Positions 1-64,000 of a DNA stretch of 64,000 bases are shown here, piece by piece (position 1 is the first letter of the stretch; every line of letters begins with the position of its first letter). The stretch is taken from positions 1,426,001 to 1,490,000 of the forward strand of contig NZ_CP011930.1 of NCBI RefSeq assembly GCF_001040945.1, given 5' to 3'. A model generated the notes under the pieces. That model saw nothing but the letters and a program-made list of their open reading frames with translations, was not told the origin of the DNA and ran no database searches. Position numbers and translations under genes: made by a program. This DNA is from Herbaspirillum seropedicae. Lineage in GTDB: Bacteria > Pseudomonadota > Gammaproteobacteria > Burkholderiales > Burkholderiaceae_D.

Positions 1-729
1 GTCAACCTGGATGGCGTGACCCCGGGTCAGATCAAGCTGTCGGGCCAAGTGCTGGGCGACATCTACGCCGGCAAGATCACCAAGTGGAATGCTCCCGAAA
101 TCACCGCCCTGAACCCGGGCGTGAAGCTGCCTAACGAAGACATCACCGTGGTCTACCGTTCGGACGCTTCGGGCACTTCCTACGTCTTCACCTCCTACCT
201 GTCCAAGGCCAACGCCGACTTCAAGAGCAAGATCGGCGCCGGTACTGCAGTGAAGTGGCCCACCGGCGTGGGTGGCAAGGGTAACGAAGGCGTTGCCGCC
301 AACGTGCAGAAGGTCAAGGGCGCCATCGGCTACGTCGAGTACGCCTATGTCAAGAAGAACAAGCTGAACTACACCCAGCTCAAGAACAAGGACGGCAACT
401 TCGTCTCCCCGGACGATTCCTCCTTCAAGGCCGCGACCGCCCACGGCGACTGGGCCAAGACCCCGGGTTTCGCTGTTGACTTCACCGACGCTGCCGGCAA
501 GGAATCCTGGCCGATCTCCAGCGCCACCTTCATCCTGCTGCACAAGGAACAGGCTGGCGATGGCGCCAAGGGCAAGGAAGTCCTGAAGTTCTTCGACTGG
601 GCCTACAAGAACGGTGGCAAGGTCGCCGCTGACCTGGACTACGTGCCGCTGCCGGACTCGGTCACCAAGCTGGTGGAAGATTCCTGGAAGAGCAACGTGA
701 AGGACAGCAGCGGCAAGGCCATCTGGTAA
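1..729 (+). CDS. pstS: Phosphate ABC transporter periplasmic binding protein PstS (5' truncated by window)
   Basis: The reading frame is open from base 1 and lacks a start codon, so the N-terminus and signal peptide lie outside the window; about 242 C-terminal residues are visible. PstS binds inorganic phosphate in the periplasm and delivers it to the PstCAB transporter. The RSDASGTSYVF loop matches the family's phosphate-contacting RSD-SGT motif, GGKGNEGVAA is the second conserved glycine-rich segment, and YVPLPDSV is the usual C-terminal signature. pstC, pstA, pstB, phoU, phoB and phoR follow on the same strand, which settles the assignment. A Pho box, if there is one, would lie upstream of the window. 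Confidence 0.96.
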   Translation, partial: VNLDGVTPGQIKLSGQVLGDIYAGKITKWNAPEITALNPGVKLPNEDITVVYRSDASGTSYVFTSYLSKANADFKSKIGAGTAVKWPTGVGGKGNEGVAANVQKVKGAIGYVEYAYVKKNKLNYTQLKNKDGNFVSPDDSSFKAATAHGDWAKTPGFAVDFTDAAGKESWPISSATFILLHKEQAGDGAKGKEVLKFFDWAYKNGGKVAADLDYVPLPDSVTKLVEDSWKSNVKDSSGKAIW

Positions 730-748
730 TCCAGTAGTGCCCAACCGC

Positions 749-769
749 GCCGGGCTCGCGGGGCCCGGC
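749..769 (+). promoter_or_regulatory. pstS-pstC intergenic stem-loop
   Basis: Arms GCCGGGC (749-755) and GCCCGGC (763-769) are perfect complements around a 7-nt loop, 20 nt after the pstS stop. No U-run follows, so it is not a classical terminator. Such hairpins often protect the abundant binding-protein mRNA or partly attenuate transcription into the permease genes; that role is inferred here. Confidence 0.55.
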
Positions 770-874
770 CAAGCAAGCCTCTCCCCACGGAGCATTCGGG
801 TCATCGCAGCGAAAACGAGCAACTCTGGAGATCAGAGCATTCGCGGCGATGGCCCGTTTTAATGGTGAATTCAA

Positions 875-1912
875 ATGAGCGCTAATTATTCCACCACGGC
901 AATGTCGAACACCGAAGTCAAAAAATCCACGACAGATACGGAAAGCGCACAGGTCGCGCGCGAGAAGTTGATGGCCGTCATGCGCCGCCAGCGCTTGCAG
1001 GATTTCTTTTTCCACAAGATCACCCTGATCTTCGCCCTGTCCGTGCTGCTGATGCTGGGCGGGATCATCGTTTCCCTCATCATCGGCGCCGCCCCGGCCT
1101 TCCAGGCCTTCGGCCCAGGCTTCATCACTCGCGTCGAATGGGATCCGACCAATAACGAATTCGGCGCCATGATCGCCATCGTCGGCACGCTGTCGACCTC
1201 GATCATCGCCTTGCTGATCGCCTTTCCGGTCAGTTTCGGCATCGCCCTGTTCCTCACCGAGATCTGTCCCGCCAAGCTGCGTCGCCCGCTCGGTACCTGC
1301 GTGGAACTGCTGGCCGGCGTGCCTTCCATCATCTACGGCATGTGGGGCCTGTTCGTGTTCGCGCCGCTGTTCTCCGAATACGGCCAGCCCTTCCTGAAGG
1401 CCACGCTGGGCCAGATCCCTGGCATCGGCGTGCTGTTCTCGGGCCCGACCATGGGTATCGGCATCCTGACCGCCGGCCTGATCCTGTCGGTGATGATCAT
1501 CCCCTTCATCTCCTCGGTCATGCGCGACGTGTTCGAAGTGGTGCCGGCAGTCCTGAAGGAATCGGCCTATGGCCTGGGCTGCACCCGCTGGGAAGTGGTG
1601 CGCAAGGTGGTGCTGCCCTATACCAAGACCGGTGTGGTCGGCGGCGTCATGCTGGGCCTGGGTCGCGCGCTGGGTGAAACCATGGCGGTCACCTTCGTGA
1701 TCGGCAACTCGCACCGTCTGTCCTGGTCGCTGTTCTCGGCCGGCAATTCGATTGCCTCCACCCTGGCCAATGAAATCGCCGAAGCCTCCAGCAAGCTGCA
1801 CGTGTCCTCGCTGTTTGCGCTGGGCCTGATCCTGTTCGTCATCACCTTCATCGTCCTGTCCGCCGCCAAGATCATGTTGATGGGCATGACCCGCAAGGAA
1901 GGAGCCAAATAA
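875..1912 (+). CDS. pstC: Phosphate ABC transporter permease PstC
   Basis: This is one of the two inner-membrane permease subunits of the high-affinity phosphate transporter. The 345-residue protein has a polar, charged N-terminal tail (about 55 residues) followed by several hydrophobic segments. Near the C-terminus the cytoplasmic coupling loop reads [20 protein letters not shown], the EAA-type motif that docks on the ATPase, followed by [10 protein letters not shown], typical of PstC. Length is normal for the family. Its stop codon overlaps the pstA start (TAATG), indicating translational coupling. Confidence 0.97.
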
Positions 1913-2808
1913 TGAGCCAGACCGTACAAGCCGGCGTACAACACGCCGATCAGGCGCAAGCCATGAACCCCGTCTACCGCAAGCGCCTCATGCAGCATCG
2001 CATGGGCATGCTGTTCTCCTTCCTGGCCATGGGCCTGGGCCTGTTCGTGCTGGCCTGGATCCTGTTGACCCTGGTGTTCAAGGGGGTGGCTGCGCTGAAC
2101 CTGGGCCTGCTCACCGAAAACACCCCGGGTCCGGGTGACGCCGGCGGCGGCCTGTTGAACCCCATCGTCGGCTCGCTGATGATGGTCGGTATCAGTACCC
2201 TCATCAGCACCCCCATCGGCATCCTGGCCGGCGTCTACCTGGCGGAATATGGCGAGGAAAGCAAGCTGGCCCAGGTGACCCGCTTCGTCACCGACATCAT
2301 GCTGTCGGCGCCGTCGATCGTCATCGGCCTGTTCATCTACGCGATCTATGTCGCCAACGTCGGCCACTTCTCGGGCTGGGCCGGCACCTTCGCCATCTCG
2401 CTGATCGCCATTCCCGTGGTCGTGCGCACCACCGACAACATGTTGAAGCTGGTCCCCAGCGGCCTGCGCGAAGCGGCCTTCGCCCTGGGCGCTCCGCGCT
2501 GGAAGGTGGCCATCATCGTGCGCCTGCGCGCCGTCAAGGCGGGCGTGGTGACCGGTGTGCTGCTGGCCGTGGCGCGTATCTCGGGCGAGACCGCACCGCT
2601 GCTCTTCACCGCCCTGAACAACCAGTTCTTCAGCACCAACATGAACCGTCCGATCGCCAACCTGCCGGTGGTGATCAACCAGTTCGCCATGAGCCCGTAT
2701 GACAACTGGGTCTCGCTGGCATGGGGCGGCGCCTTGCTGATCACTTTCAGCGTGCTGCTGCTCAACGTGCTCTCGCGCACCCTGTTCAAGCAACAAATCC
2801 CCGGCTAA
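1912..2808 (+). CDS. pstA: Phosphate ABC transporter permease PstA
   Basis: This is the second permease subunit of the phosphate transporter, 298 residues. The start overlaps the pstC stop by one base. It carries the EAA-type loop [19 protein letters not shown] and the PstA signature [18 protein letters not shown], followed by the usual C-terminal membrane segment. Together with PstC it forms the transmembrane channel driven by PstB. The gene lies 17 bp upstream of pstB in the same operon. Confidence 0.97.
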
Positions 2809-2825
2809 TTCTCCAAGTGACCGAC

Positions 2826-3644
2826 ATGACTACTGCTCATCAAATGGCAAGCCACGCTTCGACCGCACCCGCCAACGCCGCTGCACCCCAGAAGGCCACG
2901 CTGGAAGTCTCGCAACTCAATTTCTACTACGGCGGATTCCAGGGGCTCAAGAACATCAACCTGAACATCTACGAAGGCAAGGTGACCGCCTTCATCGGTC
3001 CCTCGGGCTGTGGCAAGTCCACGCTGCTGCGCACCTTCAACCGCATGTATGACCTCTACCCCGGCCAGCGCGCCGAGGGCAAGATCATCTACGCCGGCAA
3101 CAACATCCTCGAACCCGGCCAGGACCTCAACATGCTCCGCGCCAAGGTCGGCATGGTGTTCCAGAAACCGACGCCGTTCCCGATGTCGGTGTACGACAAC
3201 ATCGCCTTCGGTATCCGCCTGTATGAAAACCTGCCCAAGGGCGAAATGGACGAGCGCGTCGAATGGGCGCTCAACAAGGCGGCCTTGTGGGGTGAAGTCA
3301 AGGACAAGCTGCACAAGAGCGGCCTGTCGCTCTCTGGCGGTCAGCAACAGCGTCTGTGTATCGCACGCGGTGTGGCGGTCAAGCCGGAAGTGCTGCTGCT
3401 GGATGAACCGACCTCGGCGCTGGACCCGATCTCGACGGCCAAGGTGGAAGAGCTGATCGGTGAGTTGAAGAACGACTACACCATCGCCATCGTGACCCAC
3501 AACATGCAGCAGGCGGCGCGCTGCTCGGATTACACCGCTTATATGTACCTGGGCGAACTGGTGGAGTTTGGCGAGACGGACCAGATCTTCATGAATCCGG
3601 TGCGCAAAGAAACCCAAGACTACATCACCGGCCGCTTTGGCTGA
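2826..3644 (+). CDS. pstB: Phosphate ABC transporter ATP-binding protein PstB
   Basis: This is the cytoplasmic ATPase that powers PstCA, 272 residues from the chosen ATG, 17 bp after pstA; an in-frame upstream extension would run into pstA and is rejected. The Walker A motif is GPSGCGKST, the Q-loop lies in [17 protein letters not shown] (typical of PstB), the ABC signature is LSGGQQQR, Walker B is [13 protein letters not shown], and the switch histidine is in [10 protein letters not shown] roughly 25-residue Ala/Thr/His-rich N-terminal tail precedes the nucleotide-binding domain. Confidence 0.97.
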
Positions 3645-3647
3645 TCG

Positions 3648-3764
3648 AACCGTCGTCTCGGCTACTGCGCGCTCCGATTTCGCGTCTGCGATGCTCGCCG
3701 TACGCCTGTACGGCTGCGCTTCTCGACGCGAACTCGAAGCGCTCGCTACGCCGATACGACGATT
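3648..3764. repeat. Large imperfect inverted repeat between pstB and phoU
   Basis: Almost the whole intergenic region folds on itself. The outer segment starting at 3648 (aaccgtcgtctcggc) is closely matched by the reverse complement of the segment ending at 3764. Matching continues inward through the gcgcgctccgatttcgcgtc stretch to a perfect central hairpin, gccgtac/gtacggc (3697-3703 and 3708-3714) with a 4-nt gcct loop. The arms are about 50 nt long and imperfect. In RNA this would be one long stem-loop, comparable in style to REP/BIME or other intergenic palindromes. It is probably a repeat-family member or an mRNA processing/stability element separating pstB from phoU. Confidence 0.7.
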
Positions 3765-3818
3765 CCACAGAGTAGTCAGGGCACATATTTTTTTAGAAAT
3801 TCTTTTTAGGGACGTCAT

Positions 3819-4526
3819 ATGACCGGCGATCATTCCTCCAAACAGTATGACCAGGATCTGGAGCAGATCCGCTCCAAGGTGCTTGCCATGGGCGGCATGG
3901 TGGAACACCAGTTCCAGGACGCGATTGCGGCTTTCCGTAGCGGTAACCTCGAAGTGGCCAACCGCGTCATGAAGGACGATGAGGCGGTCAATCGCCTGGA
4001 AGTCGAACTCGATGACGCCTGCAGCCACCTGATCGTGCGCCGCCAGCCTACCGCCAATGACCTGCGTACCGTCATGGCGACCATCAAGATCATCACCGAC
4101 CTGGAACGCGTGGGCGATGAGGCGACCAAGATCGCGCGGACTGCGGTCCACCTGCACAAGCGTGGCATCGGCCTGATCTCGCATTACGAAACCGTGAGCC
4201 TGATCGCCGAACAGGCCATGGACCAGCTGCGCAGCGCCCTGGATGCCTTTGCCCGCCTGGATGACCAGCAGGCGCTGGAACTGATCAAGGCCGATGAACG
4301 CATCGACCATGGCTTCCGTTCCATCACCCGCAGCCTCATCACCTTCATGATGGAAGATCCGCGCACCATCTCCGGCTCCATCGATACCCTGTGGGTGGCC
4401 AAGGCCATCGAGCGTATCGGCGACCATGCCAAGAACATCGCCGAATACGTCGTCTACGTGGTCGGCGGCAAGGATATCCGTCATACCGACTTCGGCTCGG
4501 CCAAGGCGGTCCAGGAAGAAGACTGA
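3819..4526 (+). CDS. phoU: Phosphate signalling protein PhoU
   Basis: PhoU links the transport state of Pst to the PhoR sensor and keeps the Pho regulon off when phosphate is plentiful. The 235-residue protein has the two-repeat all-alpha architecture. Both halves carry the family metal-binding E/D-xxx-D motifs: TDLERVGDEATKIA in the first repeat and KAIERIGDHAKNIAEYVVYV in the second. The start ATG follows 174 bp after pstB. phoB follows 91 bp downstream, and order and strand match other beta-proteobacterial pho loci. Confidence 0.97.
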   Translation: MTGDHSSKQYDQDLEQIRSKVLAMGGMVEHQFQDAIAAFRSGNLEVANRVMKDDEAVNRLEVELDDACSHLIVRRQPTANDLRTVMATIKIITDLERVGDEATKIARTAVHLHKRGIGLISHYETVSLIAEQAMDQLRSALDAFARLDDQQALELIKADERIDHGFRSITRSLITFMMEDPRTISGSIDTLWVAKAIERIGDHAKNIAEYVVYVVGGKDIRHTDFGSAKAVQEED

Positions 4527-4617
4527 GCACGACGGCGCCGGTGGGGGCAGCAGGGGAATGCTGCCGCTACCGGATTGCGGAGGGGAGACCCGCGATACTG
4601 CTATAAGCCCTATACCC

Positions 4618-5295
4618 ATGACCACTATCCTCATCGTCGAAGACGAACCCTCCATTGCCGAACTGATTGCCTTCACGCTCAAGGAGGCAGGCTGGTCCAG
4701 CTTCGTCGTCTCCAATGCGGCGGCGGCCTGGGACTTCGTCCAGCATCGCGCGCCGCAATTGGTGCTGCTGGACTGGATGTTGCCGGACCGCAGCGGCCTG
4801 CACCTGCTCTCGCGCATCCGCGCCGACCGCCAGCTGCAGCAGCTCTCGGTCATCATGCTCACCGCCAAGAGCATGGAAGAAGACAAGATCGCCGGCCTCG
4901 ACAATGGCGCCGACGACTACATCACCAAGCCCTTCTCGCCGCGCGAACTGACCGCGCGCATCAAGGCGCTGCTGCGCCGCAAGAGCCCCGAGCACGCGCA
5001 GGAAGTGATGTCGGCCGGCCCCATCACGCTCGATCCGGCCAGCTGCTCGGTGAGCCTGTCGGGCGCGCGCATCGATATCGGCCACGCCGAATACAAGCTC
5101 CTGAAGTTCTTCCTGGCCCATCCTGACCGCGTCTTCTCCCGCAGCCAACTGCTGGACCGCGTCTGGGGCGACCATGTGGTGATCGAGGAGCGCACCGTGG
5201 ATGTCCACGTGCTGCGCCTGCGCAAGGCCCTGCGCGATGCCGAGTACCTCATCAAGACGGTGCGCAGCGTGGGCTACATGCTCTCCACCAAATAA
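4618..5295 (+). CDS. phoB: Phosphate regulon response regulator PhoB
   Basis: This is an OmpR/PhoB-type response regulator activated by PhoR phosphorylation that binds Pho boxes. The chosen ATG gives 225 residues and a start at MTTILIVEDEP; the frame is open further upstream but that part lies inside phoU. The acidic pocket E8-D9, phospho-acceptor D52 (LVLLDWMLPD) and the conserved lysine in DDYITKPFSP define the receiver domain. The C-terminal winged helix contains EYKLLKFFLAHPDRVFSRSQLL and the recognition segment ERTVDVHVLRLRKAL. Confidence 0.97.
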   Translation: MTTILIVEDEPSIAELIAFTLKEAGWSSFVVSNAAAAWDFVQHRAPQLVLLDWMLPDRSGLHLLSRIRADRQLQQLSVIMLTAKSMEEDKIAGLDNGADDYITKPFSPRELTARIKALLRRKSPEHAQEVMSAGPITLDPASCSVSLSGARIDIGHAEYKLLKFFLAHPDRVFSRSQLLDRVWGDHVVIEERTVDVHVLRLRKALRDAEYLIKTVRSVGYMLSTK

Positions 5296-5402
5296 GCCCG
5301 AACACGACCCAAGCCAAAGCCAAAGCCGCCCGCATCAGCCATAATCACGCGACAATTACAAATTCGGCGCGCGGGCGCTTGCAAGATCTAACTGCCAAAT
5401 CA

Positions 5403-6713
5403 ATGAGTCCTCAACTATTGTTCTGGATTCCCGCTGTATTGCGCCTGGTGCTTTGCCTGGCCGGTGCGGGAGTCGTCGGTTTCTTTTTCGGTCCCATCGC
5501 AGGCCTCGTGACAGCGGTGCTGGGGGTGGGCGCGATGATGATCACCCATCTGCATTACCTGTTGCGCCTGTCCACCTGGCTGGATGATTCGGGCCAGTCG
5601 CGCCTGCCCGACGGCTGGGGCGCGTGGACCGACGTCTATGCGCGGCTCTACCGCATGCGCCGCGACGACGAAAAGAACCAGGCCGAACTGGCCGAGTGGC
5701 TGGCGCGCTTCCGCCAGGCCATGAGCCTGCTGCCCGATGGCGTGGTGATCATGGACGATGTGCTCTTCCTCGAATGGTGCAATCCGGCCGCCCAGCAGCA
5801 TCTGGGCCTGAAGCTGGACCGCGACAAGGGCATGCGCGTGACCAACCTGATCCGCAATCCGGCCTTCATCGACTACATCATCCTCGGTCGCTACGAACAG
5901 CCGCTGACCATGACGCTGCATGAGCGCAAGCTGATCATCCAGATCATCCCCTTCGAAAACCGGCGTCAGATCCTGGTCACCCATGACGTGACCGAGTCGG
6001 AGCGTATCGACATGATGCGCCGCGACTTCGTGGCCAATGCCTCCCATGAATTGCGCACGCCGCTGACGGTGATCAATGGTTTCCTGGAGATCGCCCTGGC
6101 CCAGCCCAATCTGGAAGAGGGCACACGCATGGCGCACCTGAAGTTGATGACCGAACAAGGCCAGCGCATGCAGAACCTGATCGATGACATGCTGACCCTC
6201 ACGCGGCTGGAGTCGATCGACTATCCCCTGCGCACCGAGGTGCTGCGCGTGCGCCCGCTGCTGGAGCGCATCGCCGAGGAAGGCCGCGCCTTGTCGGCCG
6301 GCAAGCACGAGATCGTGCTGACCATCGACGGTCCCGACCTGAAGGGCAATGCCGAGGAATTGCGCAGCGCCTTCACCAACCTGGTCACCAACGCCGTGCG
6401 CTATACGCCCGAGGGCGGCCGCATCAGCCTGCGCTGGCAGAGCGATGAGCAGGGCGCGCATTTTGCGGTGCAAGATACCGGCATTGGCATCAGCCCCGAG
6501 CATATCTCGCGCCTGACCGAACGTTTCTACCGCGTCGACAAGAGCCGTTCCCGCGAAACCCAGGGCACCGGCCTGGGCCTGGCCATCGTGCGCCATGTGC
6601 TGCTGCGCCACCATGCCACGCTGGAAATCGCCTCCGTGCCAGACCACGGCAGCACCTTCACCGTGCATTTCCCCTCGACCCAGACCATCCAGGACTATGC
6701 CCAGACGCCCTGA
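5403..6713 (+). CDS. phoR: Phosphate regulon sensor histidine kinase PhoR
   Basis: This membrane-bound kinase phosphorylates PhoB under phosphate limitation, 436 residues from ATG 5403. A TTG at 5379 would add eight residues; neither start has a strong ribosome-binding site. The N-terminus has two hydrophobic segments (about residues 5-55) with almost no periplasmic loop, as is usual for PhoR. A PAS-like region follows (about 95-200), then the H-box around H215 (NASHELRTPLTVI), the N-box TNLVTNAVRYTPEGG, and the G-boxes DTGIGIS and GTGLGLAI. It is the last gene of the pho block and is followed by a terminator. Confidence 0.96.
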   Translation: MSPQLLFWIPAVLRLVLCLAGAGVVGFFFGPIAGLVTAVLGVGAMMITHLHYLLRLSTWLDDSGQSRLPDGWGAWTDVYARLYRMRRDDEKNQAELAEWLARFRQAMSLLPDGVVIMDDVLFLEWCNPAAQQHLGLKLDRDKGMRVTNLIRNPAFIDYIILGRYEQPLTMTLHERKLIIQIIPFENRRQILVTHDVTESERIDMMRRDFVANASHELRTPLTVINGFLEIALAQPNLEEGTRMAHLKLMTEQGQRMQNLIDDMLTLTRLESIDYPLRTEVLRVRPLLERIAEEGRALSAGKHEIVLTIDGPDLKGNAEELRSAFTNLVTNAVRYTPEGGRISLRWQSDEQGAHFAVQDTGIGISPEHISRLTERFYRVDKSRSRETQGTGLGLAIVRHVLLRHHATLEIASVPDHGSTFTVHFPSTQTIQDYAQTP

Positions 6714-6747
6714 TTGTGGATGCCTGACCACGGCCCATGCGATTTAG

Positions 6748-6772
6748 AAAGGATGCTTCGGCATCCTTTTTT
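6748..6772 (+). terminator. Rho-independent terminator after phoR
   Basis: Stem ggatgc/gcatcc closes a very stable ttcg tetraloop, is extended by an A-run on the left pairing with the T-run on the right, and ends in six or more T residues. It lies 35 bp after the phoR stop and ends the pho operon. Confidence 0.93.
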
Positions 6773-6818
6773 CTTCTTTGAAGCGGTGTTGGGCGCGTAA
6801 TAATGCGCTGTATCGTAA

Positions 6819-6837
6819 TACTGACGCCTCGTCAGTA
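6819..6837. promoter_or_regulatory. Perfect palindrome TACTGAC-N5-GTCAGTA
   Basis: Seven-base arms are perfectly complementary around gcctc. The flanks are A/T-rich and no T-run follows, so a protein-binding site is more likely than a terminator. The binding protein is unknown. Confidence 0.45.
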
Positions 6838-7012
6838 AGTACAAATACGAATGCCTTGCCAAGGTGCAAGTAGGAACAATATCGCACCGCAGGAATCGGC
6901 GCCGGCCACCGGGAATCAACGGCGCCTTTTCTTCAAGCTGTCTTCTGACACCAGCAGTTTTTTTCGCATCGACGAAATGAGGGATGTCTGACATGAAGCA
7001 CGGCCATCTATC

Positions 7013-7036
7013 CAACCGATCAACCGGTCAACCGAT
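7013..7036. repeat. Three tandem 8-bp repeats (CAACCGAT/CAACCGGT)
   Basis: CAACCGAT, CAACCGGT and CAACCGAT follow each other without spacing, about 150 bp upstream of the chemoreceptor start. Tandem 8-mers of this kind can be operator half-sites or slippage products; nothing more can be said from the sequence. Confidence 0.5.
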
Positions 7037-7181
7037 GACTTGACGGCGCCGCGCTCAGGAAATCCCTGATCGCGGTTCCTGACATGTGCTTGCACACTCA
7101 GCGTACGCCCCCCTGTTGCCTGCGGGCAGCCGAGGAGCCTGCGCTCGTCGCCGATCAGTATTTTTGCCCAGAGAGAAAAAA

Positions 7182-8807
7182 ATGCGCTACTTCGCCAACA
7201 TGAAAATCGGTCGCCGCCTGGCCCTGGGTTTTGCCGTCATCCTGGCCGCCGCCAGCGTGGTCGTGGCCCTGTCGATCTGGCGCCTGCAAGGCATCGCCGC
7301 CGCCACCGACGAAATGATGCACGAACCCCTGACCAAGGAGCGGCTGGTCTCGGACTGGTACCGCACCATCCACACCAGCGTGCGCCGCACCACCGCCATT
7401 GCCAAGAGTTCCGATCCCAGCCTGGCAGCCTTCTTCGCCGACGATGCCGCCGCCGCCAGCCGCATGTCGACCGAGCAGCAGAAGGCCATCGAAGCGCTGA
7501 TCGAGTCGGACCAGGAAAAGGCCGTCTTCACCAAGCTGGGCGAGGTGCGCAAGGATTACATCAAGTACCGCGACGCCATCTCCAAGGCCAAGGCCGAGGG
7601 CCGCACGGAGGAGGCCGCCCAGATCCTGGCCGGTCCCTTCGATGTGGCCGGCAAGGGCTATCTCGACCTGCTGCAGCAATTGCTGACGCTGCAACGCGCC
7701 AATATCGACCAGGTCGCGGCCCACATCCAGACGGTCTACCGCGAGAGCCGCAACCTCATGCTGGCCCTGGCCTTCTTGCAGGTCGTGCTGGGCTGGTTGT
7801 TTGCCCGCACCCTGGCGCTGGGCATCACCCGCCCGCTGGAACAGGCGGTGGAGGTGGCTGAAGCCGTGGCCGCCGGAGACCTCACCCATCGCATCGACGA
7901 GCGCCTGGCTGCGCGTGGCGATGAGACCGGCAAGCTCATGCATGCCCTGCACGCCATGACCGGCAATCTCGCCCGTATCGTTGGCCAGGTGCGCGGCGGC
8001 ACGGATGCGATTGCCACCGCCTCCAAGGAAATCGCCACCGGCAACCTCGACCTGTCGGCGCGCACCGAACGCCAGGCCGGCGCGCTCGAAGAGACCGCCT
8101 CGGCCATGGAAGAACTGACCTCCACCGTATCGCAGAACGCCGATAACGCGCGCCAGGCCAACCAGCTTGCCGCCTCCGCCTCATCGGTGGCGCAGCAGGG
8201 CGGGGAAGTGGTATCGCAGGTCATTTCCACCATGGGCTCGATCAACGAGTCCTCGCGCAAGATCGTCGACATCATCAGCGTCATCGACGGCATCGCCTTC
8301 CAGACCAACATTCTGGCCCTGAATGCCGCAGTGGAAGCCGCCCGCGCCGGCGAGCAGGGCCGGGGCTTTGCGGTGGTGGCCTCGGAAGTGCGCTCGCTGG
8401 CCCAGCGCTCGGCCTCGGCCGCCAAGGAAATCAAGGCCTTGATCGACGACTCCGTGGCCAAGGTGGGCTCCGGCAGCGAACTGGTCACCCGTGCCGGCAG
8501 CACCATGGATGAAGTGGTGGCCAGCGTGCGCCAGGTCGCCGACATCGTCTCCGAAATCAGCGCCGCCAGCAGCGAGCAGAGCGATGGCATCAGCCAGGTC
8601 AACCTGGCCATCACCGACATGGACCAGACCACCCAGCAGAACGCCGCCCTGGTCGAAGAAGCAGCCGCTGCCGCCGAAGCCATGCAGGAACAGGCGGCGC
8701 GCCTGTCCGAGGTGGTCAGCCAGTTCAAGCTGCTGGGGCAGGACCAGATCGCCTACGCCCCCCGCAGCGCGGTCGATATCACGCCGCCCTTGCCGGCCTT
8801 GCGCTGA
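7182..8807 (+). CDS. Methyl-accepting chemotaxis protein
   Basis: This inner-membrane chemoreceptor signals to CheA/CheW, 541 residues from ATG 7182, which follows a purine-rich GAGAGAAAAA ribosome-binding site; a longer in-frame version lacks one. Transmembrane segment 1 is at about residues 10-32. The periplasmic four-helix-type sensor runs to about 190, followed by transmembrane segment 2 ([17 protein letters not shown]) and a HAMP domain. The cytoplasmic signalling hairpin carries the invariant tip [20 protein letters not shown] and methylation helices of the [11 protein letters not shown] type. It has no C-terminal CheR-binding pentapeptide. The ligand is unknown. The gene is monocistronic, ending at a strong terminator. 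Confidence 0.95.
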
Positions 8808-8819
8808 GCCGCCTTCGGT

Positions 8820-8857
8820 AAAAAAATTACCCGCCTGTGTGGCGGGCAATTTTTTTC
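8820..8857. terminator. Bidirectional terminator between chemoreceptor and SDR gene
   Basis: The cccgcc/ggcggg core with a tgtgt loop is flanked by an A-run on the left and a T-run on the right, so it forms a U-tailed hairpin in both directions. It serves the convergent chemoreceptor (+) and SDR (-) genes. Confidence 0.93.
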
Positions 8858-8919
8858 CGGAAGCAATCCGGCAGTTGCACAAATGATTTATATCATTTGC
8901 GCTCGATGCAGCGATTGCC

Positions 8920-9672
8920 TCAGTAGGTCGCGCGACCGCCGGAGAGATCGAACACCGACGCCGTGGTAAAGGAATTTTCTTCCGACACCAGCCAGGCCAC
9001 CATGGCCGCCAGCTCCTCCACCTTCACGAAGCGCGCACGCGGGATCTTCGAAAGCATGTAGTCGATATGCGCCTGGGTGCACTGTTCCAGGATGCGGGTC
9101 TGCGCCGCCGCCGGGGTGATGGCGTTCACCGCAATGTTCTTGGTGGCGGTTTCCTTGCCCAGGCTCTTGGTCAAGGCAATCATGCCAGCCTTGGCCGCGC
9201 TGTAGGCCGAGGCGGTCGGATTGCCTTCCTTGCCGGCGATGGACGCGATATTGACGATGCGTCCATAGTTCTGCGCGATCATCCGTTGCACCACTACCTG
9301 GTTGACGTAGAACGCGCCATTGAGGTCGATATCGATGACGCGGCGCCATTCCTCCGGGGAATACTCCGCCACCGGATTATTCTGTCCAGCAATACCGGCG
9401 CTATGCACCAGGATATCGATGGACTGGGTCAGTTTCTCGGTGGCCTCGATGGCTTGCTGCACCTCGGCCTGGCTGGAAATATCGACCTTGACGGTCTCCA
9501 CATTGCCCAGTGATTCCAGCTTGCGGCGCGCCTCGGCCAGCGCCTTCTCGTCCATGTCCCACAGCACCACCTTGGCCTTGCCCTGCAACAGGCGCTCGGC
9601 CACGGCATAGCCAAAGCCCTGTGCACCACCGGTGATGATGGCGCTACGGCCCTGGAAATCGTAGTGATTCAT
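8920..9672 (-). CDS. SDR-family NAD-dependent dehydrogenase (probable sugar-acid or keto-acid dehydrogenase)
   Basis: This is a classical short-chain dehydrogenase/reductase of 250 residues from the ATG at 9672; an upstream in-frame extension is poorly supported. The cofactor motif is TGGAQGFG near the N-terminus, and an aspartate at the end of the second beta strand (VVLWDMDE) favours NAD over NADP. The active site is NIASIAG plus Y-SAA-K in YSAAKAGMIALTKSL. It lies downstream of, and co-directional with, a fumarylacetoacetate-hydrolase family gene. SDR/FAH pairs occur in non-phosphorylative L-rhamnose, L-fucose and pentose routes as the 2-keto-3-deoxy-acid dehydrogenase and the diketo-acid hydrolase. 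That substrate is inferred from the pairing and not read from the sequence. Confidence 0.88.
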   Translation of the reverse strand: MNHYDFQGRSAIITGGAQGFGYAVAERLLQGKAKVVLWDMDEKALAEARRKLESLGNVETVKVDISSQAEVQQAIEATEKLTQSIDILVHSAGIAGQNNPVAEYSPEEWRRVIDIDLNGAFYVNQVVVQRMIAQNYGRIVNIASIAGKEGNPTASAYSAAKAGMIALTKSLGKETATKNIAVNAITPAAAQTRILEQCTQAHIDYMLSKIPRARFVKVEELAAMVAWLVSEENSFTTASVFDLSGGRATY

Positions 9673-9804
9673 TGTCTCTCCTTCCCTGGTTCGGTCATTG
9701 GATGGCGCAGGCCGCGTGGGCCTGCGCATTCTTGTTCTTGTTCCGGATGGGTGACGCAGCGCTGCCGCAGGGGCAGCGCCAGGCATTGCGCCTGTGCCAA
9801 TGCC

Positions 9805-10650
9805 TTATGCGTCGATGGTCTTCTGCTCTTGCTCGCCCAGACCGTCGATGCCCAGACGAATGGTCTGGCCAGCGCGCAGGTAGACCGCTTCCGGCTTGAC
9901 GCCCATGCCCACGCCCGGCGGCGTGCCGGTGGAGATGACATCGCCCGGCTGCAGGCTCATGAAGCGCGACAGGTAGGACACGATATGCGCCACGTTGAAG
10001 ATCATGGTGCTGGTATTGCCGTTCTGGTAGCGCTTGCCATCCACTTCCAGCCACATGCCCAGCTTCTGCGGATCGGCCACTTCATCGCGGGTCACCAGCC
10101 AGGGCCCGATGGGGCCGAAGGTATCGCAGCCCTTGCCCTTGTCCCAGGTGCCACCGCGTTCGATCTGGTATTCGCGCTCGGAGACGTCGTTGACCACGCA
10201 ATAGCCGGCCACGTGGGACATCGCATCCTTCTCATCGATATAGCTGCCGCCCTTGCCGATGATCACGCCCAGTTCCACTTCCCAGTCGGTCTTCTTGGAG
10301 CCGCGCGGGATCTTGACGTTGTCATTGGGGCCGACCACGGCCGAGGTCCACTTGTTGAACACCACCGGTTCGGCCGGGATGGGCAGGTTGGATTCGGCGG
10401 CGTGATCCGCGTAGTTCAGGCCGATGCAGATGAACTTGCCGATATTGCCCACACAGGCGCCGATACGGGGATTGCCTTCCACCACCGGCAGGGTGTTGAG
10501 GTCGAGCTTGCGAATCTTTTCCAGCGAGGCATCGTCCAGCACGGCGCCGTTGACGTCCTTGATATGCGCCGACAGGTCGCGAATCTTGCCAGCCTGATCC
10601 AGGATGCCGGGCTTTTCCTGCCCAACCGGGCCGTAACGCAGTAATTTCAT
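9805..10650 (-). CDS. Fumarylacetoacetate hydrolase family protein (candidate 2,4-diketo-3-deoxy-acid hydrolase)
   Basis: The 281-residue protein belongs to the FAH fold, metal-dependent hydrolases that cleave C-C bonds of diketo acids. Start at ATG 10648-10650 (MKLLRYGPVGQEKPGILD), the usual N-terminus for this subfamily. Core motifs are GLNYADHAAES, the metal-binding EVELGVIIGKGG and the D in VVNDVSERE. It is the first gene of a minus-strand operon with the SDR dehydrogenase, 132 bp apart. The likely pathway is oxidation of a 2-keto-3-deoxy sugar acid followed by hydrolysis. Annotation as ureidoglycolate lyase is common for this family but would not fit the SDR partner. Confidence 0.86.
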   Translation of the reverse strand: MKLLRYGPVGQEKPGILDQAGKIRDLSAHIKDVNGAVLDDASLEKIRKLDLNTLPVVEGNPRIGACVGNIGKFICIGLNYADHAAESNLPIPAEPVVFNKWTSAVVGPNDNVKIPRGSKKTDWEVELGVIIGKGGSYIDEKDAMSHVAGYCVVNDVSEREYQIERGGTWDKGKGCDTFGPIGPWLVTRDEVADPQKLGMWLEVDGKRYQNGNTSTMIFNVAHIVSYLSRFMSLQPGDVISTGTPPGVGMGVKPEAVYLRAGQTIRLGIDGLGEQEQKTIDA

Positions 10651-11004
10651 CGTGTTTCCTTGAAGAAAGGGTTGTCTCGGATCGGCGCCGATGCCGGCTT
10701 GCGGCTGGTGCAGGTGCTGCAGCCAGGGCACGCAAGGGCGTGGGGTCGCCTGTCGTTTGGAAGTTGGATATTACCAGTTTATTGGTAAGACCAATAGGCC
10801 AATGGGTGAGTTTTCAGGTCATGCGCCGTGCAAGCTTGGTTGATCTGCCCTGGAAACTTCTCCCACTTTCGGAGGGCGAGGGCACCCCAGCATGCCATCA
10901 CCGTCATGTTCCAATGCTGGCCGGCGGCCAACCACTAGCGCTCCGTGCATAGGATGAAGTGCGCTTGACGTCTTCTGCACGACATCGCTAATATGATGCT
11001 CATC
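10651..11004. other. Divergent regulatory region, FAH/SDR operon versus tetR
   Basis: About 350 bp with no credible gene. It holds the GntR-like site near the FAH gene and the tetR promoter/operator at its right end. Between 10800 and 10960 no structure was recognised. Confidence 0.6.
10768..10795 (-). promoter_or_regulatory. GntR-type operator overlapping the FAH/SDR promoter
   Basis: Two overlapping palindromes are present: TTACCA/TGGTAA (10771-10776, 10783-10788) and ATTGGT-aag-ACCAAT (10781-10795). The second matches the TTGGT-N3-ACCAA style of FCD-GntR regulators. On the minus strand a TAATAT -10 element (10768-10773) and a TTGGTC -35-like element (10786-10791, spacing 15) overlap it, so a bound repressor would block the promoter of the FAH/SDR operon. 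No GntR gene is in the window. Confidence 0.55.
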
Positions 11005-11006
11005 AT
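10965..11006 (+). promoter_or_regulatory. tetR promoter with self-operator ATGATG-N2-CATCAT
   Basis: A -35 element TTGACG (10965-10970), an 18-bp spacer and a -10 element TAATAT (10989-10994) are followed by a perfect palindrome at 10993-11006. The same palindrome recurs at 11671-11684 in front of the next transcription unit, which marks it as the TetR protein's own operator. Transcription would begin near 11001-11003. Confidence 0.68.
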
Positions 11007-11589
11007 GCAGAGCAAGCCTACCCGCAAACAAGTCAGCCACGACCGTATCGTCGATGTCGCCTCGCGCGCCATCAGGCGGGCGGGCGCCAATGGTGTCGGC
11101 GTGGCGGACATCATGAAGGAGGCTGGCCTCACCCATGGCGGTTTCTATGCGCATTTCGAATCGCGCAACGCCTTGGTGAGCGAAGCGATGAGACATGCCT
11201 GGCAAGACACATCGCAGGCGTTGATGAACGCGATGGCGCGGCGGGTGGCGGCGGGCGAAAGTCGTTTCGCAGCGCTGGTGAATTGCTATCTGCATGACAG
11301 TCATCTGGAGAAAGTCGAACAGGGTTGCGTGATCGCCGCCTTGTCTTCTGAAATGACGCGTCTGGATGAGGCGGCTCGCGGCGATGCCAAGCGGCTCGTC
11401 GCCCAGTTGATCGCGCTGGTGCGTTCATGCTTGCCGCCAGGCTGCGATCCGGCTAACGGCGCAATAGTGGCCTCAACCATGATGGGGGCATTGCAATTGG
11501 CGCGGACCTTGGGCGGCAAGCAAGGGCGTGAGTTGCTGGCGCTGGCCAGAAAGCAGTTGATAAATCAGTTCGATCCGGTTTTGTCTTGA
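11005..11589 (+). CDS. TetR/AcrR family transcriptional regulator
   Basis: This 194-residue repressor has the TetR helix-turn-helix at its N-terminus (VGVADIMKEAGLTHGGFYAHFESRNALV), of the GVADLM-KAAG-LTHGGFY subtype. The C-terminal ligand domain starts near residue 80. Two ATGs upstream (10993, 10996) lie inside the -10/operator region, so the ATG at 11005 is preferred and the mRNA would be nearly leaderless. The annotated start may differ elsewhere. The identical operator in front of the SDR remnant/DUF1330/thioesterase unit shows the likely target. Confidence 0.9.
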   Translation: MQSKPTRKQVSHDRIVDVASRAIRRAGANGVGVADIMKEAGLTHGGFYAHFESRNALVSEAMRHAWQDTSQALMNAMARRVAAGESRFAALVNCYLHDSHLEKVEQGCVIAALSSEMTRLDEAARGDAKRLVAQLIALVRSCLPPGCDPANGAIVASTMMGALQLARTLGGKQGRELLALARKQLINQFDPVLS

Positions 11590-11663
11590 TCCGTCGCCTT
11601 CACCTTGACGACGCATCCCTCCGTTGAGTTTGTCCTCTTTGTCGCTGACAGCCTCATTTTGCT

Positions 11664-11684
11664 TATAAATATGATGGTCATCAT
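11664..11684 (+). promoter_or_regulatory. Second TetR operator (ATGATG-N2-CATCAT) at the SDR-remnant promoter
   Basis: The palindrome at 11671-11684 differs from the tetR copy only in the two central bases. A TATAAA -10-like element lies directly upstream at 11664-11669. A matching -35 could not be fixed. Confidence 0.65.
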
Positions 11685-11697
11685 AAAGGTCTGATTC

Positions 11698-11793
11698 ATG
11701 AAAATCGCTGACTCCACCGTTCTCGTCACCGGCGCCAGTCGCGGCATAGGTCTTGCCCAACATCGCGGGAATTGCCGCATCTGCATTCAATAG
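11698..11793 (+). pseudogene. SDR dehydrogenase remnant (N-terminal cofactor motif only)
   Basis: The 31-codon frame begins with the N-terminus of a short-chain dehydrogenase, with VLVTGASRGIG as nucleotide-binding motif. It then runs into unrelated residues and stops at 11791-11793. In another frame the tail reads NIAGIAASAF, which resembles the later active-site strand of an SDR, so an internal deletion of most of the gene explains both halves. It sits where a full SDR gene would be expected, between a TetR operator and the DUF1330 gene. Confidence 0.65.
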
Positions 11794-11802
11794 GAGATAC
11801 CA

Positions 11803-12105
11803 GTGACACAGCCGATGTTTGTCCTCGTGCAGTTCGATGTAAAGGACTTCCCCACCTATTTCGAGCAATACGGTTCCCTGATGAAGGCCGAGGTGGAGAA
11901 GTTTGGCGGAGCGTTTCTTGCCGCCACAGGGGATGCCGTGGCGCAGGAAGGCCAATCCAGCGGCAACTTCACCGCCCTCATTCGCTTTCCTTCTCAAGAA
12001 GCTGCGGCCGAAATGTATGCGTCGCCAAGCTATGCACCATTGAAGGCCAAGCGCATCAACGAGCTTACGAATAGCGGGAATGTGATTTTCCTGCCGGGAC
12101 TATGA
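11803..12105 (+). CDS. DUF1330 domain protein
   Basis: This small cytoplasmic protein of 100 residues starts at GTG 11803, behind a good AGGAG ribosome-binding site that overlaps the stop of the SDR remnant. FPTYFEQYGSLMKAEVEKFGGAFLAATGD and IRFPSQEAAAEMYASPSYAPLKAKR are the usual conserved segments of DUF1330, a dimeric alpha/beta ferredoxin-like fold with no established biochemical role. It is presumably co-transcribed with the remnant under TetR control. Confidence 0.82.
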   Translation: MTQPMFVLVQFDVKDFPTYFEQYGSLMKAEVEKFGGAFLAATGDAVAQEGQSSGNFTALIRFPSQEAAAEMYASPSYAPLKAKRINELTNSGNVIFLPGL

Positions 12106-12166
12106 AAATAGTGTCTCCGTTCAACCCGCTATCCCAACCCTGACCATCAGCACGAGAGAGGAAGAC

Positions 12167-12712
12167 ATGGACGCCGAAAAACAAGCCAGTGTATGGACAG
12201 ATCAGCAGGCCGCCGCACTCCAGCGCGAGCGTGACGGCGGCGGCGCGCTCGGCGTGGCCCGAATGGAACAGATCGCCGGCAAGAGCGGGATGGAAATCCT
12301 CAGTGCGATGATGTCCGGAGCGCTGCCGTCGCCGCCGATGAACGAGACCATGAACATGACCCTGTTGGAACTTGACGAGGGTAGCGCCGTATTCCAGGGC
12401 ATCCCGCTGCTGCGCCACTTCAACCCGATGGGGACGGTGCATGGCGGCTGGTTTGCCACGCTCCTGGATTCTGCGCTGGGTTGTGCTGTGCAAACCACGC
12501 TGCCGGCCGGGCAGAGCTATACGACGGTAGAACTGAGCGTCAATATCGTACGGGCAGCTTCGCAACAAACCGGACCGCTCCGCGCGGCTGCCAGGGTCTT
12601 GCATCGGGGCAGTCAAATGGCCACAGCAGAAGCGAGCATCAAGGATGAGAGCGGCAGGTTGTACGCCCATGCAACCACGACCTGCTTTGTATTCAAGGCT
12701 CCCGTAGATTGA
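12167..12712 (+). CDS. PaaI-type hotdog-fold thioesterase
   Basis: The 181-residue protein has the HFNPMGTVHGGWFATLLDSALG segment (positions about 85-105), with the His-Gly-Gly helix cap of PaaI/YigI-like acyl-CoA thioesterases. The C-terminal strands TTVELSVNIVRA and MATAEASIKDESGRLYAHATTTCFVF complete the hotdog. The first 60 residues are helical and not typical of the smallest PaaI enzymes. GAGAGGAAG precedes the ATG as ribosome-binding site. It probably hydrolyses an aromatic or medium-chain acyl-CoA; the substrate is unknown. It lies 61 bp after the DUF1330 gene in the TetR-controlled unit. Confidence 0.85.
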   Translation: MDAEKQASVWTDQQAAALQRERDGGGALGVARMEQIAGKSGMEILSAMMSGALPSPPMNETMNMTLLELDEGSAVFQGIPLLRHFNPMGTVHGGWFATLLDSALGCAVQTTLPAGQSYTTVELSVNIVRAASQQTGPLRAAARVLHRGSQMATAEASIKDESGRLYAHATTTCFVFKAPVD

Positions 12713-12839
12713 TTGCAGCTGCAGCGATCCGCGGGCTGATGTTGCGTCGATATCACCCATCTTCGAAGAGCATGCGGCTGTCCTGCGGGGGGGGGCGGCT
12801 TATCTGCCCCTCCGCCAGATTCATGGGTTTCACTCAAGC

Positions 12840-14249
12840 TTAAAGCAGTTCATTCGAAGGCAACCATTCAGGTTCATACGCCCCCAGTGCGCGCGCCGGA
12901 TAACGCCATGCCAGCGGCGCGCCCTCGATCTGCACCGGTGGCAGCAGTCGCGCCGCCGGTCCCCACGACGTCGGTTCGACGTGCGCGCAGCGATCAACTG
13001 GCGTTTCCGCCGCGAACCCGCTCACCTCGCGCATGGGCTCCGTGCGCAATTGCAGGACCGCTGCAGTACGCGCCAGCGAGGCGCGCACTTCGATTCCCAC
13101 CCCTCGCGTCATTCTCAGCGTCAATCCCCGCAGCGCTGCGGCCGCCATCAGATAGCCCGTCGCATGGTCGATGGCCTGGACCGGCAGATTGACCGGTGCA
13201 GCGCTGCCCATCACTCGCATGCCGGCCTCGGCGATGCCGGTGCTCATCTGGATGAGGCTGTCGAAACCGCGCCGGCACTGCCATGCACCGGACCAGCCAT
13301 AGGCATCGAGCGAGACATCGATCAGTGCGGGATTGAGTTCGCGCCGTTGCGCAGCGTCCAGGCCGAGCTTGGCGAGCGCATCGGAACGATAACCGTGGAC
13401 AAGGATATCGGCATGGCCCATCAATCGCCGCAGCGTATCGAGGTCGGCCGGGTCTTTCAGATTCAGCCGCGCACAGCGCTTTCCCAGGACGACTTCCGGC
13501 ACCGTGTTCGGTTCTTCCCACCCATAGGGATCGATGCGCAACACTTCGGCCCCCAGGCCGGCGAGGAAGCGGGTGGCGACAGGACCGGCGAGAATGCGCG
13601 TGAGATCGAGCACGCGGATTCCACGCAATGGCCGATCCCGCGACGGCTCCCATGCGCGCGTACTGACGCGGGCCCCGGTCGCGACATGCAGCAAGGGCTC
13701 GGCGGCGACCGCCTTGCCTTGCGGGTGCGCGGCCCATTCCTCGCGGGAATACATCACAGCAGCACAACCACCGCGCGCGACAATGGCCGCTTCCAGCGTG
13801 TCGGCGTCCCAGCCTGCCACCGCTTGCCGCACCGATTCCTGATCCGCCGCGCAGTCGAGCACGGACAGCGCGGCCTGGCGGTGATGCGGCGCATTGGTGT
13901 GCAAGCGGATCCAGCGATCACGCGCCCGATAATTGCCGGCGATCGCGTCCCATAGCGGCGGCATCGTCCATCCCAGCGGATGCAGCGACGCGCCAAACCA
14001 GAGCGAGGCCATGCGCCGGTCGACGTGAACCGCCGGCAAGTGACCGGTCGAGGCCTGCAGCAACTCGGCTGCCGCCGTTGCGGCCGCGCCAATGGCCGCT
14101 GCGGCCAGGTCGGTTACCCGGAATGCGGACACCAGCTCCCCGGTTCCACCAAAGCCGCACGTCGCGGCCAACGCGGGAGCGCCTCCCAGGGCTGTCCAGA
14201 ATTCCCGCAGATGCTGCGACGCAGCTTGTGTCACTTGATCGTTCTCCAT
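12840..14249 (-). CDS. CaiB/BaiF family III CoA transferase with N-terminal extension
   Basis: The enzyme transfers CoA between carboxylic acids. It has 469 residues from the ATG at 14249; a longer frame would cover the divergent promoter. The family's usual N-terminal signature RPLRGIRVLDLTRILAGP starts only near residue 206, followed by ATRFLAGLGAEVLRIDP, LNLKDPADLDTLRRL and ADILVHGYRSDAL. The first 200 residues are therefore an added domain, possibly a partial copy of the CaiB fold. It is transcribed divergently from the HTH-citrate synthase 103 bp away, suggesting a shared acyl-CoA route. Substrates are unknown. Confidence 0.85.
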   Translation of the reverse strand: MENDQVTQAASQHLREFWTALGGAPALAATCGFGGTGELVSAFRVTDLAAAAIGAAATAAAELLQASTGHLPAVHVDRRMASLWFGASLHPLGWTMPPLWDAIAGNYRARDRWIRLHTNAPHHRQAALSVLDCAADQESVRQAVAGWDADTLEAAIVARGGCAAVMYSREEWAAHPQGKAVAAEPLLHVATGARVSTRAWEPSRDRPLRGIRVLDLTRILAGPVATRFLAGLGAEVLRIDPYGWEEPNTVPEVVLGKRCARLNLKDPADLDTLRRLMGHADILVHGYRSDALAKLGLDAAQRRELNPALIDVSLDAYGWSGAWQCRRGFDSLIQMSTGIAEAGMRVMGSAAPVNLPVQAIDHATGYLMAAAALRGLTLRMTRGVGIEVRASLARTAAVLQLRTEPMREVSGFAAETPVDRCAHVEPTSWGPAARLLPPVQIEGAPLAWRYPARALGAYEPEWLPSNELL

Positions 14250-14285
14250 TTTGGCCTCGACTGGTTCAGGTGTGACAAAGATCGG

Positions 14286-14338
14286 ATCGTTTGAATTTGC
14301 TGTCAACGTTGATTATCCTGATCAACCAATCAAACGAT
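14286..14338. promoter_or_regulatory. Nested palindromes in the CaiB/citrate synthase divergent promoter
   Basis: Outer arms ATCGTTTGA (14286-14294) and TCAAACGAT (14330-14338) are perfect 9-mers. Inside lies GTTGAT-N7-ATCAAC (14308-14326). The symmetric arrangement fills half of the 103-bp gap and looks like a dimer-of-dimers operator serving both genes. Confidence 0.62.
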
Positions 14339-14352
14339 TCCCGTCCCTCACG

Positions 14353-15648
14353 ATGTCGAACTACCTCAACTCGACCGAAGCCGCTGCACGGCTCGGTGTG
14401 TCCCGGCAAACGCTGTACGCCTACGTCAGCCGCGGCCTGCTGCACGCGGAGCCCGGCGCCACGGCGCGCGAGAGCCGCTATTTCGCCGCCGACGTCGAGC
14501 GCGTCGCGGCACAGCGCGCACACGGACGCAAGCCCAAGGAAGTGGCGAAGGCCGCGCTGAACTGGGGTGCTCCCGTGCTCGAATCGAGCATCACCTTGAT
14601 CGATGGCGGACGGCTCTTCTATCGCGGCGTGGATGCACTCAGCCTGGCTGAGCATGCCAGCCTGGAGGAGGTGGCGGCCGGCCTCTGGCAATGCGACAGG
14701 CGGACTGCCTTTGGTCCTCACGGCGCCGCCTCTCCAGCAGTCTTGCGAGCACTCTTCCGGCACTACGGCGATCAACGGGCGGAGGAAGTCCTGCTGCCGC
14801 TTTTCGCCGTGGCCAGCGACGATGCCTCGACCGCCATCTGGCAGAAGGCGGTCGAGCGCCAGGCGCAGGGCTGTGGCGACCTGGTGCGGATTCTGGCGGC
14901 ATGCCTGCTGCGGACCCGTCCCGACACCAGCCCGATCCACGTGCAATGTGCGCGGGCATGGGGCGTGGGGCGTGCGGGGGGCGAGCTGATCCGGATGGCG
15001 CTGGTGCTCTGCGCCGACCACGAGCTCAATGCGTCCAGCTTCACCAGCCGCTGCGTGGCCTCGACGGACGCCAGTCTGCGGGCAGTGGTGATCGCCGGCC
15101 TGGCAGGGCTGTCTGGCGGACGACATGGTGCGACTACGGGTCGCGTAGAAGCGTTATGGGATGAACTCGGCACGCGTGACGTCGACAGGAAGATGCGCGA
15201 GCGGCTCTCGAGAGGGGACGATCTGCCCGGCTTCGGGCACACACTCTATCCGGATGGCGATCCACGGGCGAGCTATCTGCTCTCCCAGATCCTGCCGCGC
15301 CATTCTCCCTGGGCCGCCATGATCGACGCCGGAATCACCCTCACGGGCCAGAAGCCCTCGGTGGATTTCGCCCTGGTGGCGCTGCGCAGGCATCTGAGGC
15401 TTCCGGTGGGTGCAGCGTTCGGCCTGTTTGCGCTCGGTCGCTCGATAGGGTGGATTGCGCACGGACTGGAGCAGCGCGAGCAGCACCACCTGATCCGGCC
15501 CCGTGCGGTGTACATAGGACCGCAACCTGAAGATGGCCAAGCCGAGCCAGGGCGGCCGCGATCACGCGCACGCTCGGCAGGCCGGCAAACACAGCAAGGC
15601 AGCGTGCCGAAAGGCGATCTGCCTGCTGGCTTTTTCAAGACCCGATAG
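14353..15648 (+). CDS. Citrate synthase family protein with N-terminal helix-turn-helix
   Basis: This 431-residue protein fuses a MerR/excisionase-like DNA-binding domain (residues about 1-60; STEAAARLGVSRQTLYAYVSRGLL) to a citrate synthase fold. The catalytic residues are in place: the first histidine in SGGRHGATTGR, the second in LPGFGHTLYP, and the aspartate in PSVDFALVALRR. The last 40 residues are Arg/Gln-rich and variable. Such HTH-citrate synthases are a known variant; whether they regulate, catalyse or both is not established. The start follows the palindromic divergent promoter shared with the CaiB gene. Confidence 0.88.
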   Translation: MSNYLNSTEAAARLGVSRQTLYAYVSRGLLHAEPGATARESRYFAADVERVAAQRAHGRKPKEVAKAALNWGAPVLESSITLIDGGRLFYRGVDALSLAEHASLEEVAAGLWQCDRRTAFGPHGAASPAVLRALFRHYGDQRAEEVLLPLFAVASDDASTAIWQKAVERQAQGCGDLVRILAACLLRTRPDTSPIHVQCARAWGVGRAGGELIRMALVLCADHELNASSFTSRCVASTDASLRAVVIAGLAGLSGGRHGATTGRVEALWDELGTRDVDRKMRERLSRGDDLPGFGHTLYPDGDPRASYLLSQILPRHSPWAAMIDAGITLTGQKPSVDFALVALRRHLRLPVGAAFGLFALGRSIGWIAHGLEQREQHHLIRPRAVYIGPQPEDGQAEPGRPRSRARSAGRQTQQGSVPKGDLPAGFFKTR

Positions 15649-15700
15649 GGCTCAACTGCCACCTGTCACCTGACACCTGACCACTGAAAGGGATAAGGAA

Positions 15701-16123
15701 ATGGAACGCTGGATCCTCTATGCATTTGTTTCAATGGCTTTCGCGGGTTTCACCTCGGTGATCGCAAAGCTGGGATTGACGGGCATCTCAGCCGATCTAG
15801 GCTTGGCGATCCGGACCTGTTTCGTCTTTGTCTTCGTATTGCTCTTTGCCGCTGCCGTTGTGCCGACATCCCAGCTGGACATGCTGACGTGGAAGAACTT
15901 CTTCTGGCTCGGGCTGTCGGGCGTCACCACCGCAGCTTCGTGGGTCTTCTATTACAAAGCCATCAAGTTGGGAGACGTCTCCACAGTAGCGTTGATCGAC
16001 AAAGGGAGCGTAGTCGTCGCTGTGCTGCTGGCCTGCTGGATACTCAATGAAGCGATCACACCCGCGAAGCTGGCAGGCGCTGCATTGATTGCCGGTGGCT
16101 TGTTGGTGATCGCTCGCGGCTGA
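15701..16123 (+). CDS. EamA-domain (half-size DMT) transporter protein
   Basis: The 140-residue membrane protein has four to five hydrophobic helices and the EamA motif order: MAFAGFTSVIAKLGLTGI at the N-terminus, YYKAIKLGDVSTVALIDKGSVV in the middle and LNEAITPAKLAGAALIAGGLLVI at the end. Single-EamA proteins of this length usually work as dimers to move small metabolites. AAGGGATAAGG lies just upstream of the ATG. No substrate can be inferred from the neighbours. Confidence 0.88.
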   Translation: MERWILYAFVSMAFAGFTSVIAKLGLTGISADLGLAIRTCFVFVFVLLFAAAVVPTSQLDMLTWKNFFWLGLSGVTTAASWVFYYKAIKLGDVSTVALIDKGSVVVAVLLACWILNEAITPAKLAGAALIAGGLLVIARG

Positions 16124-16224
16124 GCCCGGTGTCTGAGGACAGCACCAATCCAACCTGACCTGCTGCCGGCGCTGGGAGATGATGCCATCGTCCTGGATTG
16201 ATATTCTTGCTGCTTATGGGAAGC

Positions 16225-16241
16225 TCAAATAAGTCATTTGA
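16225..16241. promoter_or_regulatory. Palindrome TCAAAT-N5-ATTTGA upstream of the CmcJ-type gene
   Basis: Perfect 6-bp arms surround aagtc, 63 bp before the chosen start of the oxygenase gene. It is a possible operator; the cognate regulator is not identified. Confidence 0.45.
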
Positions 16242-16303
16242 AATCAGCCCACAGCACTGCTTCAATACCCTTCATGGAAGCCCCCATGACCCAGGAGAAG
16301 CAG

Positions 16304-17179
16304 ATGAATTCAGAAAGTGGATCGGCCGCCCTTCGCATTCAGGAAGCTGATGCCAGCCGTGGCGTCCATGCGCGCCTGAGCTATCTGTCCAGCCATTCGC
16401 GCGACCCGGTCAGCTATGCATTCACGCCACCGCCCGGCACGCCCTGGGAAAGCGCGCAATACGACCAGCAAGAGTGCTTCATCGCCGATGCCGGCGTCTA
16501 TTCAGGACTGGGCATCGACACCAACGGCTTTGCGCTGTTGGATGCGCCCACCGCCTTGCGCAACCCGGACGATGCCGACGAGATCACCGCCCTTTGCTAT
16601 GCCGAGGCCATCGAGATCGCGCTGGCGGTCACCGGCGGCACCCATGCCTACGTCTTCGATCACCTGGTGCGCGAGCGCGACCCGGTGCGGGCGCCGCTGA
16701 ACTTTGGCCGCACCACGCGGGGCGCCACGCCAGCGGCCAATGGGCGCATCCACAATGACTATACCGAGGTGTCAGGGCGGCGGCGTCTGTCGATGATCTT
16801 GCGGGATTCCGACCTGATCCCTTTCGTCCAGCATTTTTCCATCATCAACATCTGGCGCACCCTGCGCGGCGTGGTCGAAGATACACCGCTGGCGCTGCTC
16901 GATGCGCGCAGTGTGGCAAGCCAGGACCTGGTGCGCGGCGAAGTGCGTTATCCCCACCGGAACGGCGAGATCTATCTGGTGCGTAACAATCCCGCACACC
17001 GCTGGTTTTATTTTCCACAGATGGATCGCAGCCATGCCCTGGTGTTCAAGCAATACGATTCCCGCACCAGCGGCGTAGCGCGCTTTATCCCACACACGGC
17101 CTTCGATCTTCCGGCCATCCCTGCCGATGCGCCTTTGCGCAAGAGCCTGGAGATGCGCTGCCTGGTGGTCCACGCATGA
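16304..17179 (+). CDS. CmcJ/NvfI family Fe(II)/2-oxoglutarate-dependent oxygenase-like protein
   Basis: The 291-residue protein matches the CmcJ/AsaB group. It shows the family's early GLGIDTNGFALLDAPTAL segment, the HNDYTE motif supplying the His-x-Asp iron ligands, INIWRTLRGVVEDTPLALLDARSV, and the C-terminal RWFYFPQM..EALVFKQYDS-type block (here RSHALVFKQYDSRTSG) that binds the co-substrate. The start at 16304 is chosen because AGGAGA sits five bases upstream; ATGs at 16238, 16274 and 16286 have weaker sites. It overlaps the next gene by four bases (ATGA), so the two are translationally coupled. The substrate is unknown. Confidence 0.8.
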   Translation: MNSESGSAALRIQEADASRGVHARLSYLSSHSRDPVSYAFTPPPGTPWESAQYDQQECFIADAGVYSGLGIDTNGFALLDAPTALRNPDDADEITALCYAEAIEIALAVTGGTHAYVFDHLVRERDPVRAPLNFGRTTRGATPAANGRIHNDYTEVSGRRRLSMILRDSDLIPFVQHFSIINIWRTLRGVVEDTPLALLDARSVASQDLVRGEVRYPHRNGEIYLVRNNPAHRWFYFPQMDRSHALVFKQYDSRTSGVARFIPHTAFDLPAIPADAPLRKSLEMRCLVVHA

Positions 17180-17796
17180 ACGGCCCCGCCAAGCTGATTG
17201 AATACTGGTTCGACTTCGGCAGCAACTACAGCTACCTGAGCACCATGCGCATCGAGCAGGCGGCGCAGCAGGCCGGTGTACGGGTGGTATGGCGTCCCTT
17301 CCTGCTCGGGCCGGTATTCCAGGAACTGGGCTGGAGCACCTCACCGTTCGTGTTGCAGAAAGAGAAGGGGGCCTATACTTGGAAGGACATGACGCGCCAG
17401 TGCAGGAAGTACGGTTTGCCGTGGACCATGCCCAGCCGCTTTCCGCGCGCGGCGGTGCTGGCGACCCGGGTGGCGCTGAGCTTTGAGGATGCGCTCTGGA
17501 TGTCCAGTTTCTGCCGCCTGGTCATGCACCTGAACTTCGCCGAGGATAGGGATATCGACAGTGTCGAGACGATCAGCGAAGTATTGCAGGCGCTGGGCCT
17601 GCCATTTGCCGAGATCATCGCCGAGGCGCAATCGGAACCCAATCGCGCCCGGCTGCGCGAACAGACCCGACAGGCCCGCACACTCGGCATCTTCGGCGCA
17701 CCGACCTTCTTCGTCGGTGATGAGATGTTCTGGGGTAATGATCGCCTCGACGATGCCTTGGCCTGGTGTGCCGGCGATGCGGGTGTCAGCCGATGA
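17176..17796 (+). CDS. DsbA-family protein, 2-hydroxychromene-2-carboxylate isomerase-like
   Basis: A 206-residue thioredoxin-fold, kappa-GST-like protein. The N-terminus IEYWFDFGSNYSYLSTMRIEQ carries the conserved D-F-S-YL segment of HCCA isomerases, and the C-terminus GIFGAPTFFVGDEMFWGNDRLD is the classical cis-proline and FWG-DRL block. Family members use glutathione to isomerise ring-cleavage products of naphthalene-type compounds. No other naphthalene genes are nearby; coupling to the CmcJ-type oxygenase suggests a different small aromatic or heterocyclic substrate. Its last 11 bases overlap the convergent LysR gene. Confidence 0.85.
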   Translation: MNGPAKLIEYWFDFGSNYSYLSTMRIEQAAQQAGVRVVWRPFLLGPVFQELGWSTSPFVLQKEKGAYTWKDMTRQCRKYGLPWTMPSRFPRAAVLATRVALSFEDALWMSSFCRLVMHLNFAEDRDIDSVETISEVLQALGLPFAEIIAEAQSEPNRARLREQTRQARTLGIFGAPTFFVGDEMFWGNDRLDDALAWCAGDAGVSR

Positions 17797-18721
17797 GGCT
17801 GCGGCCGGCCCTGGCCTGCGCGCAGATCCAGTTGGCGATCAACTGCACCTCGCGGCGCGGCGATGGCTCTGCCTGGATCAGCCAGTAGGCGTAGCCGTCG
17901 TCGCCTTGGGTGCGTGGATCAGCCAGCAAGACCAGTTGGCCGCCCTCCAGCTGCGGCGCGATCAGTTCCAGCCGCCCCAGCGCCACACCCTGGCCGGCGA
18001 GGGCCGCCTGGATCACCATGTCGTACTGGTTCAGGCGCAGCATGCGCGCCTTCTTGCTGATCGTGCCGAGCTTGCCAATCTTGCCGGCCTTGCCCAGGGA
18101 TTCATGGTCCAGCCAGGACTTCCAGCGCAGGTGCGGGTTGGCCTGGTCGAATTCCAGCAGCGTGGCGTCGGCAGGCAACTTGCCGTTCTTGAGCAGCAAG
18201 GGATGGGCTACCGGCGCCACTGATTCGCCGAACAGGCGGATCGCATCGGCGGGGGCATGGACGCGCCTGGTATAGCGCAAGGCCAGATCGATGCCTTCGT
18301 GGCGCAGGTCTATCGTGCTGTCGCTGGCGGCCACGCGCACGTCCACGCCCGGGACTTGCTGCTGCAGCCGCGACAGACGCGGCAAGAGCCACAGTCCGGT
18401 CATGCCGATGCTGGCGGTGATGGTGACCGGCCGCGCCGCCTGGGCCGCGCGCAGCTCGCCCAGACTGTCCTGCAATTGCAGCAGGGCGGCGTCGGCGCTG
18501 CGGAAGAGCCGTTCGCCCATGGGCGTGAAGGAGATCGAACGATGATGTCGCTGCAGCAATGGCGTCTGCATGTACTGCTCCAGCAACAGCACCTGCCGAC
18601 TGACCGCCGATTGCGTCAGGAACAGGTCTTGCGCGGCCAGCGTGAAGCTCATGCGGCGACCCACGGCGACGAATCCGCGCAGCAGATCCAGGGGCGGCAG
18701 CTTGGCAAGGGGAAGGCTCAT
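17786..18721 (-). CDS. LysR family regulator (GcvA-like), divergent from the MFS gene
   Basis: 311 residues. The N-terminal winged HTH is LLRGFVAVGRRMSFTLAAQDLFLTQSAVSRQVLLLEQYMQTPLLQR, and the C-terminal periplasmic-binding-like effector domain contains STIDLRHEGIDLALRYTR. It is transcribed away from the MFS gene at 19055, with a perfect LysR-type site 79 bp upstream of its own start. It probably controls the MFS gene and itself. Its 3' end overlaps that of the isomerase gene on the opposite strand. Confidence 0.92.
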   Translation of the reverse strand: MSLPLAKLPPLDLLRGFVAVGRRMSFTLAAQDLFLTQSAVSRQVLLLEQYMQTPLLQRHHRSISFTPMGERLFRSADAALLQLQDSLGELRAAQAARPVTITASIGMTGLWLLPRLSRLQQQVPGVDVRVAASDSTIDLRHEGIDLALRYTRRVHAPADAIRLFGESVAPVAHPLLLKNGKLPADATLLEFDQANPHLRWKSWLDHESLGKAGKIGKLGTISKKARMLRLNQYDMVIQAALAGQGVALGRLELIAPQLEGGQLVLLADPRTQGDDGYAYWLIQAEPSPRREVQLIANWICAQARAGRSLIG

Positions 18722-18799
18722 GGCAGTCTCGGCAGGGCAGGGAAGAGCTGCTATTGAAGCATAGTCCCGGGCTGGCGTGAGAGCGCCGGCGGAAATTTT

Positions 18800-18822
18800 T
18801 CACATGCGTAGCGGGAATGTGA
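18800..18822. promoter_or_regulatory. LysR-type box TCACAT-N11-ATGTGA
   Basis: Perfect 6-bp arms (18800-18805, 18817-18822) with the exact T-N11-A spacing of LysR recognition sites, placed between the divergent LysR and MFS genes and just left of the duplicated block. Confidence 0.8.
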
Positions 18823-18833
18823 GGTTCTACCGA

Positions 18834-19118
18834 ATTCACTTGAGCCTGCGCCCGCCACGTAGTCAAATTCAGCATTCTTTCTTCATCGGCTCCTTTACGA
18901 GATAGGCCTTCCATGCGTATTGCTACTGTCAATCGAAAACCCTGGCTGGTGGTGCTGGCCGGCGCCGCCATCATGATTCACTTGAGCCTGCGCCCGCCAC
19001 GTAGTCAAATTCAGCATTCTTTCTTCATCGGCTCCTTTACGAGATAGGCCTTCCATGCGTATTGCTACTGTCAATCGAAAACCCTGGCTGGTGGTGCTGG
19101 CCGGCGCCGCCATCATGA
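18834..19118 (+). repeat. 142-bp perfect tandem duplication covering the leader and 5' end of the MFS gene
   Basis: The segment starting at 18834 repeats without visible mismatch from 18976, offset 142 bp, and identity ends at 19118. Each copy holds the leader, ATGCGTATTGCTACTG and the first 21 codons of the transporter. Since 142 is not a multiple of three, copy 1 cannot read into the full gene; copy 2 provides the intact start. Confidence 0.95.
18913..19047 (+). pseudogene. Truncated duplicate of the MFS gene start (44 codons)
   Basis: The upstream ATG of the duplication starts the same 21 residues as the transporter. The duplication junction then shifts it into unrelated sequence, ending at a TAG eight bases before the second ATG. 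If translated it would act as a leader peptide for the real gene, with the stop close enough for ribosome reinitiation. Confidence 0.8.
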
Positions 19119-20278
19119 GCATGGCGTTAGGGTCGCGCCAGACCTTTGGCCTGTTCATCAGCCCCTTGTCGTATGACCATGGCTTGCCGGTGACCCTGGT
19201 GGCCTTTGCCATCGCCTTGCACAACCTGGTTTGGGGCGTCGCCCAGTCGCTGGCCGGGGCCCTCACGGATCGCCATGGACCGGCGCCGGTGGTGGCGTTC
19301 GGGGCAGTGTGCTATGCCATCGGCCTGGCGCTGACGGCGCTGGCGCCCAATGGGGCGGTCCTGGTGCTGGGCATGGGCGTGTTCATTGGTGTGGGGATCA
19401 GCTGCACCAGTTTCGGCGTGGTGTTGCCTGCGGTCGGGCGAAGCGTGCCCGCTGAACGTCGCAGCAGCGCCATGGGCCTGGTCAGCGCCGGTGGTTCGCT
19501 GGGCCAGGTGCTGATGCTGCCGTTGGTCCAGGGGCTGCGGGCCACGTCGGGCATGAGCCTGGCCTTGATGGTCCTGGCCTTGTTGGTGCTGGCGGTAGCG
19601 CCGCTGGGCCTGGCGCTGGCCCGCACCGGCCCGGTCGCAGCCGACGCGCCACGATTGGATTACTCGGTGCGCGAGGTGATTGCGCAGGCCACCGCCCATC
19701 GTGGCTACCAGTTGCTGACGCTGGGATTCTTTGCCTGCGGTTTCCAGCTGGCCTTCATCGCCACGCATCTGCCCGGCTATCTGGAACTGTGCCACATGCC
19801 CATGGGTCTGGCGGCGACCGCGCTGGCGTTGATCGGCCTGTTCAATATGGCCGGCAGTTGGGCCTGCGGCTGGCTGGGTGGACGTTACCGCCCGCAGCGG
19901 GTGCTGGGCTGGCTGTACCTGGTCCGCAGCACGGCCATCGGCCTGTTCTTCATCGCGCCCAAGAGCAGCCAGTCGGTCACCCTCTTTGCCGCCGTCATGG
20001 GACTGACCTGGCTGGGGACGGTACCGCTCACCACCGGTCTGGTGGCGCGCCTGTTCGGCACGGCGCACATGGGCACGCTCTTTGGCGTCTGTTTCCTGAG
20101 TCATCAGGTGGGTTCCTTCCTGGGGGCATGGCTGGGCGGATGGATGCTGGAAGTGACGGGATCGTATTCCCTGCTGTGGATGGCGACCTTCGTGGTGGGC
20201 ATCGTGGCGGCGCTGCTGCACTTTCCCATCGAAGAAGCCGATGGACGCCGAGGGGGCGGCCGCCTGGCCAGGCATTGA
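19055..20278 (+). CDS. Major facilitator superfamily transporter
   Basis: 407 residues with about 12 predicted membrane helices. The N-terminal half resembles the monocarboxylate/oxalate-formate type MFS (GSRQTFGLFISPLSYDHGLPVTLVAFAIALHNLVWG). The loop 2-3 motif is present as GALTDRHGP, and the second half begins near residue 215. The start used is the ATG of duplicate copy 2, as only this frame is intact. Likely under the divergent LysR regulator. Substrate probably a small carboxylate, by family only. Confidence 0.9.
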   Translation: MRIATVNRKPWLVVLAGAAIMSMALGSRQTFGLFISPLSYDHGLPVTLVAFAIALHNLVWGVAQSLAGALTDRHGPAPVVAFGAVCYAIGLALTALAPNGAVLVLGMGVFIGVGISCTSFGVVLPAVGRSVPAERRSSAMGLVSAGGSLGQVLMLPLVQGLRATSGMSLALMVLALLVLAVAPLGLALARTGPVAADAPRLDYSVREVIAQATAHRGYQLLTLGFFACGFQLAFIATHLPGYLELCHMPMGLAATALALIGLFNMAGSWACGWLGGRYRPQRVLGWLYLVRSTAIGLFFIAPKSSQSVTLFAAVMGLTWLGTVPLTTGLVARLFGTAHMGTLFGVCFLSHQVGSFLGAWLGGWMLEVTGSYSLLWMATFVVGIVAALLHFPIEEADGRRGGGRLARH

Positions 20279-20462
20279 TATTGATATTGATGCGCTGGTC
20301 CGGCGCTTCCGGCAGATCGAGCGCATCGTCATTGGCCGGCCGGCCTGACACCCTTCGGTAGGCCGTGCGCCTGCCGCATCGGGCGAGCCTATCTCGTCTC
20401 AAAAAAATACGGAGGTGTTGTAGATAAATCATTAGGTATATCGAAATACGTGCGTTTGTTAT

Positions 20463-20481
20463 TGCAAATCATTATCATTCG
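20463..20481 (+). promoter_or_regulatory. Fur-box-like site upstream of the TonB receptor
   Basis: TGCAAATCATTATCATTCG is a typical proteobacterial Fur site (AAT-ATTATCATT core), about 90 bp upstream of the receptor start and inside an A/T-rich promoter region (20400-20570). It predicts iron repression of the receptor. Confidence 0.72.
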
Positions 20482-20571
20482 TAATTCTTCGGGTGTCGTC
20501 CTGAAGATTTCCCAATTTTTAGAAGAAATAAACGGCGGAGGTTCGCCAGTATTTTTATTGGACCGAATGTA

Positions 20572-22683
20572 ATGAAGACCCATCAAGCCCCCTCGCTCTT
20601 TGTGCGCGACCTGCGTATCACCACGACCGCTCTTGCCTCGCTGGCGATACTGGCTTTTCCCGTAGCAGGCCTGGCCCAGCAGGCAAGCCCATCGGATGGA
20701 CAACCCGGCCTGGAGCCCATACAGGTCAGCGGAGACTGGCTTGGCACTGGCCTGGAGAGTAGCGTTAAGACTTATCCGGGAGCGCGCACCGTGGTGAAGA
20801 AGCAGGAGATCGAAAGCACCGGCGCTGTCAGTATCGGTGACGCGATGCGCCGCATTCCCGGTGTGCAGTCCAGCGACAACTCTGGCACCGCTGGCAGCGC
20901 CATCGCGCTCAACATCGGTGTGCGCGGGCTGGCCGGGCGCTATTCACCGCGCTCCACCATCCTGCTGGACGGCATTCCCATGGCGGTGGCGCCCTATGGT
21001 CAGCCGCAACTATCGTTCGCACCACTGAGCCTGAACAATATTGAATCGATCGACGTCGTCCGTGGTGGCGGGGCCGTGCGCTTCGGTCCGCAGAACGTGG
21101 GCGGCATCATCAATTTCAAGACGCGCTCCATCCCGACGACGCCCGGCATTTCCGGCGACGCTGCGGTGCGCTACAACAGTTACGGCCAGGGCGGCGGCAA
21201 TACGCAGTACACCGCCTTTGCCGGCGGTCAGGCGGAGAACGGCTTCGGCATGGCCTTCCTCTATTCCGGCCAGGAAGGAAGTGGTTGGCGCGACAAGAGC
21301 GATGAGCACCTCAATGATTTTGCGCTGAAGATGCGTTACGAGATTTCGCCGACCTCCGAGCTCTACGCCAAGATCAACTACTATGACGTGCTCAGCCGCA
21401 CGCCCGGCGGGCTCAGCGTTGCCCAATACGCCGCCGACCCGTTCCAGAGCACACGCCAGCGCGACAATTGGGGTGGAACCCGCAAAGGCTTTGATGTGGG
21501 CTATCTCAACACGATATCGGATCGCCAGGAATTCGAGATCCGTACCTACTTCAGCCAGGCTACCCGCCAGAGCACGTTGATCAATCCGGCCGGCACTCGC
21601 CTCTCGCATCAACCGCGCAACTATGAAACGCTGGGCATCGAGCCGCGCTACACGCAGCGCTTTGCATGGGGCGGTACCACGCACGATGTCACCGTGGGCT
21701 ATCGCTATGTCCGTGAGCGCGGCGATGACAATGTCTATAGCGAAGCCGTCCTCACTGGCGTGCTCAGTGGATTCACCCAGTTCCAGAACAGCACCGATGC
21801 CCATGCCGGCTACATCGATGACAAGATCGCCTTCGGCAAATGGCGCATTACGCCGGGCCTGCGTTTCGAGCATGTCCAGTCGACCCGCTATGACGTAGCC
21901 AATAACGCTTCCTACCAGGTGTCCAACAACAAGCCGCTGCCCTCGATCAATGTGGCCTACCTGCTTACCGAGCAGTTGACCTTGTTCAGCAACTACAACA
22001 CTTCCTTCGGTGTGGTTCAGAATTCGCAACTCAACACCATGTCATCGGCCAATCCGCTCTCGCCCGAGCTGGCCAAGACGATCGAAGGAGGGGTGCGCTG
22101 GAAGAGCGCGCGGGCATCTGCAGAAGCGACGGTGTTCCATATCGATTTCGACAACCAGATCGTCTCCGTCCAGGGTACGAATCCAAGCGTCTTCCGCAAC
22201 ATCGGCAAGACCCAGCATGACGGTATCGAACTGGCGATGGACTATGCCTTTGATCAGCAGAGTGTCTTGAAGGGATGGTCGGTCTACGCCAACTACACCT
22301 ACACCCGCGCCTTGCAGAAGTCGGGTGCAAATCCGGGCAAGGACTTGCCGTTCTATGCCCGCACTACCGACACAGTGGGCACGCGCTTCAAATCGGGACC
22401 GTGGGGTTTCAATCTGTCGACCACCCATCAAGGCCGTCAATTTTCCGATGAAGCCAACACCATCGCCGAAAGCGCCGACGGCAGCATCGGGGAAATCCCT
22501 GGTTTCCGCCTCTGGAATGCCCAGGTGGATTGGAAAGTGCCGGGCACGAAGGGCTTTGATGTCTTTGCCGGCATCAATAACCTGACCGACCGTCGCTATT
22601 TCACTCGGACCACCGATAACAACCTGGGCAAGCTGGTGGGCGCACCGCGTACCGTCTATGTGCAGGGGCGTTATTCATTCTGA
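20572..22683 (+). CDS. TonB-dependent receptor, FecA-like (ferric dicitrate type)
   Basis: This outer-membrane gated channel has 703 residues. A signal peptide ends near AGLAQQ (about residue 36). The plug domain includes SIGDAMRRIPGVQSSD, IGVRGLAGRYSPRSTILLDGIP and the FecA-type run APYGQPQLS..SLNNIESIDVVRGGGAVRFGPQNVGGIINF (split here at natural breaks). The beta-barrel ends in the terminal aromatic YSF. It lacks the N-terminal signalling extension of FecA, and no fecI/fecR sigma/anti-sigma pair is adjacent, so control is probably by Fur alone. The gene is monocistronic and converges with the AraC gene. Confidence 0.9.
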   Translation: MKTHQAPSLFVRDLRITTTALASLAILAFPVAGLAQQASPSDGQPGLEPIQVSGDWLGTGLESSVKTYPGARTVVKKQEIESTGAVSIGDAMRRIPGVQSSDNSGTAGSAIALNIGVRGLAGRYSPRSTILLDGIPMAVAPYGQPQLSFAPLSLNNIESIDVVRGGGAVRFGPQNVGGIINFKTRSIPTTPGISGDAAVRYNSYGQGGGNTQYTAFAGGQAENGFGMAFLYSGQEGSGWRDKSDEHLNDFALKMRYEISPTSELYAKINYYDVLSRTPGGLSVAQYAADPFQSTRQRDNWGGTRKGFDVGYLNTISDRQEFEIRTYFSQATRQSTLINPAGTRLSHQPRNYETLGIEPRYTQRFAWGGTTHDVTVGYRYVRERGDDNVYSEAVLTGVLSGFTQFQNSTDAHAGYIDDKIAFGKWRITPGLRFEHVQSTRYDVANNASYQVSNNKPLPSINVAYLLTEQLTLFSNYNTSFGVVQNSQLNTMSSANPLSPELAKTIEGGVRWKSARASAEATVFHIDFDNQIVSVQGTNPSVFRNIGKTQHDGIELAMDYAFDQQSVLKGWSVYANYTYTRALQKSGANPGKDLPFYARTTDTVGTRFKSGPWGFNLSTTHQGRQFSDEANTIAESADGSIGEIPGFRLWNAQVDWKVPGTKGFDVFAGINNLTDRRYFTRTTDNNLGKLVGAPRTVYVQGRYSF

Positions 22684-22705
22684 TCCGCGGCCCGCAGAGA
22701 AACGC

Positions 22706-23681
22706 TCAGGACGTCGCCGCTCTCCCGAAGGCGTGGGAGCGGCGAATGGTCTGGGATGGCAGTTCGCAGAACAAGGCCCGGTAATCCTCTGCAAAGTGGC
22801 TCAGATGAAAGAATCCCCAACGTGAGGCGATATCGCCTATCGTGATCTGTTCCGCAGAGGTCGACATCAATGCCCGTCGTACGCCGTTGAGCCGCACGCA
22901 GCGCAGATAGTTGCGGGGCGTCGTCTCGGTCACGGTTTGAAAGCTGTTCTGCACCGTGCGCCGGCTGACCTGCATTTGCTCGCACACCTCGAAGATGCTG
23001 GGAACATTGATGGCATCGTTCATGGTCTGCCGATGCAACTTGTCGACGATGTAGCTGCGTATCGTGCTGATCTGCCGGCTGGCGCCACAGTCGGGCGCCG
23101 ACAGCAGCGCCAGCAATTCGGCCAACAGGGAAAGCTCCAGTTCCTGCTCGTGTTGCGGGTGCTGTCCGTGTCCATCCTCGATGGATAGCATCGCCCAATA
23201 GAATATGTTCAGCAGCCGCTCGCGGCAGGCGTGCAAGTCCTGGGAGGCGACTTTCACGACGGGCTGCTTCATCAGCGCAACAATCCGTTCCGGACTTGCC
23301 GTGTGCTCAAGCTGCGCCTCAAAAAGCGCGCGGTCGAAGGTGATGGCGAACAAGTCCGTGTCGATGGGCAGGTGACACATGAACTCGTCTCCCCCCCTGC
23401 AAGAACAGCATGCAGTGCTCATCCACCTCGCGGCCCTGTACATGCGCCTTGCCGGGCGCTGCGACAGGAAAGGCAAAGCACACCTGCTCTCTGGGCGCTT
23501 CCCCCTGCTGCACCACACGCTGATTGATGCGCTCGCGAAAGACGTGGCAGCGGGGCGTGGACAACTGCAGCAGCGAGCTTTCCACCTTGCCCGCCGAAAT
23601 CTGCGCATAGTGCAGATTCCATGGACTGATCGCAGCGGCGTGCTCATGCACATCCTGAAAACGAAGAACGCTTTGCAACAT
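22706..23681 (-). pseudogene. AraC-family regulator interrupted by a +1 frameshift in a G7 run
   Basis: Two frames together make one protein. From ATG 23681 (behind GGAGAGAGACC) a good AraC N-terminus runs MLQSVLRFQDVHEHAAAISP..CMLFLQGG. At the G7 run (23391-23397) the frame changes, and the continuation DEFMCHLPIDTDLFAITFDRALFE leads to the double HTH domain (VCEQMQVSRRTVQNSFQ and IGDIASRWGFFHLSHFAEDYRALF). Removing one G gives exactly 324 codons plus stop. The protein resembles EutR/FeaR-type activators and would suit the amine oxidase cluster divergently encoded next to it. It may be a true pseudogene, phase-variable, or a sequencing error. Confidence 0.82.
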
Positions 23682-24108
23682 GGTCTCTCTCCAAGGTGAG
23701 CAGCGCCTTCATCGATAAGCGCAGCCCAGTCTCCTAGCATCTAGCGTGCCTGATCTTATGCATGGCGTCGATGACGGCGGGCTGCGAGCATCGGCTTGCC
23801 GTCACCCATCACCACTCATTCCGCAATCAAGCGGGAATGACGTCATTTTTTTTGCGACTTTATCTCAAAGCAAAAAAACAGCAAATAATTTTTTACTTAT
23901 TTGTGTTTTTTATTGCTTCTTTTGATCTTGGTGCAATCTTTATTTTTTTGCACAAGTTTGATGCGGCTGCTGTTTTTAGCGCCGTGCTCTTGGCCGCCCG
24001 GCATTTGCGGTGGCCTGTTTCATATGCCGATTGGGGTTACCCCGGCGCAGTCGCCAGGGCCAGAATCCAGCTATCCATTTTTCTTCACTCCTTCTGGATC
24101 ACACGCCA
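23682..24108. other. A/T-rich divergent region upstream of the amine oxidase gene
   Basis: About 430 bp; 23830-23990 is strikingly A/T-rich compared with its surroundings and contains several T-runs and a loose TGCAA...TTGCA inverted pair (about 23932-23954). Open frames crossing it show no recognisable protein. It most likely holds the promoter and AraC sites for the amine oxidase operon. Confidence 0.55.
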
Positions 24109-25509
24109 ATGAAGACTACTTCGGACGGACATCACATCAAGGCCGGATGCGCACCCATTCACGGCCTACCTTCCCCGGCTGCCTTGAGCAGCAAGATTCC
24201 CGATGGCAATGCCTACGATGTGGTCGTCGTCGGTGCTGGGTTTGCCGGACTGACCGCTGCCCGCGAACTGGGGTCCAGAGGCCTGCGAGTGGCCATTGTC
24301 GAGGCGCGTGACCGCATAGGCGGGCGCACCTTCATTGCCGAGCAGAATGGCCAGAAGTACGAAGTAGGGGGCACCTGGGTGCATTGGGGCCAGGCTTATG
24401 TATGGAATGAACTCCATCGCTATGGACTGGGCATCTCCGAATCGATCAGCGGCACGCCTGAGAGCATCAGCCTCTTGACCTCCCAGGGATTGGAAACGGA
24501 TAGCGCCGAAGCGATGGGAAAGGATCTGTCTGCGGCCTTGCAATTGTTTTGCGATGTCGACGGCGCGCGTGGCGAAATCGCCTTCGCCAATCCACATTGT
24601 CCGGACCCGGTCGCCGATCGCTTCGACAGCATCAGCCTGGCCGAGCGGCTTGCGCAGATCGAGCTGTCAAGCCGCCAGCGCGCACTGCTGGAGGCATTTG
24701 TCACCATGAATGCGGCGACCGATCCTGCCAAGGGCGGCTTCTATGATCAGCTGCGCTGGTGGGCGCTGGGCGAATATTCCACGGAGGCGCTGCTCAAGCG
24801 TCTGGGACGCTACAAGATCGCCAAGGGAACCTCGGCGCTGGCGCTGGCCTTGCTCAAGGATTCCAAGGCCGATCTGTTCGTCGGTGAGCCAGTCTCCGAG
24901 ATCACGGCGAGGGCCGATGGCGTACGGCTTCAGGCCAGGAATATCTCGCTGCAGGCCAAGTCCCTGGTGGTGGCCGTTCCCATGAATGTACTGGGCGACA
25001 TCCGCTTCACCTCCGGTCTTCCACAGGCCCGTGAGCAGGCGCATCGCCAGCGCCATGTCTGCGCCGGCACCAAGTTCATCGCGCAGGTGGACCGCAATGT
25101 GGGGGCCTGGATCGGCTTTGCGCCGTATCCCAATGCGCTGACCATGGTCATCTCTGACCGCGTGATCAACGGAAAGTCCCTGCTGGTCGGATTCGGCCCG
25201 GATGACAAGATCGATCTCACCGATATCGGCCAGATCCAGAGCGAGCTGCGCAAGTTTCTGCCGGACATCAACGTGACCGAGGTACTGGCGCACGACTGGA
25301 TCAATGACCCTTATGCCAAGGGTGGATGGACCTGGTTCGCGCCCAACCAGACCACCCGTCACCTGGCGTCGCTGCAGGCCTCGGCGCCGCCGCTCTTCTT
25401 TGCCAATACGGATTGGGCCAGCGGCTGGCGCGGCTTCATTGACGGGGCCATCGAAGAGGGTATCCGGGCCGCCCGCGAGGTAGGAGAGTTCCTGTCTCCG
25501 CAGGCTTGA
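24109..25509 (+). CDS. Flavin-dependent amine oxidase (monoamine/putrescine oxidase type)
   Basis: 466 residues from ATG 24109; an in-frame upstream extension lies in the A/T-rich promoter. The FAD-binding Rossmann motif is DVVVVGAGFAGLTAARELGSRG, followed by EARDRIGGRT and YEVGGTWVHWGQ, characteristic of flavin amine oxidases. The C-terminal FAD segment ASGWRGFIDGAIEEGIRAA closes the domain. It oxidises an amine to an aldehyde with release of ammonia and hydrogen peroxide. No signal peptide is seen. The NTF2-like gene and APC permease that follow on the same strand suggest uptake and degradation of a biogenic amine or polyamine. Confidence 0.9.
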   Translation: MKTTSDGHHIKAGCAPIHGLPSPAALSSKIPDGNAYDVVVVGAGFAGLTAARELGSRGLRVAIVEARDRIGGRTFIAEQNGQKYEVGGTWVHWGQAYVWNELHRYGLGISESISGTPESISLLTSQGLETDSAEAMGKDLSAALQLFCDVDGARGEIAFANPHCPDPVADRFDSISLAERLAQIELSSRQRALLEAFVTMNAATDPAKGGFYDQLRWWALGEYSTEALLKRLGRYKIAKGTSALALALLKDSKADLFVGEPVSEITARADGVRLQARNISLQAKSLVVAVPMNVLGDIRFTSGLPQAREQAHRQRHVCAGTKFIAQVDRNVGAWIGFAPYPNALTMVISDRVINGKSLLVGFGPDDKIDLTDIGQIQSELRKFLPDINVTEVLAHDWINDPYAKGGWTWFAPNQTTRHLASLQASAPPLFFANTDWASGWRGFIDGAIEEGIRAAREVGEFLSPQA

Positions 25510-25554
25510 AGCTAGGCAGTAGTGCGACATCCACTTTACTTTGAAAGGAATGAC

Positions 25555-25941
25555 ATGAACCTGAATCTGAACCTGAACCAGGCCATCGAGAAGCTGCAAA
25601 CCTTGTGCCGTCAAGGAGATGCCGCCGTACTGCATCGCGAGATGTTCTGCGCGGACTGCAGCATCAACGGGGAGGGCACGCCGGTCATCACCGTTGGCGG
25701 CGACTTGCTGCCGATGCTGACCGACATGCTCAAGATCACTCCGCACCTGTCCATCCGTTCGGTGCGCACGGTGGCGATCAATGAAGGCGCGGCCATCACC
25801 TGGCTGGAATGGACTTCCCCTCCCGCCGGCGGCGCCGGCGATCAGATTGCGATGCGTTCCTTGACGGCATGGCGCAAAGAGCAGGATGGTTGGCGCATTG
25901 CGGCCGATATGTATGGTTTCGGGCCGTTTGCCGGCAACTGA
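25555..25941 (+). CDS. NTF2/SnoaL-like protein
   Basis: A 128-residue protein with the cone-shaped NTF2-like pattern: helix NQAIEKLQTLCRQGDAAVLHREMFCADCSI, then strands ending in AITWLEWTSP, AMRSLTAWRKEQDGWRIAADMYGF. The start at 25555 has AAAGGAA upstream; the first eight residues are an Asn-Leu repeat (NLNLNLN). It sits between the amine oxidase and the permease in one apparent operon. It may be an accessory or product-processing protein; no catalytic residue is certain. Confidence 0.78.
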   Translation: MNLNLNLNQAIEKLQTLCRQGDAAVLHREMFCADCSINGEGTPVITVGGDLLPMLTDMLKITPHLSIRSVRTVAINEGAAITWLEWTSPPAGGAGDQIAMRSLTAWRKEQDGWRIAADMYGFGPFAGN

Positions 25942-26000
25942 GCAAGCTCAGCCAAACCGAGCCAACCACGTTTCTTGCTTGCCGTTTCAAGGAGTCCCGG

Positions 26001-27452
26001 ATGTCTGCACCAGCCCGTTCAACGCCTGACCACACCGGTCTGAAGAAAGATGCCATCGGCTGGTTCGGCATCTTCCTGATGGTGATCACCACCAATGGTC
26101 CGCTTACCTCGATGGGAGGCGGCGTACCAGTGAGCATCACCCTGGGCAACGGCATCGGGCTGCCGGGTTCCTACGTCGTCGTGTGTCTGGCCTACCTGCT
26201 CTTCGCCATCGGCTTTTGCGCGATGACGCCTTACGTCGAGAATGGCGGCGCATTCTATGCCTACATCACCAAAGGTCTGGGCAGCGTCGCAGGAGTAGGC
26301 AGCGCCTGTATCGCCGTGTTGTCCTATATCTCCATCCTGCTGGCCTGTTATGCGATGCTGGGGCATTTCATGCAGGTCATGATGGCCGCGATGGGCATTG
26401 CTGCGCCATGGTGGATCTGGGCGCTGGTCTGCGCCGTGCTGGCCCATCTGCTATGTGTACGTGGCATCGAGTTCAGCGGACGCCTGCTGCTGTTGTTGAT
26501 GTTGTGCGAGGTGGGCGCCATCCTGGGCGCGGATGTGCTGGAGCTGTTGCGCCAGCACTTCACTGGCGCCGTGGTTTCCTTTGCTCCGTTCTGGCCGCAG
26601 TCGGTTTTCACGGCGGGCTTCGGACCTTCCCTGATCTTTGTCGTCGCCTCCTTCATGGGATTCGAAACGGCCGCGATCTATGCCCAGGAGGCGCGCGATC
26701 CGCAACGTTCGGTGCCACGCGCGATGTACTTTTCGATCGTCTTCATCGGCGTGTTGTACGCAGCGTCCATCTTCCTGATGCTCAATCATTTTGGCGTGGA
26801 TCACGCGGTACAGGTCGCGGCAAATGACCCCGGAGGAATGTGGCTGTCCATGTTCCAGACCCTGGCAGGACCGACCGCCGCCAGGATCGGCGCGGTCCTG
26901 GTCATCACCAGCCTGTTCGCTGCGGTACTGAGTTTTACCAACGTGGTAGCCCGTTACTGGCATGCCTTGTCGATGCGCGGGCTGGTCTGGACAATGCTGT
27001 CCAGGACGCATCCACGCCATCGTTCGCCCTATGTCGCCTCGGCCATCACGATGTGCATTTCCTGTGCCTTGATCCTGATGTGCGCGATGGCCGGCTTGGA
27101 CCCGATGCTGCAGGCATTGCCATGGGCCAGCGTTCCATCGGCCATCGGCGTGTTGACTTGCCAGGTGCTGGCTGCGCTTGCCGTGGCCAGTTTCTTCAGA
27201 CGTCACCAGAGCTCCGTATCCGCCTGGCGCGGCCTGGTTGCGCCAGTGTGCAGTGCCGTGGTGCTGCTGTATTTCCTGTGGCAGATGATCGCCCATGTGC
27301 AACTCCTCTCGGGTTTGCCTTCCGTTCCCAGTTACCTGCTTGCGGTGAGCATCCTGATCGCCGGAGGGCTGGCTTCCTTCTATGCCTGTCGTCTCCGGCG
27401 AAGCTCTCCGGACGTATTTGCACGACTTTCGGAATTGGTGAAGCAGCAGTAG
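26001..27452 (+). CDS. APC superfamily amino acid/amine permease
   Basis: A 483-residue inner-membrane transporter with about 12 hydrophobic helices. It starts at ATG 26001 behind AAGGAG. The first-helix region WFGIFLMVITTNGPLTSMGGGVP and the conserved VENGGAFYAYITKGLG segment after helix 2 (the usual P-x-GG-Y-F-Y motif) mark the APC family, and GFETAAIYAQEARDPQRSVPRA is its canonical helix 6/loop block. It probably imports the amine or amino acid oxidised by the neighbouring flavoenzyme. Confidence 0.9.
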   Translation: MSAPARSTPDHTGLKKDAIGWFGIFLMVITTNGPLTSMGGGVPVSITLGNGIGLPGSYVVVCLAYLLFAIGFCAMTPYVENGGAFYAYITKGLGSVAGVGSACIAVLSYISILLACYAMLGHFMQVMMAAMGIAAPWWIWALVCAVLAHLLCVRGIEFSGRLLLLLMLCEVGAILGADVLELLRQHFTGAVVSFAPFWPQSVFTAGFGPSLIFVVASFMGFETAAIYAQEARDPQRSVPRAMYFSIVFIGVLYAASIFLMLNHFGVDHAVQVAANDPGGMWLSMFQTLAGPTAARIGAVLVITSLFAAVLSFTNVVARYWHALSMRGLVWTMLSRTHPRHRSPYVASAITMCISCALILMCAMAGLDPMLQALPWASVPSAIGVLTCQVLAALAVASFFRRHQSSVSAWRGLVAPVCSAVVLLYFLWQMIAHVQLLSGLPSVPSYLLAVSILIAGGLASFYACRLRRSSPDVFARLSELVKQQ

Positions 27453-27489
27453 ATGGGCTCTTGTTCAGATCCGGAGGACCCTTTGAAAC

Positions 27490-28599
27490 TCAGAAGCTAT
27501 GCCGTATCCCCGCCATCATCCCGAACTGGTTGCCGCCCGGTGCGGGATTGGCGGTCCCCACGCTGCCGCCGGCGCTGACGGAAAGATTGGATTGGCCGCG
27601 ATTGTCGATGAAGCCGCCGGTGAGATAGAGCGCAGTGCGAGCCGACAGTGAGTAGGTGGCCCGCAAGGCGCCCAGCCAGGCCTTGTTGGCGCTGTCGTCG
27701 TAGTGCAGGTAGTAGAGCTGGCCAGCCAGGTTCAAGGTTGGCGTCAGGTCATAGGACAGGCCGGCGTAGTACAGCTGGCTCTTGGACAGCGCGCTGCCCT
27801 GGTTGTGTCTCAGCGAGCCGCCGATGCCGACCTTGAGCCGGTCGGCCTTGATATAGGCGCCCAGCAACATGCGGCTGTCGCTCAACTGGCTGCTGGACAG
27901 CCCCGCCGCCGCTCCCTTGCCGCCGCGCAGCGTGTCATAGGCCAGCGAAGCGCCCCAGGCGGCGGTGTCGTACTTCACCATCAGCGACCACTCGCGACAG
28001 GCCAGACTGTCGCCCGCCTGCTCGCCCGCACAGTTGGTACCGGCCGGATTCTGGCCGGCGTTGACGGTGTCGCGTCCGAAACTGTAGGTCCCGCCCAGCG
28101 TGAAGGCGCCGAAGCTGCCCCGGTAGGCGATGGAATTGTCTGCGCGCGCGTTGGGACGATAGTTGTCCAGTGCATTGGCGCCATAGACATTGGCGCCCAG
28201 GATGTCGGAGTCCAGCGTGGCCCACAGCAGCATGGTGGCCTGCCGACCGAAGCTGACCTGCCCCCAGTGATCGCTCAAGCCCACGTAGGCAATGCGTCCG
28301 AACATCCGGCCGCCCTGGTTGAGTGCTCCCGAATCGGGAGCGAATCCCGATTCCAGCATGAACACGCTGCGCAGGCCGCCGCCCAGGTCCTCGCTGCCGC
28401 GCAGCCCGATGCGGGAGGGCGTGGTTGCGGTGAGATTGGGGACGCGTAGCAGGCCCTGCTGGCCTGCGCCGACGTTGCTGACGTTGCTGACGTATTCCAC
28501 GCCCGTGTCGATGATGCCGTAGAGCGTCACCGACTGTGCCTGGGAGAGCGTTGCGCTCATGGTTAATAGCGCAGCGATGATAGCCTTCAATGCCTTCAT
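27490..28599 (-). CDS. Gram-negative general porin (beta-proteobacterial OmpC-like)
   Basis: A 369-residue outer-membrane protein with a signal peptide (MKALKAIIAALLTMSATLSQAQ) and mature start SVTLYGIIDTGVEYV, the standard first strand of Burkholderiales trimeric porins. Alternating beta strands follow (SRIGLRGSEDLGGGLRSVFMLESGF, the L3-type GLSDHWGQVSFGRQ), ending in the required C-terminal aromatic at GIRHSF. It has its own GAGGAATT ribosome-binding site. It is in the same orientation as, and downstream of, the MFS and aldolase genes, and may be the outer-membrane entry for that pathway's substrate. Confidence 0.94.
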   Translation of the reverse strand: MKALKAIIAALLTMSATLSQAQSVTLYGIIDTGVEYVSNVSNVGAGQQGLLRVPNLTATTPSRIGLRGSEDLGGGLRSVFMLESGFAPDSGALNQGGRMFGRIAYVGLSDHWGQVSFGRQATMLLWATLDSDILGANVYGANALDNYRPNARADNSIAYRGSFGAFTLGGTYSFGRDTVNAGQNPAGTNCAGEQAGDSLACREWSLMVKYDTAAWGASLAYDTLRGGKGAAAGLSSSQLSDSRMLLGAYIKADRLKVGIGGSLRHNQGSALSKSQLYYAGLSYDLTPTLNLAGQLYYLHYDDSANKAWLGALRATYSLSARTALYLTGGFIDNRGQSNLSVSAGGSVGTANPAPGGNQFGMMAGIRHSF

Positions 28600-28794
28600 G
28601 AATTCCTCCTGATGGATGTGCTTGGTCTTGTTCAGATGCGAGGATGCGGGCTGGCACGCAGGCGTTCGTCCTGGCCGGGCGTGAGCGTGCGCGGGCCGCG
28701 TGCTGTGCGGGCCGTTGCCAGCAAAAAATGGGGATGGTCAGCGTCAGGGGAGGGCGATCCGATGGCGACGCAGCGCCTCCCCGGTGCTTGCAGA

Positions 28795-30231
28795 CTAAGG
28801 GGAGATTTCTTCCAGCGAGCGGTTGGTGGTCTCGATCATTCGCCACGCCGCCAGCAAGCCAAGGACGGTGACGCCGGCGAACATCAGGAACACCGTGGCA
28901 ATGCCATGTCCGGCCAGGACCACCCCGACCATCGCCGGCGCCGCTGCAGAGGCGGCGCGCAGCCAGGAGGTCGCCAGTCCGGTGCCGATGGCGCGCATGC
29001 GGGTCGGATAGATTTCGGGGGTATAGAGATACAGCAGCACCGTCGTCGTTCCCATCACCGCATAGGCCGAAGAAGCCAGGAACATCACCGACCAGGCGCT
29101 TTCGGCCTTGAGTACGCCCAGCAAGGCCAGTAATGCGCCACTGAGGATGAAGCTGGCAATGGCCCAGCGCCGGCGGCCCACGCGGTCGATCAGCAAGGCG
29201 CAACCCAGCACCGCACAGGCGCTCAGCACATTCGATACCGAGGCCATGCGCAGCGACTCCTGCAGCGGCAGGTGATAGACGGTCTTGTAGAGGCTGGGCA
29301 GCCAGTTGTTGATGCCATTGGCCACGAAGTAGGAGCTGGCCCACAGCAGCCAGACGATGATCGTGCGACCGCGATAGACCGGAGAAAACAATTCCTTCCA
29401 CGAGCCGCGCTGGCGTTTTCCCGCGCCGGCAGCCAGTGCGTTGATGCGCTGTTCGATGGCTTGCTTGTCGGTCTGCGCATCGAGGTTGCGTTTTGGGGTG
29501 CTGGCCTCGAGTGTGCGGATGAGCTTTTCTGCATCATCCAACCGGCCACGCGCGATCAGCCAGCGCGGCGATTCGGGCAGGCGCGTGATCAGCAGGGCCA
29601 CCAGGATGCCGGGGATGCCGCCCACCAGGAACATGTATTCCCAGCCAAAGCGCGGCACCAGAAAGGCTCCCACCTGCGCCGCCGCCAGCAGGCCCAGCGG
29701 GAAGATCAGCTCATAGAGGACGAAGAACTTGCCGCGGCCATGGGCCTGTGACAGCTCGTTGATGTAGGTGGCCGCTACCGGGACTTCACCACCCACGCCG
29801 ATGCCCTGGAGGAAACGGCACAGGAACAGCATATGGAAGCTGCCCGTGAGTGCACAGACGATGCTGAGCACCGACATCAGGCCGACCGTGACACTGGCGC
29901 TGGGCACGCGACCGTAGCGCTCGGCCATCCAGCCGAAGAACAAGGCGCCGATGACCTGGCCCAGATAACCGGAGGCGATCAAGAGACCGATCTGCGCCGC
30001 CGACAGTTGCCACAGCCCCACCAGCACCGGCAGCACGAAGGCCAGCGAGAGGGCGTGGAAGGCGTCGAACAAGGTGGCGCTGCCCATGATGATGCGGGCC
30101 TTGGTGTGCCACCTTGAGAAAGGTACGTTCTCGATACGGAAGAGCAATCCTGCGGCGCGGTGCGCATCGTCGGATGTCAGCAGTCCCTGGCGGGCTGCCT
30201 GTGCGCGCGTGTGCGCGGCCAGCGTAGTCAT
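28795..30231 (-). CDS. MFS transporter (sugar-porter/aromatic acid symporter type)
   Basis: 478 residues and about 12 helices. The family motifs are GWMAERYGRVPSASVTVG (loop 2-3), GIGVGGEVPVAATYINE in helix 4, PESPRWLIARGRLDDAEKLI before the long central loop, DRVGRRRWAIASF in loop 8-9, and YTPEIYPTRMRAIGTGLATSW in the second half. This combination is typical of metabolite:H+ symporters that take up aromatic or sugar acids. GGAGACACT lies directly upstream of the start. It is flanked by the porin and DHDPS-family genes on the same strand. Confidence 0.92.
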   Translation of the reverse strand: MTTLAAHTRAQAARQGLLTSDDAHRAAGLLFRIENVPFSRWHTKARIIMGSATLFDAFHALSLAFVLPVLVGLWQLSAAQIGLLIASGYLGQVIGALFFGWMAERYGRVPSASVTVGLMSVLSIVCALTGSFHMLFLCRFLQGIGVGGEVPVAATYINELSQAHGRGKFFVLYELIFPLGLLAAAQVGAFLVPRFGWEYMFLVGGIPGILVALLITRLPESPRWLIARGRLDDAEKLIRTLEASTPKRNLDAQTDKQAIEQRINALAAGAGKRQRGSWKELFSPVYRGRTIIVWLLWASSYFVANGINNWLPSLYKTVYHLPLQESLRMASVSNVLSACAVLGCALLIDRVGRRRWAIASFILSGALLALLGVLKAESAWSVMFLASSAYAVMGTTTVLLYLYTPEIYPTRMRAIGTGLATSWLRAASAAAPAMVGVVLAGHGIATVFLMFAGVTVLGLLAAWRMIETTNRSLEEISP

Positions 30232-30370
30232 AGTGTCTCCATGCTTTTTTCTGTTGCAGGCCTGTTCCGGCCAGTCTTCCTTGTCAGCCTCTGGGGGCGA
30301 TCAAGGCCATGGTCACAGCGTAGTCACTGGCACGCCATCGCCGGCCAGTGCTCGCTGTGACGCCGTGCGC

Positions 30371-30391
30371 CGCCCCTTTTTTGGAGGGGCG
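30371..30391 (-). terminator. Hairpin after the DHDPS-family gene
   Basis: Arms CGCCCC (30371-30376) and GGGGCG (30386-30391) surround a loop with a T6/A6 run, nine bases past the stop. There is no U-tail after the stem, so it may only attenuate transcription into the MFS gene. Confidence 0.4.
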
Positions 30392-30399
30392 CGGACCGA

Positions 30400-31317
30400 T
30401 CAGATCATCTCGGCAGAACGCAGCGCCTTGGCGATCTCGACATCGGCGCCGGGCTCCAGCGGCAGCAGCGGGGAGCGCACCGTGGCGTGCTCGAGGATAC
30501 CGCGTGCCACCAGGGCATGCTTGAGCGCCACCGTCCCTTCCATGTGCGAGCCACGGTGGTAGACGTTCTTGGTCACAGGCAAGAGCTTGTCATGGATGGC
30601 GCGGGCCTTGCGGTAATCCTTGGCCTTGCCGGCAGCGATGAGGTCGATCAGTAGCTCGGGGGCGATGCTGCCATAGCCGACCAGGGCGCCATCCACATCG
30701 AACATGGTGTGCAGCAGGTATTCGTCGTGGCAGGTCAGGATTTGCAGGTCGGGACGTTCGCGGCGCACGACCGGGATCTCGGTGTCCCAGCGGCGCATGT
30801 TGCGCACGCCATTCTTCATGGCGAACACGCCGGGCAGGGCGGCGATGTCGAGCTGGGTTTCCAGGTTGTAGGTGGCCTTGGTGGCGTCGGGGTACTGGAA
30901 CAGGATCAGCGGCAGGCCGCTTTCTTCGTAGATGGCGCGGTAGCGGTCTTGCGGCGCGCCTTTCTGGTAGCCGAAGCGCAGCCAGCCGTGCGAGGGATAG
31001 ACCAGGCCGGCGGCGGCCCCGGCCTTGACGGCGCGCTTGGCTTCTTCCGCGGCGACCTGGGTGCCCTCGAGCGTGATGCCGGCGATCACGGGGACCCTGC
31101 CATCCGTGGACTTGACGAAGCTCTCGATGACGGCGGCTTGCTCGGATTGCGACAGGAAGGTGCCTTCGCCAGCGTGGCCCAGCACCACCAGTCCTTTGAC
31201 GCCATCGAAGCTGCCCAGCCATTTGCCCAGGCGCATGATGGCCGCGTGGTCGACGGCGCCGTCGCGGGTGAAGGGGGTCACGGGGGCCGGGACGAGGCCG
31301 CGCAGGTCGATACTCAT
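30400..31317 (-). CDS. Dihydrodipicolinate synthase family (class I aldolase/dehydratase)
   Basis: A 305-residue TIM-barrel Schiff-base enzyme of the DapA/NAL group, starting at 31317 behind AAAGGATG. The N-terminus GLVPAPVTPFTRDGAVDHAAI is canonical. The usual GTTGE motif is changed to GHAGEGTFLS, and the loop carrying the catalytic tyrosine reads LILFQYPDATKATY. The Schiff-base lysine is expected in VFAMKNGVRN. These changes argue against a biosynthetic DapA and for a catabolic 2-keto-acid lyase or dehydratase. It is controlled presumably by the divergent LysR gene. Confidence 0.85.
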   Translation of the reverse strand: MSIDLRGLVPAPVTPFTRDGAVDHAAIMRLGKWLGSFDGVKGLVVLGHAGEGTFLSQSEQAAVIESFVKSTDGRVPVIAGITLEGTQVAAEEAKRAVKAGAAAGLVYPSHGWLRFGYQKGAPQDRYRAIYEESGLPLILFQYPDATKATYNLETQLDIAALPGVFAMKNGVRNMRRWDTEIPVVRRERPDLQILTCHDEYLLHTMFDVDGALVGYGSIAPELLIDLIAAGKAKDYRKARAIHDKLLPVTKNVYHRGSHMEGTVALKHALVARGILEHATVRSPLLPLEPGADVEIAKALRSAEMI

Positions 31318-31481
31318 GTTGTCATCCTTTCGTTGTATGAATGTTTTTCTTGTCCTCCTGCAACAGCAAAGAGGCCCAAGACGCCCGCTGGGCCTGCACT
31401 CTGGCAGGGCCGGTGGCAGCGGGATGAGGCCAAGTGTAGGGGCGCCCGAGTCATGCAGGAAGAGCGTAAAGGGGCATTTCA

Positions 31482-31502
31482 GATATACTGGGTCGACATA
31501 TC
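31482..31502. promoter_or_regulatory. LysR-type box GATAT-N11-ATATC
   Basis: Perfect 5-bp arms with T-N11-A spacing, 18 bp before the LysR start, in the 202-bp divergent region with the DHDPS-family gene. It is well placed for autorepression and activation of the divergent operon. Confidence 0.72.
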
Positions 31503-31519
31503 CGATGGAGGACGACGCC

Positions 31520-32431
31520 ATGCATTACGCTGCCTGGAAGCTCTTTGTCGAAGCACTGGAATTGGGAAGTCTCAGCAAGGTGGCCTTGTTGCATGGGACC
31601 ACCCAGCCCCACATCAGCCGGCAGATCGCCGAGCTGGAGCAGCAATACGGCGGCCGGCTGTTCCAGCGCAATGGCCGGGGCGTGATTCCGACCGAGCTGG
31701 GCATGCGGGTAGCGCCGCGGGTGCGGGCCTGGCTGGCCACCACCGAGCAGTTGACCAATGACATCCAGTCGGCCGCCGGCACGCCCATTGGCCGCGTGCG
31801 CATGGGCATACTCCCTTCGGCTGCGCATCCCCTGGTCAGCACGCTGTACCAGCAGATCCAGCAACGCTATCCGCAGATCCAGCTGAGCGTGCGCGAAGGG
31901 CAGGGCGCGCAGCTCGATACCTGGCTCGACAATGGCTATGTGGACCTGGCGCTGCTGTTCCGCCATGGCGCCAACGCCAAGAACGGCGATCTCTACATCA
32001 CCAAGACCGATACCTACCTCGTGGGTGCGCCCGACGATCCGCTGGTGCAGGGGCCCACGGTTCCTTTCGCGTCGCTGGACCGGCTGCCTCTGGTGTCGTT
32101 CTGCCGCCCCAACAGCTGGCGCGACCGCCTGGACCACCTGAGCATCGAGCATGGCATCACACTCAATGTCCAGATCGAAGCCGATTCCCTGAGCATCCAG
32201 GAGCACCTGGTGGAAAACGGCGGGGTCTATGCCCTGCTGGGGCCTTACGCGATCGCCAGCGCGGTGCGCAAGAACCGCCTGAAGGCAGCGCGGATCATTG
32301 CGCCGGAGATCACCCGCCACATCGCATTGGCCATGTCGCGTCATGGCGAGCTGACCCTGGCATGCCGTACCGTCATGCAGCTGATCAAGGAGTTGGCGCA
32401 AGACCGCGTGGACATCGCAGGCATTCATTGA
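31520..32431 (+). CDS. LysR family regulator of the aldolase/MFS/porin cluster
   Basis: 303 residues from the ATG at 31520 (GGAGG eight bases upstream). The HTH is unusual in sequence but in register: FVEALELGSLSKVALLHGTTQPHISRQIAELEQQYGGRLFQR. The effector domain includes GRVRMGILPSAAHPLVSTLYQQIQQRYPQIQLSVREG, as in Cbl/NAC-like members. It is divergent from the DHDPS-family gene with a LysR box between them, so that gene and probably the downstream MFS gene are its targets. Confidence 0.9.
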   Translation: MHYAAWKLFVEALELGSLSKVALLHGTTQPHISRQIAELEQQYGGRLFQRNGRGVIPTELGMRVAPRVRAWLATTEQLTNDIQSAAGTPIGRVRMGILPSAAHPLVSTLYQQIQQRYPQIQLSVREGQGAQLDTWLDNGYVDLALLFRHGANAKNGDLYITKTDTYLVGAPDDPLVQGPTVPFASLDRLPLVSFCRPNSWRDRLDHLSIEHGITLNVQIEADSLSIQEHLVENGGVYALLGPYAIASAVRKNRLKAARIIAPEITRHIALAMSRHGELTLACRTVMQLIKELAQDRVDIAGIH

Positions 32432-32649
32432 AGGAATGCATGTCACTTGTAACTCTGCCGTGGCGGCCTGGTGGCGTTCTCGTTACGTCCTTGGCAGGTC
32501 ATCCCGGCATTCCCTTTTCGAGAAGCGGGAAAAGAGAGATTGACGGCGGCACCGATTTTCTGCGAAATTGCGCAGCAGATTGCGTCACTGCAACATCACG
32601 ATATCAACACCACAACATCAAAACATCAAAACATCAAAGGGCAAGCGAT

Positions 32650-33150
32650 ATGGGGATCACATCGTCGGGGCGCAGGGAGGTGCGGCGCGGGGGCAAGGGC
32701 ATGCTGCTGGGACTGGGATGGTCGGCGCTGATGTTGGCGTCGGCGGCGGCCTGGGCGCAGCAGGATGGAGCGACCCAGGCGGCCATCGTCAAGGTCATGC
32801 GCGGCGAGGTACAGGCCCAGCGCGAGGGCAAGACGCGCCCGCTGGCAGTGGGCGAACGGCTCTACGAGGGGGACCGCGTGCTCACCGCCGCCGCCAGTTC
32901 GGTCGGCTTCACGCTGCGCGACGATACCCTCATCTCGCTGGGACCCAACAGCCAGTTCCTGCTCGAACAGTTCGTCTTCAATGAAAAGACCGATGAAGGC
33001 AATATCGCCGTGCGCATGGTCAAAGGGACCCTGCGCTACGTCTCCGGGCTGATCGGCAAGCATGCGCCGGAACGCCAGCAGTTTTCCACGCCCACGGCCA
33101 CCATCGGCATTCGCGGCACTGATTTCATCGTCGAGGTGGCCGGTGAATAA
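32650..33150 (+). CDS. FecR-domain periplasmic protein
   Basis: 166 residues: signal peptide (GMLLGLGWSALMLASAAAWAQ, about residues 17-37) followed by one FecR domain. The conserved blocks are GEVQAQREGKTRPLAVGERLYEGD, SVGFTLRDDTLISLGPNSQF and the terminal ATIGIRGTDF. It has no transmembrane anti-sigma anchor and no sigma factor nearby, so it is not a FecIR system. Standalone FecR proteins are often paired with OmpA-like lipoproteins, as here. The TGG-free leader holds an aacatcaa repeat at about 32616-32638. Its last codons overlap the OmpA gene. Confidence 0.85.
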   Translation: MGITSSGRREVRRGGKGMLLGLGWSALMLASAAAWAQQDGATQAAIVKVMRGEVQAQREGKTRPLAVGERLYEGDRVLTAAASSVGFTLRDDTLISLGPNSQFLLEQFVFNEKTDEGNIAVRMVKGTLRYVSGLIGKHAPERQQFSTPTATIGIRGTDFIVEVAGE

Positions 33151-33733
33151 GAGCCTGATCCTGGCCGCCCTGGCGGTCCTGCTGGCTGGCTGCGCCGGCC
33201 CCCGCGAACGATTCCTGCTGCTGCCCCAGCCCGATGGCTCGGCCAGCAGCATCGTGGTCAAGACCGCCACCGGCGAAACCGCGCTTGCCACGCCCTATGC
33301 ATCGGTGGAGACCGCCGGCGGCAAGGTCGACAAGACCCTCACGGTGGCCCCCGCCGATGTGGAAAAGCGTTATGCCGACGTGCTGGGCAGCCTGCCCGCG
33401 CGGCCGCGCAGCTATGATCTCTTGTTTGAACTGGGAACGGATCGCCTGACCCCGGCCTCGCAAGACGCCCTGAAAAAGGCGATCGCTGAAATCAAGGACT
33501 TCCCCGCAGGGGAATTCGTCCTGACCGGCCATGCCGACAATATCGGCAGCGAAACCAACAACGATGCCCTGTCGCTGCGCCGCGCCCGCCTGATCGAACG
33601 CGAACTGCGCCGTGCCGACGTCAAGGCGCTGAGCATCGAAGTCATCGGCAAGGGCGCACGCGACCCGCGTGTCCCGCAGAAGCGCGGCGTGGCCGAACCC
33701 CGCAATCGCTTCGTCGAGATCAAGATCCGCTGA
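33143..33733 (+). CDS. OmpA-family lipoprotein
   Basis: 196 residues starting at GTG 33143, overlapping the FecR-domain gene by eight bases. A lipoprotein signal ends at the lipobox LLAGC. The C-terminal half is an OmpA/MotB peptidoglycan-binding domain: LFELGTDRLTPASQDALKKAI, the HADNIGSETNNDALSLRRARLIEREL block and the terminal arginine segment GVAEPRNRFVEIKI. It likely tethers the outer membrane to peptidoglycan and works with the FecR protein. In related loci this pair accompanies a CHASE2-type sensor, which is absent here. Confidence 0.88.
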   Translation: MNKSLILAALAVLLAGCAGPRERFLLLPQPDGSASSIVVKTATGETALATPYASVETAGGKVDKTLTVAPADVEKRYADVLGSLPARPRSYDLLFELGTDRLTPASQDALKKAIAEIKDFPAGEFVLTGHADNIGSETNNDALSLRRARLIERELRRADVKALSIEVIGKGARDPRVPQKRGVAEPRNRFVEIKIR

Positions 33734-33739
33734 GCCAGG

Positions 33740-33765
33740 GGCGGACCTGGCTGAGCCGGTCCGCC
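33740..33765. terminator. Hairpin between convergent OmpA and chemoreceptor genes
   Basis: Perfect GGCGGACC/GGTCCGCC arms around a 10-nt loop, seven bases after the OmpA stop. The G/C-rich stem is strong but lacks a U-tail. Confidence 0.5.
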
Positions 33766-33820
33766 TGTTCCATGATCAAGCCTCAGGCACGACCAGCCTA
33801 GCCGGGCCGGACGTATCGGC

Positions 33821-35542
33821 TCAAAAGGTCGCCCAGTCCTCTTCCTTGGCCGCTTGTGCGGAGGCTGTGGCGGCCTTGTTGCCCAGGCGCTTGGGTTCGC
33901 TACGTGGCGCGCCTGCAATGGTCTTGGGCGCGGTTGGCGTGATCGTGCGCGGTGCATCCTGCATGCCGATGGCCGTGTGTCCCAGGTTGAAGATGCTCAC
34001 GATCTGCGCCAGCGCATCGGCCTGATCCTGCAAGGCGCGCGAGGCTGCTGCGGCTTCTTCGACCAGCGAAGCGTTCTGCTGGGTCACGTCGTCCATCTGC
34101 ATGATGGCCTGGTTGATCTGTTCGATGCCCGCCGTCTGTTCCGTGCTGGCCGCCGAGATCTCGCCGATGATGGAGGTCACCTTGCCGGCGTTTTCGACGA
34201 TGCCGCTCATGGTCGTGCCAGCCTGATCGGCCAGGCGCGCGCCGACGGTGACCTTGTCCACCGAATCTTCGATGAGCGCCTTGATTTCCTTGGCCGCTGC
34301 CGCCGAGCGTTGCGCCAGGTTGCGCACCTCGGTGGCGACGACCGCGAAGCCGCGTCCCTGCTCGCCGGCGCGGGCCGCTTCCACGGCGGCGTTCAAGGCC
34401 AGGATGTTGGTCTGGAAGGCAATGCCGTCGATGACGCTGATGATATCGGCCATCTTCCTGGAGGATTCATTGATGGCGCTCATCGTGTCGACCACCTGCG
34501 CCACCACCTCGCCGCCTTCCTGCGCCACCGTGGAGGCGGTCGCGGCCATCTCCTTGGCGTTCTGTGCGTTACTGGCGTTGTGCTTGACGGTGGAGGTCAG
34601 CTCTTCCATCGAGGAGGCCGTTTCTTCCAGGGCGCTGGCCTGTTGTTCGGTGCGCGCCGACAGGTCCAGGTTGCCGGTGGCGATCTGGCGCGAACCGGTG
34701 GCGATGCTTTCGCTGCTGGTGCGTACCGTCTGCACCACCTTGCGCAGCGAGCCCTGCATCATGTGCATGGCGCTGACCACGCTGCCTTGGGCGGCGTGGC
34801 TGATGTCGATGTGGGTGCTCAGATCGCCGGAAGCAATCGCATCGGCGGCAGCGGCCACGTCGCGCGGTTCGCCACCGAGCTGGCGCGTCAGGTTGCGCGA
34901 GATGAACAGGCCCAGCGCGATGCCGAAGAGGACGCCGCCAAAGGTCAGCACCAGCAACAGGGTGCGGATATGGGCATAGATGAGATCGGTTTCGTCATTG
35001 AGCCGGTCAGCGTTGTCCTTCTTGACTTCCATCAGCTTGAGCATGTTCGCCTCGGCTTCGTTGGCCAGCGGCCGCACCGAAGAGAACAGCCGGCTGGTCG
35101 ACTGGCGCGCATCGGCGAGCGGCTCCTTGCGCAACTCCTCGGCGGTCTGCATGACGGCGTTCTTGTACTTGGTAAAGGCCTCCCTGGCCTTGGCCACCAA
35201 GGCCTTGCCCTCGGGGGTGACGAAGCGTTGTTCGGCTTCGTTCAAGGCGAGGGTGGTATTGTCCAGACGCTTGGTGAGGTCGTTGAGGCTGGCCTCGCGT
35301 TCGGCCGGCGACTCTGCCAGGATGGCCGTGCGGATGGCGCGGTTGGACGAACTCAGGTCCAGCGTGGCCTGGGCAGAATGGCGCAGGCCCACGACCTGCA
35401 GCTCGTACATCTCGGTGGCCAGGTCGTTGATCTGGCCTGCCTTGATGATGCCGAAGGTACCGATGGTCGCGCCGATCAAGGCGACGATCATGAAGCCGCC
35501 GATGAGTTTGTGACTGACTTTCAGATTGGTGAACCAGTTCAT
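33821..35542 (-). CDS. Methyl-accepting chemotaxis protein with C-terminal DWATF tether
   Basis: 573 residues from ATG 35542. Transmembrane segment 1 is [25 protein letters not shown], then a periplasmic 4HB_MCP-like domain to about residue 190, transmembrane segment 2 ([21 protein letters not shown]), a HAMP region and the signalling hairpin with [20 protein letters not shown]. The last residues EEDWATF form an NWETF-like pentapeptide on a flexible Pro/Ala/Lys linker, the docking site for CheR/CheB. This makes it a likely high-abundance, fully adapting receptor. The ligand is unknown. Confidence 0.95.
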
Positions 35543-36395
35543 TCCTGCCCCTTTTTTATCAAAGTGAGTTGCAATGCGGCGGGCGTGCCGTCGGGCCGCC
35601 CTGCGCATGTGGTCTCGGCCAGACCGCGCTGGTGCGGGGAACTGTGGATCATCGCAAACGGGGAAACGGGATCTGCCTGGCCAGAGCAGGGAGGTTGAGG
35701 CGGGAGCGAGAGGAAGTTCGGGCCAGGCGTTATCCGTAATCACCGTCGACGTACGATCTTTTGTTCTTCTCGTGTCTGGCCTTGCGGACTTTATTACAGA
35801 TGAGTCCCAGCGTTTAGCCCCTTATTAATACAAAGACTGTTTGGTAAATCAGTCGAATAAAGATGGCCGGGCAATTTTCGAGCTGTTCGCCAGCTGGGCT
35901 TGCGCAAGAATCAATGCTTGCCATTAACCGGCCGGACGCAGGTTCAACCCCGTCATACGGGGATGGAGGTCTGTTGATGGTGTACTGCAGTCAACTATTT
36001 TGGCTACATTGACTATTAAGAAAAATTAACTATTAGTGTAATTTTCTCGACCTAATCAAGTGACAACTCCTGTATTACATTCCGGTTTCGATGAGCTTGA
36101 CCATCAACGCACAACATGCTCGCAGGCAAGCTTGCGCATGCGCGCGGGGAATCTTGCGAGAGACGGTGCTGTCTGGTCAGAGGCGGACAAGCTCGTCCTT
36201 AGCCTGATGCGCCGTTGCGCCGCAAGCTCGGGGCCGCTTGCTCACGAGGCGCAGCGGTTCACGATCAATCAACAAATGCTATTCCGTACAATCAGTCATT
36301 CAAGGGAATAAGTTCATCCATATCATGTTGCGATAAAGAAACTCGCATTGCATCGCAGCCAGGATTGGGCTGCGCGGCATCAGCACATTCAGTCA
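35543..36395. other. 853-bp gene-poor region upstream of the second chemoreceptor and an orphan LysR gene
   Basis: No credible gene is present; short open frames have no recognisable content. It contains a perfect CCCCGT-cat-ACGGGG hairpin at 35948-35962, and an A/T-rich stretch at 35980-36050 with repeated ctatta/caacta words. It must carry the promoters of both flanking genes. A sigma-28-like element upstream of the chemoreceptor was looked for and only weak matches were seen. Confidence 0.6.
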
Positions 36396-37328
36396 ATGAG
36401 AAAACTTGGAATAGATGATTTAGCACGAATGGCGACGTTTGCGCGGGTAGTGGAGCTGGGAGCTTTCTCGCGCGCCGCCAAAGCCCTGGGCCTCACCACT
36501 TCATCGGTCAGTCAACATGTCAGGGCGCTGGAATTGTCATTGCAGGCAACGCTGTTGAACCGCTCCACCCGCAAGCTCAGCCTGACCGAGGCCGGCACGC
36601 TCTTCTACAAGCACTGTGCCCATATCGTCACGGCCGCCAGCGAAGCCGAGCAGAGCATCGCCGTGCTCAACAACGAGATGGTGGGCGAGGTGCGCATTGC
36701 CGTTTCCAGCTTCATGTCCACCAAGTACCTGATCCCGGCGCTGCACGATTTCATCAGGCACAACCCCAAGGTGAGGCTGCGCCTGGAGGTGGCCGACAAC
36801 AACGTCGACCTGATCGAGCAGCGCATCGACCTGGCGCTGCGCGCGGGTCGCAATCGCCAGCCGGGCGATATCTTCCTGGGGCGGTTCTCGGATGTACTGT
36901 GCGCCTCACCCTCCTACCTGGCAGTGCGGCCGCCTATCCATTCGCCGGTGGATCTGTTGCATCACGATTTCCTGCTGTTCAATCCGCATGGCGAACCCTG
37001 CTTCCTCGAATTCTCCAATGCCGCCAGCGGCACGGTGAGGGTGCGGCTGCAGCCGCGCATCAGCGCCAATCATGCGCGCTCGCTGCGATATCTGGCGCTG
37101 GACGGCCACGGCATCACGCGCCTGCTGGAATGCAAGATCGACGATGACCTCAGGGCCGGGCGCCTGGTCCAGGTCTTGCCGGACTGGACGCTGGGCGGCT
37201 TCGACGTCTATGTGACGGTGCGCCACCGCGACAACATGCCGCTCAAGGTGAGGCAGTGCCTGGAGCATATCCAGCATTACTTCGAGGTGGTTCTTCCTCT
37301 CAACGCGGTGGCGGCGGCGCCGGCCTGA
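36396..37328 (+). CDS. LysR family regulator (orphan)
   Basis: 310 residues from ATG 36396. HTH: MATFARVVELGAFSRAAKALGLTTSSVSQHVRALE, of the CrgA/DmlR-like group with a Thr-Ser-Ser-Val recognition helix. The effector domain includes EVRIAVSSFMSTKYLIPALHDFIRHNPKVRLRLEVAD and LDGHGITRLLECKIDDDLRAGRLVQVLPDW, again the DmlR-like C-terminus. No catabolic genes adjoin it; the chemoreceptor upstream and the secretion system downstream are separated by long gaps, so the target is unknown. Confidence 0.9.
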   Translation: MRKLGIDDLARMATFARVVELGAFSRAAKALGLTTSSVSQHVRALELSLQATLLNRSTRKLSLTEAGTLFYKHCAHIVTAASEAEQSIAVLNNEMVGEVRIAVSSFMSTKYLIPALHDFIRHNPKVRLRLEVADNNVDLIEQRIDLALRAGRNRQPGDIFLGRFSDVLCASPSYLAVRPPIHSPVDLLHHDFLLFNPHGEPCFLEFSNAASGTVRVRLQPRISANHARSLRYLALDGHGITRLLECKIDDDLRAGRLVQVLPDWTLGGFDVYVTVRHRDNMPLKVRQCLEHIQHYFEVVLPLNAVAAAPA

Positions 37329-37462
37329 GTTGTCTGCCTGGACCAGCCTTGCGGGCGTGCGGCGTGCGGCGGGTTGGTCTTGTTTCTGATCCTCTCATTT
37401 CCTCTTTTTTTGGCGTCCAAAATGATGCCTTATTATTAATAATTCCCTTTTCAGGAGAAATA

Positions 37463-37483
37463 TTTTCCCGATTTTCGGGAAAA
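37463..37483. promoter_or_regulatory. Perfect palindrome TTTTCCCGA-N3-TCGGGAAAA upstream of the secretion operon
   Basis: Nine-base arms around ttt in the A/T-rich 5' region (37400-37560) of the FhaC-type gene. The polarity of A- and T-runs is wrong for a terminator in either direction, so an operator or mRNA hairpin is likelier. It lies 103 bp before the start codon. Confidence 0.5.
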
Positions 37484-37585
37484 AATAGCCGATTCATTCC
37501 TTTTCGATATTGCTTTGCGGCAAAACGCATCGTTACAATTTGTTTCACTTGGTAAACACTTTGTGAGCTTTGGGGAACATTTGCG

Positions 37586-39331
37586 ATGAAATGCCGCCTC
37601 CACCGGGGGATTGTCGGACTGAGTTTCAGCCTGTGCTGCGCCGCCTTTTCGCTGCCCGCTGTCGCCCAGGTCGCCCAGAACAGCGACGCTGAGGAGCTGC
37701 GCCGCCGCGCCCAGCAAGAGGCGCAGGAGCGGCAACGGCAGTTGCAGCAACCTTCGGTCTCCTTGCCGCGCCAGCGCAGCGACGAGGATCTGCAGTCCTA
37801 TACGCTCGCCCCCGAGTCGCTGTGCTTCCCGGTGCAGCGGGTGACCCTGGCGTTCCCTGAGCAGGTCAGCGAGGCGGTCAGGCGAACGGGCGGCTTTGCG
37901 CTGCAAATGGATCCGTTTCATTTCATCCAGACCTATCTGGCCGGCTATGCCGGCAGCTGCCTGGGCCAACAGGGTATCGAGACCATCCTGCGACGGGTCA
38001 CGGGGCAGATACTGGAGCGTGGCTACAGCACCACCCGCGTCGGCATTGGCCAGCAGGACCTGAGTACGGGACAGCTCAGCATCACTCTGGTGCCCGGCAT
38101 CATCCATGCCATCCGTTTCAAGGATCCGGCTATCACAGCTTCCTATCGTTCCGCCTTTCCTACCCAAGCTGGCGCGCTGCTCAATCTGCGCGATCTCGAG
38201 CAAGGCCTGGAACAGATGAAGCGGGTTGCCAGCCAGGACGTGGACATGCAGATCCTGCCCACCGATGTTCCTGGTCAAAGCGATGTCGTGCTGGAGGTGA
38301 AGCGGATCAAGCCGTGGAAGCTCACACTGAGTCTGGACGACAGCGGCGCGAAGTCCACTGGCAAATACCAGGCAGGCATCAACCTGGCCATCGATGACCT
38401 GTTGGGCATCAATGACCTCTTCAATGCCGGTTTCAGCAGTGACGCTGACCGCATGGGGCAAGCGCGCGGCACCACCGGAAACAATTTCTCCTATTCGGCG
38501 CCGGCGGGTTATTGGACCTTTGGCGTGAGCGGCAGTACCTCGCGCTATCACCAGAGAATCGCCGGTCTGTTCCAGACCTTCGTCTCCAGCGGCCACTCCG
38601 AGAACCTCGAGGTGCGGGTGCAAAAGCTGTTCCAGCGCGACGCGCAGCAGAAGAACTCGCTGCAGCTGCGCATCGGCAAGCGCTGGAGCCGCTCCTACAT
38701 CGATGACACCGAAATCGAAGTCCAGCGTCGCAACACCACCTTCGCCGAACTGGGCTGGATGCACCGTCATTATTTTGGTGACGTGCAACTGGACGCAACC
38801 CTGGCCAATCGCTGGGGCGTAAGCTGGTTCAATGGCGCCGCCGATGCACCGGACCGTCTCTCCGATGGCCCCACCTATCGCTACAGCATGCAGACCATCG
38901 ACGCCACTGTGGTGGCGCCATTCAAGCTGGGCGGCCAGTCGCTGACCTATGTGGGCACGTTGCGCGGCCAGCACAGCCGGTCGCGGCTGTACCTGACCGA
39001 CCAGTTCGCCATCGGCAGCCGCTACACGGTGCGTGGCTTTGATGGTGAGCTGACACTGGCGTCGGAAAGCGGTGTGTTCCTGCGCAACGATCTCGAGATC
39101 GCGCTGGGCAGCACCGGTGCGGCCCTCTATGCCGGCCTGGACGCCGGGCGCCTGTATGGCCCCAGTGTGGCCAATCTGCAAGGCGACACGCTGGCCGGTG
39201 CGGCCATCGGCCTGCGCGGCGCGGTCAGCGGTTTGCACTATGAGCTTTTCGCCGGCTGGGCGCTGGTCCGGCCTGAGCAATTCCAGACTGCCATGCCGGC
39301 GGCTGGCTTCAATCTGATCTACCAATTCTGA
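37586..39331 (+). CDS. Two-partner secretion outer-membrane transporter (FhaC/ShlB/CdiB family)
   Basis: 581 residues. The signal peptide ends near VAQVAQ, and an Arg/Gln-rich helix follows (residues about 32-60, EELRRRAQQEAQERQRQLQQ), corresponding to the FhaC plug helix. Two POTRA domains follow (about 75-235), then a 16-strand beta-barrel. The L6 loop motif is YTVRGFDGEL (the family's VRGY/F), and the C-terminal strand ends NLIYQF. It exports the large exoprotein encoded 30 bp downstream. Confidence 0.95.
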   Translation: MKCRLHRGIVGLSFSLCCAAFSLPAVAQVAQNSDAEELRRRAQQEAQERQRQLQQPSVSLPRQRSDEDLQSYTLAPESLCFPVQRVTLAFPEQVSEAVRRTGGFALQMDPFHFIQTYLAGYAGSCLGQQGIETILRRVTGQILERGYSTTRVGIGQQDLSTGQLSITLVPGIIHAIRFKDPAITASYRSAFPTQAGALLNLRDLEQGLEQMKRVASQDVDMQILPTDVPGQSDVVLEVKRIKPWKLTLSLDDSGAKSTGKYQAGINLAIDDLLGINDLFNAGFSSDADRMGQARGTTGNNFSYSAPAGYWTFGVSGSTSRYHQRIAGLFQTFVSSGHSENLEVRVQKLFQRDAQQKNSLQLRIGKRWSRSYIDDTEIEVQRRNTTFAELGWMHRHYFGDVQLDATLANRWGVSWFNGAADAPDRLSDGPTYRYSMQTIDATVVAPFKLGGQSLTYVGTLRGQHSRSRLYLTDQFAIGSRYTVRGFDGELTLASESGVFLRNDLEIALGSTGAALYAGLDAGRLYGPSVANLQGDTLAGAAIGLRGAVSGLHYELFAGWALVRPEQFQTAMPAAGFNLIYQF

Positions 39332-39360
39332 ATACGCTGCGCGCGCAGCGGGAGGAACCC

Positions 39361-42300
39361 ATGAGCAAGCATATGATCGATACGATCCACTTCCAGTCTG
39401 GCCGCCATGGCGTGCTACGCCGGGCGATGGCGGCCTTGATGATCATGCTGTGCGTGGTGCCACCGGGCTATCCGCAGATCGTCGCCGATCCCAATGCCGG
39501 CGCTGGCAAGCGTCCTGTGGTGGATAACACGGCCAATGGCCGCCCCCTGGTGCAGATCGCTACTCCGAGCGCCGCGGGTGTCTCACACAACCAGTACTCC
39601 CAGTTCAATGTCGGACCCAATGGCGCCATTCTCAACAACGCGCGCGATGTGGTGCTCACCCAGCAGGGCGGTTATGTGGGAGCCAATCCCAACCTGCAAG
39701 GTGGCGCCGCCAGGGTCATTCTCAATGAGGTGACCAGCACTTCTCCCAGCCAGCTGCGCGGCTATACCGAAGTGGCCGGCCAGCGCGCCGAAGTCATCAT
39801 CGCCAATCCCAATGGCATCAGTTGCGATGGCTGCGGCTTCATCAATACCAGCCGCGGTGTACTGACCACCGGCGTGCCGCTGTTCGGCGGCAACGGCAGC
39901 CTGGAGGCTTTCCGTGTTTCGCGTGGCGCAATCCAGATCGGCAGCGGCGGCCTCAACGGCGCCAATACCGATCAGCTCGACCTCATCGCCCGCAGCGTAC
40001 AAGTCAACGGCGAGCTCTGGGGCAACCGGCTTAACCTGGTGACGGGGGCCAATCGTGTCAATTACGGCGATCTCGGTCTGAGCGTTATCGCCGGCGAAGG
40101 CAATGCGCCAACGATCGGCGTGGACGTCGCGCGCATGGGGGGAATGTACGCGCAGAAGATCATGCTGGTGGGCACCGAGAACGGCGTGGGCGTGCGCAGC
40201 CTGGGCACCCTGGCGGCGCAAGCCGGCTCCTTCACCCTGAGCAGCCAGGGCCAGATCGCGCTATCGGGCAAGACCAGCGCCAGCGACGACATCGTACTCA
40301 AGAGCGCGGTCGGCACCAGCAATGACGGGGTGCTCTATGCCGGCAGAAATGCCCAGCTCCAAGGCGGCGTGATCGAGAATGCCGGGACCTTGTCGGCGCA
40401 GGGCAATCTCGATATCACCGCTGCCCAGCTTCGCTCGACCGGTACCTTGGCGGCGGGGGTAGACCAGGCCGGTAATGTGGCGCAGGCCGGTAACCTGACC
40501 GTGACGGCCAGCGGCGACGTTCTCGCCACAGGCGTGAACCGCGCCGGCGCCGATCTGCAACTGGTCGGCGGCAAGATCGATCTATCCCATTCCAGCAGCA
40601 GCGCCGGGCGCAAGCTCGGGGCACAGGCGAGTGACGCCCTCACGCTCGGCGGTGCGACGGTGGAGACGTTGGCCGGTGATCTGGAACTGGGTGGCGCGAC
40701 GATCACGCTGGACGGCGCCAAGCTCACCAGCAGCGCTGATGCCCGGATCAATGCGGTGGCCGGCCTGAGCAATCGTGGCGGCGAGATCACTAGCGCCGGC
40801 GCCATGAATGTCACAGCGGCCAGCGTGGACAACAGCGCCGGCATGATCAGCGCCGCCACAGGTGGCGCCGGCGTGCTGTCCTTGCGCAGCGCCGGCAGCA
40901 TCAGCAATGGGCAAGGGCGCATCGCCGCTGGCGCAGCGTTGAATCTGGCGGCGGCATCGATACAAGGCCAGGGCAGCGTGATTGCCAATGGCGATGCCAC
41001 GCTGAGCTTGCAGAGCCTCAACAACGAGGCGGGCAGCCTGATCCAGTCCAATCGCGACCTGCGCATCACCACCAGTGGCGCAACCGGTAACCAGGGGGCG
41101 CTCAAGGCAATCGGTGCACTCAACTTGACGGCCAGCCAGATTGACAATGCTGCCGGCGGCGACATCAGCGCGGCGGCGACCACCTTGCAAGCGCTCAATG
41201 GTGACATCAACAATGCCGGCAAGATCGGCGGCAACACCATCGCCACCACCAGCAATGCGCTCAACAACCAAGGTTCCATGATCGGTGGCGATGTCACCAT
41301 CAATGCCGACCGCCTGAACAACAGCGGCGCTGCCGCCGCCATTGCAGCGACCAACAGCGTGCAGGCCTTTGTGCGCAGCGCCCTGACCAACCAGGACAAT
41401 GCGCTCATCTACAGCCTCGGCAAGCTGGTCATTGCCGCCGACGCAACACAAAGTGCGGCGGGGGACTACCTGCACCGCACCGGAACATTGACCAACTCCT
41501 CGGCCACCATCGAAGCCGGCGGCGACCTGGCCGTGAGCGCCGATACCATCGTCAACAAGCGCAGCACGCTGGTGATTGCGCGCGATATCTTCGATGGCAC
41601 CGAATCCTGGCAGAAGTACAACTACTACTGGCGTAGCTGGGGCTCGGGCATGAGCGGCCCCGACAGCGCCGGCCTGATGGCAGCGGTCACGCGCACCTTG
41701 CCCTTCAATGATGCCAGCGCGTTCGGCTCGCGATACGGCAGCATCCTGCAGCTGGATCTTTCTTCGAACCGGGCGTTGGTCCAGTTCCAGGGCAGCAACC
41801 AGCTGTGGGTGTCCTACAAGGCCATCAAGCAGAACGCCGATGGCAGTTACGACATGACCTTCTATGAAGGCAAGAACTGCGATGGCAGCACGCTCTGTCC
41901 TTACCAGCAAATGGTATGGCGCGAGTACACCGGCAGCCGGGTGCAGGATCAGTTCGATCCGAGTCGCTACACCAGCCCGGCCGAACTCAAGGGCATCGGC
42001 ACCAATGGCGAGAGCGCCTACGATTTCCGTGAGCGCAGCTATAACGGTTCGAACTACCACGACGCCATCACCGCCATGAGCGACGCCGCCAAGCTCAATG
42101 CCTCTGGCCGCATCACCATCAATACCGCCGCGCTGACCAACGACGCCAGCGATATCATCGCCGGCGGGGCGCTGACCATCAACGGCGCCAACGGCAGCGC
42201 CGCCAGCGGCGGGGTAGTCAACAACATCGGCTACTCGATCAACCGCACCGCGATCGGCACGGCGGTGGATCACTACGACCGCCACGTCGGTCACCACACC

Positions 42301-45300
42301 TACACGACGCTGAACCTCACCGAGGTGACTGCGCTGCAGACCATCGATGCGAACATCCAGTCCAACCAGGCCGTCTCGATCAGCGCGCAGAACCTCAACA
42401 ACACCACGGTCGGGGCGGCCACCGTTCCCACCAGGGCCGGTGGCGTGGGTCACGCCAATATCACCCTGCCGGCTGGCGGTCTGTTCACGGTGCGTCCTGA
42501 GCCAGGCCAGCGCTATCTGGTCGAGACCGACCGCCGTTTCACGGACTACAAGACTTTCCTGGGCAGCGACTACATGCTGGGCCGCCTGACCATGGATCCC
42601 TCCATGACCCAGAAACGCCTGGGTGATGGCTTCTATGAGCAGAAGCTGATCAATGACCAGATCGCCCAGCTGACCGGCAAGAAATTCCTGGATGGCTACA
42701 CCAATGCGGAAGCGCAGTACAAGGCCCTGATGGATAGTGGCGTGGCCAGCGCAGCCAGCTTCAAGCTGACTCCCGGCATTGCCCTGAGCGCAGACCAGAT
42801 GGCGGCGCTCACCAGCGATATCGTCTGGATGGTCGATACCGAAGTGACCCTGGCCGACGGCAGTCGTCAGCATGCCCTGGTGCCCACGGTTTACCTGGCC
42901 CATGGCGGCAGCGCCACCTTGCAGGCCAGCGGAGCGCTCATTGGCGGCAGGGATGTCACGCTGGCCGCTGATACCGTCAACAACAGCGGTATCGTGCGCG
43001 CCGAGGACAAGCTGGCGGTGGCCGCCCGCGATATCAATAATACCGGCGGTGAGCTGCGCGGCGACAAGGTGGACGTGCTGGCCACCGAGACCCTCAACAT
43101 CGGGACCGACTTCCAGAACTATGGCCGGCAGGGCAGCGTCACGGGCCGCCAGGTCAGCCTGGCCGCCAATGACATCAACATCATCGGCGCCAAGATCAAG
43201 GCCGACGATACGCTCAAGCTGGCTGCCCAGAACAACCTGACCATCGCCGCGGCAACCGCCCAGCACGATGTCAAGCTGACCTGGAGCGGCGCCGGTGAGC
43301 GCGAAGAGAATCACGGCATGATGCGCAACGGCGGCGTCACCGCCCAGCTGCAACAAGCCTTGGGCAGCACCATCGAAGCGGGAGGCGACGCCAGCTTTGC
43401 GGCTGGCCGCAATATCGCCGTGCGCGGCTCTTCCATCGACGTCAAGGGCAATGCAGCCCTGCTGGCCGGTGGTTCGGTCGAGGTCAGCGCGGTCAAGACC
43501 GCCACCGACAGCGTGGTCACCGGGCGCAGCGACCGCTACGACCTTAACGTGGTGGGGCACACGGAAAACCTTACCACCAGCCAGATCGCTGCCGGCAAGG
43601 GCCTGAGCATCGTCGCCAGCGGTCAGAATGGCAGTGGTGATATCACCCTGGCCGCCAGCCGCCTGTCGAGCAAGGAAGGTGAAGTGACCCTCAATGCAGC
43701 AGGCGACATCAGCATCGGCGCGATGCAGAAGAACAACGATAACCGCATCGACGAACGCGGCGGCAAGGCGTGGATGAAGACCCACGATAGTTCTTCCGTG
43801 GCCGCCGGCAGCCTGATCGAAGGGGAGAAGGGTGTCAACCTCATTGCCACCGGACGCAGCGACGCCAAGGTCAGCGTGGCGGGCAGCGATATCTACAGCA
43901 ACGGCACCATCGCCATCCAGGCCAAGGGCGATGTCACCGTGGCGGAGACCCGTTCCAGTTCCGATGAATGGCAGCAGGCGCATTCGGAGAGTAGAGGCTT
44001 CCTCTCGCGCAGTTCTTCCGACCGGACCGACCAGGTGCGCCAGGATATGGCCAACGGCAGTACCCTCAGCGGCAACAAGGTGGTCATCGATGCCGGCAGG
44101 AACATCGCCGTGCGCGGCAGTGAGGTGGTCTCCACCGAGCTGACCTCGCTGCGTGCAGCCAATGACGTGAGTATCACCACCACGCAGAACTTCACCGAAC
44201 AGTCCCATTACAAGGAGGATCGCAAATCCGGCCTGATGGGCGCTGGCTTTGGCATCAGCATCGGCAGCCAGGGCCAGATGGCCAACGGCAATGGATCCAG
44301 CGTGACCAACAACGCCAGCACCGTGGGCAGCGTCAACGGCAACGTCAATATCATCGCCGGCAATGCCTTCCGCCAGATCGGCAGCCAGGTGGTGGCGCCC
44401 CAGGGGGATATCAACATCCTGGCCAAGTCGGTCGATATCGGTGCGGCCTACGATGCCTCGGTCTATACGCAGGAAAACAAGTTCAAGCAGAGCGGGCTGA
44501 CCCTGGCCATCAACAGTCCGGTGATTTCGGTACTGCAGACCGGCCAGCAGCTCATCCAGGCCGGTCAGAAGACTCCCGACAAGCGCATGCAGGCACTGGC
44601 CGCAGCGACCCTGGCCAAGAACGCCTATGACGCTGGCGCCGCGCTGATCGACAAGCCGACCGACACGAGCGGAGTCAAGATCACGCTGAGCCTGGGCAGT
44701 TCGCAGAGCAGCAACAAGGTCACGCAGGCTTCCAGTCAGGCCGTGGGGAGTACCGTGGCTGCTGGTGGTGCGGTCAATATCGTCGCCTCCGGCGGTCCGC
44801 GCAGCGATATCAATGTGGTAGGCAGCGCCATCAGTGCCGGCGGCGACGTCAGCCTGGTGGCCGACCACGAGATCAATCTGTTGGCGGCCCAGAGCGCCTA
44901 CAGCCAGCATGGCAACAACAACAGCAGTGGCGCCAGCATCGGCATCGGCTTTGCCATGGGCGGCAGCCAGAACGGATTCACCTTGGAACTGGGGGCCAAT
45001 CGGGCGCGCGGCAACCTGGATGGCGACGACCTCGTCAACAAGGCCAGCACCATCAGCGCCGGCAACCAGGCCAGCCTGATTTCGGGCGGCGACACCAACG
45101 TGCGCGGCTCTACGGTCAGCGCCAAGACGGTCGCGGCGGCCATCGGCGGCGACCTCAATATTGAGAGCCTGCAAGACAAGAGCACCTACGGCAGCAAACA
45201 GAGCAGTGCAGGCGTGGGGCTAAGCTTATGCATTCCGCCGTTCTGCTATGGCGCCAGTTCGGTCAGCGGCAGCCTCTCCGGTTCCAAGGCGAAAGGGGAT

Positions 45301-47337
45301 TACCAGAGTGTGGTGACGCAGGCGGGAATCAAGGCGGGTGATGGTGGCTTCCGCCTGGTGGTCGCTGGCAATACCGATCTGAAGGGGGCGGTCATCTCCA
45401 GTACCGCCAAGGCGATCGAAGACGGCAAGAATTTCTTGCAGACTGGTACGCTGACCTACAGCGATATCAGCAACCACGATGCCTACGAAGCCAGCGGCTA
45501 TTCCGTCAGCGGTTCGATGAGCAGCCAGTTGGGTGACCAGAGCAAAGCCAAGACAGAAGCCGACAAGGCAGCAGCCAATTCACGTACCGGCCCTGGCGGC
45601 AGCCCAGGGTACTCCGATACCGGCGGCAGCCAGTCCAGCGTGACGCGCTCAGGAATCAGCGGCGGTACCGTCATCATCACCGATGAACAAGGTCAGAAAG
45701 CCGCCACCGGTCAGAGCGCCGAACAGATCCTGGCGTCGCTCAATCGCGATGTCGATTCCAGCAAGGATTCCAGTGGAGCCTTGAGCAAGGCATGGGATGG
45801 TGAGGCCTTGCGTCAGCAGGTGGAAGCGGAAGCGCAGATCCGGCAGGCATTTGGTCAGACCGTTGCCAAGTCCATTGGCGACTATGCCGATACCAAGGAA
45901 AGAGACCTCAAGAACGCCGCCAAGCAGGCCGAGCAGGATGGCGATGCGGAGCAGGCAGCGAAACTGCGCGCAGAAGCTGCCCGTTGGGGGGAGGACGGCA
46001 CCGCTCGAGCTGCCGTGCACGCTGCCGCCGGCGCGCTCTCCGGAGGACTGGCCGGGGCCGCCAGCGCGGCTGCGGTCAGCAAGCTCATGCCCTCGCTGGC
46101 GGAGCAGATCAAGAAGATGGGCTTGCCCTCTGAACTGGAGGGCGTGGTCGCCGCTGCCGCAGCAAGCGGGTTGGGAGCGATCATTGGCGGAAGCGCCGGC
46201 GCCGCCACTGCGGTCACCGTCGATTTGAACAACCGCCAGTTGCATCAATCCGAGCGTGCTCTGCTGGCCAAGCTGGCCAAGGAAAAAGCTGCGGCTGTCT
46301 GCGGCCAGGATGCTGACTGCACGACGCGGCAAACCTTGTTCTGGTCGGACATGCTGGAGCGGGTGGCCAATGGCAAGGTCGATAATGTCGAGGCCGCCAA
46401 GAACATGGACTATCTCGCCAAGCTGGCCAATGCATCGGCGGCGCCGGACAGCGAGGGGGCACGCGGTGGGCTGGAAGCCTACCTCAATGCCTGGCGCAGC
46501 GCCGAGGCATTGTTGCAGCCTTATGTCGGAACACCCATCGTGACCAACGGAGTTCCCGCCTTTGGCGACGGGTCGGCACAGACCTATTTCTCTGCAACCG
46601 AAGCGCAGCGTAGCGACCGTTTCTTGAATACCTTCCTGGGCAGTTTCCCTGACCCGCTCGCGGCGGGGCGTCCAGAACGCGACGCTGATCGCGTGGACCG
46701 CTTCCTGGCGCAGAACGGAAGTGCGCTGAAAGATTACTTCTTTGAAGAGAACCTCCTTGGAGGAAAACTTGCTGCCAAGACCCTGGGGCTGTTGGGTCGT
46801 TTGCTGGGCAACGAGACTGACCTGTTCTTTGCGGGGACGGTCAGTCCCTCGGCCAAAGGTTACATTGGTGTCGGCAAGGTGACGATGGAAGGTTATTCGG
46901 TGAAACTGAGCAATGCTGAAATGTCGCTGCTTCAGCAAATCGATAAGCTGGAAACCACCAAGGCACAAGGCGAATTGAGAGAGATGGTTTCGGATTTTTA
47001 TTTTTCTCGGAATGGATACAAGAGTTTTGATGGAAAATGCGGAGTGAATTGTTTCGATGGCGTCTATCTCAAGGGCAACACCGTATTTATTAACGAGGTC
47101 AAGCCTTTGTCCAACAACGGTTCGATCTCCCTTAACGGAGATACGCCAGGACTACCGACACAGATGACCGATGCCTGGATCAGGAATGCAGCGGATCGCC
47201 TTGAACAGACCGGAAGAAGCGACGCGATTAAGACAGCGGAAATGATCCGGAGCGCATTGAGTGACGGCAGACTGGTTAAGGTCGTGACTGCGGTCGATTC
47301 CAAGAGCATCACACTTATCAAGCTTGCGAGAGACTAG
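39361..47337 (+). CDS. CdiA/FhaB-like contact-dependent exoprotein with nuclease-like C-terminal tip
   Basis: 2658 residues, the TpsA partner of the upstream transporter. After a signal-like N-terminus comes the TPS secretion domain with the diagnostic NPNGISCDGCGFINTSRGVLTTG (N149 onward). FHA-1-type beta-helical repeats run to about residue 740. A Tyr/Trp-rich non-repetitive block spans about 741-910. The CdiA-type KRLGDGFYEQKLINDQIAQLTG block is near 1080, followed by FHA-2/hemagglutinin repeats to about 2050. A helical Ala-rich pretoxin region follows (LNNRQLHQSERALLAKLAKEKA near 2290). The tip, from about residue 2527, differs in composition and looks like a toxin. No canonical VENN motif is seen. 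The immunity candidate abuts its stop codon. Confidence 0.93.
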   Translation: MSKHMIDTIHFQSGRHGVLRRAMAALMIMLCVVPPGYPQIVADPNAGAGKRPVVDNTANGRPLVQIATPSAAGVSHNQYSQFNVGPNGAILNNARDVVLTQQGGYVGANPNLQGGAARVILNEVTSTSPSQLRGYTEVAGQRAEVIIANPNGISCDGCGFINTSRGVLTTGVPLFGGNGSLEAFRVSRGAIQIGSGGLNGANTDQLDLIARSVQVNGELWGNRLNLVTGANRVNYGDLGLSVIAGEGNAPTIGVDVARMGGMYAQKIMLVGTENGVGVRSLGTLAAQAGSFTLSSQGQIALSGKTSASDDIVLKSAVGTSNDGVLYAGRNAQLQGGVIENAGTLSAQGNLDITAAQLRSTGTLAAGVDQAGNVAQAGNLTVTASGDVLATGVNRAGADLQLVGGKIDLSHSSSSAGRKLGAQASDALTLGGATVETLAGDLELGGATITLDGAKLTSSADARINAVAGLSNRGGEITSAGAMNVTAASVDNSAGMISAATGGAGVLSLRSAGSISNGQGRIAAGAALNLAAASIQGQGSVIANGDATLSLQSLNNEAGSLIQSNRDLRITTSGATGNQGALKAIGALNLTASQIDNAAGGDISAAATTLQALNGDINNAGKIGGNTIATTSNALNNQGSMIGGDVTINADRLNNSGAAAAIAATNSVQAFVRSALTNQDNALIYSLGKLVIAADATQSAAGDYLHRTGTLTNSSATIEAGGDLAVSADTIVNKRSTLVIARDIFDGTESWQKYNYYWRSWGSGMSGPDSAGLMAAVTRTLPFNDASAFGSRYGSILQLDLSSNRALVQFQGSNQLWVSYKAIKQNADGSYDMTFYEGKNCDGSTLCPYQQMVWREYTGSRVQDQFDPSRYTSPAELKGIGTNGESAYDFRERSYNGSNYHDAITAMSDAAKLNASGRITINTAALTNDASDIIAGGALTINGANGSAASGGVVNNIGYSINRTAIGTAVDHYDRHVGHHTYTTLNLTEVTALQTIDANIQSNQAVSISAQNLNNTTVGAATVPTRAGGVGHANITLPAGGLFTVRPEPGQRYLVETDRRFTDYKTFLGSDYMLGRLTMDPSMTQKRLGDGFYEQKLINDQIAQLTGKKFLDGYTNAEAQYKALMDSGVASAASFKLTPGIALSADQMAALTSDIVWMVDTEVTLADGSRQHALVPTVYLAHGGSATLQASGALIGGRDVTLAADTVNNSGIVRAEDKLAVAARDINNTGGELRGDKVDVLATETLNIGTDFQNYGRQGSVTGRQVSLAANDINIIGAKIKADDTLKLAAQNNLTIAAATAQHDVKLTWSGAGEREENHGMMRNGGVTAQLQQALGSTIEAGGDASFAAGRNIAVRGSSIDVKGNAALLAGGSVEVSAVKTATDSVVTGRSDRYDLNVVGHTENLTTSQIAAGKGLSIVASGQNGSGDITLAASRLSSKEGEVTLNAAGDISIGAMQKNNDNRIDERGGKAWMKTHDSSSVAAGSLIEGEKGVNLIATGRSDAKVSVAGSDIYSNGTIAIQAKGDVTVAETRSSSDEWQQAHSESRGFLSRSSSDRTDQVRQDMANGSTLSGNKVVIDAGRNIAVRGSEVVSTELTSLRAANDVSITTTQNFTEQSHYKEDRKSGLMGAGFGISIGSQGQMANGNGSSVTNNASTVGSVNGNVNIIAGNAFRQIGSQVVAPQGDINILAKSVDIGAAYDASVYTQENKFKQSGLTLAINSPVISVLQTGQQLIQAGQKTPDKRMQALAAATLAKNAYDAGAALIDKPTDTSGVKITLSLGSSQSSNKVTQASSQAVGSTVAAGGAVNIVASGGPRSDINVVGSAISAGGDVSLVADHEINLLAAQSAYSQHGNNNSSGASIGIGFAMGGSQNGFTLELGANRARGNLDGDDLVNKASTISAGNQASLISGGDTNVRGSTVSAKTVAAAIGGDLNIESLQDKSTYGSKQSSAGVGLSLCIPPFCYGASSVSGSLSGSKAKGDYQSVVTQAGIKAGDGGFRLVVAGNTDLKGAVISSTAKAIEDGKNFLQTGTLTYSDISNHDAYEASGYSVSGSMSSQLGDQSKAKTEADKAAANSRTGPGGSPGYSDTGGSQSSVTRSGISGGTVIITDEQGQKAATGQSAEQILASLNRDVDSSKDSSGALSKAWDGEALRQQVEAEAQIRQAFGQTVAKSIGDYADTKERDLKNAAKQAEQDGDAEQAAKLRAEAARWGEDGTARAAVHAAAGALSGGLAGAASAAAVSKLMPSLAEQIKKMGLPSELEGVVAAAAASGLGAIIGGSAGAATAVTVDLNNRQLHQSERALLAKLAKEKAAAVCGQDADCTTRQTLFWSDMLERVANGKVDNVEAAKNMDYLAKLANASAAPDSEGARGGLEAYLNAWRSAEALLQPYVGTPIVTNGVPAFGDGSAQTYFSATEAQRSDRFLNTFLGSFPDPLAAGRPERDADRVDRFLAQNGSALKDYFFEENLLGGKLAAKTLGLLGRLLGNETDLFFAGTVSPSAKGYIGVGKVTMEGYSVKLSNAEMSLLQQIDKLETTKAQGELREMVSDFYFSRNGYKSFDGKCGVNCFDGVYLKGNTVFINEVKPLSNNGSISLNGDTPGLPTQMTDAWIRNAADRLEQTGRSDAIKTAEMIRSALSDGRLVKVVTAVDSKSITLIKLARD
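46939..47337 (+). other. Candidate toxin module of the exoprotein (PD-(D/E)XK-like nuclease)
   Basis: The last 133 residues of the exoprotein are encoded by visibly A/T-richer DNA (from about 46940) than the repeats before them. They contain CFDGVYLKGNTVFINEVKP, giving D2566-x12-E2579-x-K2581, the D..ExK layout of restriction-endonuclease-fold toxins, then LPTQMTDAWIRNAADRL, a block common in such CdiA tips (QMS-W-I-RL). Nuclease activity is inferred from these motifs. Confidence 0.65.
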
Positions 47338-48147
47338 ATGAACGGCAACCTTCAGGATTCCATCACCACACTCCTTCGGATTCGCGAGCGCGAGCTGCCA
47401 GATGTGCTTGAGCGGATTTATTTCCGCAGAAACTCCAGTAATTTGAACGCCGTGATGTTGGCGGTGGAGTCCCACGCTCTGGCCATGGGCATGTATGGCT
47501 TTTATGTCGAAGGTGACACCGCCAAGCTCAAGCAGTGGTTTCACGTCGCCGCGAGAGTGCGTCTGGCGGATCCCCCACGCGATCTTGGCCCGGGCTCGTG
47601 GCTGTTACATGCCCTGCTGAGCGACAACGAAGCCACTATCCAATTGGCAGCCAAGGCCAGTAGCGCCGAGTTACGCAAGAGTGGCGCCAATCCGCTTTAT
47701 TCTGCTTTTCACCACCGGATGATCCAGTGGGCCATCCTGGGCGAGGACGAGCTGCTGCGGCAAAGCATTGCCAAGCTGGCCAAGAATGGGGAAAAGAAGT
47801 ATCGCAAACCGGCAGCAGCGGGAACGGATTTCTATTCGCTGCTGCTCGCCCGAGATCATGACGGTCTGACCCGTCTGATCCATGAAAGCGCGAAGATCAA
47901 CAGCGCCGATCCCCTGTTCGAAGACGCCATGTCACACGTGGCCGTATTGCAGACCAAGCTGTGCTGGCGGCGTGGCATCGAAGTCCAGATCGATAGCCCG
48001 ATGGTGCCGATGGAGCTGATGCCGGTGCGGCCCTTGAGCCACTACGATGATGTCTATGAGTTCATCCGTCCAGGCTGGGTGCCGCCGCGCCAGGGACTCT
48101 TGGGCCGCATAGAGCGCTTGTTCCGCAAGACGACCATCCCGCGCTGA
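47338..48147 (+). CDS. Candidate immunity protein for the exoprotein toxin (Imm49-like)
   Basis: 269 residues whose ATG directly follows the toxin gene's TAG, so the two are co-translated. The protein is all-helical by inspection, with repeat-like helical pairs such as AMGMYGFYVEGDTAKLKQWFHVAARVRL and LLARDHDGLTRLIHES. This pattern resembles the Imm49 family of immunity proteins, though the match is from memory and moderate. Lower GC at its 5' end continues from the toxin tip. Position, coupling and solubility (no signal peptide) fit a cytoplasmic inhibitor of the toxin. Confidence 0.68.
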   Translation: MNGNLQDSITTLLRIRERELPDVLERIYFRRNSSNLNAVMLAVESHALAMGMYGFYVEGDTAKLKQWFHVAARVRLADPPRDLGPGSWLLHALLSDNEATIQLAAKASSAELRKSGANPLYSAFHHRMIQWAILGEDELLRQSIAKLAKNGEKKYRKPAAAGTDFYSLLLARDHDGLTRLIHESAKINSADPLFEDAMSHVAVLQTKLCWRRGIEVQIDSPMVPMELMPVRPLSHYDDVYEFIRPGWVPPRQGLLGRIERLFRKTTIPR

Positions 48148-48173
48148 GGCGCCTGCCGGGCTCGGACGCGTTA

Positions 48174-48193
48174 TACTGTGCTTTTATACAGTT
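48174..48193 (+). promoter_or_regulatory. LexA (SOS) box upstream of the nuclease-helicase operon
   Basis: TACTGT-N8-ACAGTT carries the full CTGT-N8-ACAG LexA core and one mismatch in the 12 outer bases of the E. coli consensus. It lies 19 bp before the GTG start of the VRR-NUC gene, so LexA binding would block transcription of the pair and DNA damage would release it. Confidence 0.85.
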
Positions 48194-48212
48194 AACGGCC
48201 ACCAGAACCCCC

Positions 48213-49868
48213 GTGCCCTCCGCAAGACCCTTCTACTATCTGGACAATTTCCAGCAAGTCCTGGACTGGCTGGCCCAGCGCTGCGCCGACCTGCTCGATC
48301 TGCGCGAGCGGCAGTTCATCGTCGCTTTCCCCGGCCTGCCGTTGCCCTCGCGGGCGCTGTTCGTGCGCATGATGATGCGCAAGGGCGAGCTCTTCCGTAG
48401 CGGTCGGCTGGACTATCCCGAGATCGGCTGCCCGCTTGAGGCCGCCAAGGGTCTGCCCGAGGACTGGGTCGAACGCGATGCCGCGTTGACGCTGGAACAG
48501 TTCTTCAGCCTTTCCACCAAGCCGGAACTTGTGCGCGCCTTCGCGCTGACCGGCGCGCAGCGCGCCGCCCGCAAGACCGACCTGCTGGCGCAACTGGCGG
48601 CCGATCCGGCCTGGGACCAAGCGCGTGTGCTGCGCCAGTGGTGCAGGCAAGGCGACGAACTTGCGTTGCGCCTGCGCGTGCAGGACCTGTGCGACCGCCT
48701 GCGCCTGATGTTCTTCGGCAACCTGCGCCAGGACTGGAGCGAGTTCGTGCTGGCCGACCTGGGCCGGTTCCGCTATGAGCGGGTGGCCTTGTCGCCAGAG
48801 GCGCGCGGTTTTCGTCAGCGCAGCGACGTCGATCACTACCTGCGCCTGCATGCCTGCAGCGAAGCGCTGGAGGCTGGCGAGGACGCTGCCGATGTCATGG
48901 CCGCGTTGACCGTGGCCGCGCCTGCCGAGGGCCACGACAACCCCTGGCTGCAAAGCCGCTACGAGCGCCTGCTGTTCAAACTGGGCCAGCATCTGGAAAA
49001 GCAGGGCCACTGGCCGCAAGCGCATGCCGTCTATGCCCGCTGCCCTTATCCGGGCGCGCGTGGCCGGGCCATGCGCGTGCTGGAAAAGCAGGGTCGTTAT
49101 GCCCAGGCCTACGCCCTGTTCCAGGCCGCGCAAGCCGCACCGGAAAGCGAAGCCGAGCGCCAGCACCTGCAACGTATCGGACCGCGCCTGACGCGCCAGC
49201 TAGGCTATCCACCGATGGTGCGCGTGCGCACCTTGCCGCCGCAGCGGCTGGACCTGGTCCTGGCCATGCAGGCCGGGCAGGGCGTGGAGGCGGCGGTGCG
49301 CGCGCATCTGCAGGCGCCGGATGCACCGGTGTTCTATGTCGAGAATACGCTGGCGACGGCGCTGTTCGGACTGCTGTGCTGGGACGCCATCTTTGCGGCG
49401 ATTCCGGGTGCGTTTTTCCATCCCTTCCAGCGTGAGCCCGCCGATCTGCACAGCGCGGATTTCCATGCGCGTCGGCGCGAGGCATTTGCGCATTGCCTGG
49501 CGCGGCTGGACCAGGAGCGCCATCGCGAGGCCATCCTTGCTGCCTACGAGGACAAGCAAGGGGTGCTGTCGCCTTTCGTCAGCTGGGGCGCGATCAGTCG
49601 TGGATTGCTGGTGCTGGCGCTGGACTGCATCCCGGCCTGGCATTTGAAGCACTGGTGCCTGCGCATCCTGGAGGATGTGCGCGAGAACCGCAGCGGCTTC
49701 CCCGATCTGATCCAGTTCTGGCCGCAGCAGCGGCGCTACCGCATGATCGAAGTCAAGGGTCCGGGTGACCGCCTGCAGGACAACCAGCAGCGCTGGCTGG
49801 CCTTTTGCGCGCAACACCAGATGCCGGTGGCGGTGTGCTACCTGCAATGGCAGCAGCAGGTCGCATGA
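48213..49868 (+). CDS. VRR-NUC domain nuclease (FAN1-like)
   Basis: 551 residues starting at GTG 48213. Helical N-terminus with a SAP-like start, TPR-like helical repeats around residues 250-320 (QLEKQG-type repeats HLEKQGHWPQAHAVY, VLEKQGRYAQAYALF), then the C-terminal VRR-NUC domain: FHPFQREPADLHSADFHARR, GFPDLIQF (D498) and MIEVKGPGDRLQDNQQRWL (E513, K515). FAN1-type enzymes cut branched DNA and unhook interstrand crosslinks. The gene overlaps the helicase by four bases and is headed by a LexA box. Confidence 0.92.
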   Translation: MPSARPFYYLDNFQQVLDWLAQRCADLLDLRERQFIVAFPGLPLPSRALFVRMMMRKGELFRSGRLDYPEIGCPLEAAKGLPEDWVERDAALTLEQFFSLSTKPELVRAFALTGAQRAARKTDLLAQLAADPAWDQARVLRQWCRQGDELALRLRVQDLCDRLRLMFFGNLRQDWSEFVLADLGRFRYERVALSPEARGFRQRSDVDHYLRLHACSEALEAGEDAADVMAALTVAAPAEGHDNPWLQSRYERLLFKLGQHLEKQGHWPQAHAVYARCPYPGARGRAMRVLEKQGRYAQAYALFQAAQAAPESEAERQHLQRIGPRLTRQLGYPPMVRVRTLPPQRLDLVLAMQAGQGVEAAVRAHLQAPDAPVFYVENTLATALFGLLCWDAIFAAIPGAFFHPFQREPADLHSADFHARRREAFAHCLARLDQERHREAILAAYEDKQGVLSPFVSWGAISRGLLVLALDCIPAWHLKHWCLRILEDVRENRSGFPDLIQFWPQQRRYRMIEVKGPGDRLQDNQQRWLAFCAQHQMPVAVCYLQWQQQVA

Positions 49869-52156
49869 GCAGCGCACCTCTCGCACCGGCCCGGCGCTAC
49901 ACGGTCTCTGTGCGCGCCCTCTGTGAATTCACCGCCAAGGCGGGCGATCTGGACCTGCGCTTCACGCCCACGCCGACGGCGCGCCAGGGCATGGAGGGTC
50001 ACGCCATCGTGGCGAGCCGTCGTGGCGAGCACTACCAGAGCGAGCTGGCGCTGGCCATCGATCATGGCGCGCTGCACGTACGCGGCCGCGCCGATGGCTA
50101 CGATGCAGACCGCCAGTTGCTGGAAGAGGTCAAGACCTATCGCGGGCAACTGGCCAGCATTCCCGACAATCATCGCCATCTGCACTGGGCGCAACTGCGC
50201 GTCTATGGCCATCTGCTGTGCCAGGCGCAGGGGCTGGAGCGGGTGAACCTGGCGCTGGTCTATTTCGAGATTGGCAGCCAGCAGGAGACGCGGCTGGAAG
50301 AAAGTCGCAGCCGGGAAGAACTGGCCGAGCTGTTCGGGGCATTGTGCGAACGCTTCATCGGCTGGGCCGCCCAGGAGCTGGCGCATCGGCAGGCGCGCGA
50401 TGCGGCGCTGGAGCAGCTGCGTTTTCCGCATGGCGATTTCCGCCCCGGCCAGCGGCAACTGGCCGAGGCCGTCTTTCGCGCCCATGCGGGGCGGCGCAGC
50501 CTGCTGGCCCAGGCGCCGACCGGCATCGGCAAGACGCTGGGCACGCTCTTTCCCGCCCTCAAGGCCGCTCCACGCCAGCAACTGGACAAGGTCCTCTTCC
50601 TCGCCGCCAAGACGCCCGGCCGGCAACTGGCGCTGGATGCGGCCGCCACGTTGAAAGGGCAGGGCGTGCTGCCACTGCGGGTGCTGGAACTGAGCGCGCG
50701 CGAGAAGGCCTGCGAGCATCCCGAACGCCTGTGCCGGGGCGATTCCTGTCCCCTGGCCCAGGGTTTCTATGATCGCCTGGCGCAGGCGCGCGCGGCCTGC
50801 CTGGACGCTCCCTTGCTGGACCGCGCCAGCCTGCGCCAGATCGCCCTGGCGCACCAGGTCTGCCCCTATTACCTGGGCAGCGAGATGACGCGCTGGAGCG
50901 ATGTCATCGTCGGTGACTACAACTACTGGTTCGATGGCGGGGCGATGCTCTATGCCATGGCGCAGGCGCATGACTGGCGCGTGAGCGTGCTCGCTGACGA
51001 GGCCCACAACCTGGTGGCGCGCGCCCGCGGCATGTACAGCGCGCAGTTGAGCCGCGCCAGCCTGCGCGCGGCGCGCGCAGTGGCGCCGGCGGCGGTGGCC
51101 AAGCTGCTGGAGAAGATCGGTCGCGCCTGGAGCGCCATCGGCAAGCAGGCCTTGCTGCCCTACCAGGTGCTGGAGGCGATGCCGCCGCGTTTCATTGAAA
51201 CCCTGAGCGCAGCCAACAACGCCATCAGCGATCACCTGGCCCAGGTGGCCGTGCCGCTGGAGCCGCCGCTGCGCGACTTCCATCTCGAGGCCATGGCCTT
51301 CGTGCGCCTGGCCGAATCCTTCGGGCCGCATTCGCTGCTGGACCTCACGCGCCAGGATGAGCGCAATACCGTGCTGGCTGTCCGCAATGTGGTGCCGGCG
51401 CCTTTCCTGGGGCCGCGTTTCGCCCAGGCCCACGCCACCACGCTGTTCTCGGCCACGCTGGGCCCCTGGCATTACTTCGCCGACCTGCTGGGCATGCCCA
51501 AGGACACCGCCTGGATCGATGTCGAGTCGCCCTTCCACGCCAGCCAGCTGGAGGTGAGGGTGGCGCAGGACATCTCCACCCGCTGGCAGCGCCGCAGCGC
51601 ATCGATTGCGCCGATCACGGCGCTGATGGCGCGCCAGTTCCACCAGCGCCCGGGCAATTACCTGGCGTTCTTCTCCAGCTTCGACTACCTGCAGCAAGCG
51701 CTGGCGGCGTTCACCCGCGCGCATCCCGACATCCCCACCTGGCAGCAGTCGCGCGGCATGAGCGAGGCCGAGCGCGAGGCTTTCCTGGCGCGCTTTGTCG
51801 TGGGGGGCAGGGGGATAGGCTTTGCGGTGTTGGGCGGCTCGTTCGGCGAGGGAGTCGATCTGCCGGGCGAGCGGCTCATCGGCGCTTTTGTCGCCACGCT
51901 GGGCCTGCCGCAGGTCAATGAGGTCAATGAACAGCTGCGTCTGCGCATGCAGGCGCTCTTTGGCGCGGGCTACGACTACACCTATCTCTATCCCGGCCTG
52001 CAGAAGGTGGTGCAGGCCGCCGGACGGGTCATCCGCACCGAAAGCGACCAGGGCGTGGTGTGGCTCATCGATGAGCGCTTTGCCCAGCCGGAGGTGCAGG
52101 CGTTGTTGCCGTCCTGGTGGAAGCGGGACGATGTGCTGCAGGCGACAGGGCATTGA
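49865..52156 (+). CDS. PD-(D/E)XK nuclease fused to an XPD/DinG-type Fe-S helicase
   Basis: 763 residues; start ATG 49865 overlaps the VRR-NUC stop. Residues about 15-190 form a Cas4/RecB-like nuclease with D77 and E88-V-K90 (RADGY..LLEEVKTYRGQ). The helicase follows: Walker A APTGIGKT (K223), four cysteines suited to a 4Fe-4S cluster (C283, C290, C295, C333), the DEAH box at 378-381, and C-terminal motifs GGSFGEGVDLPGERL and QAAGRVIRTESDQGVV. Such fusions are 5'-3' unwinding enzymes with an attached nuclease. With the FAN1-like protein it forms a two-gene repair operon. Confidence 0.92.
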   Translation: MSSAPLAPARRYTVSVRALCEFTAKAGDLDLRFTPTPTARQGMEGHAIVASRRGEHYQSELALAIDHGALHVRGRADGYDADRQLLEEVKTYRGQLASIPDNHRHLHWAQLRVYGHLLCQAQGLERVNLALVYFEIGSQQETRLEESRSREELAELFGALCERFIGWAAQELAHRQARDAALEQLRFPHGDFRPGQRQLAEAVFRAHAGRRSLLAQAPTGIGKTLGTLFPALKAAPRQQLDKVLFLAAKTPGRQLALDAAATLKGQGVLPLRVLELSAREKACEHPERLCRGDSCPLAQGFYDRLAQARAACLDAPLLDRASLRQIALAHQVCPYYLGSEMTRWSDVIVGDYNYWFDGGAMLYAMAQAHDWRVSVLADEAHNLVARARGMYSAQLSRASLRAARAVAPAAVAKLLEKIGRAWSAIGKQALLPYQVLEAMPPRFIETLSAANNAISDHLAQVAVPLEPPLRDFHLEAMAFVRLAESFGPHSLLDLTRQDERNTVLAVRNVVPAPFLGPRFAQAHATTLFSATLGPWHYFADLLGMPKDTAWIDVESPFHASQLEVRVAQDISTRWQRRSASIAPITALMARQFHQRPGNYLAFFSSFDYLQQALAAFTRAHPDIPTWQQSRGMSEAEREAFLARFVVGGRGIGFAVLGGSFGEGVDLPGERLIGAFVATLGLPQVNEVNEQLRLRMQALFGAGYDYTYLYPGLQKVVQAAGRVIRTESDQGVVWLIDERFAQPEVQALLPSWWKRDDVLQATGH

Positions 52157-52273
52157 GCGAGACTGTTTTTGACCTGTTCTAGCGTTTTTTGGCGACAGTT
52201 GTGCTTAAATTGACAACAATAAAGGTTCTTCTGCGCAATTGCCCGGCCTTGGGAGGCCCGGCGGATTGGATGC

Positions 52274-52337
52274 AAACCGGCCCGCCTGATAAACTTGCCG
52301 ATCCGCCTGATTTACGGGCCGGCTGATAGGCCGGTTT
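52274..52337 (+). promoter_or_regulatory. Leader with mutually exclusive hairpins before the SMC-complex operon
   Basis: The arm at 52274-52284 can pair either as CCGGCCCG with CGGGCCGG (52315-52322) or as AAACCGGCC with GGCCGGTTT (52329-52337); both pairings are perfect and use the same 5' bases. The word CCGCCTGAT occurs at 52282 and 52303, with a near copy at 52319. The element ends 31 bp before the start codon and could act as an attenuator or translation switch, or as a repeat-bound operator. Confidence 0.6.
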
Positions 52338-52368
52338 CCAGGCAGTCCTGGCCAACCCCAACGATAAA

Positions 52369-53706
52369 TTGACAGAAGAATTCGACCCCGCCCCCCTTGG
52401 CGACGAGCATGAATCCGGCTCCTTCGAGAGCTATTTCCGCGACCCCTCGCAGGCCACGGAAGCGCCGCTGGCCTGGAGCCTGGGCCAGCGGCTGGACGTG
52501 CTGGATGCGCTGCGCGGGCTGGTCTCCGGCGGCCAGGCAGCGGCGCGCCTGCGCATCTGGGTGTTCCTGGAGCTGGCGGCCCTGCCGCAAGGCCGCCTGC
52601 AGCGTGAAGACCTGAACCAGCTGTTCTATGCCCTCAAGCCCGAGGCCATGGAAGCCGCCCTCAAACGCCTGCGCGACCTGGGCCTTCTGGTCTGGAACGC
52701 CACCGACCAGGATTACCAGCTCCCGCCCATCGCCCAGCAGGTGCAAGCCTTGCTGGCCCCGTTGACGCGCGCCGTGGGCGAGGATGACGAGATGGCCGCG
52801 CTGCTGTCCCAGGTTGCCGGCGCGCAGGCGCTGGGCCTGTCCGACGCCAGCCAGATCCGTCACCTGCACGCCCAGCTGGCGCGCCTGCACGACCAGTTCG
52901 CCGACGCCATCGAAAGCGGCTCGGAAGCCCTGCTGCGGCAGGCCCAGCCGCGCTTCGAACGCGCCCTCAAGCTGGTCAACAGGGCCGGCGAAGCCCTCAC
53001 CGCCCTGATCCGCAGCGAACACGCCGATGCCCGCCTGGAGCGCGAAGCCCGCGCCCTGGGCAATGGCCAGGCGCGCCTGCTGACCATGGCCAGCCAGTTC
53101 ACCCGCGCCCTGCAACAGGCCGACCGCCAGCGCGTCACCCTGGGCAGCACCGGCGTGACCAGTTCGGACGTGCGGCGCTGGCTGCAACTGCATCCCGACC
53201 TGTCGTCCCTGATGGGCGAGGCCTTGTCCATCGGTGTGAAACCCGTCTTCGTCAGCGGCCACGAATTGCTGGATGTGGCCGAGGGCGAGTTCGAACGCGA
53301 CCGCCCCGACACCCAGCGCTCGCAAGGCCTGCCGCCGCCGGCCCAGGCGGTGGAGGGCAAGATCGAAGCCCTGCGCATGCCCGCCGAACTGGGCGAACTG
53401 ATCGAGCAACTGGGCCGCCTGGGCGCCTTGCCCAGCGCTGAGGATGCGGCGGAGCTGCAACCACAGCCACTGTCCTCGGTGGTGCTGGGCGGCAGTTTTG
53501 GCAAGGCCGCCTATCGGCTGCAACTGCTGCCGCTCTTGGGCGATCGCCAGGCCCAGACCCTGCAGGGCCAGACCGGCGACCTGGCGCGCCTGCCCTGGCA
53601 AGCCGGCTTCCTGCCGCGCGTAGAAAAAACCGATGACCCCGATGTGGCCGCCATGAGCGCCGGAGCCATCCATCCAGATCCATCCCGGGAAAGACCGAAT
53701 GAGTGA
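52369..53706 (+). CDS. MukF/MksF/JetA-like kleisin candidate of an SMC complex
   Basis: 445 residues from a TTG start at 52369 with no strong ribosome-binding site. The N-terminal part (about 40-130) looks like a winged helix (LDVLDALRGLVSG..LNQLFYALKPEAMEAALKRLRDLGLLVWN), as in MukF-type kleisins. The middle is a long helical region rich in Arg/Glu/Leu (about 160-260), and the C-terminal 120 residues are Pro-rich then beta-strand-like. The assignment rests mainly on operon position before MukE-like and SMC-like genes; sequence similarity alone is weak. It overlaps the next gene by eight bases. Confidence 0.7.
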   Translation: MTEEFDPAPLGDEHESGSFESYFRDPSQATEAPLAWSLGQRLDVLDALRGLVSGGQAAARLRIWVFLELAALPQGRLQREDLNQLFYALKPEAMEAALKRLRDLGLLVWNATDQDYQLPPIAQQVQALLAPLTRAVGEDDEMAALLSQVAGAQALGLSDASQIRHLHAQLARLHDQFADAIESGSEALLRQAQPRFERALKLVNRAGEALTALIRSEHADARLEREARALGNGQARLLTMASQFTRALQQADRQRVTLGSTGVTSSDVRRWLQLHPDLSSLMGEALSIGVKPVFVSGHELLDVAEGEFERDRPDTQRSQGLPPPAQAVEGKIEALRMPAELGELIEQLGRLGALPSAEDAAELQPQPLSSVVLGGSFGKAAYRLQLLPLLGDRQAQTLQGQTGDLARLPWQAGFLPRVEKTDDPDVAAMSAGAIHPDPSRERPNE

Positions 53707-54451
53707 GACCCTAGACGAGGCAGGCCTGCTGGCCGCCGAACTGCTGGCGCGCCGCTGGCTGCCCCGCAAGCATCCCCGCGTGCGCCGCGCCCTGGTCGAC
53801 GCCGACCTCTGGCAAGCCCTGCAAGACCGCCTGACCCAGGTCGGCCTGCGCCTGGTGGACAACATCCACGCCGACCATATCAGCGTGGCCCTGGTGCGCC
53901 CGGCCGAGTACGCCGTCTTCGGCGAAGCCGGCATGAACGCCAACAACAACCTTGAACTGCCGCGCGATGCGATTTCGCTGCTGGTGGTGCTATGGTCGCT
54001 GATCGTGCTGCCCAAGCGCGAGCGCCAGTCGGCCCGCGCTGCCGGCGACGCCGGCGAACAGCAGGAAGAAATGTTCCAGACCGACAAGCCCATGCCCAGC
54101 GCCGCCGAGGTCAGTCCGGTGGTGTCGTACAAGTCGCTGCTGGCTGACTTTGGCGCGCAACTGGGCAAGAAGATGCGCATGGACGGCAATCTGCGCCGCC
54201 TGGAGGCGCACGGCTTCATCGTGCGGCGCGGCGATGACATCGCCGAAGGTCCCTTGCTGGACCTGCTGCTGGACTACGACGCCCTGGCCCCGCGCATCCT
54301 CGATGGCGCGCTGGGCGATGTGCTGGCCCGCGCCGGCGCCCGCGAGCCGGGCCCCGAGGCTGATCACGAGAGTGATCAGGACGACGCTGCCGCCACCGAC
54401 CCATCCGACCCATCCGAACCAGCCGAACCAGCCGCCGAGGGAGACGCCTGA
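53699..54451 (+). CDS. MukE/MksE/JetB-like subunit (DUF4194-like) candidate
   Basis: 250 residues. The two-winged-helix layout of MukE/JetB is suggested by LELPRDAISLLVVLWSLIVLP, a variable acidic insertion, VSYKSLLADFGAQLGKKMRMDGNLRRLEAHGFIVRRGDDIAEGP and the helical end LLDLLLDYDALAPRIL. The C-terminal 35 residues are an acidic Asp/Glu/Pro tail (DPSDPSEPAEPAAEGDA). It overlaps the kleisin-like gene by eight bases and shares one base with the SMC start, so all three are made together. Confidence 0.72.
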   Translation: MSETLDEAGLLAAELLARRWLPRKHPRVRRALVDADLWQALQDRLTQVGLRLVDNIHADHISVALVRPAEYAVFGEAGMNANNNLELPRDAISLLVVLWSLIVLPKRERQSARAAGDAGEQQEEMFQTDKPMPSAAEVSPVVSYKSLLADFGAQLGKKMRMDGNLRRLEAHGFIVRRGDDIAEGPLLDLLLDYDALAPRILDGALGDVLARAGAREPGPEADHESDQDDAAATDPSDPSEPAEPAAEGDA

Positions 54452-57264
54452 TGTTCCACCTGCAATCCCTGGAACTGCTGCAGTGGGACTACTGCCAGCG
54501 CCTGACCCTGCCGCTGGACGGCTCCATCATCACCATCGCCGGCCCCAACGGCTCGGGCAAGACCACGCTGCTGGACGCCATGCGCACCCTGCTGGGCCTG
54601 GAATGCTCGGGCGGACGCAGCTACAAGACCTACGCCCGCCACGCCAATGCCGACACCACCTGGCTGCGCGCCACCGTAGACAACCGTCCGCATGGCCGCC
54701 AGACTTCGACCCGGCCCTTCGCCCGCAACCTGCTCTATGCCGACCAGGTCACGCTGGCCTGTCGCATCGAGCGCAATGGCGGCGACTGGCAGCGGCGCTA
54801 TTGCATGAGCGATGGCGACGTCGCCATCGAAACCCTGGCGCAATTGCCCGAGAAGGATTGGCTGGGCCTGGACCATTGGCGCAAGCGCCTGGAGGGCGCT
54901 GGCCTGTCGCGTGCGATTGCCCGCGTGCTGGCGCTGGAACAGGGCCAGACCGACCGCCTGTGCGAATTCTCGCCCAAGGAATTGCTGCGGCTGGTGTTTG
55001 AAGTCTTCGGTGACCAGGAAGTGCTGGACCGCTACGAAGAAGCGCGCCGTCACCAGCGCGACCTGGCCGCCGAGGTCACGCTGGCCGAGCAGGAACTGGC
55101 CTACAGCGAAGCCCAACTGGCCCAGCTCGACAGCCGCGTCACCCTGTATCGCCAATACCAGGGCAAGCTGCGCGAGCGCGAAACCCTGGCCACTGAAGTG
55201 ATCCCGGTATTGCGCTGGCATGAAGAACGCCAGGGCACAGCCCACCGCCTGCGCGAATTGCATCGCCAGCGCCTGCATCACAACAGCCAGCGCCGCCAGC
55301 GCAGCAGCGACACGCTGCAATTGTCGGCGCTGCTGACCCAGCAGCAGGCCGCCCGCGAGAAGGTGGCGACGCTGGAGCGCGACAAGGCCGAGGCCCAGCA
55401 GGCCCAGCAAAAGGCCCGCGATGCCGAGAAGCCGGTGGAAGAACTGGTCAAGCAGGCCGACGAACTGCTGGCCCTGTCGGCAGTGGAGGGCGACGCTGCC
55501 CAACTGTTGGCGCGGGTGGAAGAACTGGAACAGAACAAGAGCGATCTGCATGACCGCTGGCGCGCCCTGGAGCAGCAACGCAAGGACGCCCAGGAGGCGC
55601 TCGAGCGCGTCTCCGGGCAACGCCAGGCGCCCAAGCCGGGCGACGTCCAGCAGTTCACCCGCAGCCTGCGCCAGGCCGGCATTGCGCACCACATCCTGGC
55701 CGACGTCATCGAGATCAGCGACGATCACTGGCGCGCTGCGGCCGAAGGCGTGCTGCGCGCATCCTGCTGGGTGGTGGTGCTGGAGGACCCCAAGGATGAA
55801 GCCGCCGCCATGGCCCTGGCCGAGCGCGAGCGCTATCGTCACTACGTCGTCGCTGACGCGGCCAGCGCACCGGACAAGCCCAATGCCGACAGCCTCCTGG
55901 CGGTATTGCGCTTCTCGGCCAAGGCGCCGTCCTGGCTGCTGCGCCAGCTGGCCCAGATCCGCCGCGTGGACGACACGGTCGAAGGGGCCAGCGTGGGCGG
56001 TGAATGGATCACCCCGCAAGCCTACTGGCGCGATGGCCGGGGCGGACGCAGCGTCTGGCGCGATCCGGGCGACTACCAGTTCGGCGCCGCCGCCATGGCT
56101 TCGCGCCAGGCCTCGATCCAGAAGCGCCTGGCCAGCCTGGACGAACAGCTCACCGACATCGTGCTCAAGCAAAGCGAAGTCAAGCGCCAGCTCGACGCCG
56201 CCAAGAAAGCCACCCAGGGCCACCTGGCCGCCGAAGCCCTGGCGCGCCGCAGTGAAGAATTCGAAGAGGCGCGCCGTCAGCTGCCCTCGCTGCGCCAGGC
56301 CCGCATGGCCGCCAGCGAACGCTGGTCGCAGCTGGACCTGCACCATGCCGCCGCCATCGAACAGCGCACCATCATCGATGGCAAGCACGCCGCCCTGGAG
56401 CGCCGCCTGCGCGAGAGCGAAGGCGACCTGGCCGGACAGGAACGCGAATGGCGTGTACGCCACGACGAGCAGCGCGCCCGCGCGCTGGCCTCGCGGGCGC
56501 AGAAGGCCGGCTTCCCGCAGCGCTGGATCAGTGGCGCATCCCTGCAATTGCTGTACGAAAAATACACGAATGCCAAGCAAGCCGAACTGCGCATGACCTC
56601 GGTGGAAAACGAACTGGAAAGCGGCCAGTGGGAAAAGGACGGCACCGTCGAAGACAAGCACCTGATCATGCAAGGCACCGTGGGCAACCAGCGCAATGAG
56701 CTCGATGCCCGCAAGATCAGCAATGCCCAGGCCGAGGAAGCCGTGGGTAATGCCCGTGAGCGCTACATCGATGTGCTGCGCGCCACCGTGCGGCGCTATC
56801 GCAAGAACATCATCGACCTGGGTGCGCTGGCTGGCGTGATCGTCAGCGCCGAGCTGCCGCACCTGGACAATGACGACGCCGTGCTGCGCCAGGCGGAGCT
56901 GAAGGTCAGCTTCAACTTCGATGGCAAGGGTGAGATTGGCTTGAACGACGGCGAGGCGTCGGGCGGGCAGCAGGTGATCAAGTCGCTGATCCTGCTGGTG
57001 GGTTTGTTGAAGGACGACGACATGCCCGGCGGTTTCGTCTTCATCGACGAACCCTTTGCCCACCTTGATGTACGCAACATCCAGCTGGTCGGCAACTTCC
57101 TCAAGTCGACCCGGGCGCAATACGTGTTGACCACGCCGATCACGCATAACGTCGAAGTCTTCGAGCCCGCCGATATCACCCTGGTGACCTCGAAGAAACC
57201 GCGCGAAGCCCGCTGGGCGCCTCCCATCGGGGTCTTGCAGCGGCGCCTGCGGCTGGACGCCTGA
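54451..57264 (+). CDS. SMC-like ATPase (MukB/MksB/JetC type)
   Basis: 937 residues. Walker A GPNGSGKTT at 31-39, a coiled coil at about 185-385, a compact hinge at about 401-500 (QFTRSLRQAGIAHHILADVIEI..CWVVVLED), a second coiled coil at about 545-735, then the ABC signature GEASGGQQVIKSL (S837) and Walker B GGFVFIDEPFAHLD (D866, E867). The arms are shorter than in MukB (about 1480 residues). The sequence is that of a condensin-type motor that forms a complex with the two preceding proteins. No JetD/MksG topoisomerase-like nuclease follows; the next gene is an opposing chemoreceptor. Confidence 0.9.
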   Translation: MFHLQSLELLQWDYCQRLTLPLDGSIITIAGPNGSGKTTLLDAMRTLLGLECSGGRSYKTYARHANADTTWLRATVDNRPHGRQTSTRPFARNLLYADQVTLACRIERNGGDWQRRYCMSDGDVAIETLAQLPEKDWLGLDHWRKRLEGAGLSRAIARVLALEQGQTDRLCEFSPKELLRLVFEVFGDQEVLDRYEEARRHQRDLAAEVTLAEQELAYSEAQLAQLDSRVTLYRQYQGKLRERETLATEVIPVLRWHEERQGTAHRLRELHRQRLHHNSQRRQRSSDTLQLSALLTQQQAAREKVATLERDKAEAQQAQQKARDAEKPVEELVKQADELLALSAVEGDAAQLLARVEELEQNKSDLHDRWRALEQQRKDAQEALERVSGQRQAPKPGDVQQFTRSLRQAGIAHHILADVIEISDDHWRAAAEGVLRASCWVVVLEDPKDEAAAMALAERERYRHYVVADAASAPDKPNADSLLAVLRFSAKAPSWLLRQLAQIRRVDDTVEGASVGGEWITPQAYWRDGRGGRSVWRDPGDYQFGAAAMASRQASIQKRLASLDEQLTDIVLKQSEVKRQLDAAKKATQGHLAAEALARRSEEFEEARRQLPSLRQARMAASERWSQLDLHHAAAIEQRTIIDGKHAALERRLRESEGDLAGQEREWRVRHDEQRARALASRAQKAGFPQRWISGASLQLLYEKYTNAKQAELRMTSVENELESGQWEKDGTVEDKHLIMQGTVGNQRNELDARKISNAQAEEAVGNARERYIDVLRATVRRYRKNIIDLGALAGVIVSAELPHLDNDDAVLRQAELKVSFNFDGKGEIGLNDGEASGGQQVIKSLILLVGLLKDDDMPGGFVFIDEPFAHLDVRNIQLVGNFLKSTRAQYVLTTPITHNVEVFEPADITLVTSKKPREARWAPPIGVLQRRLRLDA

Positions 57265-57280
57265 GGCGGCACAGGCCGCC
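57265..57280. terminator. Hairpin after the SMC gene
   Basis: GGCGGC-acag-GCCGCC begins at the base after the stop codon, in the 36-bp gap between convergent genes. The stem is perfect but no U-run follows. Confidence 0.45.
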
Positions 57281-57300
57281 CCGGCGTCCGTTGGGGCGGG

Positions 57301-59007
57301 CTAGGCGACCACCATCATTCCCATCGCAGTGGGCGTCTTGAAGGCGCCCACCAGGTCGGTGAGCTTGTGGGCTTGCATCTGCATCGATTCGGACGCCGCC
57401 GAGGCCTGTTCGACCAGGGCCGCATTCTGTTGCGTGACCTGGTCCATCTGGTTGATGGCCTGCTGGATCTGTTCGATGCCGCTGGCCTGTTCCTGGCTGG
57501 CGTTGCTGATGCCGGTGATGATCTCGGTGACCCGCTGCACGCTCTCCACCACTTCCCGCATGGTGCTGCCGGCTTCGTTGACCAGGGTGCTGCCGGCCTC
57601 CACCTTGCTGACCGAATTGTCGATGAGGGTCTTGATCTCCTTGGCGGCTGCGGCCGAGCGCTGCGCCAGGCTGCGCACTTCGGTGGCCACCACGGCGAAG
57701 CCGCGTCCCTGCTCGCCGGCGCGGGCCGCTTCCACGGCGGCGTTCAGGGCCAGGATGTTGGTCTGGAAGGCGATGCCATCGATCACGGCGATGATATCGA
57801 CGATGCGCTTGGACGATTCATTGATGGCGCCCATCGTATCGACCACACGGGCGACCACCTCGCCACCCCGGACCGCCACGCCCGATGCGGTATTGGCCAA
57901 CTCGCTGGCCAGGCGCGCGTTGCCGGCATTCTGCTTCACGGTGGAGGTCAGTTCTTCCATGGAGGAGGCGGTCTCTTCCAGGGAGCTGGCCTGCTGTTCC
58001 GTGCGGGACGACAGGTCCAGTGTGCCCGAGGCGATTTCATTGGCCGAGGTATTGATGTACTGGGCGCCGTTGCGCACGTCCAGCACGATGGTCTGCAGGC
58101 CGGACTGCATGATGGTCAGTGCTTCCAGCAATTCACCGGTCTCACCCTTGATCGCGGGATCGATCTGCGCGGTCAGGTCGCCATGGGCGACACGCCGGGC
58201 CACCGATGCCGCATGCGCCAGCGGATTGCGGATGGCGTGGTAGACCAGCATGAGCGTGCAGGCCAATACCACCAGTGCAATGGCGATGAGACTGTAGAAC
58301 AAGGTAGCCATGTGCGTTGCTTGCGCACGGGCGCTTTCGACCTGCTCTGTGGTGCGGGCGTCGAGCAGGGCGAAGAACTCATCGACCGGGCGCATGATCT
58401 TGGCCTTGTAGACGTGGTAGGCATGGTTATGCATCAGCTCGCGCGCCTGCGCCAGGTCGGGGTCGGCGCGCTTGGTGAAATTGCCCTGGGCGTCCGCGTA
58501 GAGGCCCTTGACCATGTTCATGGCGATGACCTCGGTCTTGACCAGCGCGTCCGAATTGTTTTTCGCTTCTTCCAGCTTGCCCATTTCGGCGGCCGTAAAG
58601 CCGGCAGCGCGCATGAGGTCGGTGAGCGCCACGTGCTGGTTCGAATCCGGCCGTGGCGCCTTGCCGTCGGCGGCCACGAAGTCCCAATAGATCCGTCCGT
58701 AATGTTCAGGGCGCGCCTTCTTGCCGTTGCGGATGTCGAGGATGGCTTCGTATTGCTGTTCATAGGACGGATCGCCAGTGACCACATAGGTGCGGGCCAG
58801 CCGGGTCAGATCGTCGGAGCTCTGGCGCAATTCGGTGGCCAGCAGGAAGGACGCATAGCGGCTTTCGTTGGCGGCGTTGAGCCTGGCGTCGTAGCGGTCC
58901 ACGGCCAGGGCGGCCAGAACGATCAGCGTCATCAGCACGGTGATCACTGCGGTGAGCATGATGAAGATTTGGCGGATGCTGAAGCGGGAGACTAGCGAGA
59001 TTTTCAT
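57301..59007 (-). CDS. Methyl-accepting chemotaxis protein
   Basis: 568 residues. Transmembrane segment 1 ([23 protein letters not shown]), a periplasmic helical sensor (about 35-225) with [38 protein letters not shown], a segment common in soil-bacterial receptors, transmembrane segment 2 ([21 protein letters not shown]), HAMP and signalling domain with [20 protein letters not shown]. The C-terminus ends [10 protein letters not shown] without a CheR tether. It is convergent with the SMC operon. The ligand is unknown. Confidence 0.95.
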
Positions 59008-59509
59008 GGCGGACCCCTATGTAAGATCAAGTCAATCGGGGCGGATCCTTTATCTCGCCCCGAATCGATACTGCTGAAGGCCGCATGGGCTTGACGGCGC
59101 CGTGCAACAGCTGCCACCGCCTGGCTCGTCAAAACGGCCGCTGTTCTGCCCTTGAGCTGGAACCGGGGCGCCGTCCGGGCTGGCCGCCTTCCGCGCCGCC
59201 CGTGTCTGCAACGAAGCACAAATTTCTATCAAAGAATCACAAATTCGTTATAATCAATTTAATAAACAAAATATGATTAAATTGATGGATTTAATTTACA
59301 TGCGGGCGAATCTTTTTTCAAGGAAATTATTTGTGTGGATTCGCACGCTGGGTTAGCTGCGACAGCGGGGAGCGCACATGCCGCAGCCTTGGACAGGCGG
59401 GGAGAAAGGGCAAAGAGAGAAGGGGAGAAGGGGAAGCAGATTACGGGAACAACAGAGGGAATGGGCGGCGTGGCCCGGCGCGGCGCTGAAGCAGCGCCGC
59501 GCAATCCGG
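59008..59509. other. Intergenic region between the third chemoreceptor and pcaD
   Basis: About 500 bp without a credible gene. 59220-59340 is strongly A/T-rich and includes a TATAAT (59249-59254) on the plus strand without a clear -35; the chemoreceptor promoter must lie here. 59380-59500 is purine-rich, with short GGGAGAAGGGG-type repeats and no open function. Confidence 0.55.
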
Positions 59510-60295
59510 TCAGGGCTGGCCGGTCAGGAACTGCACCACGGCCTGGGTAAAGGCGGCGGCTTGCTGCTGGTTGGAGATATGCGCGGCATCGAACTCCACA
59601 TACTGCGCTCCCGGAATGGTAGCGCGCATGAACTGTGCATCGGCCGGCGGTGTGGGCACATCGCCGCTGCCGGCAATGATCAGGGTGGGGGCGCGGATGC
59701 CGGCAATGGCCTCGCGCAGGTCATGGTCGCGCACGGCCGCACAGGCCGCGGCATAGCCTTCGGCGGGCGTGGCCAGCAACATCGCGGTCAGCGCTTGGAC
59801 CTGCTGGGGATGCGCCTGGGCATACTCCGGCGTGAGCCAGCGGGACACCACCGCGCCGGCAATGGCCCCCAGGCCCTCGCGGCGGACGGTCTCGATGCGG
59901 CTGTTCCAGGCTTCGGCCGTGCCGATCTTGGCGCCGGTGTTGCAGAGGATCAGTTTGTTGATGCGCTGCGGATGATGCACGGCCAGCCACATGAAGGTGC
60001 TGCCCCCCATGGACAGGCCGCAGAAATGCGCTTGGGCGATCCCGAGATGGTCCAGCAGGGCGATCACATCACTGCCCAGCTGGGCGATGCTGCACTCGCC
60101 CGGCGTGACCTCGGACTGGCCGTGACCGCGCGTGTCGTAGCGCAGCACGCGGAAGTGCTGCAGCCACTGCGGCATCTGCGGATCCCACATCGATAGCGAG
60201 GTCCCCAGCGAGTTCGACAGCACCAGCACCGGCAGCGAAGCATCGCCCTCCAGTTGATAGTGCAGCCGGATGGCGTTGACGTTGGCAAAAGGCAT
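59510..60295 (-). CDS. pcaD: 3-oxoadipate enol-lactonase
   Basis: 261-residue alpha/beta-hydrolase that opens 3-oxoadipate enol-lactone to 3-oxoadipate, the last step shared by the catechol and protocatechuate branches. The nucleophile elbow GLSMGGS (S95), RYDTRGHGQSEV, the acid in IIAGSGDVPTPP and the catalytic histidine in EFDAAHISNQQQ are in place. Start at ATG 60295; nine extra upstream residues are possible. It is 10 bp downstream of catC on the same strand. Confidence 0.93.
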   Translation of the reverse strand: MPFANVNAIRLHYQLEGDASLPVLVLSNSLGTSLSMWDPQMPQWLQHFRVLRYDTRGHGQSEVTPGECSIAQLGSDVIALLDHLGIAQAHFCGLSMGGSTFMWLAVHHPQRINKLILCNTGAKIGTAEAWNSRIETVRREGLGAIAGAVVSRWLTPEYAQAHPQQVQALTAMLLATPAEGYAAACAAVRDHDLREAIAGIRAPTLIIAGSGDVPTPPADAQFMRATIPGAQYVEFDAAHISNQQQAAAFTQAVVQFLTGQP

Positions 60296-60305
60296 CGAGG
60301 TCCCC

Positions 60306-60593
60306 TCAGCCGATCTGGGCAATGGCTGACGGATGCTGGGTCAGCGGCGTGACCGAGATGGTCATGAAGGGATACAGCGGCAGGGCCGAGAGGATGTTGT
60401 GCAGTTCGTCATTGCCCGAGACATTGAAGATGCTCACATTGGCGTACTGGCCCACCACGCGCCACAGGTCGCGCCACTTGCCCTCGCGCTGCAGCTTCTG
60501 CGACATCTCCTTCTCGTCCTTCTTCAACTGGTCGGCGACGGCCTTGTCCAGCGTGGCGGGGATATTCACTTGCATTTGAACCATGAACAGCAT
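60306..60593 (-). CDS. catC: Muconolactone delta-isomerase
   Basis: 95-residue ferredoxin-like enzyme that converts muconolactone to 3-oxoadipate enol-lactone. MLFMVQMQVNIP at the N-terminus, the EKEMSQKLQREGKWRDLWRVVGQYANVSIF core and the terminal LPLYPFMTISVTPLTQHPS block are canonical for CatC. It is followed directly by pcaD, making the last two steps of the branch one operon, with its own upstream promoter next to the catR stop. Confidence 0.96.
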   Translation of the reverse strand: MLFMVQMQVNIPATLDKAVADQLKKDEKEMSQKLQREGKWRDLWRVVGQYANVSIFNVSGNDELHNILSALPLYPFMTISVTPLTQHPSAIAQIG

Positions 60594-60660
60594 GATGTCT
60601 TCTCCATTGTCGTGATGAGGGGCGCTTGCCTGCGGGCGCGCTGATGATGCTCGCTATGTT

Positions 60661-60675
60661 GTTCGATAAACGAAC
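60661..60675 (-). promoter_or_regulatory. PcaR/IclR-like operator before catC
   Basis: GTTCGATAAACGAAC closely matches the recalled 15-bp PcaR (IclR family) site GTTCGATAATCGCAC (13 of 15), and it sits inside the perfect palindrome TTGTTCG-N5-CGAACAA (60659-60677). The regulator is not in the window. Confidence 0.6.
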
Positions 60676-60699
60676 AATAATCCTTTATTCGCACAGGCC

Positions 60700-60729
60700 A
60701 GTGTAGGCGTGCGCGGCTGGCGCTGTCAA
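60700..60729 (-). promoter_or_regulatory. Sigma-70-like promoter of catC-pcaD
   Basis: On the minus strand TTGACA (60724-60729) and TACACT (60700-60705) are separated by 18 bp. The -35 overlaps the catR stop codon; the PcaR-like site lies about 20-30 bp downstream of the predicted start of transcription. Confidence 0.6.
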
Positions 60730-61706
60730 CCTTCGCCGGGATCGCCAGGATCGGCAGGCTTGCGCTGGGGGATGGGAAAACCGGTGGCCGGGAAGGAGTT
60801 GGTATCGATGTCCAGCCAGGCCGGATGTTCGGCATACATGTCGGCCACCAGCCGTTTGACGGCCTCGATGTACCAGGCGTTGTCGTTGATGCGATGGGTC
60901 AGGATGATGGGCGAGGTCGCGCGTGCATCGTCGATGAGACGATAGTGCAGGTCATTGCGCAGCCGCGCCGAGGCCGGGATCAGGCAGATCCCCGATTCGG
61001 CCGCCACCAGGCCCAGCGCGGTCTGGATCTCGCGCACCTCGTGCACTTCGGCCGGGTGGATGTCCTGGTCGTTGAGCAGGCTCAGGATGTGGTCGGCGAA
61101 GCTGGGACGCGGCTCCTTGGGGTAGACGATCAGCTTTTGCCCATGCACCTCCTTGAGGCTCACGCGCTGGTTGCTGCCGGCCAGCGCGAAGGAGGGCGGA
61201 ATGGCCAGCACCAGCTTTTCCTCGCGCAGCACGATGCGCGCCACCGTGGCGTCATTGCTGCGGATGCGGCCAAAGCCCACATCGATGCGGCCCGACTTGA
61301 GCGCGGCGAATTGCTGCATCGAGGTCAGCTCCAGCAACTGGATGTCGACCTCCGGATAGTGCTGGCGCAACTTGCGCACCAGCATCGGCAGGCCGCCATA
61401 GAGGGTGGAGGCGACAAAGCCGATGGAGAGGGTCTGGCGCTGGTTCAGGCCGATTTGCTGCGTTGCATTCTTGAGCTGGTCCAGGCGATTGAGGATCTGC
61501 AGGGCTTGTTCATAGAACACCCGTCCGGCCTCGGTCAGCCGCAGCGGACGGCTGTTGCGCAGCAAGAGCTGCACCCCCAGCTCTTCCTCCAGCAGCTGGA
61601 TCTGCCGGCTCAGCGGCGGCTGGGCGATGTGCAACTGCTCGGAGGCGCGGGTGAAGTTGCGCGTGTTGGCGACGGCGACGAAGTATTTCAGTTGTCTGAT
61701 GTCCAT
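60726..61706 (-). CDS. catR: LysR family activator of catechol genes (CatR-like)
   Basis: 326 residues from ATG 61706; nine further residues upstream are possible. HTH: MDIRQLKYFVAVANTRNFTRASEQLHIAQPPLSRQIQLLEEELG, the CatR/BenM/CatM type. The effector domain has LSIGFVASTLYGGLPMLVRKLRQHYPEVDIQLLELTSMQQF, typical of muconate-responsive members. It is divergent from catB, as in other bacteria, so cis,cis-muconate-dependent activation of catBA is expected. The C-terminal tail (PQRKPADPGDPGEG) is non-conserved. Confidence 0.92.
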   Translation of the reverse strand: MDIRQLKYFVAVANTRNFTRASEQLHIAQPPLSRQIQLLEEELGVQLLLRNSRPLRLTEAGRVFYEQALQILNRLDQLKNATQQIGLNQRQTLSIGFVASTLYGGLPMLVRKLRQHYPEVDIQLLELTSMQQFAALKSGRIDVGFGRIRSNDATVARIVLREEKLVLAIPPSFALAGSNQRVSLKEVHGQKLIVYPKEPRPSFADHILSLLNDQDIHPAEVHEVREIQTALGLVAAESGICLIPASARLRNDLHYRLIDDARATSPIILTHRINDNAWYIEAVKRLVADMYAEHPAWLDIDTNSFPATGFPIPQRKPADPGDPGEG

Positions 61707-61757
61707 GGTCCAAAAATCATATCCCAGGCGCACTAAACCTGTCTAATTCGGCCTTTT

Positions 61758-61793
61758 TTGTGCATTTGCGAGAATACTATATAAAAAAGGTAT
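61758..61793 (+). promoter_or_regulatory. catB promoter
   Basis: TTGTGC (61758-61763) and TATAAA (61780-61785) at 16-bp spacing, in the catR-catB divergent gap. ATAC (61774) and GTAT (61790) form a short palindrome over the -10. Because the transcript would start near 61792, the ATG at 61792 cannot be the start of catB. Confidence 0.6.
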
Positions 61794-61842
61794 GAAACTA
61801 GACGTATTTGGTGTTGGCAATGGATGGCCTTCCGGGTGTTCA

Positions 61843-63048
61843 ATGCAGGTCATGGAGACGACACTACACAACATCACTGCGGCAGGCCCGGCGCTGATCG
61901 ACCGGGTCGAGACCTTCCTGGTCGATTTGCCGACGATCCGGCCCCATCAGCTGTCGATGGCCACCATGAACGGCCAGACCCTGATGCTGGTGCGCCTGTA
62001 CTGTTCCGACGGCAGCATCGGCGTAGGCGAGGGCACCACCATCGGCGGCCTGGCCTATGGCGCCGAGTCGCCCGAGGGCATGAAGCTGGCCATCGATACC
62101 TATTTCGCTCCGCTGCTGCTGGGCGCGGACGCCAGCCAAATCCCGGCCATCATGGCGCGCCTGAACAAGGCCATCTGCGACAACCGCTTCGCCAAATGCG
62201 CCATCGAGACGGCGCTCTTCGATGCGCTGGGCCAGCGCACTGGCCTGCCGGTGTCGCAGTTGCTGGGCGGACGTTCGCGCGAGAGCCTGCCCATCGCCTG
62301 GACCCTGGCCTCGGGCGATACCGCCAAGGATATCGATGAGGCCGAGCGCATGCTGGCCCAGCGTCGTCACAACATCTTCAAGCTCAAGATCGGGCGCCGC
62401 GAGGTGGACGCTGACGTCGCCCACGTGGCCGCCATCAAGAAGGCGCTGGGGGACCGCGGCGCGGTGCGGGTCGATGTGAACATGGCCTGGAGCGAGCTGG
62501 AAGCCCAGCGCGGACTGGCCGGACTGGTCGATGCCGGCTGCGAGCTGGTGGAGCAGCCCGTGGCCTCGCCCCAGGCGCTGGCGCGTCTGAAGGGCCGGCA
62601 CGCCATCGCCATCATGGCCGACGAATCCCTGACCGGCCCGGCCTCGGCGTTTGCGCTGGCGCGCATCGGCGGCGCGGATGTGTTCGCCATCAAGATCGAA
62701 CAATCCGGCGGCCTGCGCGCAGCCCAGCAGGTGGCCGCCATCGGCGACGCCGCCGGCATCGAGCTGTACGGCGGCACCATGCTCGAAGGCGCCATCGGCA
62801 CCATCGCTTCGGCCCATGCCTTCGCCACCTTCCGCGAACTGCAATGGGGGACCGAACTGTTCGGTCCGCTGCTGCTGACCGAGGAAATCCTGGCCGAGCC
62901 CTTGCAGTACCAAGATTTCCAGCTGGCCATCCCCCACCGTCCCGGCCTGGGCATTACGCTCGACGAAGAGCGGCTACAGTATTTCCGGCGCGACCGCAAA
63001 CAGGGCGCGACAGTGACAGCAGTGAGGCCGGCCAAGCTGGCCGGATAG
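61843..63048 (+). CDS. catB: Muconate cycloisomerase
   Basis: Enolase-superfamily enzyme converting cis,cis-muconate to muconolactone, 401 residues from ATG 61843 (61852 is an alternative). The conserved FLVDLPTIRPHQLSMATMNGQTLMLVR opening, the catalytic lysines in FKLKIG, metal ligands in RVDVNMAW, CELVEQPVA and IMADESLT, and the final lysine in FAIKIEQSGG are all present. It is followed 46 bp later by catA and activated presumably by CatR. Confidence 0.94.
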   Translation: MQVMETTLHNITAAGPALIDRVETFLVDLPTIRPHQLSMATMNGQTLMLVRLYCSDGSIGVGEGTTIGGLAYGAESPEGMKLAIDTYFAPLLLGADASQIPAIMARLNKAICDNRFAKCAIETALFDALGQRTGLPVSQLLGGRSRESLPIAWTLASGDTAKDIDEAERMLAQRRHNIFKLKIGRREVDADVAHVAAIKKALGDRGAVRVDVNMAWSELEAQRGLAGLVDAGCELVEQPVASPQALARLKGRHAIAIMADESLTGPASAFALARIGGADVFAIKIEQSGGLRAAQQVAAIGDAAGIELYGGTMLEGAIGTIASAHAFATFRELQWGTELFGPLLLTEEILAEPLQYQDFQLAIPHRPGLGITLDEERLQYFRRDRKQGATVTAVRPAKLAG

Positions 63049-63094
63049 AACAATAACCCCATCGGCAATCAATAAATCCAAAAGGAGACGCAAC

Positions 63095-64000
63095 ATGGCA
63101 GCCAAGATTTTCAGCACCCGCGAAGTACAAGATTTCCTGCGCCTGGCCAGTGGCCTGGACACCGAAGGCGGCAACCCGCGCACCAAGCAGATCGTCCACC
63201 GCATCCTGTCCGACCTGTTCAAGACCATCGAAGACCTGGAAATCACTTCCGACGAATACTGGGCCGGCGTGGCCTACATCAACCGCCTGGGCACGGCCCA
63301 CGAAGCCGGCCTGCTCTCACCGGGCCTGGGCCTGGACCGCTTCCTGGACATGCGCATGGATGCCGAAGACGCCGCCCTGGGCATCGCCGGCGGCACCCCG
63401 CGCACCATCGAAGGTCCGCTGTACGTGGCCGGCGCGCCGGTAGAACAGGGCTTCGCCCGCCTGGACGATGGCAGCGACAAGTCCGGCCAGACCATCATCA
63501 TGCACGGCACCGTCTACGGCGCCGATGGCAAGCCCATGCCGGGCGCCCAGGTCGAGGTCTGGCACGCCAACACCAAGGGCTTTTATTCGCACTTCGACCC
63601 GACCGGTGAACAGAAGCCCTTCAACATGCGCCGCACCATCATCACCGATGCCCAGGGCCGCTACAAATTCCGCAGCATCATGCCGACCGCCTACGGCTGC
63701 CCGCCGGCCGGCCCCACCCAGGGCTTGCTCAATGCCCTGGGCCGCCACGGCAACCGTCCGGCGCACATCCACTTCTTCGTCACTGCCGAAGGCCATCGCA
63801 AGCTGACCACCCAGATCAACATCGAAGGCGATCCGCTGATCTACGACGACTTCGCCTACGCCACCCGCGAAGGCCTGGTGCCGCCGCTGGTGGAGCGCAC
63901 CGACGCCGCCAGCATCAAGGCCGAAGGACTGGAGGGGCCGTTCGCCGAGATCGTCTTCGACATCAAGCTGACTTCGTTGGTCAACGGCGCCGACAACCAG
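63095..64000 (+). CDS. catA: Catechol 1,2-dioxygenase (3' truncated by window)
   Basis: Intradiol ring-cleaving enzyme converting catechol to cis,cis-muconate. ATG 63095 follows AAAGGAGA. 302 codons are visible and only a few C-terminal ones are missing, judged by the usual length of about 305-312. The non-haem Fe(III) ligands are all present: Y164 (KGFYSHFD), Y200 (PTAYGCPP), H224 and H226 (RPAHIHFF). The helical N-terminal dimerisation domain (1-100) precedes the catalytic beta-sandwich. Forms the catBA unit. Confidence 0.96.
   Translation, partial: MAAKIFSTREVQDFLRLASGLDTEGGNPRTKQIVHRILSDLFKTIEDLEITSDEYWAGVAYINRLGTAHEAGLLSPGLGLDRFLDMRMDAEDAALGIAGGTPRTIEGPLYVAGAPVEQGFARLDDGSDKSGQTIIMHGTVYGADGKPMPGAQVEVWHANTKGFYSHFDPTGEQKPFNMRRTIITDAQGRYKFRSIMPTAYGCPPAGPTQGLLNALGRHGNRPAHIHFFVTAEGHRKLTTQINIEGDPLIYDDFAYATREGLVPPLVERTDAASIKAEGLEGPFAEIVFDIKLTSLVNGADNQ

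Follow-up and report, generated by a model that had tools for sequence, protein, structure and literature searches.

Does a three-gene operon with the make-up of a DNA-loading motor, and with no nuclease gene beside it, encode a condensin that never had a nuclease, or a system that has lost one? The question is raised by a locus of Herbaspirillum seropedicae (GCF_001040945.1, NZ_CP011930.1, positions 1,426,001-1,490,000; these 64,000 nt are referred to below as the window), in which three genes, here called F, E and B, overlap by 8 bases (F/E) and by 1 base (E/B). F (52369..53706, + strand) encodes a protein of 445 aa and begins with TTG; E (53699..54451, +) encodes a 250 aa JetB/MukE-like KITE subunit with tandem winged helices; B (54451..57264, +) encodes a compact SMC ATPase of 937 aa. 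The TTG start of F lies at exactly the expected place in 9 of 13 other Herbaspirillum-group loci and, among the remaining four, one is cut there and one has TTG one codon later. In B we located the Walker A (GPNGSGKTT, residues 31-39, 54541..54567, +), the ABC signature (SGGQQ, residues 837-841, 56959..56973, +) and the Walker B (VFIDEP, residues 863-868, 57037..57054, +). Across 26 aligned rows, the window among them, these residues do not vary, P32 apart. The initial annotation, made from the letters of this DNA, was thus correct in describing three overlapping genes, a 937-residue SMC protein with its three motifs, and an opposing chemoreceptor as the next gene (57301-59007, −; MCPsignal, 190.7 bits).

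A pattern search with the B of the window gave 105 hits, the best 80 of which were used as relatives; further loci came from samples at the level of order, family, genus and class, the family sample having been used in part. A usable B match was obtained at 152 loci, and at 150 of them F, E and B follow each other in this order on one strand; the two exceptions (L012 and L074) are both cut upstream. The F-E-B loci make up a distinct family, found mostly in Burkholderiales.

As to the kind of motor to which this family belongs, B matched SMC_N with 54.4 bits (cut-off 40) and aligned with JetC of Wadjet by hhalign (probability 99.2, E 2.2e-19, score 170.9) over 556 columns, among them those of the presumed hinge. 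The match to PADLOC JetC1 (E 1.7e-21) fell chiefly on the coiled coil and was level with that to mad3 of another system. Moreover, among the matches listed, the nearest structure to the predicted fold of E was JetB, a good match, and MukE gave a lower Z of 7.9; for F the first structural matches listed were MukBEF/MukEF entries, although these were weak, with no E under 0.001 and Z within the range of which the tool warns for helical models. On its modelled fold, F is likely a kleisin of the MukF/JetA kind. The folds of E and F and the B-JetC alignment therefore support the original description as a Muk/Mks/Wadjet-like condensin. At the sequence level, instead, neither F nor E could be clearly assigned with Pfam, NCBIfam or PADLOC models: in the PADLOC search E was only a marginal Jet match and F had none, and NCBIfam, though it includes NF040858 MksE, gave nothing for E up to an E-value of 1. 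Likewise, F-JetA, E-JetB and D-JetD (D being the putative nuclease gene described below) were not significant by hhalign, and comparisons with solved structures, by sequence for F and E and also for D, gave nothing useful. The family would be Wadjet-like, its kleisin and KITE not being clearly recognised by the PADLOC models searched. An assignment by sequence to MukBEF or to the Pseudomonas-type MksBEF was rejected, since the MukB N-terminal model PF04310 gave 15.5 bits (cut-off 23) and hhalign was weak, with probabilities of 1.1% for E-MksE and 0.5% for F-MksF; B and Pseudomonas MksB aligned on coil and head (score 91.7, probability 96.6%), below B-JetC. SMC_prok_B TIGR02168, the model for Smc-ScpAB, scored 59.6 bits, below its cut-off of 567.35.

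The fourth gene, D, is a JetD-like Toprim gene and a candidate nuclease, found directly 3' of B and, where present, always at this same place. Of the 147 loci that were informative, 36 carry it and 111 do not, with at least 17 changes of state on the unrooted B tree. Window-type operons are patchy, occurring in 12 of 34 Herbaspirillum genomes, which is more like an accessory defence gene; seven of these twelve operons carry D and five do not, the latter being those of the window genome, of three others and of one (G529) that keeps a D stub. The Herbaspirillum D genes form two allele groups only 49-51% identical, beside B proteins 86-96% identical, so that the slot next to nearly the same motor may hold either allele, a stub, or nothing. 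Opposite states were found even in close relatives, L003 with D and L021 without, separated on the B tree by a path length of 0.038 changes per column. Over 34 loci the identities of D and B correlate at 0.88, and the Robinson-Foulds distance between their trees is 26. Five further D proteins were compared with Pfam DUF2399, and two were above the cut-off, one was below it and two had no match at E 0.01. Thus, the statement that the system has no nuclease subunit holds for the window, where none is local, but not as a family trait; similarly, the suggestion of a new Mks-type branch agrees with F and E having no clear family match, but the family as such does include a putative nuclease gene.

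D accompanied none of 33 operons beside obgE and 37 of 119 elsewhere (Fisher p 4e-5 on 147 rows); a link of this slot with the lack of D is nevertheless not claimed, since nearly all of the signal is the effect of one clade and at most one of 12 supported independent pairs is informative. Replacement of D by one conserved gene was also rejected, as no single 3' gene was found across the D-less groups in the clusters listed. In one group, a long gene, which is not D, lies on the same strand and 3' to B in 19 of 22 rows. As for mobile elements, three plasmid records matched B, none of them over at least 80% of its length, and no phage record had a B match.

In the window, the variable slot spans 57265..59522; D begins at its first position in the relatives that have it, the chemoreceptor gene lies within it, and the sequence is again homologous to that of six relatives from about 59521-59523 on. 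Just after the B stop there is a strong hairpin (57276..57299, +; the fold of 57255-57310 has −33.0 kcal/mol), not followed by a T-run. This slot of the window showed no D stub, and the loss of D there is therefore read from the relatives: since D adjoins B in the 36 of 147 loci and in seven of 12 Herbaspirillum operons, its absence in the window looks like a lineage-specific loss. The genome, which is one contig rated 100% complete, had no JetD_C match, and the D profile retrieved from it only a D relic of 49 codons, located elsewhere than the slot; the idea of a system recruiting a nuclease from elsewhere thus found no backing.

Has the motor been maintained without D? Purifying selection on F, E and B was seen in the window and in each of four tested sets of relatives without D: the 15 Massilia-type D-less rows keep F-E-B, with a median omega of 0.21-0.29 in the seven of them tested, and the medians of the three other sets are 0.08-0.21. 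In the window the F branch omega was 0.15-0.20 and in sisters with D 0.05-0.07 (2 to 4 times; approximate Fisher p 0.05 to 0.0003), in estimates that leave out the F of L004 (a cut gene whose sister branch came out negative) and L007 (where dS is saturated). Substitutions unique to the window, compared with those of seven near relatives, were 4 vs 1-3 in F, 1 vs 0-2 in E and 8 vs 2-7 in B, with no clear excess. Relaxed selection on F is not claimed, as the raised value does not appear in L021 and L186, nor in the unique substitutions. The window lineage may have lost D too recently for selection to be informative.

We consider it reasonably probable that the locus encodes a Wadjet/Mks-type motor that has lost its nuclease and is probably now a nuclease-free condensin. 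F, E and B would be the kleisin, KITE and SMC subunits of one motor of the type of Wadjet and MksBEF, the full form of the family being F-E-B-D. D, a putative JetD-like Toprim nuclease, would have been present in the window's own ancestor and then lost from the slot 3' of B, where the opposing chemoreceptor gene now stands. As in Wadjet and MukBEF, the motor would dimerise via the kleisin N-terminus, load on DNA and extrude loops with ATP. Without D, circular DNA would no longer be cut and the motor would act as a nuclease-free condensin on the chromosome, plasmids perhaps still being compacted without cutting. A housekeeping condensin, one of the readings first offered, may also apply and fits the D-less clades.

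The main rival is decay, namely a defence system recently crippled by the loss of its nuclease, with a motor that is intact because it is too young to have rotted. The difference between L003 and L021, the raised omega of F, the patchiness within the genus and the stub of G529 all speak for it; however, three sound frames, conserved B motifs, the lack of a clear excess of unique substitutions and D-less groups such as the Massilia-type rows that keep F-E-B under low omega make it unlikely, even if it must be taken seriously. Still less probable appears an ancestral three-gene form, in which D was gained repeatedly by some operons and the window lineage never had it. The D-less majority, the unrooted tree, which cannot separate gain from loss, the 33 of 33 operons beside obgE without D, the missing stub and the discordance of the D and B trees would all agree with repeated gain, but the D-B correlation is what a long shared history with a degree of exchange would give, the position of D is constant and the G529 stub is a loss inside the genus.

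Alternatively, the motor could use another nuclease in trans, e.g., the FAN1-like VRR-NUC protein encoded two genes upstream (48213-49868), since this gene and one for a Rad3/DinG-type helicase directly precede the operon. This we regard as very improbable: at E 1e-10 no homologue of either gene turned up in the ORFs of the 80 loci, within the reach of their flanks, and the genome holds no JetD_C match and no intact D elsewhere. Finally, that the operon encodes a repair ATPase of the SbcCD/RecF/RecN type, and not a condensin, is hardly credible; weak SMC, AAA and Rad50 matches are common to such ATPases, but the predicted fold of E is a KITE, that of F is, weakly, a kleisin, and the hits to an unrelated SbcCD/RecF family that would have spoken against the initial annotation did not appear, SbcC_Walker_B (15.4, cut-off 27) and RecF (23.9, cut-off 172) scoring far too low, so that this identity was rejected.

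Returning to the motor that lost its nuclease, a wider proposal can be made, tentatively and from gene comparisons: an uncatalogued Wadjet/Mks family with a swappable, dispensable nuclease cassette in a fixed slot, in which the whole path from anti-plasmid nuclease to condensin would have been repeated many times and partly caught mid-way in one genus. Nuclease-bearing, nuclease-swapped, stub-bearing and nuclease-free forms of nearly one motor coexist within Herbaspirillum, which makes the step from defence to chromosome organisation directly testable. Among the titles listed from the open-licence literature, none dealt with this F-E-B family.

Among known systems, MukBEF shares with the family the first fold matched by F, and E matches MukE less well than JetB; it differs in that the MukB N-terminal model stays under its cut-off and in that MukB is longer than B. 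B had been described as much shorter than MukB, but this is not unusual in itself, the Pseudomonas-type MksB reference having 943 aa. Wadjet JetABCD (type I structures 8as8 of E. coli and 8dk1-3 of P. aeruginosa PA14) has the same kleisin-KITE-SMC order, which in the four-gene relatives likewise ends with a JetD-like gene; the predicted fold of E resembles JetB and the B profile matches JetC. By contrast, the 937 aa of B compare with 1096-1158 aa in JetC chains and loci, head-only constructs apart, and the nuclease is optional across the F-E-B family and absent in the window. With MksBEF of Pseudomonas, a chromosomal condensin, the operon has in common three genes and near-identical protein sizes (452/233/943 aa in L251); no JetD-sized gene was seen adjoining the reference operons, and this nuclease-free layout is that of the window's operon. 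The sequences are distant, the Walker and signature motifs are others and E has no MksE match. Several distant families exist in the MksBEF superfamily of Petrushenko et al. 2011, as outlined in PMC7485682. MksBEFG of Corynebacterium glutamicum and EptABCD of Mycobacterium smegmatis are, in outline, four-part systems and, likened by published description, have the same four-part plan as the relatives that carry D.

ORF reading and the motifs of B bore out the initial annotation, which had described three overlapping genes followed by an opposing chemoreceptor; all three are intact. F (likely kleisin, 445 aa; 52369–53706) overlaps by 8 bases E (JetB/MukE-like KITE protein, 250 aa; 53699–54451), which in turn overlaps by 1 base B (SMC ATPase, 937 aa; 54451–57264); B carries the Walker A, signature and Walker B motifs, and the chemoreceptor gene (57301–59007, opposing strand) comes next. 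The fold predicted for F is weakly supported. The genome, with a completeness rating of 100%, consists of a single 5.51 Mb contig, and its closest named relatives are Herbaspirillum species, with a B identity of 87–93% in the nearest. Directly upstream of F, on the plus strand, lies a Rad3/DinG-type helicase gene (49805–52156), overlapped by that of a FAN1-like VRR-NUC nuclease (48213–49868, plus strand); homologues of neither were found among the ORFs of the best 80 loci, and in blastn comparisons with 13 loci none matched the window upstream of 52328. Domain matches also revealed a protein of 2658 residues (39361–48147, plus strand) that combines haemagglutinin repeats with a TPS domain; an Imm49 immunity gene is directly 3' of it, and the two look like a contact-dependent inhibition pair.

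Full-length or nearly full-length B relatives were present in 82 of 155 genomes of the family sample, 64 of 399 of the order sample (one matched to residue 878 only) and 7 of 397 of the phylum sample, where the next match reached only 54.5 bits; these counts exclude the short P-loop or coil matches included in the raw tallies (84, 92 and 192, respectively). In Herbaspirillum, 16 of 34 genomes gave B matches: 12 window-type operons (identity of at least 77%), plus three full-length matches and a partial one at 45–49%. No system was found in phage records, and no complete copy in plasmid records.

Searching the order with JetD_C turned up weak matches (26–28 bits) directly downstream of B in three genomes (G543, G600, G627), which, when read, proved to be a complete JetD-like protein, D (DUF2399 39.9 bits; JetD_C 24 bits, cut-off 22). 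By iterated profile, D was directly 3' of B, in the same orientation, at 37 of the 152 loci (36 of 147 once cut or unreadable rows were left out), with a second D in none. In the order sample, wide flanks were taken from 59 of the 64 B-bearing genomes, window included, and D occurred in 11 of the 58 readable downstream. All 22 D proteins scanned matched PADLOC JetD1 and Toprim positions are conserved; not every D passes Pfam, the DUF2399 cut-off being reached by 2 of 5 further proteins.

On the B tree (FastTree, 149 rows, D state scored on 147) at least 17 changes of D state are required, a count that cannot separate loss from the alternative, which we consider improbable, that the three-gene form is ancestral, D was gained repeatedly and the window lineage never had it. 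Across 34 loci the identities of D and B rise together (r 0.88), which argues for an old joint descent of the two, but the Robinson-Foulds distance between their trees was 26. Seven of the 12 window-type operons carry D (L001, L002, L003, L005, L008, L009, L172); it is missing from the window, L004, L007 and L021. Two D allele groups (L001, L002 and L003; L005, L009 and L172) are 49–51% identical, though B of the same loci is 86–96% identical. In G529 (locus L186) D survives as a 54-residue stub with 61% identity to D of L003; the slot in the window showed no such stub. The 3' flank from about 59521 on is common to the window, L004, L005, L009, L021, L172 and L186, so D and the chemoreceptor are alternatives in one chromosomal slot. 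Among 19 D-less genomes searched with the D profile, only the G529 stub and a relic in the window's genome reached E 0.1 or better, and five D-bearing controls scored strongly. This relic, the sole match there, comprises 49 codons of the D N-terminus at 3.22 Mb (C1:3224770–3224916, equal to L300:5771–5917, minus strand) and is 57% identical over 47 residues to D of L074; F, E and B were absent from the 12 kb around it, and it could be what remains of a second copy of the system, since vanished, or a fragment that has moved.

Selection was estimated by simple counting, not codon models. Omega on the window branch was 0.10–0.13 for B, 0.15–0.20 for F and 0.22–0.23 for E, and medians were 0.08–0.29 in four D-less sets and 0.02–0.26 in two D-bearing sets. 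The value of F is higher than the 0.05–0.07 of its D-bearing sisters, a possible hint that selection on the kleisin has relaxed, which unique substitutions in the window do not confirm; PMC10123090 describes the kleisin as the MksG-binding subunit in C. glutamicum. Elsewhere, 33 D-less operons (including L141, L144 and L148) lie just downstream of obgE, a gene named from its sequence. This position is consistent with vertical inheritance there, as for a housekeeping gene, albeit as the effect of a single clade. In one group, 19 of 22 rows also have a long same-strand gene 3' of B.

D is present in some relatives and absent from the window, where F, E and B are retained. On balance, we favour a Wadjet/Mks-type motor that lost D and probably works as a nuclease-free condensin. 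In published accounts of Wadjet and MukBEF, a kleisin-linked SMC dimer extrudes DNA loops, and in Wadjet JetD cuts small circles. By analogy, F, E and B would form such a loop-extruding dimer, and without D the same motor would only organise or compact DNA, its suggested role in the window. Neither the three-gene form of MksBEF nor the proposal that it arose through loss of JetD is new; PMC10586767 suggests such a history for P. aeruginosa MksBEF. MksF, MksE and MksB occur together in eight Pseudomonas-type reference loci (L251, L286–L292), with no same-strand ORF of at least 150 aa directly 3' of MksB among the ORFs listed. As far as our searches reached, the novelty lies in the family as described and in the series of nuclease losses and swaps inside one genus; this family may be among the distant MksBEF families that PMC7485682 mentions.
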